Part shown: positions 1-64,000 of the stretch, one piece after another
Layout of the letters: every line of letters starts with the position of its first letter
Position numbering within the stretch: position 1 is the stretch's first letter
From: Aquamicrobium zhengzhouense
GTDB lineage: Bacteria; Pseudomonadota; Alphaproteobacteria; Rhizobiales; Rhizobiaceae
Direction: 5' to 3'
DNA length: 64,000 bases
Assembly: GCF_016124105.1 (NCBI RefSeq)
Contig: NZ_JADGMQ010000007.1
Location: forward strand, 124,001 to 188,000
Position numbers and translations under genes: made by a program
The notes under the pieces: generated by a model
The model's database searches: none
Seen by the model: only the letters and a program-made list of their open reading frames with translations
What the model was told of the DNA's origin: nothing

Positions 1-423
1 GTCATGCAGATGGTTTGGCGCAAAGACCCTGAGATCTTCAATGCGCCCATCGGAATGGCTCAGGCGCACGTCATAGTGCAGGGCATCGTCGTGACGCTCG
101 ATGAAATTGACCGGGCGCTCCCCGACCAGCGCGACCAGCGGATAGCATTCAAGGCGGAAGCGGTTTTGTGGCGCCGCCTCATGCGTTGGATAGCTAATCT
201 CGATGGCCTGAACTCCATCGAGATTAATCTCTTCGAGAAACGCATGGAGAAGCGGCTTGTAGGCCGAACGAAGTCGTGCCTTCACACCCTTTTCGGCAAG
301 AAGGCGCTGCGCCGCAAGCCGTCTCGCTCGATCATCGAACAGCCAGGCTTCCAGTTCATCGCCTTCTTTGGCCCCGGCGATAATCCGGTCGAGGGTCCGT
401 TCAAAACTCTGTTCAAGCAACAT
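1..423 (-). CDS. Partial gene at the end of the pxp/dpp operon, function not recognised (possibly peptidase M14-like)
   Basis: An open frame of 141 codons runs from an ATG at 423 off the left edge without a stop, so only the N-terminal part is visible. It starts 8 bases after the dppC-like stop and continues the same operon. The protein is charged and helical at first (begins MLLEQSFERTLDRII) with a SAYKPLLH stretch near residue 65, then becomes more beta-like. It has no signal peptide or membrane segment. I vaguely associate this N-terminus with zinc-carboxypeptidase (M14) proteins found beside peptide importers, but the zinc-binding part would lie outside the window, so that name is a guess. 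Being a coding gene is much surer than its function. Confidence 0.7.
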   Translation of the reverse strand, partial: MLLEQSFERTLDRIIAGAKEGDELEAWLFDDRARRLAAQRLLAEKGVKARLRSAYKPLLHAFLEEINLDGVQAIEISYPTHEAAPQNRFRLECYPLVALVGERPVNFIERHDDALHYDVRLSHSDGRIEDLRVFAPNHLHD

Positions 424-431
424 TGTCAGTA

Positions 432-1283
432 TCACGGTCTGGAGCTGCGTCCGCTCGGGTCAAGGCTGTCCCGCAGCCAGTCGCCGAGGAGGTTGAGGCC
501 GAGCACGGTCAGAAGGATCGCCAGACCGGGAAAAACACTGACCCACCAGGCGGTTTGCAAATAAGTCCGGCCATCGGCCAGCATTCCGCCCCAGCTCGGC
601 GTGCTCGGATCAATACCAAGACCAAGGAAGGTCAGGCTGCTCTCGAGCAGAATGTTGTTCGCGACATTGAGGGTCATCAGCACGATGACCGGGCCCAACA
701 GATTTGGCAAAAGGTGCTGGAAGATGATCCGCCAGTTGGTGACGCCGATTGCGCGCGCCGACAGCACGAACTCGCGTTCGCGCAGGGTCAGAACCTGTCC
801 CCGGACGAGACGGGCATATTTCACCCACTCCGACACGATCAGCAGGATGATCGTGTTGGTCAGGCTGGGGCCGACAATGGCGACAAAGGTCATCGCCAAC
901 AGGATGAAGGGCAGGGCGAGCTGGATGTCGGCAAAGCGCATCAGCAGCATATCCCAGAAGCCGCGATAATAGCCCGCGACTAGGCCGAGTACGACGCCAA
1001 GCAGCACCGCACCAATCACCGAAACAACGCCGACGAGGAGCGAAACCTTGCCGCCTGCGAGCACGCGGGCAAGAACGTCACGGCCAAGCGGATCGGTGCC
1101 GAACGGATGTGTCCAGTTGGTGAACGGGGCGGTGAGGCGCGCGGCCAGATCCACCTTCGTTGCCCCGCCGGGGAAAAGCACCTCGGAGAAAAGAACGCCG
1201 AAACAGATGATCGCGGTCAGCGAGGCGCCGATGATGAATTCGAGGTTGTAGAACCTGCTTCGACGGGCTGTGGTCGTGGCCAT
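432..1283 (-). CDS. dppC: Peptide ABC transporter permease, DppC-like
   Basis: Inner-membrane permease of a dipeptide/oligopeptide/nickel-type ABC importer, 283 residues. It shows an N-terminal membrane segment, a periplasmic loop with the GTDPLGRDV signature of DppC/OppC proteins, then about five more membrane helices. The cytoplasmic coupling loop includes SARAIGVTNWRIIFQHLLPN, the EAA-like motif that contacts the ATPase. An ATG at 1337 would give 18 more residues, but that start overlaps dppB. The ATG at 1283 is preceded by GGAG and begins 4 bases after the dppB stop, so it is preferred. The partner permease, binding protein and fused ATPase lie just upstream in the same operon. Confidence 0.93.
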   Translation of the reverse strand: MATTTARRSRFYNLEFIIGASLTAIICFGVLFSEVLFPGGATKVDLAARLTAPFTNWTHPFGTDPLGRDVLARVLAGGKVSLLVGVVSVIGAVLLGVVLGLVAGYYRGFWDMLLMRFADIQLALPFILLAMTFVAIVGPSLTNTIILLIVSEWVKYARLVRGQVLTLREREFVLSARAIGVTNWRIIFQHLLPNLLGPVIVLMTLNVANNILLESSLTFLGLGIDPSTPSWGGMLADGRTYLQTAWWVSVFPGLAILLTVLGLNLLGDWLRDSLDPSGRSSRP

Positions 1284-1287
1284 GGTG

Positions 1288-2214
1288 CTACTCCAACCGG
1301 ATACGCGGATCGACGAGGCCGTAAGCGATGTCGACAATGAGATTGACCGCCACGATCAGCAGCGCAAGGACAGTGATCACGGCCTGAAGAACCGGATAGT
1401 CGCGCGCATTGACCGCATCGAAGGCGAGGGTGCCAAGGCCCGGCCAGCTGAAGACCTTCTCGATGACTACGAGGCCGCCGAGCATGCCGCCAAACTGCAG
1501 GCCGAAATAGGTGATGAGCGGGATCGCGCAGTTCCTCAGCGCATGCTTGTAGAGAACCTTGCTCTCGCTCAGCCCTTTTGCCCGGGCGACCATCACATAT
1601 TGCGACTGCAGAGTTTCGAGCATGGCCGTTCGCACCAGCCGCACATTGGTCGCAGTCAGGATGATGCCCATGGTCAGCGTCGGCATGATGTAGCTTTCGA
1701 AGCTTCCCATCCCGCTTGGTGGCAACAGGCCAAGGGCGATCGAGAACAACAGGACCAGCATCGTGGCCAGCCAGAAGTTCGGGAAGGATACGCCGACCAG
1801 CGAGAAGATGCGGATCATCTGATCCGCTGCCTTGCCGCGAGAGACAGCCGCCCAGATACCGAGCGGGATCGACATGACAATCGAGACCAGCATCGAGACG
1901 AAAGCGAGCTTCAGGGTCGATGGTGCTGCTGCCGCAATCAGGCCGGAAACCGGCGCGCCGCCAGCGAAACTGCGGCCGAGGTCAAACGTCACCAGCCCTT
2001 TCAGGAACTCGAAATACTGCAGGTAGAAGGGTTTGTCGGTGCCGAGCGCTGCGCGCACGCGTTCCAGGTCGGCTTCCGACATGGAACCGCCGCCGCCGGC
2101 AAACATCATCACAGCCGGGTCGCCTGTCAGGCGGACGGCATAGGATACGAACAGCGTAATGACGATGACGACGAAGATCGCCTGCAATATTCGCTTGAAG
2201 AGATAGGTTGCCAC
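1288..2214 (-). CDS. dppB: Peptide ABC transporter permease, DppB-like
   Basis: First permease of the peptide importer, about 308 residues with six predicted membrane helices. The N-terminus (TYLFKRILQAIFVVIVITL) is typical of DppB/OppB/GsiC proteins. The EAA-type loop VMVARAKGLSESKVLYKHALRN sits near the middle, and the C-terminus ends in the usual DPRIRLE. I place the start at a GTG (2214). An ATG at 2244 is in frame but lies inside a strong hairpin that follows the binding-protein gene. The product pairs with DppC to form the channel used by the binding protein encoded upstream. Confidence 0.92.
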   Translation of the reverse strand: MATYLFKRILQAIFVVIVITLFVSYAVRLTGDPAVMMFAGGGGSMSEADLERVRAALGTDKPFYLQYFEFLKGLVTFDLGRSFAGGAPVSGLIAAAAPSTLKLAFVSMLVSIVMSIPLGIWAAVSRGKAADQMIRIFSLVGVSFPNFWLATMLVLLFSIALGLLPPSGMGSFESYIMPTLTMGIILTATNVRLVRTAMLETLQSQYVMVARAKGLSESKVLYKHALRNCAIPLITYFGLQFGGMLGGLVVIEKVFSWPGLGTLAFDAVNARDYPVLQAVITVLALLIVAVNLIVDIAYGLVDPRIRLE

Positions 2215-2232
2215 GATCCGACCCCGGAGTGG

Positions 2233-2258
2233 GGAGCGCCGCACAATTGCGGCGCTCC
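2233..2258 (-). promoter_or_regulatory. Intercistronic hairpin between dppA and dppB
   Basis: A perfect 10-bp inverted repeat (GGAGCGCCGC / GCGGCGCTCC) with a 6-base loop lies 8 bases past the dppA stop and before dppB. There is no T tract, so it is not a classic terminator. Hairpins here commonly protect the 3' end of the binding-protein message and lower expression of the permeases. That role is inferred. Confidence 0.6.
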
Positions 2259-2266
2259 GATTGACA

Positions 2267-3799
2267 TTACTCGACGGTGATTTCGTTGAGCTTCAGACGG
2301 TTGTCCGGTGCTGCGACGAAATTCTTGACGCGCTTGCTGACACCGTAAATCGCGTTGGTGTTGTACAGCGGAAGCTCAAGTGCCTGATCGGCGACGTACT
2401 TGCCGATCTCCTTCAGAACCTTCTCGCGCTCGTTGCGGTCGGTGAGCGGGCGCTGCGACTCCAGCAGACGATCGAGTTCCGGATCGTTGCCGTACGGGTT
2501 CCACTGTTCGCCGGTGTGGTACATGGCGTAGGCAGTGTTGTCGTAGTCGAACGTCCAGCCACCCCACTTCTGCTGGAACATCGCACCGGTCTTGCCCTGC
2601 GGGATGATGTCCGAGATGAGCGTGCTGGTCTCATACGGCTTGATGGTCGGGTTGAGCCCAACCGCCTGCAGGTAGCTGACGATCACCTGAGCGACTTCAT
2701 TCATCGAAGCGTCATTGCTCCGAATGTCGATCTGCAGCGGGGCACCTTGCGGGATACCTGCTTCTGCAAGCAGCTTCTTCGCGCCTTCCGGATCGTAGGG
2801 CAGGCCTTGCAGCTCCGGATCGTGGCCGAAGGAGAGCGCGCTCTGGAAGCTGACGATCTCCGACGCCTGACCGGCAAGGATGGCTTCAACGATGGTCGCG
2901 CGGTCCACCGACATGATGATCGCCTGACGGACCTTGAGGTCCGTGGTGATGCCATCACGCGTGTTGAAGCGAAGTGCATCGACCGTTGGCCCGGGGACGC
3001 TGACGACCTCAAGGTTCGACGCACCCTCGATGACCGGAATCATCGCAATCGGAATGGTCGGCGGAACCACGATGTCGATGCGGCCGGCCTGAAGCTCGGC
3101 AACCGCGGTCGACGGCTCGGAGATGAAGCGGTAGTTCAGCTCGGAGATCTTGGGAGCACCGCCCCAATAATCCGGATTGGCTTCAAGCTTGATGTCGACC
3201 TTCGGATTGTAGGAGACGAACTTGAATGCGCCGGTTCCGACCGGGTTCAGGTTGAACGCTTCGCCCTGTTCCTGGACATATTTCGGGGGGACGATCATCG
3301 CGCCATAGCCGGCAAGCTTCGTCAGAAGCACCGGGTCGGGAGCGTTCAGCTTGAAGTCGACCGTGAAGGGATCGATGATCTCGACACTTTCGATCGAGGT
3401 GTAGTTCGAGCGCTGGGGACCCTTCGCACCTTCATCGCCAAGGAGACGGTCGAAGGTGAACTTGACCGCTTCAGCGTTGAACTCTTCGCCATTGTGGAAC
3501 TTCACATTCTGGCGAAGTTTGAAGCGGATGCGCTTGCCATCATCCAGCTCTTCCCAGGACTCGGCGAGACCCGGAACGATCTCCATGTCGGGACCGCGAT
3601 AGGTCAGGCCGTCATAAATGTTGGTCGCGACCGCTGCCCAGGCGACAAGGAAGGTGTCGATCGGATCCCAGCTTGCTGGATCCTGCGGGACCGAAACCGT
3701 GACCGTGCCTTCGGCATAAGCAGGCACTGTTGCGAAGGAGACGCCACCAAGCGCAACGGCTGTCAGGCCTGCCAGAATTCCCCGTCTTATGATTTTCAT
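2267..3799 (-). CDS. dppA: Peptide ABC transporter periplasmic binding protein, DppA-like
   Basis: Family 5 extracellular solute-binding protein of 510 residues. A Sec signal peptide (KIIRRGILAGLTAVALGG...AYA) is followed by the family pattern: DPASWDPIDT near the N-terminus, LAESWEELDDGKRIRFKLRQ, FHNGEEFNAEAVKFTFDR, and VGTGAFKF. The ATG at 3799 has GAGGAG about 8 bases upstream; a GTG and another ATG slightly upstream are alternatives. The gene lies directly after the fused ATPase gene and ahead of dppB and dppC. Because the operon starts with 5-oxoprolinase genes, ligands may include pyroglutamyl or other glutamate-containing peptides. The sequence alone does not define the ligand. Confidence 0.93.
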   Translation of the reverse strand: MKIIRRGILAGLTAVALGGVSFATVPAYAEGTVTVSVPQDPASWDPIDTFLVAWAAVATNIYDGLTYRGPDMEIVPGLAESWEELDDGKRIRFKLRQNVKFHNGEEFNAEAVKFTFDRLLGDEGAKGPQRSNYTSIESVEIIDPFTVDFKLNAPDPVLLTKLAGYGAMIVPPKYVQEQGEAFNLNPVGTGAFKFVSYNPKVDIKLEANPDYWGGAPKISELNYRFISEPSTAVAELQAGRIDIVVPPTIPIAMIPVIEGASNLEVVSVPGPTVDALRFNTRDGITTDLKVRQAIIMSVDRATIVEAILAGQASEIVSFQSALSFGHDPELQGLPYDPEGAKKLLAEAGIPQGAPLQIDIRSNDASMNEVAQVIVSYLQAVGLNPTIKPYETSTLISDIIPQGKTGAMFQQKWGGWTFDYDNTAYAMYHTGEQWNPYGNDPELDRLLESQRPLTDRNEREKVLKEIGKYVADQALELPLYNTNAIYGVSKRVKNFVAAPDNRLKLNEITVE

Positions 3800-3825
3800 C
3801 TGCATCACTCCTCTACGCGATTTGG

Positions 3826-5637
3826 TCAGGCACCCCGCGCCACAAAGTGGCCGGGGGATATTTCGTCGTGGCCGAGAATGGCCGGCTCATCGCCCACCCG
3901 GCGCACGGGATTGGGAATCTCGCCCTCGATCCGGATCTCGGCGCGGTCAAAAGCCGGGTCGGCAATCGGCACCGCGGAAAGTAGTCGCTTGGTGTAGGGA
4001 TGAGACGTCTGTTCGAAGATTTGCTGGCGGCTGCCCATTTCCATGATCTGTCCAAGATAGAGCACGGCAACGCGATGGCTCATCTGCTCGACGACAGCCA
4101 GATCATGACTGATGAACAGGTAGGACAGGCCAAGATCAGCCTGCAGATCCATGAACAAATTGATGATCTGCGCCTGGATCGAGACATCGAGCGCCGAAAG
4201 CGCTTCATCGGCGATGATCAGCTTGGGGTTCGAGGCAAGGGCTCTGGCAATACAGATGCGCTGGCGCTGGCCACCGGAGAACTCGTGCGGGTAGCGTGAG
4301 GCGACCGCCGAGGGCAGCCCGACGCGCTCGAGCAATTCGTGGACGCGCTTCGTCACCTGCTTGCGGTCGCCGATGAGCCCGTGCGTGTGGATCGGCTCGG
4401 CAATTGAAAAGCCGACTGTCTTGCGCGGGTCCAGCGAGGCGAACGGATCCTGGAAGATGTATTGCACTTCCTGCCGCATCTTGAAGAGTTCAGCTGACGA
4501 CATGTCGGCAAAACTCTTGCCTCGGACGCGGATCACGCCCGACTGTGCCCGTTGCAATTGCTGGATGGTGCGGCCGATCGTTGATTTTCCGGAGCCGGAT
4601 TCGCCCACAAGCGCCAGGGTTTCGCCCGGATAAACGTCAAAGCTGACCTTGGAGACGGCGCTGAGACGGTGGGTGACCTTGCCGAAGAAGTTCTTGCGGA
4701 TGTCGAACCGCACCAGCATGTCTTCGACAGACAGAAGCGGCTCGTCAGTACGCACCGTGTCCTGCACACGCTCCTCGCCGACAACTTTCGGCTGGCCATC
4801 TTCGAGGACGGTGAGAGGACGGCGCTTGGGCAGGCGCTCGCCTTTCATGCTGCCAAGGCGGGGAACCGCTGACAGCAGGGTGCGCGTATATGGATGCTGG
4901 GGATTGGCGAAGATCTCGCGGACCGGACCTTCCTCGACCTTGCGGCCCTTCCACATCACAACGACATGGTCGGCCATCTCGGCGACCACACCCATATCGT
5001 GCGTGATGAAGATCATCCCCATGCCGAGCTCGCGCTGCAGATCGCGCATGATGGTGAGGATCTGCGCCTGAATCGTAACATCGAGCGCGGTTGTCGGCTC
5101 GTCCGCGATCAGCAGCTTTGGCCGGCAGGCCAGCGCCATCGCGATCATCGCACGCTGGCGCATGCCGCCTGAAAGCTGATGCGGGTAGCGCTTCATCAGA
5201 TTGGCGGCATCCGGCAGACGCACCATTTCCAGCAGCTGGCGAACCTTGTCCTCAGCCACAGCGCGCGAGACGTTTTCGTGCAGCAGGATGGCTTCGCTGA
5301 TCTGATCGCCCACGGTGAAGACCGGGTTCAGCGAGGTCATTGGCTCCTGGAAGATCATGGCGATCTCATTGCCGCGAATGGACCGCATTTCCTTTTGCGT
5401 CGCCTGGGCAAGGTCGCGGCCCTCGAACATGATCTTGCCGCTCTTGAAGTGAGCACCAAGATTGTCCGTCAGGCGCATGATCGACAGCGAGGTCATCGAC
5501 TTGCCGGAGCCGGATTCGCCGACGACGGCAACGGTCTGGCCGGCTTCAACCGTAAAGCTCAGATTCTCGACCACGCGGTTTTCGCCAAATGCGACGGTCA
5601 GGTCTTCAACAGAGAGAAGAGGAGTTTGGGTCGTCAT
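3826..5637 (-). CDS. Fused peptide ABC transporter ATPase (DppD-DppF type)
   Basis: Single 603-residue polypeptide carrying two complete nucleotide-binding domains, as in GsiA and YejF. The first has Walker A GESGSGKS at residues 40-47, signature LSGGMRQR and Walker [13 protein letters not shown]. The second, after a linker of roughly 50 residues, repeats GESGSGKS, then FSGGQRQR and [12 protein letters not shown]. Both halves end with the oligopeptide-type C-terminal extension ([12 protein letters not shown] and [12 protein letters not shown]). In the second domain the Walker B is followed by EA rather than the usual EP, still with the catalytic glutamate. The start ATG overlaps the biotin carboxylase stop as ATGA, showing translational coupling. 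An in-frame ATG at 5841 was rejected because it lies deep inside the upstream gene. Confidence 0.94.
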
Positions 5638-7397
5638 TCTGTCGGCTTCTCCGGTTCGGCGGACGCTTGGGTCGACCGAACTTCTCCAAGAATATCCCCA
5701 GCACTGACCGATGTTCCTTCGGCCACAGATATTGAAAGCACGCCGGCGCATCCCGCAAGGATCGGCGTCTCCATTTTCATTGCTTCGATGATGGCCAGCA
5801 CATCGCCTTGCTGAACGGGCAAGCGCGCCGCCGCCCGCCACGCGACAAGCGTACCGGACATCGGAGCGCGGACCTGGCCGGGAGAATCATCGGTAGTCGC
5901 GTCGAGTTCTTCGGCGACGTCTGCGTCACCTGAACCGAAAACCGTCCAATAGGCACGCGGTACATTGACGTCAACCATCTCGCCTTCGATCTCGATCCGT
6001 GCCTGCCGGGTTTGGGGCGTGCGCGCGGGTTTCGCGCGGGCATCGGCCTCGATGATAGCGGCGAATTCCGTCTCGATCCATCTTGTATGGACATTGAACT
6101 CGGGGCCGGCGAAATCCGGCTGCTCAAGCACCTCACGATGGAACGGCAGGACGGTCGGAACGCCCTCGATCTTGAATTCGGCCAGCGCTCTTCTTGCTCG
6201 CCGAATGGCGTGATCGCGGGTCTGACCGGTCACGATCAGCTTCGACGTCAACGAGTCGAAATGGCTTGGGATGACCGATCCGCTTTCGACGCCGGTATCG
6301 AGGCGCACGCCCGGCCCGGACGGCGGATCAAACCGCTTGATTTCGCCAAAGGCGGGAAGGAAGCCGCGTCCCGGATCTTCCGCATTGATACGAAATTCGA
6401 GCGAGTGACCGCGAGGAGCTGGCGTCTCGCTGATCGACAAGGGCAGACCGTCAGCAATGCGCAGCTGTTCGATGACGAGGTCGATGCCCGCCGTCTCTTC
6501 GGTGATCGGATGCTCGACTTGAAGCCGCGTATTGACTTCGAGGAACGACAAAACGCCAGCGGAGCTGAGCAGGTATTCGACGGTGCCTGCACCGACGTAC
6601 CCTGCTTCCCGGCAGATTGCGGCAGCGGATTCGTGGATCGTGGCGCGCTGCGCGTCGGATATGAAGGGAGCCGGAGCTTCCTCAACCAGCTTCTGGTTGC
6701 GCCGCTGCAGCGAGCAATCTCTCGTGCCGACCACAACGACATTGCCATGGGTGTCGGCAATGACCTGCGCCTCAATGTGGCGCGGACGATCAAGATATTG
6801 TTCGATGAAGCATTCGCCACGACCGAAAGCGACAAGTGCCTCGCGCCGCGCAGACTCAAAGAGTTCCTCAACTTCAGCCAGATCGTGGGCGATCTTCAGG
6901 CCGCGTCCGCCGCCGCCATGCGCAGCCTTGATTGCGATCGGCATCCCGATCTGGCGGGCAAAAGCCAACGCATCCGCCGCGCTGTCGAGAGCGTTTTCAC
7001 TGCCCTTGGCGAGGGGAGCGCCAATGCGAGCCGCGGTACGCCGCGCCTCGAGCTTGTCGCCGAGCGAGCGAATGACATCTGCGGACGGGCCGATCCAAAT
7101 GAGCCCGGCATCGACCACTGCCTCGGCAAATTCCGCGCTTTCCGACAGGAAGCCATAGCCCGGATGCACGGCATCCGCGCCGCTACGCTTCGCGAGGCCG
7201 ATCAGCTTCTCGATGTCGAGATAGGTGTCTTTCGGGCCATTGCCGCCCAGCGCGAAGGCTTCGTCAGCATGGCGGACGAACAGAGCGTTCGCATCGTCGT
7301 CAGCGTAGACCGCGACCGACTTGACCCCATAATCGCGACACGCCCTGACAATGCGCAGGGCGATCTCACCGCGATTGGCGATCAGGACCTTCTTCAT
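5634..7397 (-). CDS. Biotin carboxylase fused to a biotin carboxyl carrier domain
   Basis: 587-residue AccC-type protein. The biotin carboxylase part spans roughly residues 1-445 (IANRGEIALRI at the start, glycine-rich ATP-grasp loop GGGGRGLKIA, and EVNTRLQVEHPITEE of the active site). After a linker, a C-terminal biotinyl domain carries EAMKM with the biotin-accepting lysine at residue 541. It resembles the alpha subunit of acyl-CoA carboxylases, but no carboxyltransferase beta subunit is nearby. Instead it overlaps pxpBC upstream (ATGA), a protein family whose names include 'biotin-dependent carboxyltransferase' and allophanate hydrolase subunits. A carboxylation step connected with 5-oxoproline or peptide breakdown is therefore an inference from context. 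Confidence 0.92.
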   Translation of the reverse strand: MKKVLIANRGEIALRIVRACRDYGVKSVAVYADDDANALFVRHADEAFALGGNGPKDTYLDIEKLIGLAKRSGADAVHPGYGFLSESAEFAEAVVDAGLIWIGPSADVIRSLGDKLEARRTAARIGAPLAKGSENALDSAADALAFARQIGMPIAIKAAHGGGGRGLKIAHDLAEVEELFESARREALVAFGRGECFIEQYLDRPRHIEAQVIADTHGNVVVVGTRDCSLQRRNQKLVEEAPAPFISDAQRATIHESAAAICREAGYVGAGTVEYLLSSAGVLSFLEVNTRLQVEHPITEETAGIDLVIEQLRIADGLPLSISETPAPRGHSLEFRINAEDPGRGFLPAFGEIKRFDPPSGPGVRLDTGVESGSVIPSHFDSLTSKLIVTGQTRDHAIRRARRALAEFKIEGVPTVLPFHREVLEQPDFAGPEFNVHTRWIETEFAAIIEADARAKPARTPQTRQARIEIEGEMVDVNVPRAYWTVFGSGDADVAEELDATTDDSPGQVRAPMSGTLVAWRAAARLPVQQGDVLAIIEAMKMETPILAGCAGVLSISVAEGTSVSAGDILGEVRSTQASAEPEKPTE

Positions 7398-8998
7398 GTT
7401 CTGCCGTTCATGTTCGTGCTGCCGATGGCATTGAAGCGAATGCGCGCTCCGGCGGGAATCTGGCTCGCTAAACCGAGTTGTTCGGCGCGAAGCGTTGCGA
7501 TGACAGGATAACCGCCCGTCACGGGGTGATCTTTCAGGAAGAGAACCGGCTGGCCATTTGCGGGCACCTGGATTGCGCCGGCAAGGGTCGCCTCGCTAGG
7601 CAATTCGCCTTGAACCAGACGCTCAAGCGCATCGCCCGTTAGCCGCATGCCGACCCGGTTGCTCTGCTGGCCCACAACCCACTCCTGGCTCAGGAATTGG
7701 CCCACCGCGTCTTGCGTGAACCAGTCGTGACGCGGCCCGAGATAGACATCAAGCGCGACAGTGTCACCCGCGCGCGGCATCGCAAAGGCAGGTTCGGCCG
7801 TTGGCTGTACGGCAAGCCGCGTCTTCGTCGGGTTCAGCGGCACCAGATCACCAGCCTTGACCGGTTCGGGACCAAGTTGCGCCAAAGTATCGGCAGACGC
7901 GCTGCCGAGGACCAGTGTGAAATCAAAGCCGCCGCGTACTGCAAGATAAGACCGGACGCCTGCGCTCGGCGCTTCAATCGTGACGACATCACCATCATCG
8001 AGCGCGAGAGCTGTCCACGATTTCAGGCTTGTCCTAGCCCCATCAGAGTCGAGGACAGCTATGCTTTCGGCCGCTCCGGTGACCGCCGCAACGATTTTAC
8101 CGTTGACCCTGAACGTGAACGGCGCAGGCGGAATTTCCAGCGCGACTGCCGAACGTGCATTCCCAACAATGCGATTGGCCGAAAGGTAGGAAGCGCTATC
8201 TGCTGCACCGGAAAGGCTGATCCCATGTTGAGACAGGCCGGGACGGCCAAGATCTTGCGCCAGGACCGGCAAAGGTGCGGAAATCACCTCGATTGAGCAG
8301 GCGGCGTCAGCCTTGCGGACTGCGGAGACTGCGGTGTTTTCGCGAAGGGTCTCAAAGCTCTGCACAGCCCGGAAACGCACCCGAAGTCCCGGCCGCAACA
8401 GGGCAGCGGGCTCGCGGTTGATGTCGAACATCGCCAGATCCGTGCGACCGATCAGCTGCCATCCGCCGGGGCTCGCCTTCGGATAAACGCCGGTAAATTC
8501 ACCGGCCAGACCGACAGCTCCTTCCGGAACAATCGTTCGCGGCGAGGAGCGGCGCGGGACATGAAGGTTTGTTGTTCCGCCGGACAGATAGGCAAAGCCC
8601 GGCGCAAACCCGGTGAATGCGACCGAGAAAATCGTTTCCGTGTGGCGGCGGATGACTTCATCGACATCGCAGCCGAGGATTTGGGCTACGTCGGTGAGAT
8701 CTTCTCCGTCGTAGACTACCGGGATCTCGACGATTTCGCCTGCCTGACCGAGATCTGTGTCAGCGCTGCGCGCCAGAACCTGCTCAACAATCTCGTTGCG
8801 ATTCGTAATTTGCGCGTCATGGCGAACGAGCAGGGTGCGAGCGCCGGGCACGAATTCTTCGATACCGGCTACCGGATCAGCCGTCAGTCCGGCACTTGCC
8901 GACATCACCTCGGCGAGCGTGTCAAACTCGATGAGGAACGCGCCCGGCCGCATGGGCAGAACTCGCGCTCGAGAAGATGATGACGGCGAATTTTGCAT
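7394..8998 (-). CDS. Fused 5-oxoprolinase subunits B and C (KipI-KipA type)
   Basis: 534-residue fusion. The N-terminal half (about residues 15-225) is PxpB/KipI-like, with TGFAPGFAYL and VPEGAVGLAG as family motifs. The C-terminal half (about 235-530) is PxpC/KipA-like, with QDLGRPGLSQHG, SYLAVRGG, SNRVGMRL and HPVTGGYPVIA. With PxpA these subunits form the prokaryotic ATP-dependent 5-oxoprolinase that opens 5-oxoproline to glutamate. The same fold is found in urea amidolyase and allophanate hydrolase. The gene starts one base after the pxpA stop and overlaps the next gene as ATGA, so the three cytosolic proteins are tightly co-translated. Confidence 0.93.
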   Translation of the reverse strand: MQNSPSSSSRARVLPMRPGAFLIEFDTLAEVMSASAGLTADPVAGIEEFVPGARTLLVRHDAQITNRNEIVEQVLARSADTDLGQAGEIVEIPVVYDGEDLTDVAQILGCDVDEVIRRHTETIFSVAFTGFAPGFAYLSGGTTNLHVPRRSSPRTIVPEGAVGLAGEFTGVYPKASPGGWQLIGRTDLAMFDINREPAALLRPGLRVRFRAVQSFETLRENTAVSAVRKADAACSIEVISAPLPVLAQDLGRPGLSQHGISLSGAADSASYLSANRIVGNARSAVALEIPPAPFTFRVNGKIVAAVTGAAESIAVLDSDGARTSLKSWTALALDDGDVVTIEAPSAGVRSYLAVRGGFDFTLVLGSASADTLAQLGPEPVKAGDLVPLNPTKTRLAVQPTAEPAFAMPRAGDTVALDVYLGPRHDWFTQDAVGQFLSQEWVVGQQSNRVGMRLTGDALERLVQGELPSEATLAGAIQVPANGQPVLFLKDHPVTGGYPVIATLRAEQLGLASQIPAGARIRFNAIGSTNMNGRT

Positions 8999-8999
8999 G

Positions 9000-9764
9000 T
9001 CAGATGGCCGGGGCGAAGGGTTCGATCCTCAGACCCGCAGCGTCGAAGGCCTGACGAACAGTACGCGCGAGGGCAACCGCATTCGGGGAGTCGCCGTGCA
9101 CACAGATCGACTGTGCGTTGAGCTTGATCGTCTGCCCGTCGATGGATTTGACCACGCCGTCCCGCGCCATTGCCAGCGCGCGCGATGCAACCTCGTTCAC
9201 GTCGTGGACGACAGCGCCCGGCTGGGTACGCGAAACCAACTGACCATCGGCAGTGTAGGCGCGGTCGGCAAAGACTTCTTCGACCACTGTCAGGCCTGCC
9301 GCACGCGCCTGTTCCACGACAGGAGCTCCGGCAAGCGCCAGCAAGACGAGTTCAGGATCAATCGCCTTGATCGCGCGGATGACGTCGTCAGCCTGCCGCT
9401 GATTGTGGGCAATCGTGTTATAGAGGGCGCCGTGCGGCTTGACGTAGGTAACCTTGGCCTTGGCTGCGGCAGCGAGGCCTTTGAGGGCACCGATCTGATA
9501 GATCACGTCCCCGAAAAGCTCTTCGCTGGTCGGCTCCATGTTCCTTCGGCCAAAGCCGGCAAGATCTCGATATCCGACATGGGCGCCGATGGCGATGTTG
9601 CGTTCGACGGCCGCCTTTATGGTGCGCAGAATTCCCGCGGGGTCACCAGCATGAAACCCACAGGCGATATTCGCGCTGCTGACAATGTCGAGCATGGCGA
9701 CGTCGTCGCCCATCGGCCAAGGCCCGAAGCTCTCGCCCAGATCGCTGTTTAGATCACAAACCAA
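9000..9764 (-). CDS. pxpA: 5-oxoprolinase subunit A (LamB/YcsF family)
   Basis: 254-residue cytosolic protein with the LamB/YcsF signatures [12 protein letters not shown] at the N-terminus, [11 protein letters not shown] near residue 33, [11 protein letters not shown], and HGALYN. It is full length for the family (about 250). With PxpB and PxpC it hydrolyses 5-oxoproline to glutamate at the expense of ATP. The start is a TTG at 9764 with GAGGTAAGA just upstream; no in-frame ATG is available before the conserved CDLN motif. It is the first gene of the long minus-strand operon and faces the GntR gene across a 228-base gap. Confidence 0.94.
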
Positions 9765-9877
9765 TCTTACCTCACCCGGACAAACAGATGTCAGACGGAC
9801 TGATAATGACCCCGAAGGCTAACAACATCCGACAACCCTGTCCATAATGTTGAACAATCTTTCCTGTTTATACCACG

Positions 9878-9890
9878 TGACGACACGTCA
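9878..9890. promoter_or_regulatory. Candidate GntR operator between pxpA and the gntR gene
   Basis: TGACG-ACA-CGTCA is a 13-bp dyad, nested with a second dyad ACGTG-ACGA-CACGT (9875-9888). It sits in the only gap between the divergent pxp operon and the FCD-type GntR regulator, where an autoregulated operator would be expected. Binding is inferred from position and symmetry only. Confidence 0.4.
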
Positions 9891-9992
9891 TTGCTGTGTA
9901 TGTTAAGCGCAGCGTTGGGCTGGTCCCTATCGGGCCTTGCCACCATCCGGCCCGCGCGTCACAGGCAGTCTTGCGCAGTCACTGAGAGAAAC

Positions 9993-10676
9993 ATGGCACT
10001 GATCGAGAACACTACCGCCCCGGTTTCGGGTCCCGCCCAGCTTCTGGCTGAGATGGTGGCGGACCGAATTCGCCAGAAGGTAGTGTCTGGTGAGTTGTCA
10101 CCGGGCGAGCATCTTTCCGAGGTCGCGCTCAGCGAGGAATTGCAGGTTTCGCGCAATACATTGCGGGAAGTGTTCCGCCTGCTGACGAAGGAGGGCATTC
10201 TACGTCACGAGGCCAATCGCGGGGTCTTTGTCGCAACACCGAGCATTTCGACAATCATCGACATTTACCGCATCCGGCGTCTGATCGAGTGCCAGGCGCT
10301 GGCCGAGGGATATCCGAACCATCCGGCGATCGCCAGGATGAAGAAGGCGGTCGAGGCCGCGAGACAGGCGCGCGAGGAAGGCAAGTGGCTTTCCGTAGGC
10401 AGTGCGGACATTGCGTTTCATGCTGCGATCGTGGAACTCGCAGACAGTTCCCGCTTGTCATCATTCTTTGCGCAGATCCTGCTGGAACTGCGTCTCGTCT
10501 TCGGTCTCCTGCAAGATCCCGAATATCTGCACGCGCCCTTTGTCGACCAGAACCAGAAGCTCCTGGAGCAGGTTGAACTCGGAAATTTCCGCACAGCGGC
10601 TGAAATGCTGGACAGCTATCTCTTGCAGGCGGAGCGTTTCATCATGCTCGCTTACGCCCGCGCGATCGAAGGCTGA
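9993..10676 (+). CDS. GntR-family transcriptional regulator with FCD domain
   Basis: 227-residue FadR-subfamily regulator. The N-terminal winged helix (about residues 15-80) includes LSEVALSEELQVSRNTLREVFRLLTKEGIL, the standard GntR helix-turn-helix. The C-terminal FCD ligand domain (about 90-220) is all-helical with a conserved FHAAIVELADSSRL segment. The start is the ATG at 9993 with GAGAGAAAC ahead of it; an upstream in-frame ATG (9891) would add an unrelated tail that covers the dyad. Divergent placement next to pxpA suggests it controls the pxp/peptide operon, possibly sensing 5-oxoproline or a related carboxylate. The downstream symporter is 274 bases away and could also be a target. 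Confidence 0.9.
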   Translation: MALIENTTAPVSGPAQLLAEMVADRIRQKVVSGELSPGEHLSEVALSEELQVSRNTLREVFRLLTKEGILRHEANRGVFVATPSISTIIDIYRIRRLIECQALAEGYPNHPAIARMKKAVEAARQAREEGKWLSVGSADIAFHAAIVELADSSRLSSFFAQILLELRLVFGLLQDPEYLHAPFVDQNQKLLEQVELGNFRTAAEMLDSYLLQAERFIMLAYARAIEG

Positions 10677-10950
10677 TCCGTTTCCGCGCCTGCGATTTTT
10701 CGCCCTCGGTTTAACGAAATTTCGTCAGAGCTGCGACAATCGTTATCATCATATCGTTTTGATCGCGAATAATTTGAATTCACGAATGTGATCGCGCTTG
10801 TTATAGGCCGCCTCGTATCAAGTAAGGCGGCTTAGCGCTTGTCGCGGCCAGACCTTGCGAGTGCACGCGCGTGACCCGGCTAGCCAGGCCGGCCTGTCTC
10901 CTCCCAAGCGCGCATCGTACGAGGTATCGCCTGGCTATGGAGTGAATTGA

Positions 10951-12303
10951 ATGTCCACCACCGTTTCCGCCGCGCCACCTGATAGCGCGCCAGCGAACTC
11001 ACGGACGCAAGTTCTGTTTGCAAGTCTTGTCGGCACGACAATCGAGTTCTACGACTTTTACGTTTACGCAACGGCAGCTGTTCTTGTCTTCCCGCACCTG
11101 TTCTTTCCGTCGGGGAACGAGACGGTCGCACTTCTTGCGTCCTTCGCTGTCTTCGGCGCAGCGATGATTGCCCGCCCGCTGGGCGCGATCTTCTTCGGGC
11201 ATCTCGGCGACAAGCGCGGCCGCAAGATCACCCTTGTTGCCGCCTTGCTTACCATGGGTATCGCCACCTTCCTCATCGGTCTGCTTCCGACCTATGCGAC
11301 AGCTGGCTGGATTGCCCCGTTCCTGCTCGTCGTCATGCGCCTTGCCCAAGGGTTTGCGCTCGGTGGTGAATGGAGCGGCGCGGCGTTGGTCGCGACGGAA
11401 AATGCGCCTCCCGGAAAGCGCGCCATCTATGGCACTTTCCCGCAGCTCGGCGCTCCGCTTGGGTTCATCCTCGCCAACGGTCTGTTCCTGATTATTGCAG
11501 CGCTTCTGCCGTCTGAAGATCCGTCCCGCCCATCCGAGGCCTTCCTCAGCTGGGGCTGGCGCATTCCCTTCCTGTTCTCTGCCGTCATGGTGGTCGTCGG
11601 CCTGTGGGTTCGTCTGAACCTGGTTGAGAGCAACGCGTTCGAAAACGCGGTCAAAAAGGGTCGCGTTCGCAAGCTGCCAATGGCTGAAGCCTTCAAGAAG
11701 CACTGGCTCGAGCTGATCCTCGGCACGTTCTACATGCTTGCGACCTATGTGCTGTTCTATCTGATGACGACCTTCTCGCTCAGCTATGGGCGCGCATCAG
11801 AGACAGGCGCACTTCCGGGCCTCGGCTACGACTACACGGATTTCGTGCTGATGATGATTGTCGGCGTCGTCTTCTTTGGCATCTTCACCATGGTCTCGGG
11901 ACCGTGGGCTGATCGCTGGGGACGCCGCAAGACGCTGATCTGGGTGACGCTCGCCATTGCTGTCTTTGGCATGGTCTGGGTGCCGATGCTCAGCTCGGGC
12001 TTCGTGGGCGTCATGGCGTGGCTCATCATTGGCTTCACCTTGATGGGGCTGACCTTCGGGCCGATGGGCGCACTCTTGCCGGAACTCTTCCCGGCAAATG
12101 TCCGCTACACGGGCTCGGGCATTTCCTACAACGTCTCGTCCATCCTTGGTGCCGCGGTCGCACCGTTCATTGCGGTTGCGCTGTGGAGCTACGGCGATGG
12201 CAGCCCTTACTGGGTTGGCGTGTACCTCTCCATCATGGCGCTGGTGACCCTCGTCGCGCTGCTGGTCGGTACCGAGACCAAGGACGTCGATATCGACGAG
12301 TAA
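10951..12303 (+). CDS. MHS-family MFS transporter (metabolite:H+ symporter)
   Basis: 450-residue inner-membrane protein with twelve predicted helices. Family marks are GTTIEFYDFYVYA near residue 28, ARPLGAIFFGHLGDKRGRK (the loop 2-3 motif) near residue 75, and RLAQGFALGGEWSGAAL near 130. These match the MHS branch (ShiA, ProP, KgtP). The substrate cannot be read from the sequence; carboxylates, shikimate or betaines are typical. The first genes downstream are an aminotransferase and an AhpD-like protein, so an amino or keto acid is plausible. A strong terminator-like hairpin closes the gene. Confidence 0.92.
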   Translation: MSTTVSAAPPDSAPANSRTQVLFASLVGTTIEFYDFYVYATAAVLVFPHLFFPSGNETVALLASFAVFGAAMIARPLGAIFFGHLGDKRGRKITLVAALLTMGIATFLIGLLPTYATAGWIAPFLLVVMRLAQGFALGGEWSGAALVATENAPPGKRAIYGTFPQLGAPLGFILANGLFLIIAALLPSEDPSRPSEAFLSWGWRIPFLFSAVMVVVGLWVRLNLVESNAFENAVKKGRVRKLPMAEAFKKHWLELILGTFYMLATYVLFYLMTTFSLSYGRASETGALPGLGYDYTDFVLMMIVGVVFFGIFTMVSGPWADRWGRRKTLIWVTLAIAVFGMVWVPMLSSGFVGVMAWLIIGFTLMGLTFGPMGALLPELFPANVRYTGSGISYNVSSILGAAVAPFIAVALWSYGDGSPYWVGVYLSIMALVTLVALLVGTETKDVDIDE

Positions 12304-12330
12304 TCGCAGCTCAAGGCGAGAAATAGTGAA

Positions 12331-12365
12331 GGGCCGGGCGGCACAAGCAGCCCGGCCCTATTCAT
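12331..12365 (+). terminator. Terminator after the MFS gene
   Basis: A perfect 9-bp stem GGGCCGGGC / GCCCGGCCC with a 10-base loop begins 27 bases after the symporter stop and is followed by a T-rich stretch (TATTCATTT). Confidence 0.65.
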
Positions 12366-12393
12366 TTGTGTCGCGCAGCTGATAGTGCTTTAC

Positions 12394-12428
12394 CTCTCCT
12401 ACGGAGAGATTGTGCCGGATCCGGCACA
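12394..12428. promoter_or_regulatory. Two adjacent inverted repeats upstream of the aminotransferase
   Basis: CTCTCC-TAC-GGAGAG (12394-12408) is followed two bases later by the perfect 18-bp palindrome TGTGCCGGATCCGGCACA (12411-12428). The second lies about 22 bases before the probable TTG start. They may be operators or a small leader structure; no regulator can be assigned. Confidence 0.4.
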
Positions 12429-12449
12429 TGGAGACGGGGGACAGTAAAC

Positions 12450-13664
12450 TTGTCGATTGAAGAAAAATTTGCCCGCCTTGGCACCGACAATGCGCCCGGT
12501 CAGGAAGTGCGCCAGGCCGCCGACGGCATCGAAAAGCTGATGCGCGGCGACACGCTCGAAGGCACGCCAGTCGACTTTTCGCATGGCGATGTCGACGCGT
12601 TCCTGCCGACGCCGGGCTCGTTGGAGGTGTTTTCGGCTGGCTACGCCATGGGGGCCAAGCAGGCCTACACCGAATATCGCGGCGATATCGGCATTCGCGA
12701 GATGGTTGCCGAGCGCCTCTCCGCCTTCACCGGCGCCCCGGTCGACGCGCGCGACGGCCTCATCATCACGCCGGGCACGCAGGGCGCACTGTTCCTCGCT
12801 ATCGCCACGACCACGGCGCGCGGCGACAAGGTTGCGATCATGCAGCCGGACTATTTTGCCAACCGCAAGCTCGTCGAGTTCTTCGAAGGCGAGATGATCC
12901 CGGTTCAGCTCGACTATGTGAACGCCGGGAACAATGCCGGCATCAACCTCAACGAGTTGGAGCAGGCATTCAAGGACGGCGCAAAGGTCTTCCTGTTCTC
13001 GAATCCGAATAATCCGGCCGGCGTGGTCTACTCCGCCGACGAGATTGCAGCGATTGCCGAGCTTGCAAGCCGTTATGGTGCGACCGTCATCGTCGACCAG
13101 CTTTATTCGCGCCTGCTCTATTCGGGCCTGGCCTACACCCACCTTCGCGCCAGCAAGATCGATCCGGAAAACGTCATCACCATCATGGGCCCGTCGAAGA
13201 CGGAATCGCTCAGCGGCTATCGTCTTGGGGTCGCCTTCGGCTCAAAGAAGCTGATCGACCGCATGGAAAAGCTGCAGGCGATCGTGTCGCTGCGCGCCGG
13301 TGGCTACAGCCAGGCCGTGCTGCGCACCTGGTTCGCCGAGGAAGCTGGCTGGATGGATGAGCGCATTCGCCTCCATCAGGCAATCCGCGATGACCTTCTG
13401 ACGGTCCTGCGTGGCTGTGACGGCGTCTTTGCCCGCACGCCGCAGGCTGGCAGCTATCTCTTCCCGCGCCTGCCGAAGCTTGCCGTCTCCTACGCTGACT
13501 TCATCAAGATCCTGCGCTTGCAGGCTGGCGTCAGCGTCACGCCGGGCACCGAGTTCAGCCCGCACTGTGCCGATAGCATCCGCTTCAACTTCTCGCAGGA
13601 CCACAAGGCAGCCGTCGCCGCGGTCGAGCGCCTCGTCACGCTTGTCGACCGATACCGCGCATAA
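12450..13664 (+). CDS. Class I/II PLP-dependent aminotransferase
   Basis: 404-residue fold-type I aminotransferase. Visible motifs are PGTQGALFLAI (cofactor phosphate region), FSNPNNPAGVVYS (the NPxNPTG-like loop), VDQLYSRLLY, and GPSKTESLSGYRLG, where the lysine of PSKTE should form the Schiff base. It belongs with aspartate/arginine:pyruvate-type enzymes. The likely start is a TTG at 12450 with a GGGGGA ribosome site; an ATG at 12366 is in frame but falls within the preceding terminator region and adds a tail unlike the family. The acceptor and donor amino acids are not clear. Confidence 0.88.
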   Translation: MSIEEKFARLGTDNAPGQEVRQAADGIEKLMRGDTLEGTPVDFSHGDVDAFLPTPGSLEVFSAGYAMGAKQAYTEYRGDIGIREMVAERLSAFTGAPVDARDGLIITPGTQGALFLAIATTTARGDKVAIMQPDYFANRKLVEFFEGEMIPVQLDYVNAGNNAGINLNELEQAFKDGAKVFLFSNPNNPAGVVYSADEIAAIAELASRYGATVIVDQLYSRLLYSGLAYTHLRASKIDPENVITIMGPSKTESLSGYRLGVAFGSKKLIDRMEKLQAIVSLRAGGYSQAVLRTWFAEEAGWMDERIRLHQAIRDDLLTVLRGCDGVFARTPQAGSYLFPRLPKLAVSYADFIKILRLQAGVSVTPGTEFSPHCADSIRFNFSQDHKAAVAAVERLVTLVDRYRA

Positions 13665-13788
13665 TTAACGCGCTGTTGCGTTGATTAATCCGCGAGTCGC
13701 GAAGAAACTGAGATGAGAGGTGCCCCAACAGGCACTGCCTCATCCGGTTCGGCGAGAGGCCTTGAGTGCGGAGACAAAGGAAAACGCG

Positions 13789-14358
13789 ATGACTGAACGC
13801 CCGATCAGCAGATTTCCGGTTCCAGCTCTCGATGGACTGCCTGCCGACATCAAGGAACGTATCGAGGCGGTGCAGGAAAAATCGGGCTTCGTGCCGAATG
13901 TGTTTCTTGCGCTCGCCCACAGGCCAGATGAGTTTCGCGCGTTCTTTGCCTATCACGATGCACTGATGGACAAGCCCGGCAACCTCACCAAGGCCGAGCG
14001 CGAGATGGTCGTGGTTGCGACCAGCAGCGCCAATCAGTGTCATTATTGCGTGATTGCGCACGGGGCGATCTTGCGCATCCGGGCGAAAGATCCGCTGATC
14101 GCCGACCAGATTGCCGTCAATTACCGCAAGGCAGACATCACGCCAAAGCAGAAGGCGATGCTCGACTTTGCGATGAAGGTCTCGACGCGCGCGCACGAAG
14201 TCGATGAGGCCGACACGGATACGCTTGCGGCCCATGGCTTTACCGAGGACGACATCTGGGACATCACCGCAATTACTGCCTTCTTCGGAATGTCCAACCG
14301 TCTCGCCAACGTCTCCAGCATGCGGCCCAATGACGAATTCTATTCGCTGGGCCGTTAG
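13789..14358 (+). CDS. AhpD-like peroxidase-related protein
   Basis: 189-residue cytosolic protein of the carboxymuconolactone decarboxylase/AhpD family. The redox motif CHYC (Cys84, Cys87) is followed by His91, the AhpD arrangement CxxCxxxH. The N-terminal segment FPVPALDGLPADIKERIE and the C-terminal SNRLANVSSMRPNDEFYSLGR are typical of the 'uncharacterised peroxidase-related enzyme' group. The ATG at 13789 has AAGG upstream; an in-frame start at 13720 adds a non-family tail. It lies 124 bases after the aminotransferase on the same strand and may be cotranscribed. The physiological substrate is unknown. Confidence 0.88.
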   Translation: MTERPISRFPVPALDGLPADIKERIEAVQEKSGFVPNVFLALAHRPDEFRAFFAYHDALMDKPGNLTKAEREMVVVATSSANQCHYCVIAHGAILRIRAKDPLIADQIAVNYRKADITPKQKAMLDFAMKVSTRAHEVDEADTDTLAAHGFTEDDIWDITAITAFFGMSNRLANVSSMRPNDEFYSLGR

Positions 14359-14382
14359 GAGCTGAGGTCAGGGCCTTAGAAT

Positions 14383-14880
14383 TCAGCGACTGAGGCGCTG
14401 CTCGTCATCGATCAGCGCAAGCTTCGCGGGTGGCGTGTCTCCCCAGCGCCAAAGGACGATGTTGAGATCCTCATCGCCTGCGCCCTTGGCGAAACTTTTC
14501 ACCAGAAGTCCGTGATGACCGGCCTCGAAGAGGCGTCTGGCAAGCTCCTGCGTAGCAGAAGCGCCGCGCTCTCTCATTTCGTCGCGCCAGTTGTTCATGG
14601 CCAGCGCATCCGCGCTCATGTCGAATGCGGCCAGAGCCTGAGCGTCCCGCGTATCGAAAATGTTCTCGATGTCGGCGTCGTACGAAACCAGTGTCGTCGG
14701 CTGGAGGCTGCCCGCCTGATTTGCCTCGCGAAGGGCCGTCATGATGCTGAGGGAAAGATAGAGCGCCGGGGTTCCCTTGCAGTTGAACCGCCCGCCATAT
14801 AGCTCGGCCCCGCGGCCCGACATTGGTTCACGCGCATAGACCGGGTTGAGCGCCCGGTAGAGGATGCCGCGATAGTGCAA
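14383..14880 (-). CDS. RES-domain toxin of a type II toxin-antitoxin system
   Basis: 165-residue RES-domain protein. It begins with YRALNP, then YGGRFNCKGTPALYLSLSIMTALRE, giving the conserved Arg and Glu for which the family is named, and it ends with a WRWGDTP segment. Characterised RES toxins attack NAD+ (for example MbcT, an NAD+ phosphorylase) or ADP-ribosylate a metabolic enzyme (ParT). The gene starts 8 bases after the antitoxin stop, the usual antitoxin-first order. The catalytic set looks complete, so it is probably functional. Confidence 0.9.
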   Translation of the reverse strand: MHYRGILYRALNPVYAREPMSGRGAELYGGRFNCKGTPALYLSLSIMTALREANQAGSLQPTTLVSYDADIENIFDTRDAQALAAFDMSADALAMNNWRDEMRERGASATQELARRLFEAGHHGLLVKSFAKGAGDEDLNIVLWRWGDTPPAKLALIDDEQRLSR

Positions 14881-14888
14881 GACTTCGC

Positions 14889-15239
14889 TCAGGCGTGAAC
14901 GCCAGCGTCGACGGCATCGATATAATCGAGCACATCCATCGCGCGGCCATCACGAACAAGCTGCATCGCCGTCATGCCCGAAAAGCCGGGCAGGGGCTCT
15001 GAACGATACCAGGCGTAAGCCATCAAGGCCGAGCCAAAGCGGGGCTCTACCTTGTTGATGATCTCGGTCACCTCGCGCAGGCGGCGCTGCGTCTTGTCCG
15101 AGTGAAGCCGTTCCTTGCGCTGGATGGCGTCACGGCCCAGCCCCGCCGACCGCGCGATTTCCTCGCTCGTCGTGCGTAGGGCTGCAGCTATCTTGCGAGG
15201 GGAAAAAAACCCATCGTCAGCATATTGCGCCAGACCCAT
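14889..15239 (-). CDS. Xre/MbcA/ParS-type antitoxin
   Basis: 116-residue antitoxin partner of the RES toxin. The N-terminal half has a helix-turn-helix-like segment (FSPRKIAAALRTTSEEIARSA), and the C-terminal half is the MbcA/ParS (DUF2384) toxin-binding domain, ending MDVLDYIDAVDAGVHA. It is expected to neutralise the toxin by occluding its active site and to bind its own promoter. The leader at 15240-15327 separates it from ugpC and is where that operator should lie. Confidence 0.88.
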   Translation of the reverse strand: MGLAQYADDGFFSPRKIAAALRTTSEEIARSAGLGRDAIQRKERLHSDKTQRRLREVTEIINKVEPRFGSALMAYAWYRSEPLPGFSGMTAMQLVRDGRAMDVLDYIDAVDAGVHA

Positions 15240-15327
15240 CTCGACACCCTAAAGTTGCCACTATCTCTGACGCAATATAGCGTCAGAACCAGTGGCTTTC
15301 AAGGTGAGGGCTATCAGGTCGCGGCGC

Positions 15328-16410
15328 TCAGATCCGCCGCCCGCTTGCCGCATCGAAGATGTGCACCATGCTGGGGTCGATTGACAGCGGCAGGAGATCT
15401 CCGTCGCGCACGCGGACGCTTCCCGGGAGCCGTGCGACCAGTTCACTGGAGCGCGACTCGCCATTGGCGGGATGGCCGTGTGCCAGAGTGTCTGCTCCAA
15501 GCGTTTCGACCGCGGTGACCTTGAGCTGTAAATCTGGCGCTGCGCCATTTTCGATCAATGTCAGATGTTCCGGGCGGATACCGAGCAGAACCTCGCGTCC
15601 GCTGTCCGGCAGCGTCGCTCCGCTGATTGCGATTTCCGTCCCATCGGCCAATATATGCCCGCTCTGGCTGGACTTTGCAGCAAGGAGGTTCATCGCAGGT
15701 GAGCCAATGAAGCCGGCGACGAAGACGCTGGCCGGCCGTTCATAGATGGCCATTGGCGTATCAATCTGCTCGGCAAGGCCCTGGTTCATGACCACCAGCG
15801 TATCGGCAAGCGTCATTGCCTCGACCTGATCGTGGGTCACGTAAACGCTGGTGACGCCGAGCGTCTTTTGCAGGTTCTTGATCTCGATGCGCATCTGGCC
15901 GCGCAGCTTGGCATCGAGGTTGGACAGCGGTTCATCAAACAGGAACGCTTTCGGGCTGCGCACGATGGCGCGGCCCATTGCGACGCGCTGACGCTGGCCG
16001 CCCGAGAGTTCGCGCGGCCTGCGCTCGAGGAAATCGGCAAGGCCGAGCGTGGCGGCAGCTTCCCGCACACGCTTGTCGATCTCGTCCTTGGCCATGCCAC
16101 GATTGCGCAGGCCATAGGCCATGTTGTCGTAGACCTTCATGTGCGGATAGAGCGCGTAGTTCTGGAACACCATCGCGATGTCGCGTTCTGCGGGACCTCG
16201 GTCATTGACGACCTCGCCGCCGATCTCGACCGTGCCGGAGGTGATCTCCTCAAGCCCCGCAATCATGCGCAGGAGCGTCGACTTTCCGCAGCCGGACGGG
16301 CCGACGAGCACGCACATTGCACCATCGGGAATGGAGATCGACACGCCCTTCACGGCTTCGACGCGGCCGCCATAGACCTTGCGAACGTCTTTCAAATCAA
16401 CGGTTGCCAT
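15328..16410 (-). CDS. ugpC: sn-Glycerol-3-phosphate ABC transporter ATPase
   Basis: 360-residue CUT1-type ATPase. Walker [10 protein letters not shown] is at residues 37-45, the Q-loop is [10 protein letters not shown], the signature is [14 protein letters not shown], and Walker B is [15 protein letters not shown]. The C-terminal MalK-like regulatory domain (GIRPEHLTL) is present. It is the last gene of ugpBAEC, 12 bases after ugpE. The naming as Ugp rather than another sugar importer rests on the whole operon, including the binding protein. Confidence 0.92.
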
Positions 16411-16422
16411 CAGTCGGCCTTC

Positions 16423-17334
16423 TCACTTCTCGGTTTCAACCAGGCCCTTCACGAACCAGCGCTGCATCAGCACCACCACCAGGATCGGCGGCAGGATTGC
16501 GAGCACGCAGGTGACCATGACGAGGTGCCACTGGGTGTCTGCATCGGCGAAGGAGACCATTTTCCTCAGCGCGATGACGATGGTGTTCATGTCGTTGCGG
16601 TTGGTGACGAGCAGCGGCCAAAGGTACTGCGTCCAGCCGTAGATGAAGAGGATCACGAACAGAGCCGCGATGTTGGTCTTCGACAGCGGAAGCAGAATAT
16701 CCTTGAAGAACCGCCATGGTCCGGCCCCGTCAACACGCGCCGCTTCAACCAGTTCGCCCGGAATGGTGAGGAAGAACTGACGGAAGAGAAGCGTCGCCGT
16801 GGCCGATGCCATCAAGGGCAGCGTCAGGCCGGTATAGGTGTCGATCAGACCCAGATCGACCATCACCTTGTAGGTCGGCAGGATACGCACCTCGACCGGG
16901 AGCATCAGCGTGATGAAGATCACCCAGAAGAAGAACATGCGCCCCGGAAACCGGAAGAACACGATCGCAAAGGCCGACAGGATCGAGATGAAGATCTTGC
17001 CGATGGCGATCGCGAGCGCGACGACCGTGGTGTTGAACAAAAGCGTCGAGACGTCGACACCGCCGATACGCCCGATCCCGCCGAAGAGCGCCGTCGAATA
17101 GTTCTCCCAGAACTGGTCACCCGGCAAGAGCGGCAGCGGCGGACGCAGAATCGTCTGCAGCGAATGGGTCGAGGCGACGAAGGTGTAATAGATCGGGAAG
17201 GCAACGATGAAGATGCCGATGATCAGGATCGCGTGTGCCGTGTAGCGCGACGAGCGGGAGAGGCCGATCATGCCTCCATGCTCCTTTCGGCCGAGTGCGG
17301 CGGCGCGGGTGGGTGCCGTGGACGTATCAGCCAT
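16423..17334 (-). CDS. ugpE: sn-Glycerol-3-phosphate ABC transporter permease
   Basis: 303-residue MalG-type inner-membrane permease with six predicted helices and the EAA loop [25 protein letters not shown]. Its C-terminus ([13 protein letters not shown]) resembles the usual UgpE ending QRYFVKGL. The ATG at 17334 overlaps the end of ugpA by 8 bases; an in-frame ATG at 17355 lies within ugpA. With UgpA it forms the channel for glycerol-3-phosphate or glycerophosphodiesters. Confidence 0.93.
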
Positions 17335-18211
17335 AGTGCACCTTCTTTTCAACATACCGGAACTGGAACGCCGTCAGCGCGATGACGATGACCATCAGGA
17401 TCACCGACTGCGCGGCAGAATCGCCAAAGTTCAGGTTCACGAAGCCATCATTGTAGACCTTGTAGACGAGTGTCTCGGTCCACTTGCCGGGTCCACCGCC
17501 GGTCACCGCATGGATGATGCCGAACGTGTCGAAGAAGGCGTAGGTCGTGTTGATGACGAGCAGGAAGAAGGTTGTCGGTGCGAGCAGCGGGAAGATGATC
17601 GTCCAGAAACGCTTCGTCTCGCCCGCGCCATCAATGGCGGCAGCCTCGATCAGCGTCTTCGGGATCGCTTGCAGCCCGGCAACGAAAAACAGGAAATTGT
17701 AGCTGATCTGCTTCCACGCAGCCGCCGCGATGACGAGCGACATGGCCTGCGGGCCATTGAGCAGCGGATCCCACGGATAGCCGGCCGCGCGCAGCATGTA
17801 AGCGAACGTTCCCATGGTGGGATTGAACATGAAAAGCCACAAAAGGCCGGCGATTGCAGGCGCAACCGCATAGGGCCAGATCATCAGCGTGCGGTAAAAG
17901 CCACGACCCTTGATGATCTTGTCGGCCATCACCGCCAGAAGCAGCGCAAGTACTATCGCGATGAAAGCGGTGGCGACGGAGAAGATCACCGTGGTCTGGA
18001 CGCTGGCAATGTAACTTGGCTGGCTCAGCACCTTCTTGAAATTGGCGAGACCGACGAAAGTGGTCTTCAAGCCAAAGGCGTCTTCACGCAGGACCGATTG
18101 ATACAGCGCCTGGCTTGCGGGCCAGTAGAAGAAGACGAGGGTGATCGCGAGCTGGGGGGCCAGCAAAAGATAGGGTAGGATCTTGTTCGGAAAGACGACG
18201 CGCGGGGACAA
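17327..18211 (-). CDS. ugpA: sn-Glycerol-3-phosphate ABC transporter permease
   Basis: 294-residue MalF-type permease with six predicted helices, the EAA loop [20 protein letters not shown], and [21 protein letters not shown] in the UgpA style. The start is a TTG at 18211 with GGAG five bases upstream. It follows ugpB after an 83-base spacer with a strong hairpin and overlaps ugpE at its 3' end. Confidence 0.93.
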
Positions 18212-18243
18212 ATGGTCTCCTCATGCTTTCTCGTGAGCACAAA

Positions 18244-18271
18244 ACCATCCGCGCGAACCGGCGCGGATGGT
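18244..18271 (-). promoter_or_regulatory. Intercistronic hairpin between ugpB and ugpA
   Basis: A perfect 11-bp stem ACCATCCGCGC / GCGCGGATGGT with a 6-base loop lies between ugpB and ugpA. It has no T tract, so it is probably an RNA-stabilising or attenuating hairpin after the binding-protein message. Confidence 0.6.
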
Positions 18272-18294
18272 GACTTGAAGCGGTGAAGCGACGA

Positions 18295-19605
18295 TTAGTT
18301 ACCGATGGCTTCCTGGATGGCCGCGTTGCCGCGTTCCACGGATTTGTCGAGCGCTTCCTTCGCCGACTGGTCGCCAGCAAGCATCTTCTCGAACTCTTCG
18401 TTCTGGATGTCGCGGACCTGCGGCAGGTTGACGAGGCGAACACCCTTGGAATTCGGGGTCGGTTCCTTGCCCATCATCTGCTGGATCGGAATTTCACGAC
18501 CCGGGTTCTTCTCGTAGAAGCCCGATGCCTTGGTGGCTTCGTAAGCTTCAAGCGTCACCGGCAGGTAGCCCGAAACTTCGTGCAGGCGCTGCTGGATGTC
18601 GGTCTGCGACAGGAAGTTGAAGAAGGCAGCAACAGCCTTGTACTCTTCATCGCTCTTGCCACCGAAGACCCAGAGCGAAGCACCGCCCGGAATGGTGTTC
18701 TGCGGCGCACCTTCGAGATCGTCGTAGTAAGGCAGCTGGCCAAGGCCATAGTTCATGCCCGACTTCAGGACGTCACCCAGACCACCCGAAGATTCCGTCA
18801 TGATCGCGCATTCGCCCGACAGGAACAGCTGCTTGGCTTCCGAGGTACGGCCGCCGTAGCGGAAAGTGTCATCCTTGGCGAGGTCGGCGAAGTTCTGGAA
18901 GTGACGCACGAACGGCTCGGAATTGTAGGTCAGCTCGACGTCGGTCGAAGCCAGGCCGTTTTCCTGCGTTCCGTACTGCAGATTGTTCCAGGCAGCGAAG
19001 TTTTCGAGGCCGATCCAGGTCAGCCAGGTCGAGGTCAGGCCGCAGGATCCTGCGCCGCTCGACTTGATTTTCTTGGCAGCTTCGAACACTTCCGGCCAGG
19101 TTTTTGGCGGGTTGTCGGCGTCGAGGCCAGCCTTCTCGAAAAGATCCTTGTTGTAATAGAGGATCGGCGAGGAGGAGTTGTACGGGAACGACAGCATGGT
19201 GCCGTCCGGCTTCGAGTAATAGGCAACGATGCCCGGCAGGTACTTGCTCTTGTCGAACTCGGCGCCACCCATGGAGATGACTTCGGCGACCGGCTTGACC
19301 GCGCCTTCGGCGCCCATCATGACGCCGGTGCCAACGTCGAACACCTGCATGATGTGCGGCGCCTGACCCGCACGGAACGCGGCGATGCCTGCGTTCAGGG
19401 TTTCCGGATAGGTTCCCTTGAATACAGGGCTGACTTTGTAGTCGCTTTGGCTCTCGTTGAACTCCTTGGACAGAGTCTCCACGACTTCATTATTCGCGCC
19501 TGTCATTGCGTGCCACCAGGAAATCTCGGTGACCGCAAATGCAGCCGAAGACGACAGAATGGTAAAGGATGCGGCGATACCCGCCGCGAAGCCCAGAGTC
19601 TTCAT
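18295..19605 (-). CDS. ugpB: sn-Glycerol-3-phosphate periplasmic binding protein
   Basis: 436-residue family 1 solute-binding protein. A clear signal peptide (KTLGFAAGIAASFTILSSSAAFA) precedes ISWWHAMTGANNEVVE, the UgpB hallmark. LSFPYNSSSPILYYNKDLFEKAGLD and IPGGASLWVF are also characteristic. It is first in the operon ugpB-ugpA-ugpE-ugpC. A pair of identical 10-base repeats lies in its upstream region. Confidence 0.94.
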   Translation of the reverse strand: MKTLGFAAGIAASFTILSSSAAFAVTEISWWHAMTGANNEVVETLSKEFNESQSDYKVSPVFKGTYPETLNAGIAAFRAGQAPHIMQVFDVGTGVMMGAEGAVKPVAEVISMGGAEFDKSKYLPGIVAYYSKPDGTMLSFPYNSSSPILYYNKDLFEKAGLDADNPPKTWPEVFEAAKKIKSSGAGSCGLTSTWLTWIGLENFAAWNNLQYGTQENGLASTDVELTYNSEPFVRHFQNFADLAKDDTFRYGGRTSEAKQLFLSGECAIMTESSGGLGDVLKSGMNYGLGQLPYYDDLEGAPQNTIPGGASLWVFGGKSDEEYKAVAAFFNFLSQTDIQQRLHEVSGYLPVTLEAYEATKASGFYEKNPGREIPIQQMMGKEPTPNSKGVRLVNLPQVRDIQNEEFEKMLAGDQSAKEALDKSVERGNAAIQEAIGN

Positions 19606-19702
19606 ATTTGCTCGCTCCCATCAGTTGGCGAAGGTCGGCCCACAGGCAGAGATTTTCTCCCCACTGTGCCCGTTCCGCGTGCTCTAGTATTGTCCTGATG
19701 TG

Positions 19703-19743
19703 ACAGTTTCACAACCGTTTTGATTTTCTGCTTACAGTTTCAC
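19703..19743. promoter_or_regulatory. Tandem 10-base repeats upstream of ugpB
   Basis: ACAGTTTCAC occurs at 19703-19712 and again at 19734-19743, 31 bases apart (about three helical turns), within 140 bases upstream of ugpB. Read toward ugpB the unit is GTGAAACTGT. A regulator binding the same DNA face twice would fit. It does not match a complete Pho box. Confidence 0.35.
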
Positions 19744-19795
19744 TTTTGGTCCACAGGACGGGAAAGCGAAACTAAGCGAACCAGGATGGGTGCTG

Positions 19796-20479
19796 TCAAT
19801 CTCCGCTTTCCACCTTTCCGTCCACAACCTTGATCTGTCTTCTGCACGCGGCAGCAATTTTCTCATCGTGGGTGGAGATAAGGAAAGTAGTCTTTTCGAC
19901 TGTGTTGATCTCGCGAATCAGGTCCATGACCTGCTCTGCAGATTGCCGGTCAAGGTTTCCGGTCGGCTCGTCCGCAAGGACAAGCTCCGGCTGGTTCATC
20001 AGCGCTCTGGCGATTGCGACGCGCTGTTTCTGGCCGCCGGAAAGTTGCGTCGCTTTAAAGTGGATGCGTTCTTCAAGACCAACACGTTGCAACAGTTCTT
20101 CGCCGCGCTGACGCGCCTTGCGGGTCTCGCGGCCTGCGCTGACCGCCGTGGGAAAGATCACGTTCTCCAGCGCCGTGAAGTCCGGCAACAGATGATGAAA
20201 CTGGAAGACGAAACCGATATGGCGGTTACGGAACTCCGTTAGTGCCGCGTCGCTCGCCTGGGTCATGTCCTCGCCAAGCATGCGGTGTTCACCCGATGTC
20301 GGCCGCATCAAGGTGCCCAAAATGGTGAGAAGCGTGCTCTTGCCCGAACCCGACGGCCCGAGCAGAGCGGCAAGATCGCCCTCGTGAAGAACCATGGAAA
20401 GATCGCGAAGAACCCGGGTCGCAGTGTCGCCTTCGCCGAAGGTTTTCACCAGATCACTGACTTCGACGAGCACGCTCAT
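19796..20479 (-). CDS. LolD/MacB-type ABC transporter ATPase
   Basis: 227-residue ATPase with Walker A GPSGSGKS (residues 41-48), signature LSGGQKQRVAIARAL and Walker B LVLADEPTGNLD, in the style of the LolD/MacB/FtsE family. The start overlaps the stop of the FtsX-type permease gene as ATGA. It forms an export or mechanotransmission system with the permease and the fusion protein encoded just upstream. The transported substrate is unknown. Confidence 0.92.
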   Translation of the reverse strand: MSVLVEVSDLVKTFGEGDTATRVLRDLSMVLHEGDLAALLGPSGSGKSTLLTILGTLMRPTSGEHRMLGEDMTQASDAALTEFRNRHIGFVFQFHHLLPDFTALENVIFPTAVSAGRETRKARQRGEELLQRVGLEERIHFKATQLSGGQKQRVAIARALMNQPELVLADEPTGNLDRQSAEQVMDLIREINTVEKTTFLISTHDEKIAAACRRQIKVVDGKVESGD

Positions 20480-21681
20480 TGGCCGATCACCTCGACCGGA
20501 TCCACCTTGGCAGCGGCGCGTGCGGGCAAGATGGAAGCAATGATCGCGCCTATTACGGTCAGGACGATGGCGAGGAGATAATCTCCCTGGCGAACGTCAA
20601 TCGGAAAGCCGCCGGAGGCGGCCTCCTCAGGCACCGGAAATGGCGACATGACGAGATAGCCGGCTCCTGCGCCGAGGACGCCGCCGATAAGACCGACGAG
20701 CATGCCCTGAAAGACGAAGACGCTGACGACGAACATGCGGCTCGCGCCAAATGCGCGCATGATTCCGATTTCCGGGCGGCGGCGGTAGGTCGAAAGCAGG
20801 AGCGCGCTGGCAACGCCAATGACGATCGTGATCAGCGAGAACGCCTTGATGAGGTCTCCGGAGTTCGCCTGAGCCCGCAGTCCATCCAGTAATTGGGCGT
20901 TGTTCTCGGTCCAGGGTGTTGCCTCAAGCCCCGTTGCAGCAGCAATGCGGTCTGCGAACAATTCCGCTGAATTGAGGTCGTTCAGCTTGATCTCTATCCT
21001 GCTGATGCCCTGGTCGAGATCAAAGAGGGATCTCGCCGCCGCGATGCTGACGAAAGCCGATCTTGCATCGAGCGTTTCCACGCCGAGTGAAAAGATGCCC
21101 GCGATCATCAAGGAACGCTCGACGTCGCGGTCCGATTGAAGAGTGATGATCTGGCCGACCCCGACGCCCAGATCTGAGGCGAGCGAGGCCCCGATCAAAA
21201 TGCTGGAATTGGTCAGGCGGTCACTGCCGCTCACCAGCTTGCCGCGAATGTCGGCAATTGCCGAAACCTTTCCGGGCTCCACGCCGGTGACGTAGACGGG
21301 TGCGCGGGACTGGCCGCGTATGACGAACCCGTTACCAACAATTTGGGGAGAGGCGGCCTTCACCCCCTCCATTTCCTCGATCAGAGGAAGGAAAATGTCG
21401 CCGGTCCGCAGGACCTCCCGTTGCGCGGTCGCCTTCTGGAAGACAACGGCCGAACCATTCGGCTCTCCGGAAATGAGGGTAGCATCACGCTTGGGGGCCT
21501 CCAGCGTGACATGTGCGATATCGCCGACTGTGCGGTCAACGAGATAGCTTCCAAGACCACCGATCAGCGCGCTGATGAAGACGAACACAAAGACGCCGAT
21601 CGCGACGCCAAGAACGAGCAATCCCGTTTGCAGCTTGCTTGAGGCGAGGTAGCGAAGGGCAAACTTCAGGACGTAGAGCAT
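20476..21681 (-). CDS. FtsX-type ABC transporter permease (MacB-like)
   Basis: 401-residue inner-membrane protein. One N-terminal helix (TGLLVLGVAIGVFVFVFISALIGGLG) is followed by a large periplasmic domain of about 220 residues and three C-terminal helices. The conserved cytoplasmic segment RRRPEIGIMRAFGAS is the FtsX/MacB/LolC coupling region. It is encoded 3 bases after the MacA-like gene and overlaps the ATPase gene. The topology suggests efflux or lipoprotein-like handling rather than import. Confidence 0.91.
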   Translation of the reverse strand: MLYVLKFALRYLASSKLQTGLLVLGVAIGVFVFVFISALIGGLGSYLVDRTVGDIAHVTLEAPKRDATLISGEPNGSAVVFQKATAQREVLRTGDIFLPLIEEMEGVKAASPQIVGNGFVIRGQSRAPVYVTGVEPGKVSAIADIRGKLVSGSDRLTNSSILIGASLASDLGVGVGQIITLQSDRDVERSLMIAGIFSLGVETLDARSAFVSIAAARSLFDLDQGISRIEIKLNDLNSAELFADRIAAATGLEATPWTENNAQLLDGLRAQANSGDLIKAFSLITIVIGVASALLLSTYRRRPEIGIMRAFGASRMFVVSVFVFQGMLVGLIGGVLGAGAGYLVMSPFPVPEEAASGGFPIDVRQGDYLLAIVLTVIGAIIASILPARAAAKVDPVEVIGQ

Positions 21682-21684
21682 CGG

Positions 21685-22725
21685 TTACCCTGCCGTCGCC
21701 TTGACGCCAGGTTTGACGCGTGCCGGGTCGAGGATAACGCTGTCTCCTTCACCAAGACCTTCGGTGACGATCACCCGCTCAGACGGCCAGTCCGCGAATT
21801 GTACGACCCGCTTTTCAACGATCCTGTCGCCGAGCACCATCACATAAGTCTCCCGGCCCTCAGAAGCGATGGCGCTGCGCGGAAGCGAAAGCGCCGCATC
21901 GAATTCCTTGATGATGACATTGGCATTGACCGTGAGGCCAATCGGCAGCGTTCCGTCGCTGTCGAACGCGATCTTGATCTTGCGTCCGCCCGTCGAGGGA
22001 TCAACTTTGGGGGCCGTGAAGGTGACGGTCCCTTCCAGCGGCACGCTGACGCCAATCGGTAAAAGCTGCGCCTTCAAGCCCTCGCTGATATGCGCAGAAT
22101 AAAGTTCATCTACGTCAGTTTCGACGATCAGTTCGCTGGTGTCAGCGATCACAAACAGCTCGCTTTGCGTGTCGACAAGCTGGCCAAGATCGACACCGCG
22201 CGTCAGGACGACGCCGGAGATCGGCGCTCGGACGAGATATTGGAACGCTTGCTCCTTGGCTTGCTCAAGAACAGCTTCCAGCCGTGCCGTTTCGGTAATC
22301 GCGCTTTCCAGAGCAAGCTCGGCATCTTCAAGGGCGGAACGTGGACTGTTCGCACCAAGGGCCCTTGCGCGTGCCACGGTCACTTCCGCCTGGCGTTGCT
22401 TGCTGCGCTGTCCTTCGAGCGCGGCGGTGGCCTCATCGACCTGCGCCTGGACAATCGCCATGTCGAGAGACACCAGAATATCGCCAGCCTCGACGACGTC
22501 GCCTTCATCGACATGCAGTTCGAGCGCCTTCGCGGAAACCGGAGCGCGTACGGTTACGCTGTTGCGGGCAGCCACCCGCCCATTGACCGCCAACACCTGC
22601 GAAATCGGTCCAGAAGTGGCAATTTCGACAGCGACCTCGATCGGCTTTTCCGCCCAGGGCTGGAAGTATCCTACGAATACGGCGGCTGCGAAAAGGACGA
22701 CAACAACAAGCCACCGTTTGGACAA
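21685..22725 (-). CDS. MacA-like periplasmic membrane fusion protein (HlyD/RND family)
   Basis: 346-residue protein with one N-terminal membrane anchor (LVVVVLFAAAVFVGYF). A split biotinyl-lipoyl-like domain (VNGRVAARNSVTVRAPVSAKALELHVDEGDVVEAGDIL and VRAPISGVVLTRGVDLGQLV) flanks an alpha-helical hairpin of about 70 residues. Beta-barrel and membrane-proximal domains follow. The start appears to be a TTG at 22725. With the permease and ATPase it makes a MacAB-like tripartite pump; no outer-membrane factor is encoded nearby. Confidence 0.9.
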   Translation of the reverse strand: MSKRWLVVVVLFAAAVFVGYFQPWAEKPIEVAVEIATSGPISQVLAVNGRVAARNSVTVRAPVSAKALELHVDEGDVVEAGDILVSLDMAIVQAQVDEATAALEGQRSKQRQAEVTVARARALGANSPRSALEDAELALESAITETARLEAVLEQAKEQAFQYLVRAPISGVVLTRGVDLGQLVDTQSELFVIADTSELIVETDVDELYSAHISEGLKAQLLPIGVSVPLEGTVTFTAPKVDPSTGGRKIKIAFDSDGTLPIGLTVNANVIIKEFDAALSLPRSAIASEGRETYVMVLGDRIVEKRVVQFADWPSERVIVTEGLGEGDSVILDPARVKPGVKATAG

Positions 22726-22953
22726 AACTCACCGCCTGATTTTGTGGAACCGAGCGAAAAAGCTGCCGATCCCGCCACCAACTCCGCCGCAATATAAGGT
22801 CGCGCCGACCTGCGGCAAACATTGACGAACCAGTTTCTCGTTCGATCCGCGCGCGTTGCTACGTCGCACTATCTGCGCGCTACCACTTAAGAACAGGTTC
22901 TTTTCGGCCGGACGACGTCTTTATGTTCGCTACCCAGGTAGCAGTTGACGCAC

Positions 22954-24375
22954 ATGCAAACATCTCAGCAACAACACCGCCAGGCGATGTCGACAGCGGC
23001 GAGCCCGATTGCACGCGAGCGTCCGCCTAAGGGTGCCAGGCGGTCAAAACCCAATTCATCGAGGCTAAATGCCGCTTCAGGTGAGCTCGACGCGACGCGG
23101 CAAAGGCTGCCGCTGCCTGTCATTCTTCTTCTGGTCTCGCTCCAGATCCCGTGGATCATCAATCTTGGCGCGCTGCGCCTGACGCCCTACCGCCTCGTCC
23201 TCCTCATTCTCGTTCCATTGTTGTTGGTGCGATGGGCAAGAGGCGGGGCAGGCAAGGTCCGCCTCACTGATTTTGCGCTGTTCGGTCTTTGCGTCTGGTG
23301 CACCCTTGCCATTCTCGTCATTCATGGCCTTGGCGAGACGATCGAGCCTGCAGGGATCTACTTCATCGAGACGATGGGCGGTTTTCTGGTCGCCCGATGT
23401 TACATTCGCGATGAACACGCCTTCTTCCAGATGGCGAAGCTGCTCTTCATCATCACCCTCGTCCTTTTGCCCTTTGCCATGCACGAGACCTTCACGGGCG
23501 GCAAAGTGCTGCTGCAGACATTGCAGCTGGTGATGCCGACTTATGAAATGATCGCGATGCCCCAGCGGTGGGGGCTTGATCGCGCGCAGGTCAATTACAT
23601 CCATCCGATCCATTTCGGCCTGAATATTGGCTGCACGCTGACGCTTGCCTGGATGGTTGTGGGCTACGGGAAACCGCTGATAAAGCGCCTTGTCGCCGCG
23701 GGGCTGGTGTTCTTCACCTCGTTCCTGTCCCTGTCATCTGGACCATTGTCCTCAATGGTGGGGCAGATCGGCTTGATGGGCTGGGGCGGGGTCCTGCAGC
23801 GCTTTCCGCTGAAATGGAGCCTCATGGCGGCGGGCGGCATTACCCTCTTCGTCCTCACGGAGTTGTTCGCCAACCGGTCGATGGCCGTGATCCTCCTTTC
23901 CATGTTCGCGTTCGATGCTGATTCTGCCTACATCAGAACGCTGACCTGGGAGTACGGGACGCAGTCGATCATGAACAATCCGCTGTTCGGGGTCGGCTTC
24001 AACATGTGGGACAAGCCTGCATGGCTGACTGAAAGCATCGACATGCACTGGATCATCGATGCTGTGCGCCACGGCATTCCCGCAGGTGTCCTCACCTTCC
24101 TCGCGCTCGGAAGCGCGCTGTGGACAATCGGACGGGTCTCCCTGACGGACGACAAGCTGCGCACCTTCCGCGCCGCCTACATGTTCACGATCGCAGGTTT
24201 CTTCATGACTGGGTGGGCGGTCTATTTCTGGGAATCGACCTATGTTCTCTTCACCTTCCTTCTCGGCAGCGGCTTCTGGCTGCTGGATCGAGAGGAAGAG
24301 CCGCTCCGAAAACGCTTCAAGGCGCGACCAAATCAAGCCGATCGGATCGCGGAGAGACGGCGCTCAAGAGCATAG
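22954..24375 (+). CDS. Wzy/O-antigen-ligase-type polytopic membrane protein
   Basis: About 473 residues with a basic, disordered N-terminus of some 50 residues and then ten or more predicted membrane helices. The large loop near residues 330-380 (DSAYIRTLTWEYGTQSIMNNPLFGVGFNMWDKP) has the R...W...NPLFGVGF pattern of O-antigen ligase/polymerase (Wzy, WaaL, ExoQ-like) proteins. It may act in surface polysaccharide polymerisation or ligation, but no glycosyltransferase is nearby. The start could be the ATG at 22954 or a TTG at 22945. Its 3' end overlaps the convergent yehW-like gene by 43 bases. Confidence 0.8.
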   Translation: MQTSQQQHRQAMSTAASPIARERPPKGARRSKPNSSRLNAASGELDATRQRLPLPVILLLVSLQIPWIINLGALRLTPYRLVLLILVPLLLVRWARGGAGKVRLTDFALFGLCVWCTLAILVIHGLGETIEPAGIYFIETMGGFLVARCYIRDEHAFFQMAKLLFIITLVLLPFAMHETFTGGKVLLQTLQLVMPTYEMIAMPQRWGLDRAQVNYIHPIHFGLNIGCTLTLAWMVVGYGKPLIKRLVAAGLVFFTSFLSLSSGPLSSMVGQIGLMGWGGVLQRFPLKWSLMAAGGITLFVLTELFANRSMAVILLSMFAFDADSAYIRTLTWEYGTQSIMNNPLFGVGFNMWDKPAWLTESIDMHWIIDAVRHGIPAGVLTFLALGSALWTIGRVSLTDDKLRTFRAAYMFTIAGFFMTGWAVYFWESTYVLFTFLLGSGFWLLDREEEPLRKRFKARPNQADRIAERRRSRA

Positions 24376-25070
24376 AGCGCATCGTGGATCAGGACCGCCA
24401 TCATCGCGACCACCACCGCCCCTTGAAGCACATAGGCGAAATTGTTGGATTGCAGCCCCGCGATGATGACTTCGCCAAGTGTCGGCGCAGCGACGGTGGA
24501 ACCAATCGTCGCCGTCGAAAGGCTGATGACGACCGCCACGCGAATTCCCGCGAGGATGAGCGGCAAGCATAGGGGCAGCTCGACCGAAAACAGCCGCTGC
24601 GTTCCCGTCATGCCGACGCCCTTGGCCGCCTCCTGGACATCCCGCGGCAGAGTGGAGAGCCCGGTCAGAGTGTTCTCGAAAATTGGCAGCATCGCGTAGA
24701 GGAACAGGGCCAGGAAGGTCGGCACGACGCCAAATCCCGTGGCGGGAACTGCCAGCGCGAGAACGGCCACCGGCGGGAATGTCTGGCCGATATTGACGAC
24801 ACTGCGCGCCAGAGGCAGCAGCTCGGTGCCGGATCTGCGGGTAACGAATATCGCCATCGCAACGGCAATCGCGCTGGCAACGATGGTCGCCGCAAAGACG
24901 ATGCCAAGATGCTGAAGCGCCAGCACCCAAAGGCTCTGGCGTTCATAGATGACAGGTCCATTTCCCTGCGCCGCCATCGACAAAAGTGGCGCGAAACTCG
25001 TCGGAGAGATCAGGAACGCGAGCAGGCAGACAAAGGCTAGAATACGCAGCAGTGCCGGCAGCCGCTTCAT
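24333..25070 (-). CDS. Osmoprotectant ABC transporter permease, YehW-like
   Basis: 245-residue permease of the OpuB/YehW type. It has about six helices, ISPTSFAPLLSMAAQG in the first periplasmic loop, NIGQTFPPVAVLALAVP, and the EAA loop DVQEAAKGVGMTGTQRLFSVELPLCLP. The start overlaps the ATPase stop as ATGA. The four-gene order binding protein, long permease, ATPase and short permease matches E. coli yehZYXW (low-affinity betaine uptake). Confidence 0.9.
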   Translation of the reverse strand: MKRLPALLRILAFVCLLAFLISPTSFAPLLSMAAQGNGPVIYERQSLWVLALQHLGIVFAATIVASAIAVAMAIFVTRRSGTELLPLARSVVNIGQTFPPVAVLALAVPATGFGVVPTFLALFLYAMLPIFENTLTGLSTLPRDVQEAAKGVGMTGTQRLFSVELPLCLPLILAGIRVAVVISLSTATIGSTVAAPTLGEVIIAGLQSNNFAYVLQGAVVVAMMAVLIHDALYALERRLSAIRSA

Positions 25071-26005
25071 GGCGTGCCAGATCCGTTGCGCACCAAGCTG
25101 TCCAGCGTGATCTGGCCGACAATCCTGGCGTTCTCATCTTTGACGGGAAGGCTGGTTTTCCCCTGCGCCACGAATTCCGCGAGAGCGTCGCGCAAGGAGA
25201 GCTGCCCTGAAATCGGAGAGCCTGATGCTTCGCCTGGCTCGATCAGATCTTCAACGCTGGCAAAGGCCAGCAGCCGGAACGGCTTCTCGCCCTTGCCAAC
25301 GAGGGACTCGACAAACTCGCTCGCGGGATTGCGCAGCACATCTGCCGGTTCGGCAAACTGGACGAGTTCGCCGCCGTCCATGATCGCGATGCGGTGGCCA
25401 AGCGCCAGCGCCTCTTCCATGTCATGCGTGACCATGACGATGGTCGTTCCCAATTGCTGCTGAATTTTCTGGAGGTCCTCGCGCGCCTTGTTCCGGATCA
25501 CCGGGTCGAGCGCGCCGAAAGGCTCATCCATGAGGAGGATGTTTGGTCGTGCAGCAAGAGCCCGTGCAACGCCTACGCGCTGCTGCTGTCCGCCCGACAA
25601 TTCGTGCGGGTAGCGGTCTCGGTAGATTGCCGGGTCAAGCTGGAAAAGGCTCAGCAGCTCGTCCACGCGCTCGCCGGTCTTCTCTACCGTCCAGCCGAGC
25701 AGTCCTGGCACTGTGCCGATGTTCTCGGCGACGCTGCGATGAGGGAACAGGCCATGCTGCTGGATCGCATAGCCGATGGATCGGCGCAGCTGCGGCCCGG
25801 AGACATCGCGATTATCGACCCCGTCGATCTTGATCGTACCCTCATCGACTTCCACCAGCCGGTTGATCATCCGCAGTAATGTCGTCTTGCCCGAACCGGA
25901 CATGCCGACAATGGTGACGAATTCATGGGCCCGAATTGTCATCGAGACGTTCTTGACCGCCGGAAGGCCATTATACCTCTTGCTGACGTTCTCGATTTCG
26001 ATCAT
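25067..26005 (-). CDS. Osmoprotectant ABC transporter ATPase with C-terminal CBS-type region, YehX-like
   Basis: 312-residue OpuCA/YehX ATPase. It has Walker A GMSGSGKT (residues 34-41), Q-loop QQHGLFPHRSVAENI, signature LSGGQQQRVGVARAL and Walker B LLMDEPFGALDP. The last 80 residues contain a CBS-like segment (LRDALAEFVAQGKTSLPVKDENARIVGQITLDSLVR), a region that senses ionic strength in OpuA-type relatives. Both flanking permease genes overlap it by 4 bases. Confidence 0.92.
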   Translation of the reverse strand: MIEIENVSKRYNGLPAVKNVSMTIRAHEFVTIVGMSGSGKTTLLRMINRLVEVDEGTIKIDGVDNRDVSGPQLRRSIGYAIQQHGLFPHRSVAENIGTVPGLLGWTVEKTGERVDELLSLFQLDPAIYRDRYPHELSGGQQQRVGVARALAARPNILLMDEPFGALDPVIRNKAREDLQKIQQQLGTTIVMVTHDMEEALALGHRIAIMDGGELVQFAEPADVLRNPASEFVESLVGKGEKPFRLLAFASVEDLIEPGEASGSPISGQLSLRDALAEFVAQGKTSLPVKDENARIVGQITLDSLVRNGSGTP

Positions 26006-27210
26006 TCGGCTTTTCCCTGTGCGCCGGGCGATGATGCGGCTTCGATCACCGCATCAAGAACCACCGCGGCCGAGACGGCGAGAAGTACGGTCGGCAGTGC
26101 GCCAAGCAGTACCAGATCCGTTGCCATCTGTCCGAGCCCCTGAAACACGAAGACCCCATATCCGCCGCCGCCGATCAGGGCGGCGATGGTGACCAGCCCG
26201 ATATTCTGAACAAGAACGATCCGAATGCCGGTCAGGATGGTCGGCAGCGCCAGCGGAAAATCGACCCTTGCGAGCCGCTGCCATGCGGTCATTCCCGTGC
26301 CGCGCGCCGCATCCCGGACGTTGTGCGGAACGCCAGCCAGCCCCGCGACGGTGTTGGCGACAACCGGCAGAAGCGAATAGAGAAACAGCGCAACGAAAGC
26401 CGGGGCGGTGCCGATCCCGCGGATCCCCAATTCGCTGGCACCCGGAATATTTGTTGCGATCCAGCCCAAGGGCGCGATGAGCAAGGTGAACATCGCCATC
26501 GATGGAATGGTCTGGATGGTATTCAGGATGTTTAGGATTGCGCTGCGCGTGGCGGGCAGGGCGTAACACACGAGACCGATCGGGATACCTGCCAGGATCG
26601 CCGCTGCCATCGAGCCCATTGCGAGCACGAGATGGTTGCGGCCTTCCGCCCAGAAGGATGCCGCGCGGGTGGAATATTCCTTCAGGAGCGACAGGTCATC
26701 CCAAAGACCAGCTGCCAGCCCGAGGCCAAAGACAAGATAGAAGGCGGCAAGTATCACCAGCCGCACCAGCGGTTTGACGGACAGTCGCGACAGCGCGTCG
26801 ATGATGAGAAGCGCAAACGCAATCACCAGAAGCCAGAAGCCGGCGGCTGGCGAGACGCGTGCAAGTTTGTCGCCCTCGGAAGTCAGGTAACCCGCAGCAG
26901 TGCCGATGAGAAGGAGGACGACGATCAGGCCCGCAAGACCTGATGCCAGGCGCAGAAGATGCGACCGTCCAAGCGCACCTGCCGCTGCCGCCGCGACGAT
27001 CCCCAGCATCGCGGCCAAGGCGAGACTGGAGGGCAGCGCGTTCCAGAACTCGACCGCGCTTCCCTGCACGATCCGGTTTGCGCGAAACGTCGCAAAGGAG
27101 GCGCCACCAAGCCCCCAACCCGTCAGCAAGGCGACCAGCAGACCAAGCTTATCGACATGCAGCGCCGCAATGCCCCTGGGCGAAGTGGCGGGGTTGGCCA
27201 CCGGCGGCAC
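26002..27210 (-). CDS. Osmoprotectant ABC transporter permease with N-terminal extension, YehY-like
   Basis: 402-residue permease in two parts. About 190 N-terminal residues form four or five extra helices, and the C-terminal part is the transport domain (LVLAMGSMAAAILAGIPIGL, NTIQTIPSMAMFTLL, EAA loop NVRDAARGTGMTAWQRLARVDFPLALP). This length and arrangement match YehY (about 385) rather than short OpuCB/OpuCD proteins. The GTG start at 27210 directly follows the binding-protein stop. Confidence 0.88.
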   Translation of the reverse strand: MPPVANPATSPRGIAALHVDKLGLLVALLTGWGLGGASFATFRANRIVQGSAVEFWNALPSSLALAAMLGIVAAAAAGALGRSHLLRLASGLAGLIVVLLLIGTAAGYLTSEGDKLARVSPAAGFWLLVIAFALLIIDALSRLSVKPLVRLVILAAFYLVFGLGLAAGLWDDLSLLKEYSTRAASFWAEGRNHLVLAMGSMAAAILAGIPIGLVCYALPATRSAILNILNTIQTIPSMAMFTLLIAPLGWIATNIPGASELGIRGIGTAPAFVALFLYSLLPVVANTVAGLAGVPHNVRDAARGTGMTAWQRLARVDFPLALPTILTGIRIVLVQNIGLVTIAALIGGGGYGVFVFQGLGQMATDLVLLGALPTVLLAVSAAVVLDAVIEAASSPGAQGKAE

Positions 27211-28122
27211 CTACTTCATGAAGCCGTTTTCGGACAGAAAATCCTCGGCAACAGAACTGGCTGCCTCGCCGCCAACCTGAACGCGACCGTTAAGATCCTG
27301 AAGCGTGACGAGATCGAGTTTTTCGAACACCGGTTTCAGCAGATCCGCAATCTGCGGATATTGCTGCAAAACGTCCTCACGGATGATCGGCGCGGGCTGA
27401 TAGACGGGCTGAACGTGCTTGTCGTCTTCAAGAACCACCAGTCCGGAGGAGGCAATGCCGCCATCCGTGCCATAGACCATGGCCGAATTGGCCCCGCTCG
27501 TCTGGTTCGCGGCCGCCGCGATGGTCGCGGCGGTATCACCGCCGGAGAGCGTGATGAGCTGATCGGCGGCAAGCTCGAACCCGTAGGCGCTCTGGAAGGC
27601 AGGCAGCGCCGCCGCTGAATTCACAAATTCGGACGACGCTGCGAGAACCACCCCGCCGCCATCCTTCACGAACTTGCCGAAATCCGAAAGCGATTTCAGA
27701 TTGTTGGCATCCGCAACGTCCTGCCGGATCGCAATGCCCCAAGTGTTGTTGGCGGGCGAGGGTGTCAGCCAGACGATCTTGTTGGCTTCAAGGTCGAGCT
27801 TGCTGGCCTCTTCATATGCCTGTGCGGCATCAGTCCAGATCGGCTCATCTGCCTTGTCGAAGAAGTAGGCCGCATTGCCAGTATATTCGGGATAGATGTG
27901 GATCTCGCCGGCAATGATCGCGTTGCGGACCACAGGGGTGGCACCCAGCTGGATGCGATCCACGGTCGGAATGTCGCCATTTTCGAGGACGAGCCGGATG
28001 ATGTTGCCAAGCACGCCGCCTTCCGTGTCGATCTTCGAGCCGACTATGACCTGAGCGTGAGACAGACCGGTTGTGATCAGGAGCGCCATCGTCGCCCCCA
28101 GAATGGATTCCCACGTTTTCAT
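27211..28122 (-). CDS. Glycine betaine/osmoprotectant-type binding protein, OsmF/YehZ-like
   Basis: 303-residue periplasmic binding protein with a signal peptide ending near SHAQ. The mature part begins VIVGSKIDTEGGVLGNI and carries HIYPEYTGNAAYFF, the OpuAC/YehZ-type ligand region. The ATG at 28122 has GGAGTGGGTG ahead of it; further in-frame starts upstream (28134, 28179) are less likely. It is first in the yehZYXW-like operon. The ligand is presumably a quaternary amine, which matters because a glycine-betaine-type Rieske oxygenase is encoded elsewhere in the window. Confidence 0.9.
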   Translation of the reverse strand: MKTWESILGATMALLITTGLSHAQVIVGSKIDTEGGVLGNIIRLVLENGDIPTVDRIQLGATPVVRNAIIAGEIHIYPEYTGNAAYFFDKADEPIWTDAAQAYEEASKLDLEANKIVWLTPSPANNTWGIAIRQDVADANNLKSLSDFGKFVKDGGGVVLAASSEFVNSAAALPAFQSAYGFELAADQLITLSGGDTAATIAAAANQTSGANSAMVYGTDGGIASSGLVVLEDDKHVQPVYQPAPIIREDVLQQYPQIADLLKPVFEKLDLVTLQDLNGRVQVGGEAASSVAEDFLSENGFMK

Positions 28123-28230
28123 CACCCACTCCATGGATTTCGCGATAGTCCTAACGCATGCGGGGTCACCCGGTTGCATTCCGAGCGTAAACAGGTGCTA
28201 TCAACACCACAAACAGATTCGGAATTGATC

Positions 28231-29130
28231 TTGAGTCAGCCCCAGAACCGCTCTTCCAACAACCGTACCGGCATGTTGTACATGACCGCGTCCTGCGCAA
28301 TTTTTGCGGCGCAGGATGGCATCTCGCGCCATCTGGCGGAGAACATCAGCGTCTACATGATCGTGATGGTTCGGTTCTGGGTGTTCGGGGCGCTGGCCCT
28401 TGCATGGGCAGCCCGAACGAGCGGCGGCTTCAGGGCTGCGATTACCAGCGCCTATCCAGGCCTTCAGTTTCTGCGGGCCCTGATCATGATCGCGGAAATC
28501 TGCGTGATCATGTTCTCGTTCGTGAAGCTCGGCCTCATTGCCACCCACGCGGTATTCATCTGCTATCCGCTGATCATCGCTGCGTTGTCGGTACCTATTC
28601 TTGGAGAAAAGGTCGGCTGGCGACGGTGGCTCGCAATCTTCGTGGGCTTCATTGGTGTGCTGGTCATTATCAATCCCGGCTCAGGTGTTCTCAGCTTCTG
28701 GACCCTGGTTCCGCTTGCGGCGGCCCTGATGTTTGCGGTCTACAGCGTGCTGACACGCTATGTCGCGCAAGGCGACAGCGCCTCGGTCAGCTTCTTCTGG
28801 ACAGGTGTTCTAGGCGCGATCTTGATCACCCCCTTCGGCATCATGCATTGGGGGCCAGTATCCGGCGAGGAAGCTATCTGGCTTGGAGCCCTCTGTGTGC
28901 TGGCGATTGCAGGGCACTGGATGCTGATCAAAGCCTATGACACTGCCGACGCGTCCAGCATCCAGCCTTTTGCCTATCTGCAATTCCCGTTCGTCTCGAT
29001 CGTTGGGCTGCTCGTGTTCAGCGAGGCGCTGAGCGTAAACGTGATCGTCGGAGCCGCTATCGTCGTCGGAGCGGGATTGTTCACGCTCTGGCGCGAGCGT
29101 GTAAGGCGGCTCGCTGCGCTGAAGAGCTAG
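28231..29130 (+). CDS. DMT-superfamily (EamA) transporter
   Basis: About 299 residues with ten predicted membrane helices in two EamA repeats. The first repeat begins CAIFAAQDGISRHLAENISVYMIVMVRF, and GEKVGWRRWLAIFVGFIGVLVIINPG is a family motif. Members export amino acids, nucleobases or metabolites. The N-terminus has no ATG close by: a TTG at 28231 with GGA upstream or the ATG at 28273 are the realistic starts. It is divergent from the Yeh-type operon and its 3' end overlaps the next minus-strand gene by 4 bases. Confidence 0.85.
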   Translation: MSQPQNRSSNNRTGMLYMTASCAIFAAQDGISRHLAENISVYMIVMVRFWVFGALALAWAARTSGGFRAAITSAYPGLQFLRALIMIAEICVIMFSFVKLGLIATHAVFICYPLIIAALSVPILGEKVGWRRWLAIFVGFIGVLVIINPGSGVLSFWTLVPLAAALMFAVYSVLTRYVAQGDSASVSFFWTGVLGAILITPFGIMHWGPVSGEEAIWLGALCVLAIAGHWMLIKAYDTADASSIQPFAYLQFPFVSIVGLLVFSEALSVNVIVGAAIVVGAGLFTLWRERVRRLAALKS

Positions 29131-29363
29131 GCAGGGTCTTGATCTTCCGGCTCCGGGCCGGGTTCAAGTACGCCGAAATCGCCGGATTTTGATCCCGGCC
29201 TGGCAACGAGCTTGCCTTCCGCAGCCAATCCCCGCCGCAGAAGTTCGCGAACAGCAGCCGCGCGGCTGGGCATCCTTTGCTCGAAGCGCCAATCCTCCAG
29301 CGCTGCAAGCTCTTCCACGGACAGCATGATCTGCAGTCGTTCCTGTCGCTCGAGGTCTGACAC
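29127..29363 (-). CDS. Small ribbon-helix-helix-like protein
   Basis: 78 residues if started at the GTG at 29363 (GAGGGG upstream); an in-frame ATG would extend it to 29441. The middle part LQIMLSVEELAALEDWRFEQRMPSRAAAVRELLRRGL fits the ribbon-helix-helix pattern of CopG/Arc-type DNA-binding proteins, a strand followed by two helices. The C-terminus is acidic and proline-rich. No partner toxin is next to it. It is convergent with the DMT gene. Confidence 0.65.
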   Translation of the reverse strand: MSDLERQERLQIMLSVEELAALEDWRFEQRMPSRAAAVRELLRRGLAAEGKLVARPGSKSGDFGVLEPGPEPEDQDPA

Positions 29364-29592
29364 GTGGCCCCTCTGAAGATGAGTAAGTTCTGCCTTTGGA
29401 TCAAAATTAGGCAGGGCCCCAATCAGCGTCAAGTACATCAACTAGATGCGCCGAGCATTAGATGTAATCACATCAAGGATCGGGTAGTGCTAACTTGGCT
29501 AACTTTTTGAAAACAAACGATAATTCTACGGAATTGCTTGCGTGACGCGATCAGGTGGGCTAAGGTTGTTCATCAAAGGAAAGGAGCCGATC

Positions 29593-29823
29593 ATGATGAA
29601 GAGGCTCGACTTGCCTGAACTGAAAGCAGACCTGGCGATCATGGTGCAACAGGCAATGGCCAGGAACCGTGTCGTCAACGTCCCGGTGGTGGCAGAACGT
29701 CTCAGGCGCAAGCATGAGCATCTGAATATCGCACTGGAAGACCTCGAAGAACTTGTTCTTCGGTCAGCGAGCATGCTGCCCTATCCCATCGAGTTCGATA
29801 GCAACGGGGAACTTAACGGATAG
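29593..29823 (+). CDS. Small hypothetical protein
   Basis: 76 residues starting MMKRLDLPELKADLAIMVQQ, with AAGGAG placed 7-8 bases upstream. It is predicted helical and mixed-charge, with no signal peptide or membrane segment. It has a basic middle (RLRRKHEHL) that could suggest nucleic-acid contact. I do not recognise the family. The good ribosome site and sensible codon use support it as a gene. Confidence 0.55.
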   Translation: MMKRLDLPELKADLAIMVQQAMARNRVVNVPVVAERLRRKHEHLNIALEDLEELVLRSASMLPYPIEFDSNGELNG

Positions 29824-29894
29824 CCTGAGAGGACCTGTCTCCTGCTGGCCGATGACGCGCAAGCGCCATCGGCTCTCAGCAGATGCCGAGTTAT

Positions 29895-31676
29895 CTAATG
29901 GTTGTCGCGTGGCAGACCACTGGTTTGCGCGATACGCTGATACTCGACAGCGGGCTTTAGCACCGCACCATTTCCGAGCTGGTCCACCATAGAGCGTTGG
30001 ATTTCCTGCCATGGTGTCTGATGCGCGGGGAACTGATATCCGCCGTTAGCCGCAAGCTCGGCACGCCGGCTCGCCAGCTCTTCCTCCGGGACCAGCATGT
30101 TTGCCTCGCCCTTGCGCAGGTCGATGCGTACCCGGTCTCCGGTCTTCAGCAGCGCAAGTCCGCCGCCTGCAGCAGCTTCAGGAGAAGCGTTCAGGATCGA
30201 GGGCGAGCCAGATGTTCCTGACTGGCGACCGTCCCCGATGCAGGCCAGCGAGTGTACACCCTGCTTGATGAGGTAGTCCGGCGGGCGCATGTTGACGACT
30301 TCGGCCGCTCCCGGATAGCCGATCGGGCCTGTTCCCCGCATGAAGAGCAGGCAGTGCTCGTCAATCGCAAGTTCGGGATCATCGATGCGGTGGTGGTAAT
30401 CTTCCGGGCCGTCGAAGACGATCGCACGGCCCTCGAACGCTTCCGGGTCGTCCGGGTTTGACAGATAACGCGCGCGAAACTCCTCGCTGATCACGCTGGT
30501 CTTCATGATCGCATTGTCGAAGAGGTTGCCGCGAAGGACGAGGAAGCCGGCGCTCTTTCGCAAGGCGTTATCGAAGTCGCGAATGACGTCCTTGTTCTTG
30601 CTGGTCGCGCCGTCGCAGTTCTCGCCGATCGTCTTGCCGTTGACGGTCATCGCGTCGGTGTTGATGAGATTGTGCCGGATCAGTTCGCCGACCACGGCTG
30701 GAACGCCGCCCGCCCGGTGATAATCCTCCGCAAGGTAGTCGCCGGCAGGCTGCAGATTGACGAGCAGCGGCACATCGATACCGATTGTCTGCCAGTCCTG
30801 GAGGGGAAGATCGACGCCCATATGCCGGGCAATTGCGCCGATATGGATCGGCGCATTGGTTGAGCCGCCAATCGCTGAATTGACGACGATGGCGTTTTCA
30901 AATGCCTTTCGCGTCATGATGTCCGACGGCTTCAGATCTTCATGAACCATCTCGACGATGCGCTTTCCGGTGCGCCAGGCAATTTCCGCCCGGTCACGGT
31001 GCGGCGCAGGGATCGCTGCAGAACCCGGAAGTTGCATGCCTAAGGCTTCTGCAAGCGAATTCATGGTCGAGGCGGTGCCCATCGTGTTGCAATAACCGAC
31101 GGAGGGCGCAGAACTTGCAACAAGGTCGAGGAATTCCTCATAGCCGATCTCGCCCGCAGCCATCATTTCTCGGGCTTTCCAGACAATGGTGCCGGAGCCA
31201 GTGCGCTCGCCACGGTGCCAGCCATTCAGCATCGGGCCGACAGACAAGGCGATGGAGGGGATGTTGACCGTCGCAGCGGCCATGAGCAGGGCAGGCGTTG
31301 TCTTATCGCAGCCGATCGTCAGGACGACCCCATCGATCGGATAGCCGTAAAGAACTTCGACCAGCCCGAGATAGGCAAGGTTGCGGTCGAGGCCGGCGGT
31401 CGGGCGCTTGCCCGTTTCCTGGATCGGATGAACCGGAAACTCGAATGCGATGCCGCCGGCCTCCCGGATCCCGTCGCGAACGCGCTGGGCAAGGACGGTA
31501 TGATGGCGGTTGCAAGGCGACAGGTCAGAACCCGTCTGCGCAATGCCGATGATCGGCTTGCCGGATTGCAGTTCTTCGCGTGAAAGCCCGTAGTTCATGT
31601 ATCGCTCAAGGTAGAGCGCTGTCATGTCAGGGTTTTCAGGGGTGTCGAACCACGCGCGGGAGCGCAGCTTCTTCAT
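29895..31676 (-). CDS. xylD: D-xylonate dehydratase-like (IlvD/Edd family)
   Basis: 593-residue sugar-acid dehydratase. Its probable Fe-S ligands are Cys55 (SPCNRHH), Cys123 (GCDKTTP, with Lys125 as the usual carbamylated lysine) and Cys196 (YCNTMGTAS). From memory it is closely similar along its length to Caulobacter XylD, including [20 protein letters not shown] at the start and a C-terminus ending in NH. It should convert D-xylonate, or a related pentonate such as L-arabinonate, to 2-keto-3-deoxypentonate. It is the last gene of the dctQMP-eamA operon and overlaps eamA as ATGA. The next enzyme, XylX, is encoded on the other arm of the locus. Confidence 0.92.
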
Positions 31677-32605
31677 GGGATATCTCCGGAAAGAGGATCA
31701 GTGGCGGCCGAAATTTCACGTTGTTGCTTGCGCTCGCGCACATAGATGATGAGGCCGGACAAGGTGATGATCGCGGCTCCGATCAGCATGACCGGCCGCG
31801 GCAGATCGTCGAAGAACAGCCAGCCGAGGATGATTCCCCATGGCAGCATGGTGTATTGGAAGGGGGCAACGATCGCAGCGTCGGCAAGCTTTACTGCGCG
31901 GTTGACGCAGATATGGGCGAACATCGCCACGACGCCCAATGCGCCGAGCAGTAGAAAATCAGGTGCCGTTGGCGTGACCCAGCCAATGGGCGCAAGCACC
32001 AGTCCGGCGACCAGAGATCCGGCCAACTGGAAGGTAACCAGTGTCTTGTCCGGCGTTCCGCGCAGCGTGCGCCCCGTTACCACCATGAGCGCGAAGGCAA
32101 GGGTTCCGATGATCGCTGCCAGGATCGCAAGCGGTTCGATCTCACCCGATGGAGTGAGAGCAATGACAACACCGATAAATCCAAGCGCGATAGCTGCCCA
32201 GCGGACCGGTCCGACACGCTCTCCAAGCAGGAAGGGCGACATGGCGGCAACGTAGATCGGCGCGGCAAGCCAATAGGTAACGACATCCGCCAATGGCAGG
32301 TAGGACACCGCAAAGTAGAAGCAGAACACCTCGACCGTGGAGCAAACCACACGAGCAAATTGCTGCCAGGGTCGCTCCACCTTGATCAGGGAAGAAAGCC
32401 CGGCCTGCCAGACGAAAGGCAGAAGGATCGCAAGCGCCACCGCCGATCTGATCAGGAGAACCTGACCGACCGTGTACGTAACCACCAGCCACTTCCCCAT
32501 CGCATCATTGAGCGAGAAGAGGAAAATGGCGAGCACCATGATCAGCATGCCGCGTGCGGTATCGGACATGCCTTGCCGCCCGCTTCCCGTCGTTACCGAT
32601 GTCAT
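31673..32605 (-). CDS. DMT-superfamily (EamA) transporter
   Basis: Up to 310 residues with ten predicted helices and two EamA repeats, similar in plan to the DMT protein at 28231. Motifs include [27 protein letters not shown] and [26 protein letters not shown] second start at 32569 (MSDTARGM) is possible. Its place between the TRAP transporter and xylD suggests export or exchange of a sugar-acid pathway intermediate, but this is inferred only from the operon. Confidence 0.86.
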
Positions 32606-32704
32606 CGCGCGGCTCCGGGAGTGGATGCTAAGGTCAGAGCGTCGCGAGCGACAATCAGATTTATCGGGATGGGTAGGGGGGCCATGTCACTTCTTTGCCA
32701 GGAT

Positions 32705-32732
32705 GGTGGCGAGGCGTGAACACCCCGCCACC
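32705..32732 (-). promoter_or_regulatory. Hairpin downstream of dctP
   Basis: An outer 7-bp stem GGTGGCG / CGCCACC is extended inward by further short paired stretches with mismatches. It begins 13 bases past the dctP stop. There is no T tract and the next gene of the operon follows, so it may stabilise the dctP message or cause partial termination. Confidence 0.5.
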
Positions 32733-32745
32733 AAGTCTCAATTGA

Positions 32746-33759
32746 TTACTGCTTTCTGATCGCCGTCAGGGCAGCCTGCATCCGCTCGACCACTTCCTTG
32801 CCGATGCTTTCAGCGTGCTTGTCGTAGACGACCTGAGCCTTGTCCACCATACGCTGATACTCCTCCGGAGTGACCTCGTTCACCTGGAGGCCTGCCTCCA
32901 TCACGCTCTCCAGAGACTTGTTCGACAGCTCGCGGCTGACGCGGCGCTGCTCGTCACGACCGACAATGGCGCATTCCTGAAGAGCAGCCTGTTCGTCCGC
33001 GCCGAGCGTGTCCCAGATCGGCTTGGAGAACAGAAGCATGAACGGCGTATAGGCGTGACGCGTGACCGACAGATAGTCCTGAACTTCGTAGAACTTCGAG
33101 GTGTCGATGGTGACGAACGGGTTTTCCTGCGCGTCAATCGTCTTGGTCTCAAGTGCCGAGTACACCTCGCCGAAGCTCATGGGCATCGCGTTTGCGCCCA
33201 TATTGGCGAAGGTGTCGAGGAAGATGTTGTTCTGCATCACGCGGACGCGCATGCCTTCAAGATCTTCCCACTTTTCAACCGGCTTGCTCGAATTGGTCAG
33301 GTTGCGGAAGCCGTTCTCCCAATAGGCAAGGTTCACGACACCGTATTCCGGCAGCATGTCGGAAAGATACTGGCCAAACTCGCCGTCGAGCACAGCATCT
33401 GCTTCCTCCTCATTGGCGAACAGGAAGGGCAGGTCGAAAACGCCGAGTGCCGGGATGATGCCAACGAGTGGCGAAGATGAGGTGACAACCATCTCCTGCG
33501 TGCCCGAGCGAAGGGCCTGCGTCGCCTGAAGGTCTCCGCCCAGTGCGCCGCCCCAGAAGTCGGCGATCTTCATCTTGCCGCCGGACTTCTCGGTCAGGCA
33601 GGCGCGCATTGCTTCAACACCGTTGCCAACCGGGTGGTCCTGGTTGATGCCGTTCGACAGGCGAAGCACCCGATCTGCGAACTCGGCATGGGCGGGAAGG
33701 GTCGATGCAATCGCCATGGCGGCTGCAACTGTTCCCAAAAGGATCGATTTCAGTTTCAT
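32746..33759 (-). CDS. dctP: TRAP transporter periplasmic binding protein (DctP family)
   Basis: 337 residues with a signal peptide (SILLGTVAAAMAIASTLPAHA). DctP features include GGDLQATQALRSGTQEM and WENGFRNLTNS...GMRVRVMQN, which contains the arginine that binds ligand carboxylates, followed by FGEVYSALETKTIDAQENP. It delivers a carboxylate, here probably a pentonate, to the DctQM permease encoded upstream. The order dctQ-dctM-dctP puts the binding protein last, ahead of eamA and xylD. Confidence 0.93.
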   Translation of the reverse strand: MKLKSILLGTVAAAMAIASTLPAHAEFADRVLRLSNGINQDHPVGNGVEAMRACLTEKSGGKMKIADFWGGALGGDLQATQALRSGTQEMVVTSSSPLVGIIPALGVFDLPFLFANEEEADAVLDGEFGQYLSDMLPEYGVVNLAYWENGFRNLTNSSKPVEKWEDLEGMRVRVMQNNIFLDTFANMGANAMPMSFGEVYSALETKTIDAQENPFVTIDTSKFYEVQDYLSVTRHAYTPFMLLFSKPIWDTLGADEQAALQECAIVGRDEQRRVSRELSNKSLESVMEAGLQVNEVTPEEYQRMVDKAQVVYDKHAESIGKEVVERMQAALTAIRKQ

Positions 33760-33801
33760 TTCATTCTCCTCCGTTAATTGTTGTTTTTTGAAGCTGTCAT
33801 C

Positions 33802-35079
33802 CTAGCGCAACCATGCGAGCGGCACGGTCACGATCTGAGGGAAGAACACGAGCAGGAACATCACAATTGTGTGCGCCAGCAGGAAGGGCAGGACGCCGAT
33901 GATGACCTTGCCCATCGGCACTCTGGCGACGCCACTGACCACATTGAGCACTACGCCCACCGGCGGCGTGATCAGGCCGATGCAGTTGTTCATGATGAAA
34001 AGGACGCCGAAATAGACCGGGTCAATTCCTGCCTGGCGAACGATCGGCATCAAAACCGGCGTCATGATCAGGATCGTCGGGGTGAGGTCCAATGCGGTGC
34101 CAACGACGAAAACCAGCACCATGATCACGATCAGCAGCAGAGTTGGGTGATCCATCAATGGACGCAGCACGCCGCTGATTTCTGCCGGAATGTTGGCGCT
34201 CGTGATCAACCAGGCCGACACGAGGGCCGACGCAACCAGGAACAGCACGACCGCCGTGGTCTTGGCTGCCCGCAGAAATACGCCGTAGAGCTGGCTGAAC
34301 TTGAGTTCGCGGTAGACGAACAGGCCGACGAAAAGGGCGTAGACGGCCGCGACGACTCCTGCCTCGGTCGGTGTAAAGATGCCGAAGCGGATGCCGCCCA
34401 TGATGATGACCGGCATCAGAAGCGCCCAACCCGCCCGCGCGGTTGCTCGCCCGCGTTCGGCCCAGCTTTGCTTTGGCAACACCGCAACCTTGTCACGGCG
34501 AACGACGATCTGCCACGCGATGAGCAGCGCGACGCCCATCAGGATGCCCGGCACGATGCCTGCCAAAAAGAGCTGGGTGATCGATACGTTAGCAGCCACG
34601 CCGAAGACGATGAACGCTACGGACGGCGGGATAACAGGGGCAATAATGCCGCCAGCAGCGATCAGGCCTGCCGATCGGGGAACGTCATAACCGGCAGTGC
34701 GCATCATCGGGATCAGAATCGCGGCCAATGCAGCCGTGTCTGCAGCGGCAGAGCCCGAAAGCGAGGCCATGATCAGGGCCGCGACGATGGCGACGACGCC
34801 AAGTCCGCCGCGACGATGGCCAACCATAGCGATCGCAAAGTCGATGATGCGCTTGGACAGGCCGCCCGCATTCATCAATTCGCCTGCGAGAATGAAGAAT
34901 GGAATGGCGAGGAGGATGAAGCTGTTGGCCCCCTCGATCATGTTTTGCGCAACGATCTGTGTGTTGAAGATGCCCATATAGGTCATCAGGGCAACGCCGC
35001 AGAACATCAATGCGAAGGCAATGGGCGTGCCGATTGCCATGGCGCCAAGAAGCGAGACGAGAAATACTACGATTGTCAT
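33802..35079 (-). CDS. dctM: TRAP transporter large permease (DctM family)
   Basis: 425-residue membrane protein with about twelve predicted helices. Typical DctM segments are visible: IPFFILAGELMNAGGLSKRI, GSAAADTAALAAILIPMM, GTALDLTPTILIMTPVLMPI, and GLITPPVGVVLNVV. It provides the sodium-coupled transport path. The start overlaps the dctQ stop as ATGA. Confidence 0.94.
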   Translation of the reverse strand: MTIVVFLVSLLGAMAIGTPIAFALMFCGVALMTYMGIFNTQIVAQNMIEGANSFILLAIPFFILAGELMNAGGLSKRIIDFAIAMVGHRRGGLGVVAIVAALIMASLSGSAAADTAALAAILIPMMRTAGYDVPRSAGLIAAGGIIAPVIPPSVAFIVFGVAANVSITQLFLAGIVPGILMGVALLIAWQIVVRRDKVAVLPKQSWAERGRATARAGWALLMPVIIMGGIRFGIFTPTEAGVVAAVYALFVGLFVYRELKFSQLYGVFLRAAKTTAVVLFLVASALVSAWLITSANIPAEISGVLRPLMDHPTLLLIVIMVLVFVVGTALDLTPTILIMTPVLMPIVRQAGIDPVYFGVLFIMNNCIGLITPPVGVVLNVVSGVARVPMGKVIIGVLPFLLAHTIVMFLLVFFPQIVTVPLAWLR

Positions 35080-35612
35080 TCGCCGCGCCCCGTCAAAGCG
35101 TCCATGTCATCATAATCGCCAACGAACTGCGCGATTTCGTATTCCGTCACACGGCCGAGAAGGATCCTGATCAGCCGTACCGTCGCGATCAGGCCGATAC
35201 CGATTGCGGTGAAGAAGCTGACGCCGAAGACGCCGATCATCGGCATGCCGCTGACTGGCGCTTTCATCGATGCGTTGATGGGCATCTGCAGCCAGGTGCC
35301 CCAGAACAGGATGGCGCAGCAGAAGATGATCATCGCGTTGCTGAGGCCCATGCAGATGACACGGCCGGGCCGGCCAAAGGTCCGCACCAGGGTCTCGACG
35401 CCCAGATGGCCGTGCTCATGAAAGGTCACGACCGCGCCGATGAAGGTGAGCCAGATGAAGAAGAAGCGGGCCATCTCCTCGGAAATGGCGATGCCGGAAT
35501 TGAAGCCGTACCGCAGCACGACATTGACAAACACCATCAGCGCCATGCCGGCAATCAGCGCCACCATGACGAACTCGATGATGCGTGTGACAGTGGTGGC
35601 CGCTCTATGCAT
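35076..35612 (-). CDS. dctQ: TRAP transporter small permease (DctQ family)
   Basis: 178 residues with four predicted helices, including VVLRYGFNSGIAISEEMARFFFIWLTFIGA, the DctQ pattern (RY...EE.ARF.F.W..F.GA). It is the first gene of the operon dctQ-dctM-dctP-eamA-xylD and faces lacI across a 203-base control region containing a dyad. Confidence 0.92.
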   Translation of the reverse strand: MHRAATTVTRIIEFVMVALIAGMALMVFVNVVLRYGFNSGIAISEEMARFFFIWLTFIGAVVTFHEHGHLGVETLVRTFGRPGRVICMGLSNAMIIFCCAILFWGTWLQMPINASMKAPVSGMPMIGVFGVSFFTAIGIGLIATVRLIRILLGRVTEYEIAQFVGDYDDMDALTGRGE

Positions 35613-35752
35613 GAGCCAACTCCACCGCTGAGACTAGCGGTTCAGCAGAGTGCAAGTTTATTCCTCCCTTGGGGTCGCGCATTGATAGCAACGCACGATC
35701 CTCTCCCCGACATCGGCTGGGTATATTTATCGGCCGACTAGACAAATGGTTA

Positions 35753-35771
35753 AATGACAGCGTATGTCATT
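35753..35771. promoter_or_regulatory. Candidate LacI-family operator
   Basis: AATGACA-GCGTA-TGTCATT has 7-bp perfect arms with a CG-containing centre, typical of LacI-family sites. It lies 45 bases before the lacI start and 141 bases upstream of dctQ, so one site could serve both directions. Binding is inferred. Confidence 0.55.
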
Positions 35772-35815
35772 GTCAATATCCGCCTCAGACAATAAAAAGC
35801 GGATTGGGGGAGGAC

Positions 35816-36853
35816 TTGAGTAAAAAGACCAATACTTACAAGGCCGTAACTCTCAAAGATGTTGCAGATGCTGCCGGTGTAAGCGTTATCACCGCATCGC
35901 GGGCATTGCGGACGCCCGATATCGTTTCCGACAAGATGCGGGCACGGGTGACGCAGGCCGTCGACCAGCTGGGATATGCCCCAAACCAGGCGGCAAGGGC
36001 CCTTGCGTCAGCGACCACCCCGACGATCGGGGTGATCATCCCGTCTGTTACCAACCAGGTGTTTTCTGACGTGCTTCGCGGGGTTTATGACGCCGTGGAA
36101 GGCACGTCCCATCAGGTCCAGCTCGGCAACTCGCGCTACACCTTTCGCAAGGAAGAAGAGCTGCTCAAGGTCTTCGCTTCGCAAAGACCTGCCGGGCTGA
36201 TTGTGTCCGGTGTCGATCAGACCCCGGCAGCGCGGGCGCTTCTGTCCGGTCTCGGATGCCCGGTGGTTCAGATCATGGATTACGGCAACGATCCGATCGA
36301 CATGATGATCGGGTTCGACCATCGGGAAGGGGGACGCGCCGCCACCCGCCACCTGATCGAGCAAGGCTATCGGCGCATCGGCTTCATCGGCGCACGGATG
36401 GACCCACGTGCCCGCAGGCGCCTTGAAGGCTATGAAGAGGTGATGCGAGACGCGGACCTTTATGACGAGCGCCTCGTCCTGACGACGCCAATGCCATCCT
36501 CGGTGACACTGGGTAGCCAGATCTTCGCCGACTTCCTCGGCCTCGTTCCCACCGCTGACGCGGTGTTCTGCAACAATGACGACATGGCGCTGGGCGCGCT
36601 GTTCGAATGCCAGCGCAGGCGCATCCGCGTGCCAGATCAGTTCGGAATCATGGGCTACAACGACCTTGAATATGCAGCCGCCAGCGTTCCCTCCATCTCG
36701 TCGATCCGCACCTTTCGCTACGATGTCGGCCGCCGCGCCGTGGAAATGGTGCTGGCCGCCGCCAGAGGTGAGCGACCGGAGCCAGCTGCGATCAATATTG
36801 GCTACGAACTGAAAGTCCGCGAAAGCACCAACAGAGGAACGCCGCGAACATGA
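35816..36853 (+). CDS. LacI-family transcriptional regulator
   Basis: 345 residues from a TTG start with GGGGGAGGA just upstream. The N-terminal helix-turn-helix and hinge are clear: VTLKDVADAAGVSVITASRALR and YAPNQAARALAS. The periplasmic-binding-protein-like core follows (TIGVIIPSVTNQVFSDVLRGV, ...FCNNDDMALGALFECQ, FGIMGYNDLEYA), in the GntR/IdnR-like branch that senses sugar acids. It overlaps the SDR gene as ATGA. It probably represses both arms of the pentonate locus until a pentonate or keto-deoxy acid is present. Confidence 0.92.
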   Translation: MSKKTNTYKAVTLKDVADAAGVSVITASRALRTPDIVSDKMRARVTQAVDQLGYAPNQAARALASATTPTIGVIIPSVTNQVFSDVLRGVYDAVEGTSHQVQLGNSRYTFRKEEELLKVFASQRPAGLIVSGVDQTPAARALLSGLGCPVVQIMDYGNDPIDMMIGFDHREGGRAATRHLIEQGYRRIGFIGARMDPRARRRLEGYEEVMRDADLYDERLVLTTPMPSSVTLGSQIFADFLGLVPTADAVFCNNDDMALGALFECQRRRIRVPDQFGIMGYNDLEYAAASVPSISSIRTFRYDVGRRAVEMVLAAARGERPEPAAINIGYELKVRESTNRGTPRT

Positions 36854-37839
36854 ATATCCTGATCATTGGTGCCACAGGAATGCTGGGCCGCAAGCTGACC
36901 CAGGCGCTCGTTTCAAGCCGACAGATCGACGGCAAGGAAATCACCCGGATAAAGCTTGCAGATGTGGTTCCCGCAGATCTCCCTGTCAGCGACAGCATCG
37001 AATTTGACAGCGTTGCGGTCGATATCTCCGATCCCGAGAGTGCGGGCCAACTGATTGCGGACCGGCCAGACGTGATCTTCCATCTGGCGGCAATCGTTTC
37101 GGGAGAGGCGGAGCTCGACTTCGAAAAGGGCTATTCGATTAATCTGGACGGGACGCGCTATCTTCTTGAGGCGATCCGCCATGCCGGGCAGGACGAGCCT
37201 TACTGTCCGCGACTGGTCTTCACCTCATCAATCGCGGTTTTCGGCGCACCGTTCCCCGACAAGATCGGCGATGAATTCTTCACGACGCCGCGCACGAGCT
37301 ATGGCACGCAAAAGGCAATCGGCGAACTGCTGCTATCCGACTATTCACGACGCGGCTTCGTGGATGGCGTCGGCATCCGCATGCCGACCGTCTGCATCCG
37401 CCCCGGCAAGCCCAACAAAGCCGCCTCCGGTTTCTTTTCCTCGATTTTGCGCGAACCTTTGGCGGGGCAGGAAGCGGTTCTGCCGGTCGATGAAAGCGTC
37501 CGCCACTGGCATGTTAGCCCCCGCAGTGCCGTGCGGTTCCTGATCAAGGCAGCGGAGATCGACACGGATCTGCTCGGCGCGCGGCGCAATCTCAACATGC
37601 CCGGCCTGTCGGCCACCGTCGGCGAGCAGATTGAAGCATTGCGCAGGGTGGCAGGGGAGGGAGCCGTCAAGCTTATCCGCCGCGAGCCTGACCAGATGAT
37701 CATCGAGATGGTCGATGGCTGGGCGAAGGACTTTGACGCGAGCCGGGCGCTGGAGCTCGGCTTTGCGGCAGAATCTTCATTCGACGAGATCATCCGCGTC
37801 CATGTGGAAGATGAGCTGGGTGGAAAGACAGGCGCCTGA
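36850..37839 (+). CDS. NAD-dependent epimerase/dehydratase-type SDR, DenD-like
   Basis: 329-residue extended SDR. The NAD-binding GATGMLGRK is at residues 8-16, and the catalytic set is TSSIAVFG with YGTQK. The segments RMPTVCIRPGKPNKAASGFFSS and REPLAG match the D-erythronate dehydrogenase (DenD) group. No otnK/otnC/otnI partners are present, so here it may oxidise another sugar acid feeding the xylD/xylX route. Translational coupling to lacI (ATGA overlap) and a position ahead of xylX support a role in the same pathway. Confidence 0.85.
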   Translation: MNILIIGATGMLGRKLTQALVSSRQIDGKEITRIKLADVVPADLPVSDSIEFDSVAVDISDPESAGQLIADRPDVIFHLAAIVSGEAELDFEKGYSINLDGTRYLLEAIRHAGQDEPYCPRLVFTSSIAVFGAPFPDKIGDEFFTTPRTSYGTQKAIGELLLSDYSRRGFVDGVGIRMPTVCIRPGKPNKAASGFFSSILREPLAGQEAVLPVDESVRHWHVSPRSAVRFLIKAAEIDTDLLGARRNLNMPGLSATVGEQIEALRRVAGEGAVKLIRREPDQMIIEMVDGWAKDFDASRALELGFAAESSFDEIIRVHVEDELGGKTGA

Positions 37840-37864
37840 GGGGGCCAAGTACGGGGAGGAATTC

Positions 37865-39007
37865 ATGGACGTTTTCAACGAAGGCGTATTTCTGGGACGG
37901 GCGCAATTGCCGGGGGTGCAACATCCGAGCGTCGTCACCATACGCGATGGCCATATTGTCGAAATCACGTCGAGGGCAGCACCCACTGTCCGCGACATAT
38001 GCGAGATGGATGACCCTGCCGGATATGTCCACTCTGCTGAGGGAAAATCTGCCGGAACGCTCGACGATGTTTTGAGCAACAGTCTTGGCGCGCGCGACAG
38101 TGGGAAGCCGCTGCTCCTTTCGCCTATCGATCTTCAGGCGGTTAAGGCCTCGGGCGTGACTTTTGTCGTCAGCCTGCTTGAGCGGGTGATCGAGGAACAG
38201 GCAAAGGGCGATCCTGCGCGTGCCGACATTCTTCGCGGCGACATTCTGGAGCTGATCGGCGAAGATCTATCAGCCCTCGTCCCCGGCTCCGAAACCGCAG
38301 CTGCGGTGAAGCAGAGGTTGATCGAGCGCGGGGTGTGGAGCCAGTATCTTGAGGTCGGCATCGGTCCGGACGCCGAGATCTTCACGAAGTGCCAGCCCAT
38401 GGCGAGCGTCGGCTACGGCGCGGATGTCGGCCTTCACCCGGATTCAAGCTGGAACAATCCGGAGCCGGAAGTTGCTCTGGTCGTCTCATCAGCACGGAAA
38501 ATCGTTGGAGCGACGCTTGGTAACGACGTGAACCTTCGCGACGTCGAGGGACGTTCCGCGCTCCTGCTCGGCAAAGCCAAGGACAACAACGCTTCCGCCG
38601 CCTTGGGGCCGTTCATCCGACTGTTCGACGGCAATTTTTCTCTCGACGCGGTGAAGCAGATGGATATCGCCCTGGAGGTAAAGGGCGAGGACGGATTTGT
38701 CCTGAAGGGTTCGTCATCCATGAGCCAGATTTCTCGCGAACCCGAATTGCTTGTCGAGGCAGCAATCGGCGATCACCATCACTACCCTGATGGGTTGGTC
38801 CTTTATCTCGGCACCATGTTCGCGCCCATTCAGGATCGGGACGGGAAAGGCAAGGGTTTCACCCATCACCTAGATGATATCGTAACGATCTCGACGCCGA
38901 CGCTCGGCGAGTTGGTCAACCGCGTCCGGCTGTCGACACAATGCGCGCCATGGACCTACGGTCCAAGCCATCTGATGCGTGATCTGGCAAAAGCGGAATT
39001 GCTCTAA
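37865..39007 (+). CDS. xylX: 2-keto-3-deoxy-D-xylonate dehydratase-like (FAH family)
   Basis: 380-residue fumarylacetoacetate hydrolase-fold protein. It is strongly reminiscent of Caulobacter XylX: APVDLQ-like SPIDLQAVKASGVTF, QYLEVGIGPDAEIFTK, WNNPEPEVALV with metal-binding acidic residues, ALGNDVNLRDVEGRSALLLGKAKDNNAS, and YLGTMFAPIQDRD. It should dehydrate 2-keto-3-deoxypentonate to 2-oxoglutarate semialdehyde. The ATG at 37865 has GGGGAGGA upstream. The semialdehyde dehydrogenase needed next is not in this operon; the ALDH at 61396 is the only candidate in the window. Confidence 0.92.
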   Translation: MDVFNEGVFLGRAQLPGVQHPSVVTIRDGHIVEITSRAAPTVRDICEMDDPAGYVHSAEGKSAGTLDDVLSNSLGARDSGKPLLLSPIDLQAVKASGVTFVVSLLERVIEEQAKGDPARADILRGDILELIGEDLSALVPGSETAAAVKQRLIERGVWSQYLEVGIGPDAEIFTKCQPMASVGYGADVGLHPDSSWNNPEPEVALVVSSARKIVGATLGNDVNLRDVEGRSALLLGKAKDNNASAALGPFIRLFDGNFSLDAVKQMDIALEVKGEDGFVLKGSSSMSQISREPELLVEAAIGDHHHYPDGLVLYLGTMFAPIQDRDGKGKGFTHHLDDIVTISTPTLGELVNRVRLSTQCAPWTYGPSHLMRDLAKAELL

Positions 39008-39021
39008 CCTTCCCGGCTACA

Positions 39022-39047
39022 CTCACCGCAGCAAACGCAGCGGTGAG
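39022..39047 (+). terminator. Hairpin downstream of xylX
   Basis: A perfect 8-bp stem CTCACCGC / GCGGTGAG with a 10-base loop starts 15 bases after the xylX stop. It lacks a T tract, so termination here would be weak or Rho-assisted. Confidence 0.4.
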
Positions 39048-39114
39048 CCGACGCGTCGCCAGAAGCAGTTTCATAACGCATATTATGGAACGTCAGGTGA
39101 TGCCAGTCTCGAGT

Positions 39115-39330
39115 TTATGCTTGCTCAGCGTCAGTCGCATTGGCGATCTGCTTGATCTCGGTCGGAGCCGGCTCGAGCAGAAGGCGAATTAAAGCCGTCA
39201 GCCTGCTCGACTTCGCACCTCTGCCAGCGTGTCGCTTGCCATTCTTAGTTTGGCAACGAATGATCAGGTCGCGCTCGATCATCTTGGGGAGATGACTGCG
39301 CAATGTGCCGGCAACATGTCGTTGTCTCAC
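39115..39330 (-). CDS. Possible small winged-helix-like ORF or gene remnant
   Basis: A 71-residue frame from a GTG at 39330 includes HVAGTLRSHLPKMIERDLIIRC followed by a basic stretch, which looks like a recognition helix and wing. The frame continues upstream without a stop into the antisense of usp, so it may be the end of a lost regulator or a chance ORF. It is the only coding-like content in 39008-39351. Low confidence. Confidence 0.25.
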   Translation of the reverse strand: MRQRHVAGTLRSHLPKMIERDLIIRCQTKNGKRHAGRGAKSSRLTALIRLLLEPAPTEIKQIANATDAEQA

Positions 39331-39351
39331 GCTAACATCGGGAGGAAACAG

Positions 39352-39798
39352 ATGTACCAGAATATTCTCATTGCAACCGACGGGTCCGAACTGGCAGATC
39401 GCGGCCTTGAGCACGGCATGAAGCTTGCGCATGCACTCGGTGCCAAAGTCACCGTTCTCAGCGTGACCGAACCGCTTGATGATCGCGCGCGGCATGCCGC
39501 GAGCCTTGCTGGCGTTGAGGATCCGACCGCTTCGTATGATGCCTCGGTAGACGAAATGATGAAGGAACGCTTTGCCGACATTCAAAGGCGCGCAACAGAG
39601 AAGAAGGTTCCCGTGGAGCTGGCTCACGAGATCGATCGCCATCCGGCAGAAGCGATCGTCCGTTTCGCGGAGGAGGCGAAATGCGATTTGATCGTGATGT
39701 CGTCTCATGGAAGGCGCGGCATCCGACGGTTCGTGATCGGTAGCCAGACGGCAGAGGTCGTCACGACAACCACAATACCGGTGCTCGTCGTCAGGTAG
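39352..39798 (+). CDS. Universal stress protein (UspA family)
   Basis: 148 residues from an ATG with GGGAGGAAA upstream. The N-terminal strand NILIATDGSE and the C-terminal nucleotide-binding motif VMSSHGRRGIRRFVIGSQTAEVV (GxxGxxxxxxGS type) are both present, so it should bind ATP. It stands alone. An overlapping antisense frame of 197 codons was judged a shadow over most of its length. Confidence 0.93.
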   Translation: MYQNILIATDGSELADRGLEHGMKLAHALGAKVTVLSVTEPLDDRARHAASLAGVEDPTASYDASVDEMMKERFADIQRRATEKKVPVELAHEIDRHPAEAIVRFAEEAKCDLIVMSSHGRRGIRRFVIGSQTAEVVTTTTIPVLVVR

Positions 39799-39996
39799 CC
39801 CGCAAAAGAAGCGAAAAGTGCCTATGACCGCTACCAGCGATGGTTGCGGTCATTGTCTGGTTTCCAGATCGCGCCCGGTCCCAATAGCCCCTGCGCTTCG
39901 AGGGCTGTCGATGCTGCAACAGGAGCATCGGGCGATTATTCCAAACAGTCCAACGTGCAGTCATCGCGCTGACCGCTCAGATCGGCGCAGATAACG

Positions 39997-40021
39997 AAAA
40001 AGGCCGGGTAAACCCGACCTT
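39997..40021 (-). terminator. Rho-independent terminator of the cold-shock gene
   Basis: Read on the minus strand, AAGG-T-CGGGT pairs with ACCCG-G-CCTT around a 2-base loop with one mismatch, followed by TTTTCG. It lies about 64 bases after the cold-shock gene stop. Confidence 0.75.
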
Positions 40022-40084
40022 CCTCTAAACGCTTTAATGGTCAGTGCCAGTACATCCGTGGTCAAAGACCGGAAGCGCGATCAG

Positions 40085-40294
40085 TTAGGCAGCCTGAATA
40101 TTCTCGGCCGCAAACTTGCCATTGCGGTTGTCCTTCACCAGGTCAAAGCTGAGCTTCTGGCCTTCGACAAGGCCATGCATGCCTGCACGCTCGACAGCTG
40201 AGATGTGGACGAACACGTCACCGGCGCCACCATCCTGCTCGATGAAGCCAAAACCTTTGGTGGAGTTGAAGAACTTTACGGTTCCAGTATTCAT
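40085..40294 (-). CDS. Cold-shock protein (CspA family)
   Basis: 69-residue single cold-shock domain with both RNA-binding motifs, KGFGFIEQD (RNP1) and VFVHISAVE (RNP2). It acts as an RNA chaperone in the cytoplasm. The ATG is preceded by GAAAGGAAA. A long unassigned leader upstream could hold a temperature-responsive 5' UTR, as known for cspA genes. Confidence 0.95.
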
Positions 40295-40907
40295 GACGAT
40301 TTCCTTTCAAATCGGCAAATATAACCAGTCGCCTGCCCGAATGGCAGTCGCTGAAAGACACGAAGTTGATAAGGAAGATCGAAGAAGCGCCGCAGCGCGA
40401 AAACAAAGTTCGAAAGCAAGATCGATAAAGACACCTTACGCGGCAATTGCGTCCAACGCAAGGCACCGAGAATTATTCTTCTCTTGAGGGGCCGATCGTT
40501 TGAAACACGCTGCTTTAGACGTGGCGGAAAGTGACGCCTCGTGGCACTTGCTCCAGGGACTAAAGCGTGTCGCGATCCTTCGGATTCGCTCCGCACGCTT
40601 TAAGTCTTTGTTTCTTGCGTGTCTCCCGAAACCGGTTCCCACTTTCGGGAGACATGCTCTAGCGGGAGCGGCGGCTAGAAATACGGACCGTTGCTCTGTC
40701 TTTCCCCGAAGACCAAGTGCGGAGCTGGGGAGGGGTAGTGAGGAGAAGTAATTCTATGGCCTTCGCAGCAAATCATTCAAGGAGCGCAAGAATAGATGCG
40801 ACATCCTTTCTGCGCCCTTTCGGGCGACGCTGTGGCGCAACGTCGCGATACCTTGTTTAACGAAAACAAATACTTATCTTGGTAATGCAACAAAGGAGAT
40901 AAGCAAC
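40295..40907. other. 613-base intergenic stretch
   Basis: It contains the probable leader of the cold-shock gene at its left end and a two-hairpin mosaic repeat at 40561-40654. The frame at 40500-40751 runs straight through the repeat and is not a convincing gene. I see nothing else coding here. Confidence 0.6.
40561..40654. repeat. RIME-like intergenic mosaic element (two hairpins)
   Basis: The first dyad has arms TAAAGCGTG (40561-40569) and CACGCTTTA (40594-40602). After an 17-base T-rich spacer (AAGTCTTTGTTTC-like), the second dyad has perfect 12-bp arms TGTCTCCCGAAA (40620-40631) and TTTCGGGAGACA (40643-40654), followed by TGCTCTAG. This order matches the repeated intergenic elements known from Rhizobiaceae (RIME1 type). 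Naming is from memory; copy number elsewhere cannot be seen. Confidence 0.65.
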
Positions 40908-41060
40908 ATGATGAGAGAAGGACCAGAGCGCCGCGAATCAAGACTTGAACGATCGGACCGTATTGCACGGCAGATTCTTCATGAAGAACGCCGCAAGAGA
41001 GACAGCAAGACCGCCCGGCTGCGCGAAATGCGCATGAAGATTGAACGGGTGGCCGCATGA
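40908..41060 (+). CDS. Small basic hypothetical protein (50 aa)
   Basis: A 50-residue ORF with an excellent ribosome site (AAGGAGATAAGCAAC before the ATG). The product is highly charged and helical (RRESRLERSDRIARQILHEE and RKRDSKTARLREMRMKIERV), with no hydrophobic core or signal peptide, and may be a coiled-coil-like helix. Its stop overlaps the next small ORF as ATGA, which argues that both are translated. Function unknown. Confidence 0.6.
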   Translation: MMREGPERRESRLERSDRIARQILHEERRKRDSKTARLREMRMKIERVAA

Positions 41061-41254
41061 TGACGATTGGCTATGAGGAGCTCGGGCGTCCGGTTGTTGC
41101 CGGTCAGTATCCCTTTCAAGACCGGCTGATCGACGTCGGTCCATCGCAGATATCGATCTGGGAGAGCGATCCGAATATACGCTTCACCCTCAGTCAGAGT
41201 TACAACAACCGCTTCACGCTCGGCGCCCCGGTCGACGCAGCCATAGAGGCGTGA
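41057..41254 (+). CDS. Small hypothetical protein (65 aa)
   Basis: A 65-residue ORF translationally coupled to the preceding 50-residue ORF (overlapping ATGATGA). It is soluble and beta-rich by appearance (ISIWESDPNIRFTLSQSYNNRFTLG), with a neutral to slightly acidic charge. I do not recognise a family. The pair could form a two-component small complex. Confidence 0.55.
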   Translation: MMTIGYEELGRPVVAGQYPFQDRLIDVGPSQISIWESDPNIRFTLSQSYNNRFTLGAPVDAAIEA

Positions 41255-41265
41255 TGCGCATTCCC

Positions 41266-41286
41266 AGGGCCGGCCTCTCCGGCCCT
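41266..41286 (+). terminator. Hairpin after the small ORF pair
   Basis: AGGGCCGG / CCGGCCCT form a perfect 8-bp stem with a 5-base loop, 11 bases after the stop at 41254. The T tract is poor (TGTGGG follows), so termination is uncertain. Confidence 0.4.
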
Positions 41287-41741
41287 TGTGGGCATCGGGC
41301 ACCCATTATTCCCCGACATTTCCTCTTTTTTTAGGCTGCAACCGGAATCTCCGGTGCTCGGCGCGTTTCCAGCGGTGGATGACCTAGCCGCTTACGTTAC
41401 CTGCTGATCTTGGCGCTGCCTTCATCGCCAGAAGCAGACCCGATGGTGCCGGGGTTGCCTGAAATTCAGCCGCCTCGTCACCGACCGTTTGCGGCACCTT
41501 GTAAATGAAGGCTCGCCGTGAACGCTCTGCTCATGATCATTCTTGGCCCGGCGATCGCCAAGGGCCTCTCGGTGCCGCGCAAATACTCAGGCCCGCCCTG
41601 CCCTCGCCTAACCGCCGTATTGCTACCCCTCCCCAGCTTCAACTCGCTCCTGCAGCGCGGCTCTGCCTGACAGCGGGCTGTCACGTCACGAACCAAAAAT
41701 GAGTTCACGAGGTAAAGATATAAACATTTCCTTATATCTGC
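41287..41741. other. Intergenic stretch ahead of the cobalamin riboswitch
   Basis: About 450 bases with no convincing gene. An antisense frame at 41478-41798 has no ribosome site, no recognisable motif and runs into the riboswitch promoter. The segment 41700-41741 is AT-rich, as expected just upstream of a promoter. Confidence 0.5.
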
Positions 41742-41771
41742 TTGACACCCACGGCTCTTGTTTTTTATCAC
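41742..41771 (+). promoter_or_regulatory. Candidate promoter of the mesX operon
   Basis: TTGACA (41742-41747) and TATCAC (41766-41771) are separated by 18 bases, close to a housekeeping -35/-10 pair. They lie a few bases before the first paired region of the cobalamin riboswitch. Confidence 0.5.
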
Positions 41772-41777
41772 TGGGCC

Positions 41778-41937
41778 ACCAGGGTCCTTCGGGCACATGT
41801 CCGGAGGCTAAGAGGGAAGTCGGTGTGAGGCCGAGGCTGCCCCCGCACCTGTAAGCGGTGAGCTGATGTCCGATTGTCACTGGGTGTTTCCGGGGAGCGG
41901 ACGACGGCGAGGATCCGCGAGCCAGGAGACCTGCCTT
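41778..41937 (+). promoter_or_regulatory. Cobalamin (B12) riboswitch upstream of mesX
   Basis: Conserved blocks of the cobalamin aptamer appear in order: an AGGGTCC-containing 5' arm, GAGGGAAGTCGGTG, GGCTGCCCCCGCACCTGTAA (41835-41854), CACTGGG, and the B12 box AGCCAGGAGACCTGCC (41920-41935). It reads toward mesX. Downstream, a GCCGC-GTT-GCGGC hairpin (41983-41995) and CGCGGT near the ribosome site (about 42036-42041) could form competing structures, which suggests control of translation. Binding of cobalamin would be expected to turn the operon off, as for metE. Confidence 0.92.
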
Positions 41938-42045
41938 GGTGAATGTACGTCGACGGGAGGAGTGTCCCGGTGTCTTAGCAGGGCCGCGTTGCGGCTTGAC
42001 GCTGCTATGTGCCGGGCCCCCTTCCCCAACATATCGCGGTGAAGC

Positions 42046-43095
42046 ATGTCCCAGACCAAAAATCCGGTTGTGCCGTCAGGCCCGCAACCTCTCGATGGCC
42101 AGCACGCGGCCAATCAGGCCGACTTTGCGTTTCACATCGACAGCATCCGGTTCGATGAGAACTATCAGCCCGGCGACGCAACGCGCCTGACCACCAATTT
42201 TGCCAACCTTGCAAGGGGAGCGAACCGACGGGACAATTTGCGCAAAGCGCTGCGAATGATCGATAACCGGTTCAACGCCTTGGCGAGCTGGGACAATCCG
42301 CAAGGTGATCGCTATTCCGTCGAGATCGAAATCATCTCGGCGAAGTTGCAGATCGGCGGGGCTAGCTCGGCCGACGCCATTCCCCTGATCGAGATGCTCA
42401 ACACGACGATTGTGGATCGAAAGACCTCAAGACGCATAGAAGGCGTCGCGGGCAACAATTTCTCGTCCTACATTCGTGATTACGACTTCAGTGTCTTGCT
42501 GCCGTCTCATAACGCGAATGGTTCCGGGTTCAGCACACCTGCGGGCTTCGGAGACTTGCACGGCAATCTGTTCAAGTTGTTCGTGCGCTCCAGCGCGTAC
42601 AAACAGCGCTTTGCCAAGGCCCCGGTCATCTGCATCAGCGCATCCAGCAGCAGAACCTACAGCCGGACCGACAATCTGCATCCAATCCTTGGCTGGGAAT
42701 ACGTGCAGGATCAGCCGTCGGCGACGGACGAGTATTTCGCCAAGATGGGTCTCACTGTCCGCTTTTTCATGCCGCCGGATAGCGCAGCTCCGCTGGCGTT
42801 CTATTTCTCAGGCGACCTGCCAACCGACTACACCAATCTTGAGCTGACCAGCGTCATCAGCACGATGGAGACGTTCCAGAAGATCTATCGCCCCGAGATC
42901 TACAACGCCAACTCCTCCGCCGGGGCCTGCTATCAGCCAGACCTGAAGCATCAGGACTATTCCCTGACGCAGATCGTCTACGACCGCGAGGAGCGTAGCC
43001 GCCTTGGCGTCGAGCAGGGACGGTTCGCGGAAGAGCACTTCATAAGCCCCTACAAAAGCATTCTTGAGAAGTGGTCTTCCAGTTCCGCTCTCTGA
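42046..43095 (+). CDS. mesX: MesX (DUF1852), partner of methionine synthase MesD
   Basis: 349-residue soluble protein of the DUF1852 family, without signal peptide. Recognisable segments are ADFAFHIDSIRFDENYQP near the start, TRLTTNFANLARG, and the C-terminal EEHFISPYKSILEKWS. In Acinetobacter, DUF1852 (MesX) is needed together with MesD for oxygen-dependent, folate-independent methionine synthesis; its biochemical step is not established. It is the first gene under a cobalamin riboswitch and lies 26 bases before mesD. The ribosome site (GGTGAAG) is weak and close to the ATG, fitting control at translation. Confidence 0.92.
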   Translation: MSQTKNPVVPSGPQPLDGQHAANQADFAFHIDSIRFDENYQPGDATRLTTNFANLARGANRRDNLRKALRMIDNRFNALASWDNPQGDRYSVEIEIISAKLQIGGASSADAIPLIEMLNTTIVDRKTSRRIEGVAGNNFSSYIRDYDFSVLLPSHNANGSGFSTPAGFGDLHGNLFKLFVRSSAYKQRFAKAPVICISASSSRTYSRTDNLHPILGWEYVQDQPSATDEYFAKMGLTVRFFMPPDSAAPLAFYFSGDLPTDYTNLELTSVISTMETFQKIYRPEIYNANSSAGACYQPDLKHQDYSLTQIVYDREERSRLGVEQGRFAEEHFISPYKSILEKWSSSSAL

Positions 43096-43121
43096 CCAAC
43101 CGACGAACAAGGTCCTTCGCG

Positions 43122-44150
43122 ATGAATAAAATTTTGCCCACATCGACAGCAGGCAGCCTGCCCAAGCCTTCCTGGCTCGCGGAACCGGAAAAGCTCTGGT
43201 CGCCCTGGAAGCTGGAAGGTGAGGAACTGGCCGGTGGCAAGCGGGATGCTCTGCTATTGTCTCTTCACGATCAGCTGCATGCAGGAATAGACATCGTCAG
43301 CGATGGCGAGCAGACGCGTCAGCACTTCGTCACAACGTTTATCGAGCACCTCAGCGGCGTCGATTTCGAGAAGCGTGAAACCGTCAGAATCCGCAATCGC
43401 TACGACGCGAGCGTGCCCACAATTGTCGGCGAAGTGTCCCGCCAGAAGCCCGTCTTCGTGGAAGACGCCAAATTTCTGCGCCAGCATACGAAGCAACCGA
43501 TCAAATGGGCTCTGCCCGGCCCGATGACGATGATCGATACGCTCTATGACAGCCATTACAAAAGCCGCGAAAAGCTCGCCTGGGAGTTTGCCAAGATCCT
43601 CAACGAGGAAGCCAGGGAGCTCGAGGCGGCCGGGGTCGATATCATCCAGTTCGACGAGCCGGCGTTCAATGTCTTCTTTGATGAGGTGAATGACTGGGGC
43701 GTCGCCACTCTCGAACGGGCGATCGAAGGTCTCAAATGCGAGACGGCGGTCCACATTTGCTACGGCTACGGCATCAAGGCGAACACGGACTGGAAACAGA
43801 CGCTTGGGTCAGAGTGGCGGCAGTATGAGGAAAGTTTCCCCAAGCTGCAGAGATCCAAGATCGATCTGATCTCCCTGGAGTGCCACAACTCCCATGTGCC
43901 GATGGACCTGATCGAACTCATCCGTGGCAAGAAAGTCATGGTGGGCGCCATCGACGTTGCGAGCAAAACGGTCGAAACGCCGGAAGAGGTGGCAAATACG
44001 CTCCGAAACGCGCTTCGGTTCGTTGATGCGGACAAGCTTTGCCCCTGCACCAACTGTGGAATGGCACCGCTGCCACGCGATGTTGCAACTGGAAAGCTGA
44101 AAGCTCTGAGCGCGGGCGCAGAAATCGTCCGCCGAGAACTCGGGGCCTAG
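43122..44150 (+). CDS. mesD: Folate-independent methionine synthase MesD (core MetE-like)
   Basis: 342 residues, corresponding only to the C-terminal catalytic barrel of MetE (full MetE is about 750). It begins LPTSTAGSLPKPSWL, continues with DGEQTRQHF and WALPGPMTM, and keeps the zinc-binding set: His and Cys in VHICYG, Glu in ISLECHN, and Cys in CPCTNCGMAP. It lacks the N-terminal half that MetE uses to bind polyglutamyl folate. The methyl donor of MesD enzymes is unknown. The start at 43122 follows the mesX stop by 26 bases; a start at 43071 would overlap mesX. Confidence 0.93.
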   Translation: MNKILPTSTAGSLPKPSWLAEPEKLWSPWKLEGEELAGGKRDALLLSLHDQLHAGIDIVSDGEQTRQHFVTTFIEHLSGVDFEKRETVRIRNRYDASVPTIVGEVSRQKPVFVEDAKFLRQHTKQPIKWALPGPMTMIDTLYDSHYKSREKLAWEFAKILNEEARELEAAGVDIIQFDEPAFNVFFDEVNDWGVATLERAIEGLKCETAVHICYGYGIKANTDWKQTLGSEWRQYEESFPKLQRSKIDLISLECHNSHVPMDLIELIRGKKVMVGAIDVASKTVETPEEVANTLRNALRFVDADKLCPCTNCGMAPLPRDVATGKLKALSAGAEIVRRELGA

Positions 44151-44222
44151 CATCGGGCCACGTGATGTTGCGCGGCGTCGCTAATCGCCGCGCCGCATCG
44201 CGCCAGTCAAAAGGGGATCGAG

Positions 44223-44723
44223 ATGGGTCTTATGGGTCACCACTTCGACATCGTGGACCAGTCCACCTTTCGCAATGGCATGTCGCGGCTCGGCGCGGCA
44301 GTCAGCGTCGTCACGACGCGTTCCGCGAACCAGCGCTATGGCTTCACCGCTTCGGCAGTGTGCAGCGTGAGCGATACGCCGCCGACGTTGCTCGTGTGCA
44401 TCAATCGTTCCAGCTCGTGCTTCCCTGCCTTCGCAAACGCGCGTCATTTCTGCGTCAATACGCTGATGCCGGGTCAGGAGGACCTCTCAAGACATTTCGG
44501 TGGCAAGACGCCGATGGAAGAGCGTTTCGATTACGGCGACTGGACGGAAGGCCTCAATGGCGTCCCATTCCTCTCAACGGCTTCCGTGAGTTTCGAATGC
44601 GAACTGACGAATGCCGTGGATGAAGCGACACATCGCATCCTCTTTGGCCGGGTGATGAGAATTCGGGAAAACGAAGAGCAGGCGACGCTGCTCTATTGCT
44701 CTCGCCGTTATCTCAACGGTTAG
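44223..44723 (+). CDS. Flavin reductase-like FMN-binding protein
   Basis: 166-residue NAD(P)H:flavin oxidoreductase of the HpaC/flavin reductase-domain family. It contains FRNGMSRLGAAVSVVTTRSANQRYGFTASAVCSVSDTPPTLLVCINRSS, the usual FMN-binding core, then FCVNTLMPGQEDLSRHFGG. It lies 72 bases after mesD on the same strand and ends 13 bases from the convergent ORF. Reduced flavin could feed an oxygen-using step with MesX; that link is inferred from the operon and from the known oxygen need of MesD/MesX. Confidence 0.88.
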   Translation: MGLMGHHFDIVDQSTFRNGMSRLGAAVSVVTTRSANQRYGFTASAVCSVSDTPPTLLVCINRSSSCFPAFANARHFCVNTLMPGQEDLSRHFGGKTPMEERFDYGDWTEGLNGVPFLSTASVSFECELTNAVDEATHRILFGRVMRIRENEEQATLLYCSRRYLNG

Positions 44724-44736
44724 GTTGCCTGCTTCT

Positions 44737-45024
44737 TCATCGATCAGGCACGCCCCATTGAGCCTTGGCGTCCCCACCGTTCGCTACAGCAAGGAGCATC
44801 AGGCGCAATTGCTGCACGGATGGATGCAGCGACATCATCGAGCGGTCAATGACCTCGATCTGCCGGCGCGCAGCCGCCTCCAGACAGGCTTCGGATTGTG
44901 CCGAGATGAGCCAGTCGGCGAATACTTCCTCGGGCGGCGGCAGGGGGGAAGTAGTCGCCATCTTTGCGCTATCGCGACCTCGTCTTCCCACCGTGCGCAA
45001 ACCATCGCGTGGAGGAACAGTCAT
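44737..45024 (-). CDS. 95-residue ORF coupled to the Rieske oxygenase genes, unknown function
   Basis: It starts MTVPPRDGLRTVGRRG, with the ATG overlapping the gbcB-like stop as ATGA, so it is probably translated with that gene. The first 25 residues are basic and low-complexity. The rest (PPPEEVFADWLISAQSEACLEAAARRQIEVIDR... QQLRLMLLAVAN) is predicted to be two or three amphipathic helices. There is no signal peptide, cysteine motif or membrane segment. It could be a small accessory or regulatory subunit. No family recognised. Confidence 0.65.
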   Translation of the reverse strand: MTVPPRDGLRTVGRRGRDSAKMATTSPLPPPEEVFADWLISAQSEACLEAAARRQIEVIDRSMMSLHPSVQQLRLMLLAVANGGDAKAQWGVPDR

Positions 45025-46127
45025 GCGTCCACCTCGACCGGAGACAAGGGCCGGGAGCAGCAGGCGAGCACGTAGCCAGCTGAGATGTCCTGCTGGCTGA
45101 TGCCGCCATTGTGACGCATATCCACATTCCCGGAACGCTTCAAAACCCTGCACGTACCGCAAATGCCGGACTGGCATGCGGAAGGAATTCTCACACCTGC
45201 ATGACGCGCAGCTTCCAAGATCGTCTGGCCTGGCAGGCAATCCGCATCCTTGCCAGCGCCGAGGAATGTGACCGTAAGTCCGGACGAAGTTCGTTCGACG
45301 CCACTTTCCTCGACTTCCTTTTGTATTGGCTCAGCAAAGGAGGAAGCGCCAAAACTCTCCTGGTGGAAACGCCCCATATCAAATCCTTCCGACCTGACAA
45401 TCGAGCTTACTGCGGCCATGAACGGTTCGGGGCCGCAGCAGAATATCTCCCGGCTCATGAAGTCGGGGGCGAAGAGAGCGAATTTGTGTCGATCGATGCG
45501 GCCCGTAATTCCGCCCCAAGGCGACGCCCTCGATCGTATTTCAGGTAAGAGGCAAAGCGTTAGGTTCGGCATGCGGCAGGCTAGCATTTCGAGCTCCTCG
45601 CGGAAGATAAAGTCTTCCGGCCGCCGTGACGAGTTCACGAAAGTAACGTCTGCGGCGGGATCGCAATCGGACAGCCAGCGCAGCATGGACATCATCGGCG
45701 TGATGCCGGACCCGGCGGATATGAAGAGATATTTCTTTGCCGGATGCCGCATCAGCGTGAAATGACCGTTCGGCCCGTAGGCGCGAATGCGCGAACCGGG
45801 CCGAATGCTCTCGAACATCCAGCGCGTCCCGATCGAGTTCGGCTGCGCCTTGACAGTGATCGAGATGGAGTAGGGACGCGACGGCGATGACGAGACCGTA
45901 TATGTCCGGTGCAAATCGCCGTCCTTTGCGCGCAATTCGACGGTTATGAACTGGCCGGGCAGGTAGCGGAACCACCCGCCGTTCTCGACCACAAAGGTGA
46001 AGGTCTTCACATGCGGTGCCTCATCGACAACGCTGGTGCAGACCAGCATCTGGCGGGTGGCGTTCCACGGTTTGATCTCGTCTAATGGAAGCGGGACTGG
46101 CACCGTACCTGTCATCATCAGCGACAT
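45021..46127 (-). CDS. Rieske oxygenase reductase component, GbcB-like
   Basis: 368-residue three-domain reductase. An FAD domain (HRTYTVSSSP, the RxYS-type motif) leads into an NAD-binding domain (FISAGSGITPMMSMLRWL, IFCCGPEPFMAAV). A C-terminal plant-type [2Fe-2S] ferredoxin domain has ACQSGICGTC and a fourth Cys in YVLACCSRP. It passes electrons from NADH to the Rieske oxygenase encoded 14 bases upstream. The arrangement matches GbcB of glycine betaine demethylation. Confidence 0.9.
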   Translation of the reverse strand: MSLMMTGTVPVPLPLDEIKPWNATRQMLVCTSVVDEAPHVKTFTFVVENGGWFRYLPGQFITVELRAKDGDLHRTYTVSSSPSRPYSISITVKAQPNSIGTRWMFESIRPGSRIRAYGPNGHFTLMRHPAKKYLFISAGSGITPMMSMLRWLSDCDPAADVTFVNSSRRPEDFIFREELEMLACRMPNLTLCLLPEIRSRASPWGGITGRIDRHKFALFAPDFMSREIFCCGPEPFMAAVSSIVRSEGFDMGRFHQESFGASSFAEPIQKEVEESGVERTSSGLTVTFLGAGKDADCLPGQTILEAARHAGVRIPSACQSGICGTCRVLKRSGNVDMRHNGGISQQDISAGYVLACCSRPLSPVEVDA

Positions 46128-46141
46128 GGCATTCGCTCCGT

Positions 46142-47389
46142 TCAGGCGACAGATCGCAGGGCCGGCCGGCCGCGGTCAGACAAGCGTTTTTCCATGAAAC
46201 CAGCGTACCAGTCGATGAACTGCATCACGCCCCCTTCATGTATCGGCGAATAAGGGCCTGGTTCGTAGGCCGGCGACTGGATGCCTCTCGCATTGTCCTC
46301 AACGATCCTGCGATCCTGATCGTTGGTCTCGGTCCAAACATGAATCAGTTCTTCGAGACGATAGTCGATGCCCTCCACCGCATCCTTGTGCACCAGCCAT
46401 TTTGTGGTGACGGCGGTCTCTGTAGCGCTGAGCGGCAGGACGCGGAACGTAACGGCGTGATCCGACAGAACATGGTTCCATGTCGTCGGATAGTGATAAA
46501 GCAACAGCGAGCCGATGCGGTCCATGTTGACGTTGTCCGATAGCCGTATCTGCACGGCCTTGCGGCCCGAGATCGTGTAGCTGATCGCATCCCGCAGGAG
46601 TGGCACACGCGTAGCCCGATACTGCCCGTTCTCGTCCATCGTGAATGCACTCGGCAGGCCCGCGGCCTCGCATTTTTGCCAATGCGCTGCGATTTCAGGA
46701 TCGTCCTGCGCGCCGGATACGCCCGTGACGTTCGGCGCTTCGGGGAAGGTCTTGCAGAGCTCTGGATGGTTCCCCGCGCAGTGATAGCACTCGCGGTTGT
46801 TCTCCCAGACCAGTTTCCAGTTGCCCTTCTCGATGATCGTGGATTCGTAGGCGACCTTGGCATCGCGAAGACGGTGCGGCAGGAAGAACGGCTCCATTAT
46901 TGCGCGGAATGGCGCGAAGTCCATCGGCTCTTCGGCCAGCGAAATGAAGATGTAACCACCAGCCGTCTCGCAAGCGACTGACTTCAGACCGAAAGCTGAC
47001 GTATCGAACCCCTCGCCCATCTGACGAGCGAATAGGAGCGAACCGTCCAGATCATAGGTCCACTGGTGGTAGGGGCAAACCAGTTTTGCGGCGGACCCCC
47101 TGTGCTCCAGGCATACCCGGCTGCCGCGATGGCGGCAGGAATTATGCATTGCGCGTATTGCACCGTCTTCTCCGCGCACAATGATGACCGAGTAGGCCCC
47201 GACCTGAACCGTGAAATAGTTTCCGGCGCTGGGAATTTCGCAGTCGTGACCCGCGAACAGCCAGTCCTTGTACCAGATTTGCTCCAGGTCCTGCTGATGG
47301 TACGCAGGGTCGATATAAAATGGCTGATCCAGGCTGTAGCCAGGCTTCCGGTTCCGGAGCCGCGATACCATTTCTTCGTGTATGTCCAT
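46142..47389 (-). CDS. Rieske-type oxygenase alpha subunit, GbcA-like (betaine demethylase family)
   Basis: 415 residues. The Rieske [2Fe-2S] site is Cys85-x-His87 and Cys105-x2-His108 (CRHRG...CPYHQW). The mononuclear iron region is ENNRECYHCAGNHPELC, with two likely histidine ligands, and an Asp is expected in the C-terminal part. This pattern is characteristic of GbcA/stachydrine demethylases, which remove one N-methyl group from a betaine and release formaldehyde. The ATG at 47389 has AGGAC upstream within a hairpin. A cobalamin riboswitch precedes it. The exact substrate is not provable from sequence; glycine betaine is the leading candidate. Confidence 0.88.
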   Translation of the reverse strand: MDIHEEMVSRLRNRKPGYSLDQPFYIDPAYHQQDLEQIWYKDWLFAGHDCEIPSAGNYFTVQVGAYSVIIVRGEDGAIRAMHNSCRHRGSRVCLEHRGSAAKLVCPYHQWTYDLDGSLLFARQMGEGFDTSAFGLKSVACETAGGYIFISLAEEPMDFAPFRAIMEPFFLPHRLRDAKVAYESTIIEKGNWKLVWENNRECYHCAGNHPELCKTFPEAPNVTGVSGAQDDPEIAAHWQKCEAAGLPSAFTMDENGQYRATRVPLLRDAISYTISGRKAVQIRLSDNVNMDRIGSLLLYHYPTTWNHVLSDHAVTFRVLPLSATETAVTTKWLVHKDAVEGIDYRLEELIHVWTETNDQDRRIVEDNARGIQSPAYEPGPYSPIHEGGVMQFIDWYAGFMEKRLSDRGRPALRSVA

Positions 47390-47393
47390 GTCC

Positions 47394-47415
47394 GTCCTCG
47401 CATTCCAACAAGGAC
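47394..47415 (-). promoter_or_regulatory. Hairpin covering the gbcA-like ribosome binding site
   Basis: On the minus strand GTCCT (47415-47411) can pair with AGGAC (47398-47394), which is the probable Shine-Dalgarno sequence 4 bases before the ATG. It could serve as the translational off-state of the upstream riboswitch. Confidence 0.35.
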
Positions 47416-47516
47416 TGAACTGGTGGCTGGGGTGGAGGAGTTGGACCGGCACGCGTCAACAGACGCCGCCCGAGCGCTCTGCCACTTGACCGCCCACCGC
47501 GATCAGTCGTTTCAGA

Positions 47517-47706
47517 TGTCCGAGGCTGGTTTCCGGGCTCCGAAGCTGGCCTTGTTGGCCTCCCCAACACCTTCCCAGGCTTGCGCCAAGTGGTGTCACG
47601 TCAGGTCTCTCGCTTCGCTACCGTTGCGGGGGCAGCGCCGGCTTTCCTCTGTCGAGGGCACCGGCTTCCCAATTCTCCTCCCGACTGTTCGGCGGAAGGC
47701 ACCTTG
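47517..47706 (-). promoter_or_regulatory. Cobalamin (B12) riboswitch upstream of the gbcA-like operon
   Basis: Minus-strand reading gives AAGGTGCC as the 5' arm, GGGAAGCCGGTGC (47670-47658), GCGCTGCCCCCGCAACGGTA (47638-47619), ACCACTTGGC, GGGAAGG, and the B12 box AGCCCGGAAACCAGCC (47539-47524). All conserved cobalamin aptamer blocks are in order and facing the Rieske gene, about 125 bases upstream of its ATG. This makes the oxygenase operon B12-responsive, opposite in direction to the mesX riboswitch. Confidence 0.9.
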
Positions 47707-47747
47707 AACATGCTCATCAGATCACACGTTCAATCGCTTGGTGAGCG

Positions 47748-47780
47748 AGAAAGCGACATGCCACGCTCAAGAAAGCGACA
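47748..47780. promoter_or_regulatory. Direct repeats between the divergent gbcA-like and fbp-type operons
   Basis: AGAAAGCGACA occurs at 47748-47758 and 47770-47780, a spacing of 22 bases (two helical turns). It lies in the promoter region shared by the minus-strand riboswitch transcript and the plus-strand ABC operon. A regulator binding site is possible. Confidence 0.3.
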
Positions 47781-47920
47781 GATACAACGTCTCTGCCAGA
47801 ACGCTGATCGCCCCTAATTGGCATCGTCGCTCCCGCGCCCCCACCACTGTCAGCAGCTTGTCACCGGGCCGTCATGTAGGCGCGATAGATCGCGGCGATA
47901 TCGAAGACACCTGGATACAA

Positions 47921-49003
47921 ATGTCTGGCACCGTCACACAAACGACAACCGTCGCGACCCGTGGGCTGCATCTTTCTTTCGGGAAGACGCCGATCCTGCG
48001 TGGGATAGACATTTCACTCAGCGCCGGGGAAACGCTGGCGCTGCTTGGGCCGTCAGGGTGCGGGAAGACGACGCTCCTGCGCCTGATCGCGGGCCTCCTG
48101 TCACCCACTTCGGGCGAGGTCTGGAGCGACGGGCGCATGGTTGCAGGACCGGGCGTTTTCGTTCCACCGGAAAAGCGCGGTCTTGGCATGGTCTTCCAGG
48201 ATTATGCGCTGTGGCCGCATATGACGGTTGCGGAGAACGTTGCTTTTCCGTTGGAACTCGCCGGCGTTTCAAAGCCGGATCGGGCCCGACGGACCAGGGA
48301 AGCTCTTGACCGGGTGGGGCTTGCCGGGTTGGCGGATCGCAGTCCCGACGCGCTATCGGGCGGCCAGCAGCAACGCGTTGCCATAGCCCGCGCCATTGTC
48401 GGAGAGCCGAAGATTGTTCTTTTCGACGAGCCTCTCTCGAACCTCGACCGCGAATTGCGGGAAACCATGGTCGATGAACTCGGCTCATTGATCCGCGGAC
48501 TGGGTCTCACAGCAGTCTACGTCACTCATGACCAGTCAGAGGCTCTGACATTGGCCGACCATGTGGCGGTCATGGATAGCGGCATGGTCGCGCAGCTCGC
48601 CGCACCCCACACGCTGGTTGAACAGCCCGCAACTGCCAAGGTCGCGGAGTTCCTGCGCCTTGGCTCGGTCCTGCCTTTGACCCGTCAGGGTGAAGATTGG
48701 CTTCTGGGCGGCGTTTCCCTTGGTCCAATCAAGGGGCCGGAATCTGATGCGGCGGAATTGCTTTTGACGCCACGCGCAATGCGCATCGTCGATGCAGGCG
48801 ATGCACCGCTTACCGGGGAAGTGTCTGCGGTCCACTATCGAGACGCTGCCTATGCCGTAGCCGTCCGGCTCAACAACAAGGACGGACATTCCGTTCAGCT
48901 TTCAAGCAAAATCCGACCGCGCATTGGGGAGCGCCTCGGGTTGGAGATCATTTCCGATCGCCTCCACTGGTTCCCTGCACGGGCTCAGGCCCTGACTTCT
49001 TGA
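47921..49003 (+). CDS. Fbp-type ABC transporter ATPase
   Basis: 360-residue ATPase with Walker A GPSGCGKTT (residues 43-51), Q-loop FQDYALWPHMTVAENV, signature LSGGQQQRVAIARAI, Walker [13 protein letters not shown] and a C-terminal TOBE-like region. FbpC/PotA-type proteins of this length serve iron(III), thiamine, or 2-aminoethylphosphonate importers. The ATG at 47921 is chosen because conservation begins only at residue 11; an in-frame start at 47738 would add 61 unrelated residues. It overlaps a TTG alternative start of the next gene. Confidence 0.88.
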   Translation: MSGTVTQTTTVATRGLHLSFGKTPILRGIDISLSAGETLALLGPSGCGKTTLLRLIAGLLSPTSGEVWSDGRMVAGPGVFVPPEKRGLGMVFQDYALWPHMTVAENVAFPLELAGVSKPDRARRTREALDRVGLAGLADRSPDALSGGQQQRVAIARAIVGEPKIVLFDEPLSNLDRELRETMVDELGSLIRGLGLTAVYVTHDQSEALTLADHVAVMDSGMVAQLAAPHTLVEQPATAKVAEFLRLGSVLPLTRQGEDWLLGGVSLGPIKGPESDAAELLLTPRAMRIVDAGDAPLTGEVSAVHYRDAAYAVAVRLNNKDGHSVQLSSKIRPRIGERLGLEIISDRLHWFPARAQALTS

Positions 49004-49011
49004 GGTATAAT

Positions 49012-49965
49012 ATGTTGAAGTCCGTCTTCCGGGTTGCTTTCTGTGCCGCAGCTCTTGTTTCTGCAAGCGCTGCCAGCGCCGAAGTCACTGTCTACACCGC
49101 TGGCCCGGCGGCTTTGATCGAGAAGCTTGCCGCGGGCTTCACGGCTGAAACCGGCATCAAGGTCAATTTCTTCCAGGCCACGACCGGCAAAGTCATGGCG
49201 CGTATCGAGGCCGAAGCTGCGAACCCGGTCGTTGACGTCCTGATCTCCGCTTCATGGGACACAGCCACCGATTTTGCCAAGCGTGACTGGCTTCTTCCTT
49301 ACGCCAGCCCGAACGCGGATAAGGTGCCGGACTTCCTCAAGACCGACACGGCTGTTGCGCAGGGCGTGTCGGCTCTCGCAATCGCGTGGAACCCGTCCTC
49401 GGGCACCCCGAAACCGTCAGAATGGTCCGATCTTGCAAAGCCGGAATACAAGGATCTGGTAAACCTGCCTGATCCGGCGCAGTCCGGGGCGACCTTTGAG
49501 CTGGTCGCGGCGCTTTCAGCCTCACAAGGCTGGGCCCTGTTTGACAGCCTCTCCGCCAACGGCGCGATCGTCGCCGGCGCCAATGCTGAGGCCCTGAACC
49601 CGGTCCTGCAGGGTGCAAAAGCAGCCGTTTTCGGCGCGGTCGACTACATCTCATTTAACGGCAAGGCCAAGGGAGAGAACATTGAGGTCATCTTCCCCGC
49701 ATCAGGCACTGTCATCGCGCCGCGACCGGTCATGATCCTCAACTGGTCCAAGAAGCAGGACGAGGCGAAGAAGTTCGTTGACTACGTGCTGTCAGACGAC
49801 GGGCAGGCTATCGTGGCATCACAGAACTTGATGCCGGCTCGCGCCGACATCAAGGCAGAGCGTCCGCTGATTGCTGACCTCAAGATCCTACCCGTCGATG
49901 CGGAAGCCGTTTATGGCAAGCGCGCCGAGACCCTGGCGGACTTCGCGAAGATTTTCGCAAAGTAA
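49012..49965 (+). CDS. Fbp-type periplasmic binding protein (family 1)
   Basis: 317 residues with a signal peptide (KSVFRVAFCAAALVSASAASA). The mature part begins EVTVYTAGPAALIEKLAAGFTAETGIKVNFFQ, the AfuA/FbpA/PhnS-like pattern. The tyrosine pair that binds iron in FbpA is not evident (the conserved YY region is absent), which favours an organic or phosphonate ligand over iron. The ATG at 49012 has GAGG upstream. Substrate remains open. Confidence 0.86.
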   Translation: MLKSVFRVAFCAAALVSASAASAEVTVYTAGPAALIEKLAAGFTAETGIKVNFFQATTGKVMARIEAEAANPVVDVLISASWDTATDFAKRDWLLPYASPNADKVPDFLKTDTAVAQGVSALAIAWNPSSGTPKPSEWSDLAKPEYKDLVNLPDPAQSGATFELVAALSASQGWALFDSLSANGAIVAGANAEALNPVLQGAKAAVFGAVDYISFNGKAKGENIEVIFPASGTVIAPRPVMILNWSKKQDEAKKFVDYVLSDDGQAIVASQNLMPARADIKAERPLIADLKILPVDAEAVYGKRAETLADFAKIFAK

Positions 49966-49979
49966 AGGAAGGTCTGGAC

Positions 49980-51659
49980 GTGGCACGCCTGCGCGGGGGG
50001 CTGAACCCCGTAACAATCGTGGCGATGACGGGGCTTGTCTTCGTCGTCGTCATACCCTTTGTATTCATTGTAGCGCAGGCGATTTTTCCGCATCTTGGGC
50101 GCGGCTCTCTGGCCGCGCCATTCTCCGCAATGGTCGGGGCTCTGTCAGACCCGAGGCTGATCGGAATGACCATGAACACGCTCCTGTTGGGAGCGCTCGT
50201 CGTGGGCCTTTCGGCCTTGATCGCCGTCCCGCTGGCAGTCCTTCGCGGCTTGTTCAGGGTGCCACTGGCGGTGCTCTGGGACGTGCTTTTTCTCATCCCT
50301 TTCATGATCCCGCCTTACATCGCGACACTAGGGTGGATCATGACCCTGCAGCCGCGTGGCTATCTCACTCAGCTTTTTGGCGTTGATCTCGCGACCTTCC
50401 TGTTCTCGGTCCCGGGGATCGCCTTCGTCATGTCCCTCAACACGTTTCCCGTCGTCTATTTTGCGGTATCACGGACAATCGAGACGGTGGGCTCGCGCTA
50501 CGCCGATGTCGGGCGCGTGTTTGGAGCGAGCCCTGCGAAGGCGTTCTGGCGCATAACGCTTCCTCTGGCGACGCCAGGTCTTGTCGCCAGCCTCCTCCTT
50601 GTCTTTGCCATGGCTATCGAAGAGTACGGCACACCTGCAGCGCTGGGAACGCGAGCCGGCTTTGAGGTTCTCGTCACGGCAATCGACTTGCGCGTCTCTG
50701 ACTGGCCGATCGACCTTCCCGGGGCGGCGATCCTGTCGCTGGTTCTCGTTATCCTCTCATTCGCAGCTTTCCTGCTGCAACGATGGATTCTGACCCGCAG
50801 ATCGTACCAGACGACGACTGGCAAGCCACAGGCAGGCGCAAGGCGCGAACTTGGCCGCTGGCGCTATCCCGTCATTGCGCTCTTTGCCCTGGTTGCATTC
50901 GTTGCAGCAGCTATTCCCATCCTCGCCATTCTCGCAACCGCCTTGTCCCGAACGATTTCGGGTGGTCTGTCGCTCGCGAATCTGGGTCTCGACAATTTCG
51001 CTGCGATCCTCGGTGATACATCGGGCGCTCTGCGCGCTCTGGGCACAAGCTTGGGGCTTGGCATTGCAGCCGCCATCACGACGGGGTTCCTCGGTGCGCT
51101 GTCGGCCTACACAATCGTGAAGACCAAGGTGCGGGGGCGCGGATTGCTGGATGTTCTGACGATCCTGCCGAATGCATTGCCGGGCATCGTCGTCGCGGTC
51201 GGTCTGATCCTTGCCTGGAATCAGCCCTGGCTTCCGATCACCCCCTACAACACGACCCTCATCCTGCTTCTTGCCTATTGCTGTATCCTGTTGCCGCAGC
51301 CTGTCCGTTATGCAACCGCAGCCTTCCACCAGATTGGTGATAATCTTGAGGCGGCAGCCCGCGTCGCTGGTGCAAGCCCGCTGATCGTTTTCCGACGGAT
51401 CATGCTACCGCTGATCATGCCTGGAATGATCGCCTCGATGCTGCTTGTTTTCGCCGTTGCAACACGCGAACTCGTTGCCTCGATCGTAATTGCGCCAGTC
51501 GGCGTCTCAACGATCTCAACCTATATCTGGCGACAGTTCGAACAAGGATCCGTGGGGCAGGGAATGGCGATGGCATTCCTCACGATCCTCATTTCGACCG
51601 CGTTCCCTCTGATGGTGTTGCAGCTCATGCGCCGTCGCAAAGGCTCGCCGATGCTCTGA
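49980..51659 (+). CDS. Fbp-type ABC transporter permease with two fused modules
   Basis: 559-residue inner-membrane protein with about twelve helices in two halves, each carrying an EAA loop (SRYADVGRVFGASPAKAFWRITLPL and DNLEAAARVAGASPLIVFRRIMLPL). This is the FbpB/ThiP single-chain permease layout. It starts with GTG at 49980 preceded by AAGGAAGG, 14 bases after the binding-protein gene. It ends the operon. Confidence 0.9.
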   Translation: MARLRGGLNPVTIVAMTGLVFVVVIPFVFIVAQAIFPHLGRGSLAAPFSAMVGALSDPRLIGMTMNTLLLGALVVGLSALIAVPLAVLRGLFRVPLAVLWDVLFLIPFMIPPYIATLGWIMTLQPRGYLTQLFGVDLATFLFSVPGIAFVMSLNTFPVVYFAVSRTIETVGSRYADVGRVFGASPAKAFWRITLPLATPGLVASLLLVFAMAIEEYGTPAALGTRAGFEVLVTAIDLRVSDWPIDLPGAAILSLVLVILSFAAFLLQRWILTRRSYQTTTGKPQAGARRELGRWRYPVIALFALVAFVAAAIPILAILATALSRTISGGLSLANLGLDNFAAILGDTSGALRALGTSLGLGIAAAITTGFLGALSAYTIVKTKVRGRGLLDVLTILPNALPGIVVAVGLILAWNQPWLPITPYNTTLILLLAYCCILLPQPVRYATAAFHQIGDNLEAAARVAGASPLIVFRRIMLPLIMPGMIASMLLVFAVATRELVASIVIAPVGVSTISTYIWRQFEQGSVGQGMAMAFLTILISTAFPLMVLQLMRRRKGSPML

Positions 51660-52027
51660 GGCTGGTGGGCGCGCCCGCATTCACCGCCCACTCGAGAACC
51701 AAAGGCAGCCCGGCCGATGGCGCAGCCTGTCACGCAACGCAGGGCGGTCCTTCTTTCAAAAGCATCCGCCAATTTGCGGGGCCGGCATTTGGTGAAGCGG
51801 TTGTCCGACGGGTGTATGCTGCCTCTCGCCCAGCTGAGCTTCGGCGGCACCACCCAGCTGGCAAACTGATATGTGACCAGGTGGCGACATTACCATCTTT
51901 TGGAACATCGATTTTTTATATTGATAATTTAACGCCGACGAACTAGACGGTGGCGTGTGGGGTGGAGTGCAGTTCAGACCGAGGTTCTGACGACTCCCAT
52001 GGCTTGGCTAACCGTGTTGAGGAGAGA
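51660..52027. other. 368-base intergenic stretch
   Basis: No convincing gene. It becomes AT-rich at 51898-51932 (TTTTGGAACATCGATTTTTT region), which is a likely promoter area for the tctB operon. No strong dyad or terminator was found. Confidence 0.45.
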
Positions 52028-52476
52028 ATGGTGCTCAACATTCGCATGTCACAGGACATGCTGGCTGGCGTCATCTTCATGGCGATCGGTGCAGCGGCAT
52101 ATTGGTTCGGGTCCGATCTCGACACCGGAAACGCGGCGGATATGGGCGCAGGCTATGTCCCGCACGCTCTGGCCGGGATCATCTTTGGCATGGGCGCTTT
52201 CATGAGTCTGCGGTCCATTTGGCTCTCCAGCCCCGCTGTCGGGTCTGTGAATTTGCGGCCCATCGTCTTCGTCCTCGCATCCTGCGCGGCCTTCGCTCTC
52301 CTGTTGATGAAGTCGGATTCGTGCTCGCCAGCGCGATATCGGTTCTCATCTCGCTGTTTGGAATGCGGGGTGCCAGCCTTGTCTACGTGATCGGCATGGT
52401 CGTGATCCTGCCAATCGCTCTTGCCCTCGTCTTCATCGTCGGCCTCGGCCTTCCATTTGACCTGTGGTGGTTCTGA
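52028..52476 (+). pseudogene. tctB: tctB-like small subunit of a tripartite tricarboxylate transporter, frameshifted as read
   Basis: The ATG at 52028 has GAGGAGAGA upstream. The first ~95 codons encode a TctB-type N-terminus (MLAGVIFMAIGAAAYWFGSDL, then PIVFVLASCAAFALLLM). Near 52312-52316 the reading must move back one base to continue with GFVLASAISVLISLFGMRG and the last membrane helix ending LPFDLWWF, with TGA at 52474. A one-base deletion explains this. No slippery heptamer is present, so programmed frameshifting is unlikely. It may be a real mutation or a sequencing error. tctA begins 2 bases after the stop. Confidence 0.85.
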
Positions 52477-52478
52477 GC

Positions 52479-53984
52479 ATGGATCTCCTGATCAGCAATC
52501 TCGTCCTTGGTTTTTCCGGCGCCGCGACGCTCGAAAACATCGGTTACGCCTTTGTCGGCTGCCTTCTCGGCACGCTTGTCGGCGTCCTTCCGGGTATTGG
52601 CGTCGTGCCGACCGTGGCGATGCTCTTGCCATTGACCTTCGGCATCGATCCGCTTTCCGGTCTCATCATGCTCGCAGGCATCTATTATGGTGCCCAATAT
52701 GGCGGCTCGACCGCAGCGATCCTCGTGCGCATGCCGGGTGAAGCCGGCTCGATTGTCACGGCGCTCGACGGCTACGAAATGGCTCGCAAGGGTCGCGGCG
52801 GCGCAGCTCTCGCAATCGCTGCGCTGGCGTCCTTCTTCGCCGGCACCGTCGCCACGCTTCTGATCGCCGCCTTCGGCTCTTCGCTGGCATCCGTGGCGAT
52901 GCAGTTCCATTCGGCTGACTATTTCTCGCTGATGGTTCTGGGCCTGACCATGTCGATCGTTCTTGCACAAGGATCGATCTTCAAGGCCATCGCAGTGATG
53001 CTGGCTGGTTTCCTGTTCGGTCTGATCGGACTCGATCTCAATTCGGGCGCCCAGCGCTACACCTTCGGTGTTCCGGACCTTTATGAGGGCGTCAGCTTCC
53101 TGGCGATCTCGATCGGCCTGTTCGGCCTGGTTGAAGTTGTGCGCAACCTCGAATTCCCGGAAGCGCGCGGCGAAAACCCGAAGATGCGCATCCGCGACCT
53201 TTATCCCAACAAGCAGGAATTTCGGGATTCTGCGCCCGCCGCTGCGCGCGGCACGCTGATCGGCTCGGTCCTTGGCATCCTTCCCGGCGGTGGTGCGGTC
53301 CTTGCTTCGTTTGCCAGCTACACGCTTGAAAAGAAGCTTTCGAGCAAGCCTGAGACCTTTGGCAATGGCGCACCTGCGGGCGTTGCCGCGCCGGAGGCTG
53401 CCAACAATGCCGGCGCGCAGACGAGCTTCATTCCGCTGCTGACCTTGGGTCTGCCATCGAACCCGATCATGGCGCTCCTGATGGGCGCGATGATGATCCA
53501 CGGCATTGCGCCGGGCACCGCTGTCATTTCCGAGCGGCCAGACCTTTTCTGGGGTCTGATCGCTTCCATGTGGATCGGCAATCTGTTGCTCGTCGTCCTG
53601 AACCTGCCGCTGGTTGGTCTTTGGGTGCGCCTGCTGACGATTTCCTATCGAATGCTTTTCCCGGCCATCATGATGTTCTGCCTGATCGGCGTTTATTCCG
53701 AGGGCGGCAGCGCGTTCCAGATCTTCCTGCTCGCCGGCTTCACGCTGCTCGGCTACCTGCTGATGCGCTGCGGCTGCGAGCCAGCACCGATGATCCTTGG
53801 CTTCATTCTCGGGCCGATGATGGAAGAAAATCTGCGGCGTGCCCTGACGGTTTCCGGCGGCGATTACGGTGTCTTCATCGACCGCCCGATCTCGGCAACG
53901 CTCCTCGGTGCGGCGGCCCTCCTGCTCCTCGTCATGGCTCTGCCGGGACTTCGCAACTCGCGCGCCAAGGCCTTTGAGGAATAG
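52479..53984 (+). CDS. tctA: Tripartite tricarboxylate transporter large permease (TctA family)
   Basis: 501-residue polytopic membrane protein with TctA signatures GVLPGIGVVPTVAMLLPLTFG near residue 40, GIYYGAQYGGSTAAIL, and APEAANNAGAQTSFIPLLTLGLPSNP. It pairs with TctB and the binding protein encoded at 56990. In an mhp locus it may carry hydroxyphenylpropionate or a related aromatic acid instead of citrate. The ATG at 52479 is preferred; an upstream GTG at 52464 overlaps tctB further. Confidence 0.93.
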   Translation: MDLLISNLVLGFSGAATLENIGYAFVGCLLGTLVGVLPGIGVVPTVAMLLPLTFGIDPLSGLIMLAGIYYGAQYGGSTAAILVRMPGEAGSIVTALDGYEMARKGRGGAALAIAALASFFAGTVATLLIAAFGSSLASVAMQFHSADYFSLMVLGLTMSIVLAQGSIFKAIAVMLAGFLFGLIGLDLNSGAQRYTFGVPDLYEGVSFLAISIGLFGLVEVVRNLEFPEARGENPKMRIRDLYPNKQEFRDSAPAAARGTLIGSVLGILPGGGAVLASFASYTLEKKLSSKPETFGNGAPAGVAAPEAANNAGAQTSFIPLLTLGLPSNPIMALLMGAMMIHGIAPGTAVISERPDLFWGLIASMWIGNLLLVVLNLPLVGLWVRLLTISYRMLFPAIMMFCLIGVYSEGGSAFQIFLLAGFTLLGYLLMRCGCEPAPMILGFILGPMMEENLRRALTVSGGDYGVFIDRPISATLLGAAALLLLVMALPGLRNSRAKAFEE

Positions 53985-54039
53985 GCGCGCCCTTCACAAA
54001 AATTCCCAAAAACACGCAATGATCACTGGAGGTCCTGTC

Positions 54040-54981
54040 ATGGCCAATCTCGTCGGCCTCGCCGCAATGTCCCATTCGCCGTCCTGGGATCTGTCCCGCG
54101 ATCTGGTTGGTCCGGGTCAGGAATTCGTCGCTGCGATTGAGCGTTTGCGCAAGTTCAACGGCCAGAAGGTCGATGCCATTGTCCTGTTCGGACCAGACCA
54201 CTACCGCAACTTCTTCTATGACCAGATGCCGCAGTTCTGCATCGGCATCGAGAAGCTTGAGGGCTATGGCGACTATGACAGCCCGAAGGGCCAGATGCCG
54301 GTCCAGCAGGAACTCGGCCGCCACATTCTCGGCAATTTGATGGACAACGGCTTCGACCCGGCCGTCTCGCTCAACATGTGCCTCGACCATGGCCACACCT
54401 AGCCTTACGCCGCGGTCAATCCGGAACTTGATATCCCGGTCGTTCCGATCATGATCAACTGCCAGGGTGGGCCGCGTCCGAGCTACCGCCGCGTGGCTGA
54501 TTTCGGTCGTGCCGTGGGTGATGCGATCCGCTCCTTCCCGGCTGACATCAACGTGATCGTCATGGGTTCGGGCGGCCTGTCTCACTTCCTGCCGAAAATG
54601 TCGGCGGACGACGAGGGGACCCCGGAAGAGACGCGCGACTACATCATCAACGGTCGTGAGCGTTCGCGCGAATTCAACGCCGAGAAGGAGCGTGTTTCCA
54701 AGGAGCGTCGCTCTGAAGGGCGCACCGGCACGATCTCCGAGGAGTGGGATGCCTGGTTCCTTGAAATGATCACGACCAACAATTTCGAGCCACTGCACAA
54801 GTGCACCGACGCCGAGATCGAAGCTGCAGCGGGCAACGGCGCGCACGAACTGCGTAGCTGGGTTGCTGCAGCTGCCGCATGGGGCCGCGACATTGAGGTC
54901 GTCGGCTACGAACCGGTTCCGACCTGGATCACCGGCATGGGCGTCGTCGGTGGCGGCATCTGCGCGCCGCAGGACAAGTAA
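54040..54981 (+). pseudogene. mhpB: Extradiol dioxygenase MhpB-like, interrupted by an in-frame amber codon
   Basis: The frame reads 120 codons (start MANLVGLAAMSHSPSWDL, then FGPDHYRNFFYDQMPQFC) and meets TAG at 54400-54402, then continues in the same frame for 192 codons (PYAAVNPELDIPVVPIMI ... GSGGLSHFL ... APQDK) to TAA. The catalytic histidines are present: His117 in LDHGH and the one in GLSH. In E. coli MhpB the residue at the stop position is Gln119 of DHGFAQPL, so a single C-to-T change (CAG to TAG) explains it. MhpB ring-cleaves 2,3-dihydroxyphenylpropionate or its cinnamate analogue. As read, only an inactive fragment would be made unless the amber codon is suppressed. Confidence 0.9.
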
Positions 54982-54995
54982 GGAAAGGAAACGCG

Positions 54996-55868
54996 ATGAG
55001 CGAGCAAATCCAAGACTACCGTTCCATCTGGACCGGCCTGCGCGACACCATTTTTGAGCAGGGCTTCGTCGACGTCAACGGCATTAACACCCGCTATGCC
55101 CGTTCAGGCACACGCGGAAAGCCGGTGATCGTCATGCTTCATGGCACGGCGGGTCATTGGGAAGCGTTCTCGTCGAACTTCAAGGCGCACAGCGCAGACT
55201 TCGACATTCTCGCCCTCGACATGATCGGTTGCGGTTTCACCGACAAGACCGACCATGCACTCGAGATCAAGCACTATATGGAGCACGTGCTCGGCTTCCT
55301 CGATGTCATGGGCGTCGAGAAGGCACACTTCATGGGCTGCTCGCTTGGCGCGTGGATCTCGGCAGCGATTGCAAGCCGTCACCCGGAGCGCGTTGGCAAG
55401 CTGGTGCTCCTCTCCGCATCGGGCTACTTCTCAAGCGCCGAGAACCGCGGCCGCATCATCTCCCAGCGCACCAAGGCGGTAGATGATCCGTCCTGGGAGA
55501 ACATCAAGGCGATCTTCAACAAGCTGCTTGCCGAGGAAAAGAGCCGCGTCAACGATCTCGTGGCGCACCGCCAGGCCATCTACCGCATGCCGGAGATGAA
55601 GCAGGGCATGCTCAACATTCTCGCCCTGCAGGATCCGGAGATCCGCGAGCGCAACCTGCTCAAGGACGACGAGTGGCGCGCGATCAAGGCCGAGGCCCTC
55701 GTCGTTGGTTCGCTGGCAGATGCTGACGAATATCTACGCACCGCGCAGGTTGTTTCGAAGCTGATCCCGAACGCCCGTTACGTCGAGATGGAAGGCGTTG
55801 GCCACTGGCCGCAGTGGGAAGATCCGGAGACCTTCAACGCACTCAGCGTCGAATTTCTTCGCGGCTAA
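54996..55868 (+). CDS. mhpC: 2-Hydroxy-6-ketonona-2,4-dienedioate hydrolase-like (MhpC family)
   Basis: 290-residue alpha/beta hydrolase. It has the oxyanion segment MLHGTAGHWEAF, nucleophile elbow GCSLGA with the catalytic Ser, and a late catalytic His in VEGVGHWPQWE. It should cleave the meta-cleavage product to 2-hydroxypenta-2,4-dienoate plus succinate or fumarate. It lies 14 bases after mhpB with AAGGAAA upstream of the ATG and is followed by a strong terminator. Confidence 0.9.
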   Translation: MSEQIQDYRSIWTGLRDTIFEQGFVDVNGINTRYARSGTRGKPVIVMLHGTAGHWEAFSSNFKAHSADFDILALDMIGCGFTDKTDHALEIKHYMEHVLGFLDVMGVEKAHFMGCSLGAWISAAIASRHPERVGKLVLLSASGYFSSAENRGRIISQRTKAVDDPSWENIKAIFNKLLAEEKSRVNDLVAHRQAIYRMPEMKQGMLNILALQDPEIRERNLLKDDEWRAIKAEALVVGSLADADEYLRTAQVVSKLIPNARYVEMEGVGHWPQWEDPETFNALSVEFLRG

Positions 55869-55916
55869 GCGTTTGCGGGGCTGATAAATCGGTCTCGCGA
55901 GCCTTCGAGGTTGAAG

Positions 55917-55948
55917 AACCCCGTCACGTTGTGGCGGGGTTTCTTTTT
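55917..55948 (+). terminator. Rho-independent terminator after mhpC
   Basis: AACCCCGTCAC pairs with GTGGCGGGGTT (one G-U pair) around a 3-base loop and is followed by TTCTTTTT. It ends the tctB-tctA-mhpB-mhpC unit. Confidence 0.88.
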
Positions 55949-56040
55949 GGACTTGCTGTGGGGCAGCATGGGCGGGATGCGCTTGTTTGGGCGCTCATCC
56001 CCACGACCAATCGCGCCCTCCCAGCACCGCTCGGTTTTGG

Positions 56041-56829
56041 CTAAAGTTCGTACTTCGCCAATTCCGCCGTGATGGCTTCAACAGCTTCGGTGATCTGCTG
56101 GGTCATTTGAGCGAGATTGTTGCCGACAAAGCGGAAGGAGGGCCCGCCGAGCGCAATGCAATATGCGAGGCGACCGCCAGAAAATATCGGTGCCGCAACA
56201 CCGCTGACGCCCTCATCTCGCTCTTCGTTTGAAAGCGCGTAGCCCTGCCGTCGGATCCGCACGAGTTCGTTCTCAAGCAGTTTGCGCTCCGTGATCGTGT
56301 TGGGCGTATAGGCGACGGGTGTGAAGAGCTTGAACATCTCCTCAAGCTCGCGCGGGCTGGAGAATGCGAGCATGACCTTGGCTCCTGCCGTGGCTGGCCA
56401 TGGCAGGGTTGTGTTGCGCAAATAGGGGATGCGCACATGATGGCGGCAATCAATGCGGTCGACCGGCACGAGTTCCGGCCCGATCAATTCGCGCAAAGAC
56501 GTGAATTCGCCGAAATTCTCCGCCAGACGCTCCAGATGAGGCCTCGCTATCCGCATCACCGTCGTCGTGCTCTTGGCGACACGCGCCAGCTCCACGATCT
56601 TGGCGGAAAGCTGGAAGCCGCCGTCGCGGTCCTCGATGATGAGGCCGTAATGTTTCAGACTGTTGAAGTAGCGGTAGATCGTCGATCGCGGCATCTCCAG
56701 ATGCTGCGCGAGAGCGGTCGGTGTCCAGACCGGATTGGCCGCATCGAATGCAAGCAGAATCTCGATTGCCCGGTCCGCCGTCGAATTGGCGCTCACCGCC
56801 TTGTCAACCGACTTAGTCTTGCCCGCCAT
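56041..56829 (-). CDS. IclR-family transcriptional regulator
   Basis: 262 residues. The N-terminal winged helix (about residues 18-80) has ALAQHLEMPRSTIYRYFNSLKHYGLI. The C-terminal IclR effector domain includes ATAGAKVMLAF and GVSGVAAPIFSGGRLAYCIALGG. It sits between the two arms of the mhp locus and is divergent from tctC, with a perfect dyad in the gap. It is the likely specific regulator (MhpR-type function) of hydroxyphenylpropionate catabolism. Confidence 0.92.
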   Translation of the reverse strand: MAGKTKSVDKAVSANSTADRAIEILLAFDAANPVWTPTALAQHLEMPRSTIYRYFNSLKHYGLIIEDRDGGFQLSAKIVELARVAKSTTTVMRIARPHLERLAENFGEFTSLRELIGPELVPVDRIDCRHHVRIPYLRNTTLPWPATAGAKVMLAFSSPRELEEMFKLFTPVAYTPNTITERKLLENELVRIRRQGYALSNEERDEGVSGVAAPIFSGGRLAYCIALGGPSFRFVGNNLAQMTQQITEAVEAITAELAKYEL

Positions 56830-56941
56830 TCTTGCTCCTCGCTCAAATCCCGAAAAAACTCATATCAAATTGCGGGTATCACCAGCAAGTTCTCTTGTAA
56901 TTAGGCGCTGCTTCGCATATTGCCAGCAAAATATCTCTCTT

Positions 56942-56962
56942 TGTGATAAGTGATGTATCACA
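56942..56962. promoter_or_regulatory. Candidate IclR operator upstream of tctC
   Basis: TGTGATA-AGTGATG-TATCACA has perfect 7-bp arms and a 7-base spacer. It lies 27 bases before the tctC start and in the gap to the iclR gene. The half-site TATCACA recurs upstream of mhpA at about 58081-58087, hinting at a shared regulon. Confidence 0.55.
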
Positions 56963-56989
56963 GAATGAGGACAACTTGGAGGAGTCGTC

Positions 56990-57964
56990 GTGACCAATAG
57001 CCTTTCTTTCACCCGCCGTGCCCTGCTGGGCGCTGCAGTTGCTGTTTCCGCACTCATGGGCTCCGCGCAGGCTGGGGAAAAATACCCCTCGGGCCCCGTC
57101 AGCATCGTCGTCCCGTTCTCCGCTGGCGGTACCACGGACGCAATCGCCCGTCTCGTAGCAGAAGAACTGCAGACCCGCTGGGGCTCCGCGGTTGTGGTTG
57201 AGAATAAGCCCGGTGCCGGCGGCGTCATCGCCACGCAGGCCGTAGCCCGTGCCAAGCCGGATGGTCGCCAGATCCTGTTCAACGACATCGGAATCGCCCT
57301 GAACGAAGTCACCATGCCGAGCCGGCCATATGATCTTGCCAAGGATCTGCGCCCGGTTGTGACCGTTGGCGAATGGCCGCTTGCATTCCTTGCCGGCTCC
57401 AGCACCGGCATCAAGACGATGTCCGACCTGATTGAACGCGCCAAGACCGAAAGCCTTGCATTCGGTACGTTTGGCCCGGCTTCCTCGCCGCATCTGGCTG
57501 CCGAGCTGCTAAAGTCGGTCGCCGGCATTGACCTGAAGATCGTTCACTTCAAGGGCGTCAGCCCGGTTATCCAGGCGATGGCATCGGGCGAGGTTCAGCT
57601 CGGCGTCTTCGGTGCAGGTGCTGCTGCCGGTGAAGTCGCCAAGGGCACGATGAACCTGCTGGCTCTTGACTACAAGTCGCCGCTGGTTCCGGAGGCTCCG
57701 ACCTTTGCCGAGGCTGGCGTTGAAGGTCTGCGCGCAATTGCGTGGTGGGGCGTGTTCGTTCAGAGCGAGACGCCGGACGAAATCGTCAACGAGATCAACG
57801 CGGCTGTCAACGAGGCGCTTGGCTCGGAGCGTGTCGTTAATTACCTCGACACCAACGGTTACACCTCGGTTGGCGGGGAGCCGGCAGCATTGCAGCAGCG
57901 CGTCGATGAGGCGATCAACCTCTGGGGTCCCCTGGTTGAGAAGGCTGGCATCGCCGCCAAGTAA
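56990..57964 (+). CDS. tctC: Tripartite tricarboxylate transporter binding protein (TctC/Bug family)
   Basis: 324 residues from a GTG with GGAGGAG upstream. A signal peptide (twin Arg in FTRRALLGAAVAVSALMGSAQA, possibly Tat-like) precedes the mature Bug domain (YPSGPVSIVVPFSAGGTTDAIARLV, then ENKPGAGGVIATQAVARAKPDG). It should deliver its ligand to TctA/TctB encoded upstream of iclR. It is transcribed separately from mhpA because a terminator follows it. Confidence 0.92.
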   Translation: MTNSLSFTRRALLGAAVAVSALMGSAQAGEKYPSGPVSIVVPFSAGGTTDAIARLVAEELQTRWGSAVVVENKPGAGGVIATQAVARAKPDGRQILFNDIGIALNEVTMPSRPYDLAKDLRPVVTVGEWPLAFLAGSSTGIKTMSDLIERAKTESLAFGTFGPASSPHLAAELLKSVAGIDLKIVHFKGVSPVIQAMASGEVQLGVFGAGAAAGEVAKGTMNLLALDYKSPLVPEAPTFAEAGVEGLRAIAWWGVFVQSETPDEIVNEINAAVNEALGSERVVNYLDTNGYTSVGGEPAALQQRVDEAINLWGPLVEKAGIAAK

Positions 57965-57991
57965 TCCGCTTTTCACACCATACGATATGCG

Positions 57992-58022
57992 AAAGGCCGT
58001 CCGGTTTCGGGCGGCCTTTTCG
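57992..58022 (+). terminator. Rho-independent terminator after tctC
   Basis: AAAGGCCGTCC pairs with GGGCGGCCTTT (one G-U pair), with a 6-base loop, then TTTTCGC. Confidence 0.75.
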
Positions 58023-58131
58023 CATTTGGGGAAGTCATCAAAAAAACGAGACTTTTGTTATTGCATTTCGGGATTGGCTTTATCACAAAGCGGAAAACGA
58101 ATTGTGAGCGACAGCTCGTACAGATCGGGAG

Positions 58132-59769
58132 ATGACCATGGCCCAAAGTGAATTCGACGCGGACGTCATCATCGTCGGCGCTGGCCCAGCAGGCACGACC
58201 CTTGCAAACCTGCTTGGAACCTACGGCGTCAGGACGCTGGTGCTGGAGCGCGAGCCGGACATCATCGACTACCCGCGTGCTGTCGGCATGGACGACGAGG
58301 CGCTACGCGCCTTCCAGACGACGGGCCTGGCAGAGCCGCTCCTGAAGGACATGATCCAGAACACGCTGCTGCGCTACCATCATTCCAACGGCAAGATGTT
58401 TGCCGAGGTAGGGCCAAAGGCGAAGCCGTTCGGCTGGCCGCGCCGCAACCTCTTCATCCAGCCATTGTCGGAAAAGGTCATCCGCTCGGGCATTGAACGG
58501 TTCCCGCACGTCAAGGTTCTGACCGGGCACGAGTTAGAATCCTTTACCGAGGATGACGCGGGTGTAACCCTCAGCGTCAAAACCGCTGACGGCAACAAGA
58601 CGCTGCGCGCGCCTTACGTCGTTGGCTGCGACGGCGGCAAGTCAACCGTCCGCAAGGGGCTCGGTATCGCGCTTCTTGGCGACACCCATCCGTGGCGCTG
58701 GCTGGTTGTCGACCTCAAGAACGACGACCGCTTCGAACCATATTCGGCGATCTATTGCGATCCGAAGAACCCGTTCATCGTCATCGATCTGCCCTACGGT
58801 CATCGCCGCTTTGAATTCCGCCTTCGCCCCGAAGACACGGATGAGAAGATGTCAGACCCGGATGAGATTGCTCGCCTCCTGCGCAAGCGCCTTGGGCCGG
58901 ATGAGAAGCCGGAGGTCATCCGCGCGCGCATCTACACCCACCACTCACGCATTGCCGCTTCCTTCCGCAAGGGCCGGATCTTCATCGCTGGTGATGCCGC
59001 GCATTTGCAGCCGCCGTTCTTCGGCCAAGGTCTCAACTCGGGCCTCCGCGACGTGATGAACCTGTCGTGGAAGCTGGCCATGGTTGTCCAGGGCAAGGCC
59101 GAGCCAAAAATCCTCGACAGCTACGAGCAGGAGCGCAAGCACCACGCCGAACAGATGGTGAAATTCGCGACCGGCATCGGCAAGTTCTACGCCCCCTACT
59201 CCCACTTCACCGAATACTTCCGCAAGGCGTTCTTCTGGTGCGTCCATCGCCTGCCGTCGCTGCGCGACTACGTGCTGCAGATGAAGTTCAAGCCGATGCC
59301 GTTCTATGAACAGGGTGTGGTTGATCACTCCAACGCGGGCGGCAAGTCGATGGTCGGTCGTATGATCGTCCAGCCGAAAGTCGCGGACGCTGAAGATCGT
59401 CCGATGCTGCTCGACGACGCGATCGGCAAGGGCTTTGCTGTCATCGGCATCAATGAGGACCCTGCAGCCCAGCTCTCGACTGAGGATCGCGCGTACCTGC
59501 AGTCGATTGGCTCGATCGTCCAGATTAACCGCTCGCGGCGCGGCAAGGTGGGCTGGAGCGCACATCCGGAGACACTGGTGCTCGACGACCTCGACGGCGT
59601 CTTCCGCGACATGCTGTTGAAGCACCCGAACCAGAAGTTCTATATCCTGCGCCCGGATCGCTACGTCTTCGCGGTGTGCAACCGTCACGAACTGGCCGGT
59701 GCTGTTTCACGCCTGCGCGCTCAGCTTGGCGAACAGCGCCAGGAGCCGAACCTCATCGCTGCGGAGTAA
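58132..59769 (+). CDS. mhpA: 3-(3-Hydroxyphenyl)propionate hydroxylase-like FAD monooxygenase
   Basis: 545-residue flavoprotein monooxygenase. The FAD-binding GAGPAG is at residues 16-21, the middle motif is VVGCDGGKSTVRK, and GRIFIAGDAAHLQPPFFGQGLNSGLRDVMNL is near residue 285. The length and C-terminal domain agree with MhpA (about 550). It converts 3-(3-hydroxyphenyl)propionate or 3-hydroxycinnamate to the 2,3-dihydroxy compound using NADH and O2. The start is the ATG at 58132 or 58138. It leads the operon mhpA-mhpD-aldolase-ALDH. Confidence 0.92.
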   Translation: MTMAQSEFDADVIIVGAGPAGTTLANLLGTYGVRTLVLEREPDIIDYPRAVGMDDEALRAFQTTGLAEPLLKDMIQNTLLRYHHSNGKMFAEVGPKAKPFGWPRRNLFIQPLSEKVIRSGIERFPHVKVLTGHELESFTEDDAGVTLSVKTADGNKTLRAPYVVGCDGGKSTVRKGLGIALLGDTHPWRWLVVDLKNDDRFEPYSAIYCDPKNPFIVIDLPYGHRRFEFRLRPEDTDEKMSDPDEIARLLRKRLGPDEKPEVIRARIYTHHSRIAASFRKGRIFIAGDAAHLQPPFFGQGLNSGLRDVMNLSWKLAMVVQGKAEPKILDSYEQERKHHAEQMVKFATGIGKFYAPYSHFTEYFRKAFFWCVHRLPSLRDYVLQMKFKPMPFYEQGVVDHSNAGGKSMVGRMIVQPKVADAEDRPMLLDDAIGKGFAVIGINEDPAAQLSTEDRAYLQSIGSIVQINRSRRGKVGWSAHPETLVLDDLDGVFRDMLLKHPNQKFYILRPDRYVFAVCNRHELAGAVSRLRAQLGEQRQEPNLIAAE

Positions 59770-59773
59770 GACC

Positions 59774-60583
59774 ATGGCAGGCATGACACCCCAGGATAAT
59801 CAGGACTGCGGCATCGCGCTTTTCGAGGCCGAACAGTCCGGCAAGCAGATCGGACTGCTTTCGCAGCGCTTCCCCGATATGGATCTGGACGACGCTTATG
59901 CCGTCCAGGACGCGATGCTGGCGGCGCGAGACGCTGCCGGCTTTCGCCGCATCGGCTGGAAAATCGGGCTTACCTCCCGGGCCATGCAGGAAGCCCTGCA
60001 GATCACGACCCCGGATTCGGGCGTGCTCTATGACGATATGCTGTTTGAAAACGGCGCGTCGATCCCGGCCGGACGCTTCATCCAGCCGCGTGTTGAAGCT
60101 GAGATCGCGTTCGTGCTCAAGGCGGATCTTGAGGGCGCAAACCTCACACGCGAAGCCGTCATCGCCGCAACGGACTATGTTGCCCCGGCGCTTGAACTTC
60201 TGGATACCCGCATCCTGCGCAAGGACCCGGAAACCGGCGCGATCCGAAAGGTCACCGACACGATTTCCGACAACGCTGCCAATGGCGGGCTTGTGCTCGG
60301 CGAAGGCCGTTTCGATCCTTCGACAACCGACCTTCGCTGGATGGGCTGCATCCTCAAGCGCGACGGGATTGTTGAAGAGACCGGGCTCGGTGCCGGTGTG
60401 CTCGATGATCCGGTTACCGGCATTATCTGGCTCGCAGAGCGCATCGCCCAGTATGGCGGCAAGCTCTCCGCCGGTGACATCGTCCTCTCCGGTTCGTTCA
60501 TCCGTCCGGTAGAGGCGCCTTCCGGCAGCCATTTTGTTGCCGATTACGGGCCATTTGGTGAGGTGCGCTGTGACTTCCTCTGA
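59774..60583 (+). CDS. mhpD: 2-Oxopent-4-enoate hydratase-like (MhpD/HpaH family)
   Basis: 269 residues of the FAH-like hydratase family. It shows GWKIGLTSRAMQEALQI near residue 65, FIQPRVEAEIAFVL (metal-binding Glu residues), and APALELLDTRI. It adds water to 2-hydroxypenta-2,4-dienoate to give 4-hydroxy-2-oxovalerate. HpaH is a close relative and cannot be excluded by sequence alone. It begins 4 bases after mhpA. Confidence 0.88.
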   Translation: MAGMTPQDNQDCGIALFEAEQSGKQIGLLSQRFPDMDLDDAYAVQDAMLAARDAAGFRRIGWKIGLTSRAMQEALQITTPDSGVLYDDMLFENGASIPAGRFIQPRVEAEIAFVLKADLEGANLTREAVIAATDYVAPALELLDTRILRKDPETGAIRKVTDTISDNAANGGLVLGEGRFDPSTTDLRWMGCILKRDGIVEETGLGAGVLDDPVTGIIWLAERIAQYGGKLSAGDIVLSGSFIRPVEAPSGSHFVADYGPFGEVRCDFL

Positions 60584-61361
60584 GATGCTGAACGGTGCGC
60601 CCCTTAATGAATTTCGCGCGGCCCTGAAGCGCGGCGAGGTGCTGACCGGCTTCTGGCAAGGATTGACCTCGGCTGAAACGGCCGAGATCAGCGCGAAGGC
60701 CGGTTTCGACTGGCTGCTGTTCGATGGCGAGCACGCGCCGAACGACATGGCGATGCTGCGCGACCAACTGCGCGCTTCACAAGGTGGTACGGCCCATCCG
60801 GTGGTCCGCGTCGTTTCCGGCGAAGACTGGATGCTGAAGCAGGTGCTCGATGTCGGCTTCCAGACTGTTCTGGTGCCGATGATCGACACGGCCGAACAGG
60901 CGGAAGCGGCCGTTCGTGCCTGCCTCTACGCGCCCGACGGAAAGCGCTGCGTTGGCGCCGCTCTTGCCCGGGCCTCGGATTTTGGCCGCCGCTCGCAGTA
61001 CCTTGCCAATGCCAATGACGAGATATGCATTCTCCTGCAGATCGAAAGCGCCACCGCGATCGACAATCTCGACGAAATCCTGAAGATCGAGCGCGTCGAC
61101 GGGCTTTTCATCGGGCCTGCTGATCTTTCCGCGGACATGGGATATCGCGGGCAGCCGACGCATCCGGAGGTGCGCAAGATCATCCGCGAAACGACGCGCA
61201 AGATCCGCGCCGCCGGAAAGGCACCGGGCATCCTGCTTGGCTCGCCCGAACACGTTGCAATAGCGCGCGAGGACGGTGCCCAGTTCATCGCAGTTGGCTC
61301 GGATGTCGGCGTCTTCATGCGCGCAGTCACCCAGCTTGCCGACCAGTATCGCAGCCGCTAA
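60570..61361 (+). CDS. HpcH/HpaI-type class II aldolase
   Basis: 263 residues from a GTG at 60570 (GAGG seven bases upstream, overlapping mhpD); an ATG at 60585 is the alternative. It contains LFDGEHAPND, LVPMIDTAEQAE, LLQIESATAIDNLDEI and GLFIGPADLSADMG, the metal and substrate set of 4-hydroxy-2-oxoheptanedioate aldolase HpaI. It stands where MhpE is expected, and HpaI-type enzymes accept several aldehydes with pyruvate. It may therefore split 4-hydroxy-2-oxovalerate into pyruvate and acetaldehyde here, or the longer acid into pyruvate and succinic semialdehyde. Confidence 0.88.
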   Translation: MTSSEMLNGAPLNEFRAALKRGEVLTGFWQGLTSAETAEISAKAGFDWLLFDGEHAPNDMAMLRDQLRASQGGTAHPVVRVVSGEDWMLKQVLDVGFQTVLVPMIDTAEQAEAAVRACLYAPDGKRCVGAALARASDFGRRSQYLANANDEICILLQIESATAIDNLDEILKIERVDGLFIGPADLSADMGYRGQPTHPEVRKIIRETTRKIRAAGKAPGILLGSPEHVAIAREDGAQFIAVGSDVGVFMRAVTQLADQYRSR

Positions 61362-61395
61362 GGGCGGCTGACTTTCTTTTTCAAGCGAGAACCAC

Positions 61396-62841
61396 ATGCT
61401 TCCCCTGAAAGATCCCAGCCTCCTGATCGACAAGTGCCTCGTCAACGGGGAATGGGTTGAGGCGCGGTCCGGCAACAAGATCGACGTCACCAATCCGGCG
61501 ACCGGCGAGTTGATTGCCCGCGTACCGTCCCTCTCGGCCGACGAGGTTGAGGAAGCGATCGCTCACGCCGATACGGCATTCCGGCCCTGGGCGAAGCGGT
61601 CGGCCAAGGAACGCTCGGTGATCTTGCGCAAATGGTTCGACCTGATGGTCGAAAATGCCGATGACCTTGCCGTGATCCTTACGAGCGAACAGGGCAAGCC
61701 GGTTGCCGAGGCTCGCGGCGAGATCATTTACGCGGCCTCCTTCATTGAGTGGTTCGCCGAGGAAGCAAAGCGCATTTACGGCGATACCATCCCTGCCCCG
61801 CAGGCCGACAAGCGGATCACGGTCATCCGCCAGCCGGTGGGCGTAACGGCCGCCATCACGCCGTGGAACTTCCCCGCCGCAATGATCACCCGCAAGGCAG
61901 CACCTGCCCTTGCCGCTGGCTGCACGATGATTGTGCGTCCTGCGGATCTGACACCGCTGACCGCTCTTGCGCTCGGAGTTTTGGCCGAACGCGCAGGCGT
62001 TCCGGCTGGCGCCCTGCAGTTCGTCACGGGCTCAAGCCGCGTCATCGGCAAGGTGCTCACCGACTCCGATACCGTGCGCAAGCTCTCTTTCACGGGCTCA
62101 ACCGAGGTTGGCCGCGTGCTGATGGAGCAGAGCGCGGCAACCATCAAGCGCCTGTCGCTGGAGCTCGGCGGCAATGCGCCTTTCATCGTCTTTGACGATG
62201 CGGATCTTGATGCCGCCGTCGAGGGCGCGATGATTGCCAAGTTCCGCAATGCCGGCCAGACCTGCGTTTGCGCCAATCGCATCTACGTTCAGCGCGGCGT
62301 CTATGATGCGTTCGCCGAAAAGCTTGCCGCGCGTGTTAGCGCGCTGAAGGTCGGCAACGGCCTTGAGCCCGGCACCGAGATCGGCCCGCTGATCGAGGAA
62401 AAGGCGATCCACAAGGTCGAGGCGCACATTGAAGACGCGCTCTCCAAGGGCGCAAAGCTCGTTGCGGGCGGCACGCGTCTGGGCGGGCTGATGCTGCAGC
62501 CGGCCGTGCTGACGGGCGTGACCAGCGACATGGCCGTTACCCAGGAAGAAACCTTCGGCCCGCTCGCCCCGCTCTATGCCTTCGAGACCGAAGACGAGGT
62601 CGTGGCCCTTGCAAACGACACGATCTACGGCCTAGCCGCCTATTTCTACACTAAGGATCACGCCCGCGCGGTGCGCGTCTCGGAAGGCCTTGAATACGGC
62701 ATGGTCGGCCACAACACCGGCCTGATCTCAAACGAGATGTCGCCCTTTGGCGGCGTCAAGCAGTCCGGCCTCGGCCGCGAAGGCTCCAAATACGGCATCG
62801 ATGAATATCTCGAGATCAAATATATCTGCTCGGCCATCTGA
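61396..62841 (+). CDS. NAD(P)-dependent aldehyde dehydrogenase, GabD-like
   Basis: 481-residue ALDH resembling succinate-semialdehyde dehydrogenase. Motifs include TPWNFPAAMITRKAAPALAAGCTMIVRPAD, FTGSTEVGRVL, LELGGNAPFIVFDDADLD with the catalytic Glu, and NAGQTCVCANR with the catalytic Cys. The lysine of the usual KPA cofactor motif is Arg here (IVRPAD), an unusual change at a residue that contacts the cofactor. It ends the mhpA operon. Succinic semialdehyde, acetaldehyde or 2-oxoglutarate semialdehyde are all plausible substrates. Confidence 0.88.
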   Translation: MLPLKDPSLLIDKCLVNGEWVEARSGNKIDVTNPATGELIARVPSLSADEVEEAIAHADTAFRPWAKRSAKERSVILRKWFDLMVENADDLAVILTSEQGKPVAEARGEIIYAASFIEWFAEEAKRIYGDTIPAPQADKRITVIRQPVGVTAAITPWNFPAAMITRKAAPALAAGCTMIVRPADLTPLTALALGVLAERAGVPAGALQFVTGSSRVIGKVLTDSDTVRKLSFTGSTEVGRVLMEQSAATIKRLSLELGGNAPFIVFDDADLDAAVEGAMIAKFRNAGQTCVCANRIYVQRGVYDAFAEKLAARVSALKVGNGLEPGTEIGPLIEEKAIHKVEAHIEDALSKGAKLVAGGTRLGGLMLQPAVLTGVTSDMAVTQEETFGPLAPLYAFETEDEVVALANDTIYGLAAYFYTKDHARAVRVSEGLEYGMVGHNTGLISNEMSPFGGVKQSGLGREGSKYGIDEYLEIKYICSAI

Positions 62842-62874
62842 GGCAGGTGCAAGCTAGCCGTCCCCGCAATCAGG

Positions 62875-62909
62875 AGCGCTGAAGGAACGACAATCCTTCA
62901 GCGCTTTTT
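62875..62909 (+). terminator. Rho-independent terminator after the GabD-like gene
   Basis: A perfect 12-bp stem AGCGCTGAAGGA / TCCTTCAGCGCT with a 7-base loop runs directly into TTTTT. It ends the mhpA operon. Confidence 0.92.
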
Positions 62910-63157
62910 GATCATGGCGTTGCGGTCGCAATCGACAGGAGGTTGAGGTCGGACCCTCGTCAATCGCACAAGACGCGCGAGCGGCAACACTGAACCACGT
63001 TGCCCTCCCACCTTCCAGTCAAGAACGTAAGCTAAGCCGTTGACCTCCAGGCGGTTCGCAATTCTGCGCAATCGGCCACCTGGATCGGTGTAAACCTAAC
63101 TGGGAAGTGTCCGTTCGCTGCGCAAAGCACAGGCTGCGTTCGATCGCTTCTGGCGCG
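62910..63157. other. Intergenic stretch between convergent operons
   Basis: About 250 bases between the terminator and the end of phnN. I see no gene and no clear terminator for phnN. Confidence 0.4.
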
Positions 63158-63736
63158 TCATAATGCGAACCGAGAGATCCGCGCGGCTTCTTTGATGATC
63201 TGGACGAATTCCTCACCCGCCTGCTCGATGGTTCCGGAGTTCTCGATCATCCGGCATTCGGGAACAATTGCGCCGATGTTCGCGCTGCGGGAGAGACGCG
63301 CCTCGATTTGGGAGGCACTTTCGCGTCCGCGCGCGGCGAGGCGCTGGGCGAGAATGTCACGAGGGACCGTGATCAGGATAGGCACGACGTTGGCGTATCG
63401 TTGTGTCGCCTCATCGATCGACCCGCGGGAAATGTTTGCAATCACCGTGCCGCCATCGCGAATGACGTCATTGATGGCGTTGGGAATGCCATAGTGCAAT
63501 CCATGTGAGGTCCAAGACAGCGCAAACGCGCCTCGGTCCTCGAGAGCGAAAAATTCGTCTTCGCTCAGCGTGTCGTGATCTTCGTCGTCAGGCGACACGG
63601 GGCGGGTGATAACACGTCGCGCAAACACGACCTGATGGTCGGTGGCAATGGCCCCCCGTGCATAATTCATGACGGAGTCCTTGCCGGCTCCGCTTGGTCC
63701 GACGACCGGAACAAATAGGCCCGGTCCAATCTTCAT
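63158..63736 (-). CDS. phnN: Ribose 1,5-bisphosphate phosphokinase
   Basis: 192-residue guanylate-kinase-like protein. The P-loop GPSGAGKDS is at residues 13-21, with FARRVITRPVSPDDEDHDTLSEDEFFALEDRGAFALSW as the nucleotide-kinase substrate region. PhnN makes 5-phosphoribosyl-1-diphosphate from ribose 1,5-bisphosphate in the C-P lyase phosphonate pathway. The start overlaps the phnM stop as ATGA. Confidence 0.93.
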   Translation of the reverse strand: MKIGPGLFVPVVGPSGAGKDSVMNYARGAIATDHQVVFARRVITRPVSPDDEDHDTLSEDEFFALEDRGAFALSWTSHGLHYGIPNAINDVIRDGGTVIANISRGSIDEATQRYANVVPILITVPRDILAQRLAARGRESASQIEARLSRSANIGAIVPECRMIENSGTIEQAGEEFVQIIKEAARISRFAL

Positions 63737-64000
63737 GCCACGCGCTGTCCCTGACGCCAGACCGAGCGAACGACGGGAACGCTGCCATCCCAGCGCACCC
63801 GCAGCAGATCGGCACGCTTGCCTGCAGCAATGGAGCCACGATCCGTCAGACCAACGGTCCGCGCCGGAGTGTCGGTTACCATGGAGATTGCCTTTGGCAG
63901 GCTGATGGTCTCGACGTCATCGGCGAGCTTGAATGCACCGTAAAGCAGGCTGCCAGGGACATAGTCCGACGAAAGGACATTGAGAATGCCGTGCGCGGCA
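63733..64000 (-). CDS. phnM: Partial phnM, C-terminal part of RPnTP hydrolase
   Basis: The last 88 codons of a gene entering from the right edge. The C-terminus reads GILNVLSSDYVPGSLL, ...SLPKAISMVTDTPARTVGL, and GKRADLLRVRWDGSVPVVRSVWRQGQRVA, the amidohydrolase-fold ending of PhnM (alpha-D-ribose 1-methylphosphonate 5-triphosphate diphosphatase). The active-site part is outside the window. Coupling to phnN by ATGA supports a phn operon. Confidence 0.88.
   Translation of the reverse strand, partial: AAHGILNVLSSDYVPGSLLYGAFKLADDVETISLPKAISMVTDTPARTVGLTDRGSIAAGKRADLLRVRWDGSVPVVRSVWRQGQRVA

Follow-up and report, generated by a model that had tools for sequence, protein, structure and literature searches.

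B12-independent isozymes placed behind cobalamin riboswitches, such as metE for MetH and nrdAB for NrdJ, are an established arrangement. Other described systems are also close to the locus reported here. The MesD/MesX methionine synthase was described by Price et al. 2021 (PMC7857596), and a dual role of MtgC and MtgD was shown in Ruegeria (Mausz 2025, PMC12478193). The Discussion of the latter paper suggests that core-MetE homologues might be produced solely when cobalamin is limiting, and so foreshadows the mes side of our locus. Among the Rieske oxygenases, the betaine demethylases of group Vb have an Asn in place of aromatic residue 203 of CntA (PMC7948474).

A cobalamin riboswitch linked to a Rieske or betaine oxygenase is absent from the passages of PMC5948670 and PMC8123684 that were available. 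No such link was found in a literature search covering the titles and abstract openings of part of the matches. Rodionov et al. are said to have noted, in 2003 in J Biol Chem, dioxygenase-like and ferredoxin-like genes (ardX-frdX) under the control of a B12 element. Should those genes be identical to the ones here, the connection between riboswitch and Rieske enzyme may already have been reported, leaving just its explanation as new.

Two opposed riboswitches and their operons

The window, i.e. the whole stretch that was analysed, comprises 64,000 nucleotides of Aquamicrobium zhengzhouense (contig NZ_JADGMQ010000007.1, positions 124,001 to 188,000). A sequence-only reading of it had proposed two complete cobalamin aptamers. 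A covariance search (cmscan, Rfam 15) found both: RF00174 is matched over its full length (model positions 1-189) in the mesX leader (41765..41952, plus strand; 109.3 bits) and in the leader of a Rieske oxygenase gene (47507..47721, minus strand; 104.4 bits). Both scores are above the gathering score of 31.5, which by sequence identifies cobalamin riboswitches.

On the plus strand, the first riboswitch is followed by mesX (42046..43095; PF08908, 573.6 bits), encoding the putative oxygenase partner of MesD. Next is mesD (43122..44150), whose product, the folate-independent core methionine synthase, matches PF01717 and scores 699.4 bits against NF006589 (cut-off 392); an above-cut-off MesD with MesX adjacent indicates the MesD/MesX family. 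The third gene of the mes operon encodes a flavin reductase (44223..44723; PF01613, 135.5 bits) whose top NCBIfam match, RutF, is below cut-off. The operon on the minus strand is convergent with this one, and encodes the Rieske oxygenase (46142..47389; Rieske and Ring_hydroxyl_A domains) and its partner, a GbcB-like ferredoxin-flavin reductase (45021..46127; FAD_binding_6, NAD_binding_1 and Fer2). The oxygenase ORF was listed as 46142-47452 with a GTG start, and the likely ATG at 47389 was picked by eye. Domain and Rfam matches therefore agree with the earlier description of opposed riboswitches ahead of converging mesXD-flavin reductase and Rieske oxygenase-reductase operons, and directly support the aptamers and the family-level gene identities.

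The Rieske pair had also been called GbcAB-like. The likeness stands, but the strict label was rejected: the oxygenase scores 519.1 bits against the NCBIfam equivalog NF058607 (cut-off 670) and the reductase 372.6 bits against NF058606 (cut-off 500). The PDB sequences nearest to the oxygenase are 3n0q and 4qup/3vca, the latter of which we take to be Stc2, a proline betaine demethylase. The group Vb signature, consisting of Asn219, the bridging Glu221 and the His ligands His224 and His229, is invariant in 117 of 117 relatives, with residue numbers counted from the GTG and positions placed by eye using the E-C-x-H-C spacing. We predict that the enzyme is an oxidative betaine N-demethylase of group Vb, and its substrate is probably a carboxylate betaine.

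Neither leader has an intrinsic terminator pattern between aptamer and gene, leader folding energies are no better than those of shuffled sequences, and the terminator and promoter scan combined with leader folding found no expression platform. This last result would suit riboswitches that activate rather than repress, or that are vestigial. We give such readings minimal credence, given that complete, high-scoring aptamers occur in Rieske leaders of many genera. Moreover, of the other two full-length cobalamin riboswitches in this genome, one lies ahead of nrdAB and one ahead of a TonB receptor gene followed by B12-type ABC importer genes, and nrdAB and B12-uptake genes are the usual repressed targets of cobalamin riboswitches. 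We infer that B12 represses both operons.

Upstream of the Rieske riboswitch, we read in the sequence a direct repeat, two copies of TGTCGCTTTCT that are 22 bp apart (47748..47780, minus strand), which is a candidate activator site. A pair of TGTCGY motifs spaced 20-23 bp occurs in 96 of the 117 regions upstream of Rieske genes, versus 7 of 3164 control stretches. The repeat is not generally common to mtg genes: pairs were found in 4 of 20 loci around genes of the MttB family (MTTB). In only one of these (L165) does the pair appear to lie just upstream of an mtgB-type gene.

Conservation of the Rieske riboswitch and its neighbours

The Rieske gene has a riboswitch in 66 of 80 named loci from relatives and in 28 of the 43 orthologues that we found by searching 121 genomes of the family. 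Rieske orthologues are 62-100% identical, and the next paralogues 53-56%. When loci were submitted to an Rfam check, the riboswitch was recovered in 39/39 positives and 0/29 negatives.

Neighbouring genes vary. A few relatives have riboswitched nrdAB, metE or mesXD next to the Rieske operon, and CobF (the NCBIfam name) is a neighbour in four named loci. An AraC/DJ-1-type regulator is encoded near the Rieske gene in one locus (L043), and has a relative in another (L006).

The pairing of the two operons could mean that they form one pathway, in which one-carbon units released by the Rieske enzyme (formaldehyde from betaine) feed methionine synthesis by MesXD. Here and in one other genome (G062) the operons lie side by side and converge, in both cases behind cobalamin riboswitches, and in the available text of the 2021 paper (PMC7857596) the authors did not know the methyl donor of MesX. 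However, MesX occurs in 5 of 121 family genomes versus 43 for the Rieske orthologue, no MesX or MesD of at least 50% identity was found in the 80 named Rieske loci with flanks of up to 7 kb, and metE takes the place of mesXD beside the Rieske operon in three relatives (L020, L045 and G033). Additionally, MesD and MesX function in E. coli in the absence of this Rieske enzyme (PMC7857596, in the text available). We consider a single pathway very unlikely. The earlier proposal that betaine-derived methyl or C1 units support homocysteine methylation by MesXD is not supported by these counts; it was rejected as a general reason for the pairing because MesX is rare and metE substitutes for it in some relatives. 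The expectation that the neighbourhood extends beyond this genome fared better for the riboswitched Rieske pair, which is widespread, than for the exact MesXD/Rieske arrangement, which is found in just 2/121 family genomes.

Agreement with the corrinoid betaine pathway

A single cluster of the window's genome contains mtgB, C, D, E, ramA and DUF1638, so a B12-dependent counterpart is present in the same genome as the riboswitched genes. Neither MetH nor full MetE is matched over cut-off in this genome. For B12-dependent methionine synthesis it appears to use a split MtgCDE, whose MtgC and MtgD are common to the betaine demethylase.

Across 122 rows of the comparison, riboswitch and MTTB are both present in 92 and both absent in 26, with riboswitch alone in 1 and MTTB alone in 3. 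Presence of the Rieske riboswitch thus matches presence of MTTB in 118/122 rows; of the 93 rows that carry the riboswitch and whose genome was searched, 92 have MTTB. MtgC orthologues (80-100% identity) were found in 53 of the 80 genomes searched, which are exactly the MTTB-positive ones. One exception has the riboswitch with neither MTTB nor MtgC (G094), and three have MTTB and MtgC with no riboswitch (G102, Rhizobium sp. CSW-27 (L061) and Ciceribacter lividus (L063)). MTTB shows no positive link to the Rieske gene as such: it is present in 28 of the 43 family genomes that have the Rieske orthologue and in 58 of the 78 that lack it, i.e. 58 of the 86 MTTB-bearing family genomes have no Rieske orthologue. 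The link, observed directly across genomes, is with the riboswitch. This comparison gives good support to the proposal, made in the sequence-only reading, that the Rieske route replaces a corrinoid betaine demethylase when B12 is absent.

With five identical proteins removed (117 rows), Fisher's test gives 1.3e-20, a value that ignores relatedness. Among independent pairs on supported branches, seven chosen by MTTB have a mean of 6.3 that agree, and eight chosen by riboswitch have 6.1, with none opposite in either case; the relatedness-aware sign test gives only p ~0.03 (median; range 0.016-0.063). One could ask whether ancestry or general B12 status is enough, with lineages that lost mtg also losing B12 use and riboswitches, and no functional tie. 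A single Agrobacterium/Rhizobium clade does account for 12 of the 24 rows with neither feature once identical proteins are removed. By contrast, there are several independent joint changes and none opposite, all 15 family genomes lacking the Rieske leader carry a cobalamin riboswitch elsewhere, and 25 of 29 leader-less genomes score above the cut-off of the NrdJ model, a control that is above cut-off in 75/80 genomes. The promoter-side TGTCGY repeat, moreover, is kept in 25 of 27 leader-less Rieske loci. This explanation is improbable, and general loss of B12 use as the sole cause was rejected since other cobalamin riboswitches are kept and most leader-less genomes exceed the NrdJ cut-off.

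The logic might be the same with another substrate, the Rieske enzyme replacing an MtgC-using MttB-family enzyme for, e.g., proline betaine. The MTTB match covers the broad MttB family, and glycine betaine is the presumed substrate of the counterpart. Many genomes hold several MTTB genes, the GbcA cut-off was missed, and the nearest PDB relatives include the presumed Stc2. Against this, the sole MTTB gene is in the mtg cluster in several riboswitch-bearing genomes, in some of them beside a ProV/OpuAC-type betaine transporter. We regard this variant as possible, but doubtful.

Our preferred reading, which we consider likely from the sequence evidence, is that MtgBCDE, whose genes lie elsewhere in the genome, has an O2-dependent replacement for each of its two functions, namely MesXD and the Rieske pair, and that B12 represses both replacements. 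With ample cobalamin, the methyl carrier would be MtgC-cobalamin, which MtgB would load from glycine betaine or a related betaine. MtgD would exchange the methyl group between MtgC-cobalamin and tetrahydrofolate, MtgE (annotated Bmt) would hand it to homocysteine, and both riboswitches would shut down the operons that they precede. Under cobalamin shortage, neither function of MtgBCDE would be sustained and both leaders would open. MesX and MesD would then make methionine with reduced flavin and O2, and the Rieske oxygenase and reductase would demethylate betaine oxidatively, releasing formaldehyde. The Rieske route is presumably used, and contributes to fitness, when B12 is short.

We also lean towards a broader reading, in which one two-job corrinoid complex is matched by two O2-dependent, riboswitch-gated enzymes. 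The riboswitch would be a leader module that can be removed from its place between the Rieske gene and a conserved promoter site; genomes with the corrinoid route would retain it, and those without the route would have lost it repeatedly. In some genomes it would belong to a compact island of B12 independence made up of nrdAB, the Rieske genes and either metE or mesXD, all of them individually riboswitched.

If the preferred reading is true, then in many Rhizobiales associated with soil and plants B12 switches betaine catabolism between a methyl-conserving corrinoid route and a formaldehyde-producing oxygenase. The availability of B12 would be coupled to the turnover of osmolytes, the supply of methionine and the demand for O2, and the presence or absence of the Rieske leader would be a genome-only marker of the route in use. 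The locus would also be a setting for studying MesX, whose methyl source is given as unknown in the available text of the 2021 paper (PMC7857596).

Comparison with known systems

The window has both proteins of the MesD/MesX system of Price et al. 2021 (PMC7857596) and a nearby flavin reductase, as described there. The main text of that paper, as available, does not contain the words riboswitch or Rieske; a cobalamin riboswitch is upstream of 4 of the 5 MesX genes found among the 121 family genomes. The MtgBCDE modules of Ruegeria pomeroyi (PMC12478193) are the same set that is clustered in the window's genome, where no MetH was seen. In the available Ruegeria text (PMC12478193), riboswitch and Rieske each occur once, in the reference list only, whereas the window has both.

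With GbcAB and Stc2 of group Vb, the window's Rieske pair shares the domain layout, the reductase partner, the Asn, the bridging Glu and the His-His ligands. It differs from them in its riboswitch control and in scores under the GbcA and GbcB cut-offs.

The riboswitched isozymes metE (for MetH) and nrdAB (for NrdJ) follow the same logic, and use the same aptamer family, as the window's operons. In those cases, however, the B12-dependent counterpart is a stand-alone enzyme. Here the counterpart is a shared corrinoid complex, and the controlled genes are instead a Rieske betaine-type demethylase and MesXD.

Two riboswitched operons in the window

The window contains two convergent operons, each with a complete cobalamin riboswitch ahead of it. 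One riboswitch (41765-41952, + strand) scores 109.3 bits and precedes mesX (PF08908, 573.6 bits), mesD (NF006589, 699.4 bits against a cut-off of 392) and a third gene, encoding a flavin reductase. The other (47507-47721, - strand; 104.4 bits) precedes the gene for a Rieske oxygenase, which is followed by that for a reductase with three domains. Since the gathering score of the Rfam family (RF00174) is 31.5, the covariance search bears out the two opposed, complete aptamers proposed in the sequence-only reading. Neither leader has a terminator pattern between aptamer and gene, and their folding is no better than that of shuffles, so a translational or Rho-dependent mode of control is a guess.

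Other features lie nearby. An sRNA of the alphaproteobacterial family ar35 (Rfam, 73.8 bits) occupies 39993-40123 on the - strand. ABC importer genes (47738-51659, +), encoding an ATPase, a solute-binding protein and a two-domain permease, diverge from the Rieske operon; the top NCBIfam match of the ATPase is PhnT2 (2-aminoethylphosphonate), below cut-off. Further along (54996-62841, +) are an IclR regulator and a group of ORFs whose domains are those of an alpha/beta hydrolase, an FAD monooxygenase, an HpcH/HpaI aldolase and an aldehyde dehydrogenase; together they look like an aromatic-compound catabolic cluster.

The leader and the corrinoid pathway

The sequence-only reading had suggested surveying genomes for joint occurrence of the two riboswitched operons; the riboswitched Rieske gene occurs beyond this single genome. 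We scanned genome contigs for oxygenase relatives and took the best 80 loci among the matches listed (the named sample); in 66 of them, a profile built from four riboswitches of the window's own genome places a riboswitch directly ahead of the Rieske gene. Among 121 Rhizobiaceae genomes (the family sample), 43 have a Rieske orthologue (62-100% identity; next paralogues, 53-56%), and 28 of these orthologues have a riboswitch ahead. The Rfam model confirmed all 39 submitted positives (the window, 27 other family loci and 11 named loci) and detected a cobalamin riboswitch in none of 29 submitted negatives; the profile is the sole basis for the remaining 55 named positives.

We also searched these genomes for corrinoid methyltransferases of the MttB/MtgB family (MTTB, PF06253). 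In the family sample, 27 genomes have both riboswitch and MTTB, one has the riboswitch only (G094), one MTTB only (G102) and 14 neither. The corresponding numbers in the named sample (79 of the best-listed 80 genomes) are 65, 0, 2 (Rhizobium sp. CSW-27 and Ciceribacter lividus; L061 and L063) and 12. Pooled (n=122), they are 92, 1, 3 and 26, so that the rule is broken in four genomes. Removal of five identical proteins, from species drawn in both samples, leaves 89, 1, 3 and 24 (Fisher 1.3e-20, with relatedness ignored). On the Rieske tree, riboswitch and MTTB each change 11-12 times. Independent pairs across supported branches number seven with MTTB as pivot (on average 6.3 agree, 0 oppose and 0.7 do not differ) and eight with the riboswitch as pivot (6.1, 0 and 1.9), with a median p of 0.03 (range 0.016-0.063). 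Orthologues of the corrinoid protein MtgC (80-100% identity) are present in 53 of 80 genomes searched, exactly the MTTB-positive ones, and two more matches, weak ones at 35-36%, are probably B12-binding proteins of another kind. Without regard to the leader, presence of the Rieske gene shows no positive link to MTTB in the family sample (28/43 genomes with the gene vs 58/78 without). The association belongs to the leader, not to the Rieske gene itself.

Genomes lacking the leader are not devoid of B12: the NrdJ model passes the cut-off in 25 of 29 of them, as read from the table (75 of 80 overall, with 80 of the 122 genomes searched), and all 15 in the family sample have a cobalamin riboswitch elsewhere. 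Of 117 loci, 96 have a pair of TGTCGY words spaced 20-23 bp in the 600 nt ahead of the Rieske gene (47748-47780 in the window), as against 7 of 3164 control stretches. It occurs in 71 of 90 riboswitch loci, always upstream of the riboswitch (71/71), and in 25 of 27 loci without one; thus, most leader-less loci have kept the promoter side and miss the riboswitch. The tandem words, mostly 21 bp apart, are a candidate activator site. The pair is not general to mtg genes, occurring anywhere in only 4 of 20 MTTB-region loci.

Proposed replacement of MtgBCDE, and B12-independence islands

Of the 20 MTTB regions retrieved, 14 group the MTTB gene with genes for MtgC and DUF1638, often along with those for MtgD (a pterin methyltransferase), an activator of the RACo/RamA type, MtgE (a betaine-homocysteine methyltransferase by NCBIfam) and a MetF-like protein; a few also include a betaine-type ABC transporter. 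In the window's own genome, a single stretch (L147) carries mtgB, C, D, E, ramA and DUF1638, and elsewhere there is a second, distant MTTB gene. In Ruegeria, MtgC and MtgD were shown to be required for both methionine synthesis and glycine betaine demethylation (Mausz et al. 2025, PMC12478193). In the own genome (assembly completeness 99.98%), the MetH model hits nothing but the genes of MtgC, MtgE and MtgD, all below cut-off; MesD and one weak partial match are all that the MetE model picks up. Given this dual role and the lack of MetH or full MetE over cut-off, B12 loss should make methionine synthesis and betaine demethylation fail together. By gene content and analogy with Ruegeria, the mes and Rieske operons would then step in for both jobs of MtgBCDE. 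As classical MetH can occur in other riboswitched-Rieske genomes (e.g. L012, L022), we propose this double replacement for the own genome only.

In the closest relative in the family sample (G062, 89%), riboswitch-nrdAB is followed by riboswitch-Rieske-reductase, then by another Rieske gene (34%) and finally by convergent flavin reductase-mesD-mesX-riboswitch. In three other loci (L020, L045, G033), the convergent operon is riboswitch-metE. MesX occurs in 5 of 121 family genomes, with a riboswitch upstream in four. The best-listed 80 named loci have few such neighbours (NrdA 5, NrdB 5, MetE 2, MetH 2, CobF 4, BtuC 2, BtuD 2), so B12-independence islands are a minority. One representative each of NrdA, NrdB, MetE and MetH exceeds the NCBIfam cut-off; CobF is labelled by NCBIfam, and the names BtuC and BtuD follow the best match or a resemblance, with scores under cut-off. 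In two genomes, the riboswitched pair is directly followed by the gene of another, distant Rieske oxygenase (L175:12489-13625 and L014:10797-11972), which is 34-35% identical to the first and scores under the GbcA cut-off.

The own genome has riboswitch-nrdAB on the window's contig, about 120 kb off, and, on another contig, a riboswitch that precedes genes for a TonB receptor and an ABC importer of the B12 type. On a third contig (L005/L186, C29, about 126000-129000), a second nrdB is followed by a truncated, Rieske-leader-like cobalamin riboswitch (40.3 bits), with an insertion element (integrase core domain) alongside. This is probably the relic of an nrdB-riboswitch-Rieske island as in G062.

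The Rieske oxygenase and known systems

The sequence-only reading had called the Rieske operon GbcAB-like. The oxygenase does resemble GbcA, but both proteins miss the curated cut-offs (519.1 vs 670 bits for the oxygenase; 372.6 vs 500 for the reductase against GbcB). The closest PDB sequences to the oxygenase are 3n0q and 4qup/3vca (E about 1e-158), the latter two being Stc2. In a paper on CntA (PMC7948474), an Asn at the place of CntA residue 203 marks the betaine demethylases of group Vb off from group Va. Matched by eye from the E-C-x-H-C spacing, the corresponding residue is Asn219 in our oxygenase (numbering from GTG); Asn219, Glu221, His224 and His229 are unchanged in all 117 relatives. 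The Asn signature is thus common to group Vb enzymes and the window's oxygenase, and points to a carboxylate betaine of some kind as the probable substrate.

Rodionov is said to have tied B12 elements to dioxygenase-like genes in 2003. The arrangement in the window is a variation on the known theme of B12-independent isozymes: the theme is old and, among the open-licence papers listed in the searches, the Rieske/mesXD version of it appears to be new.
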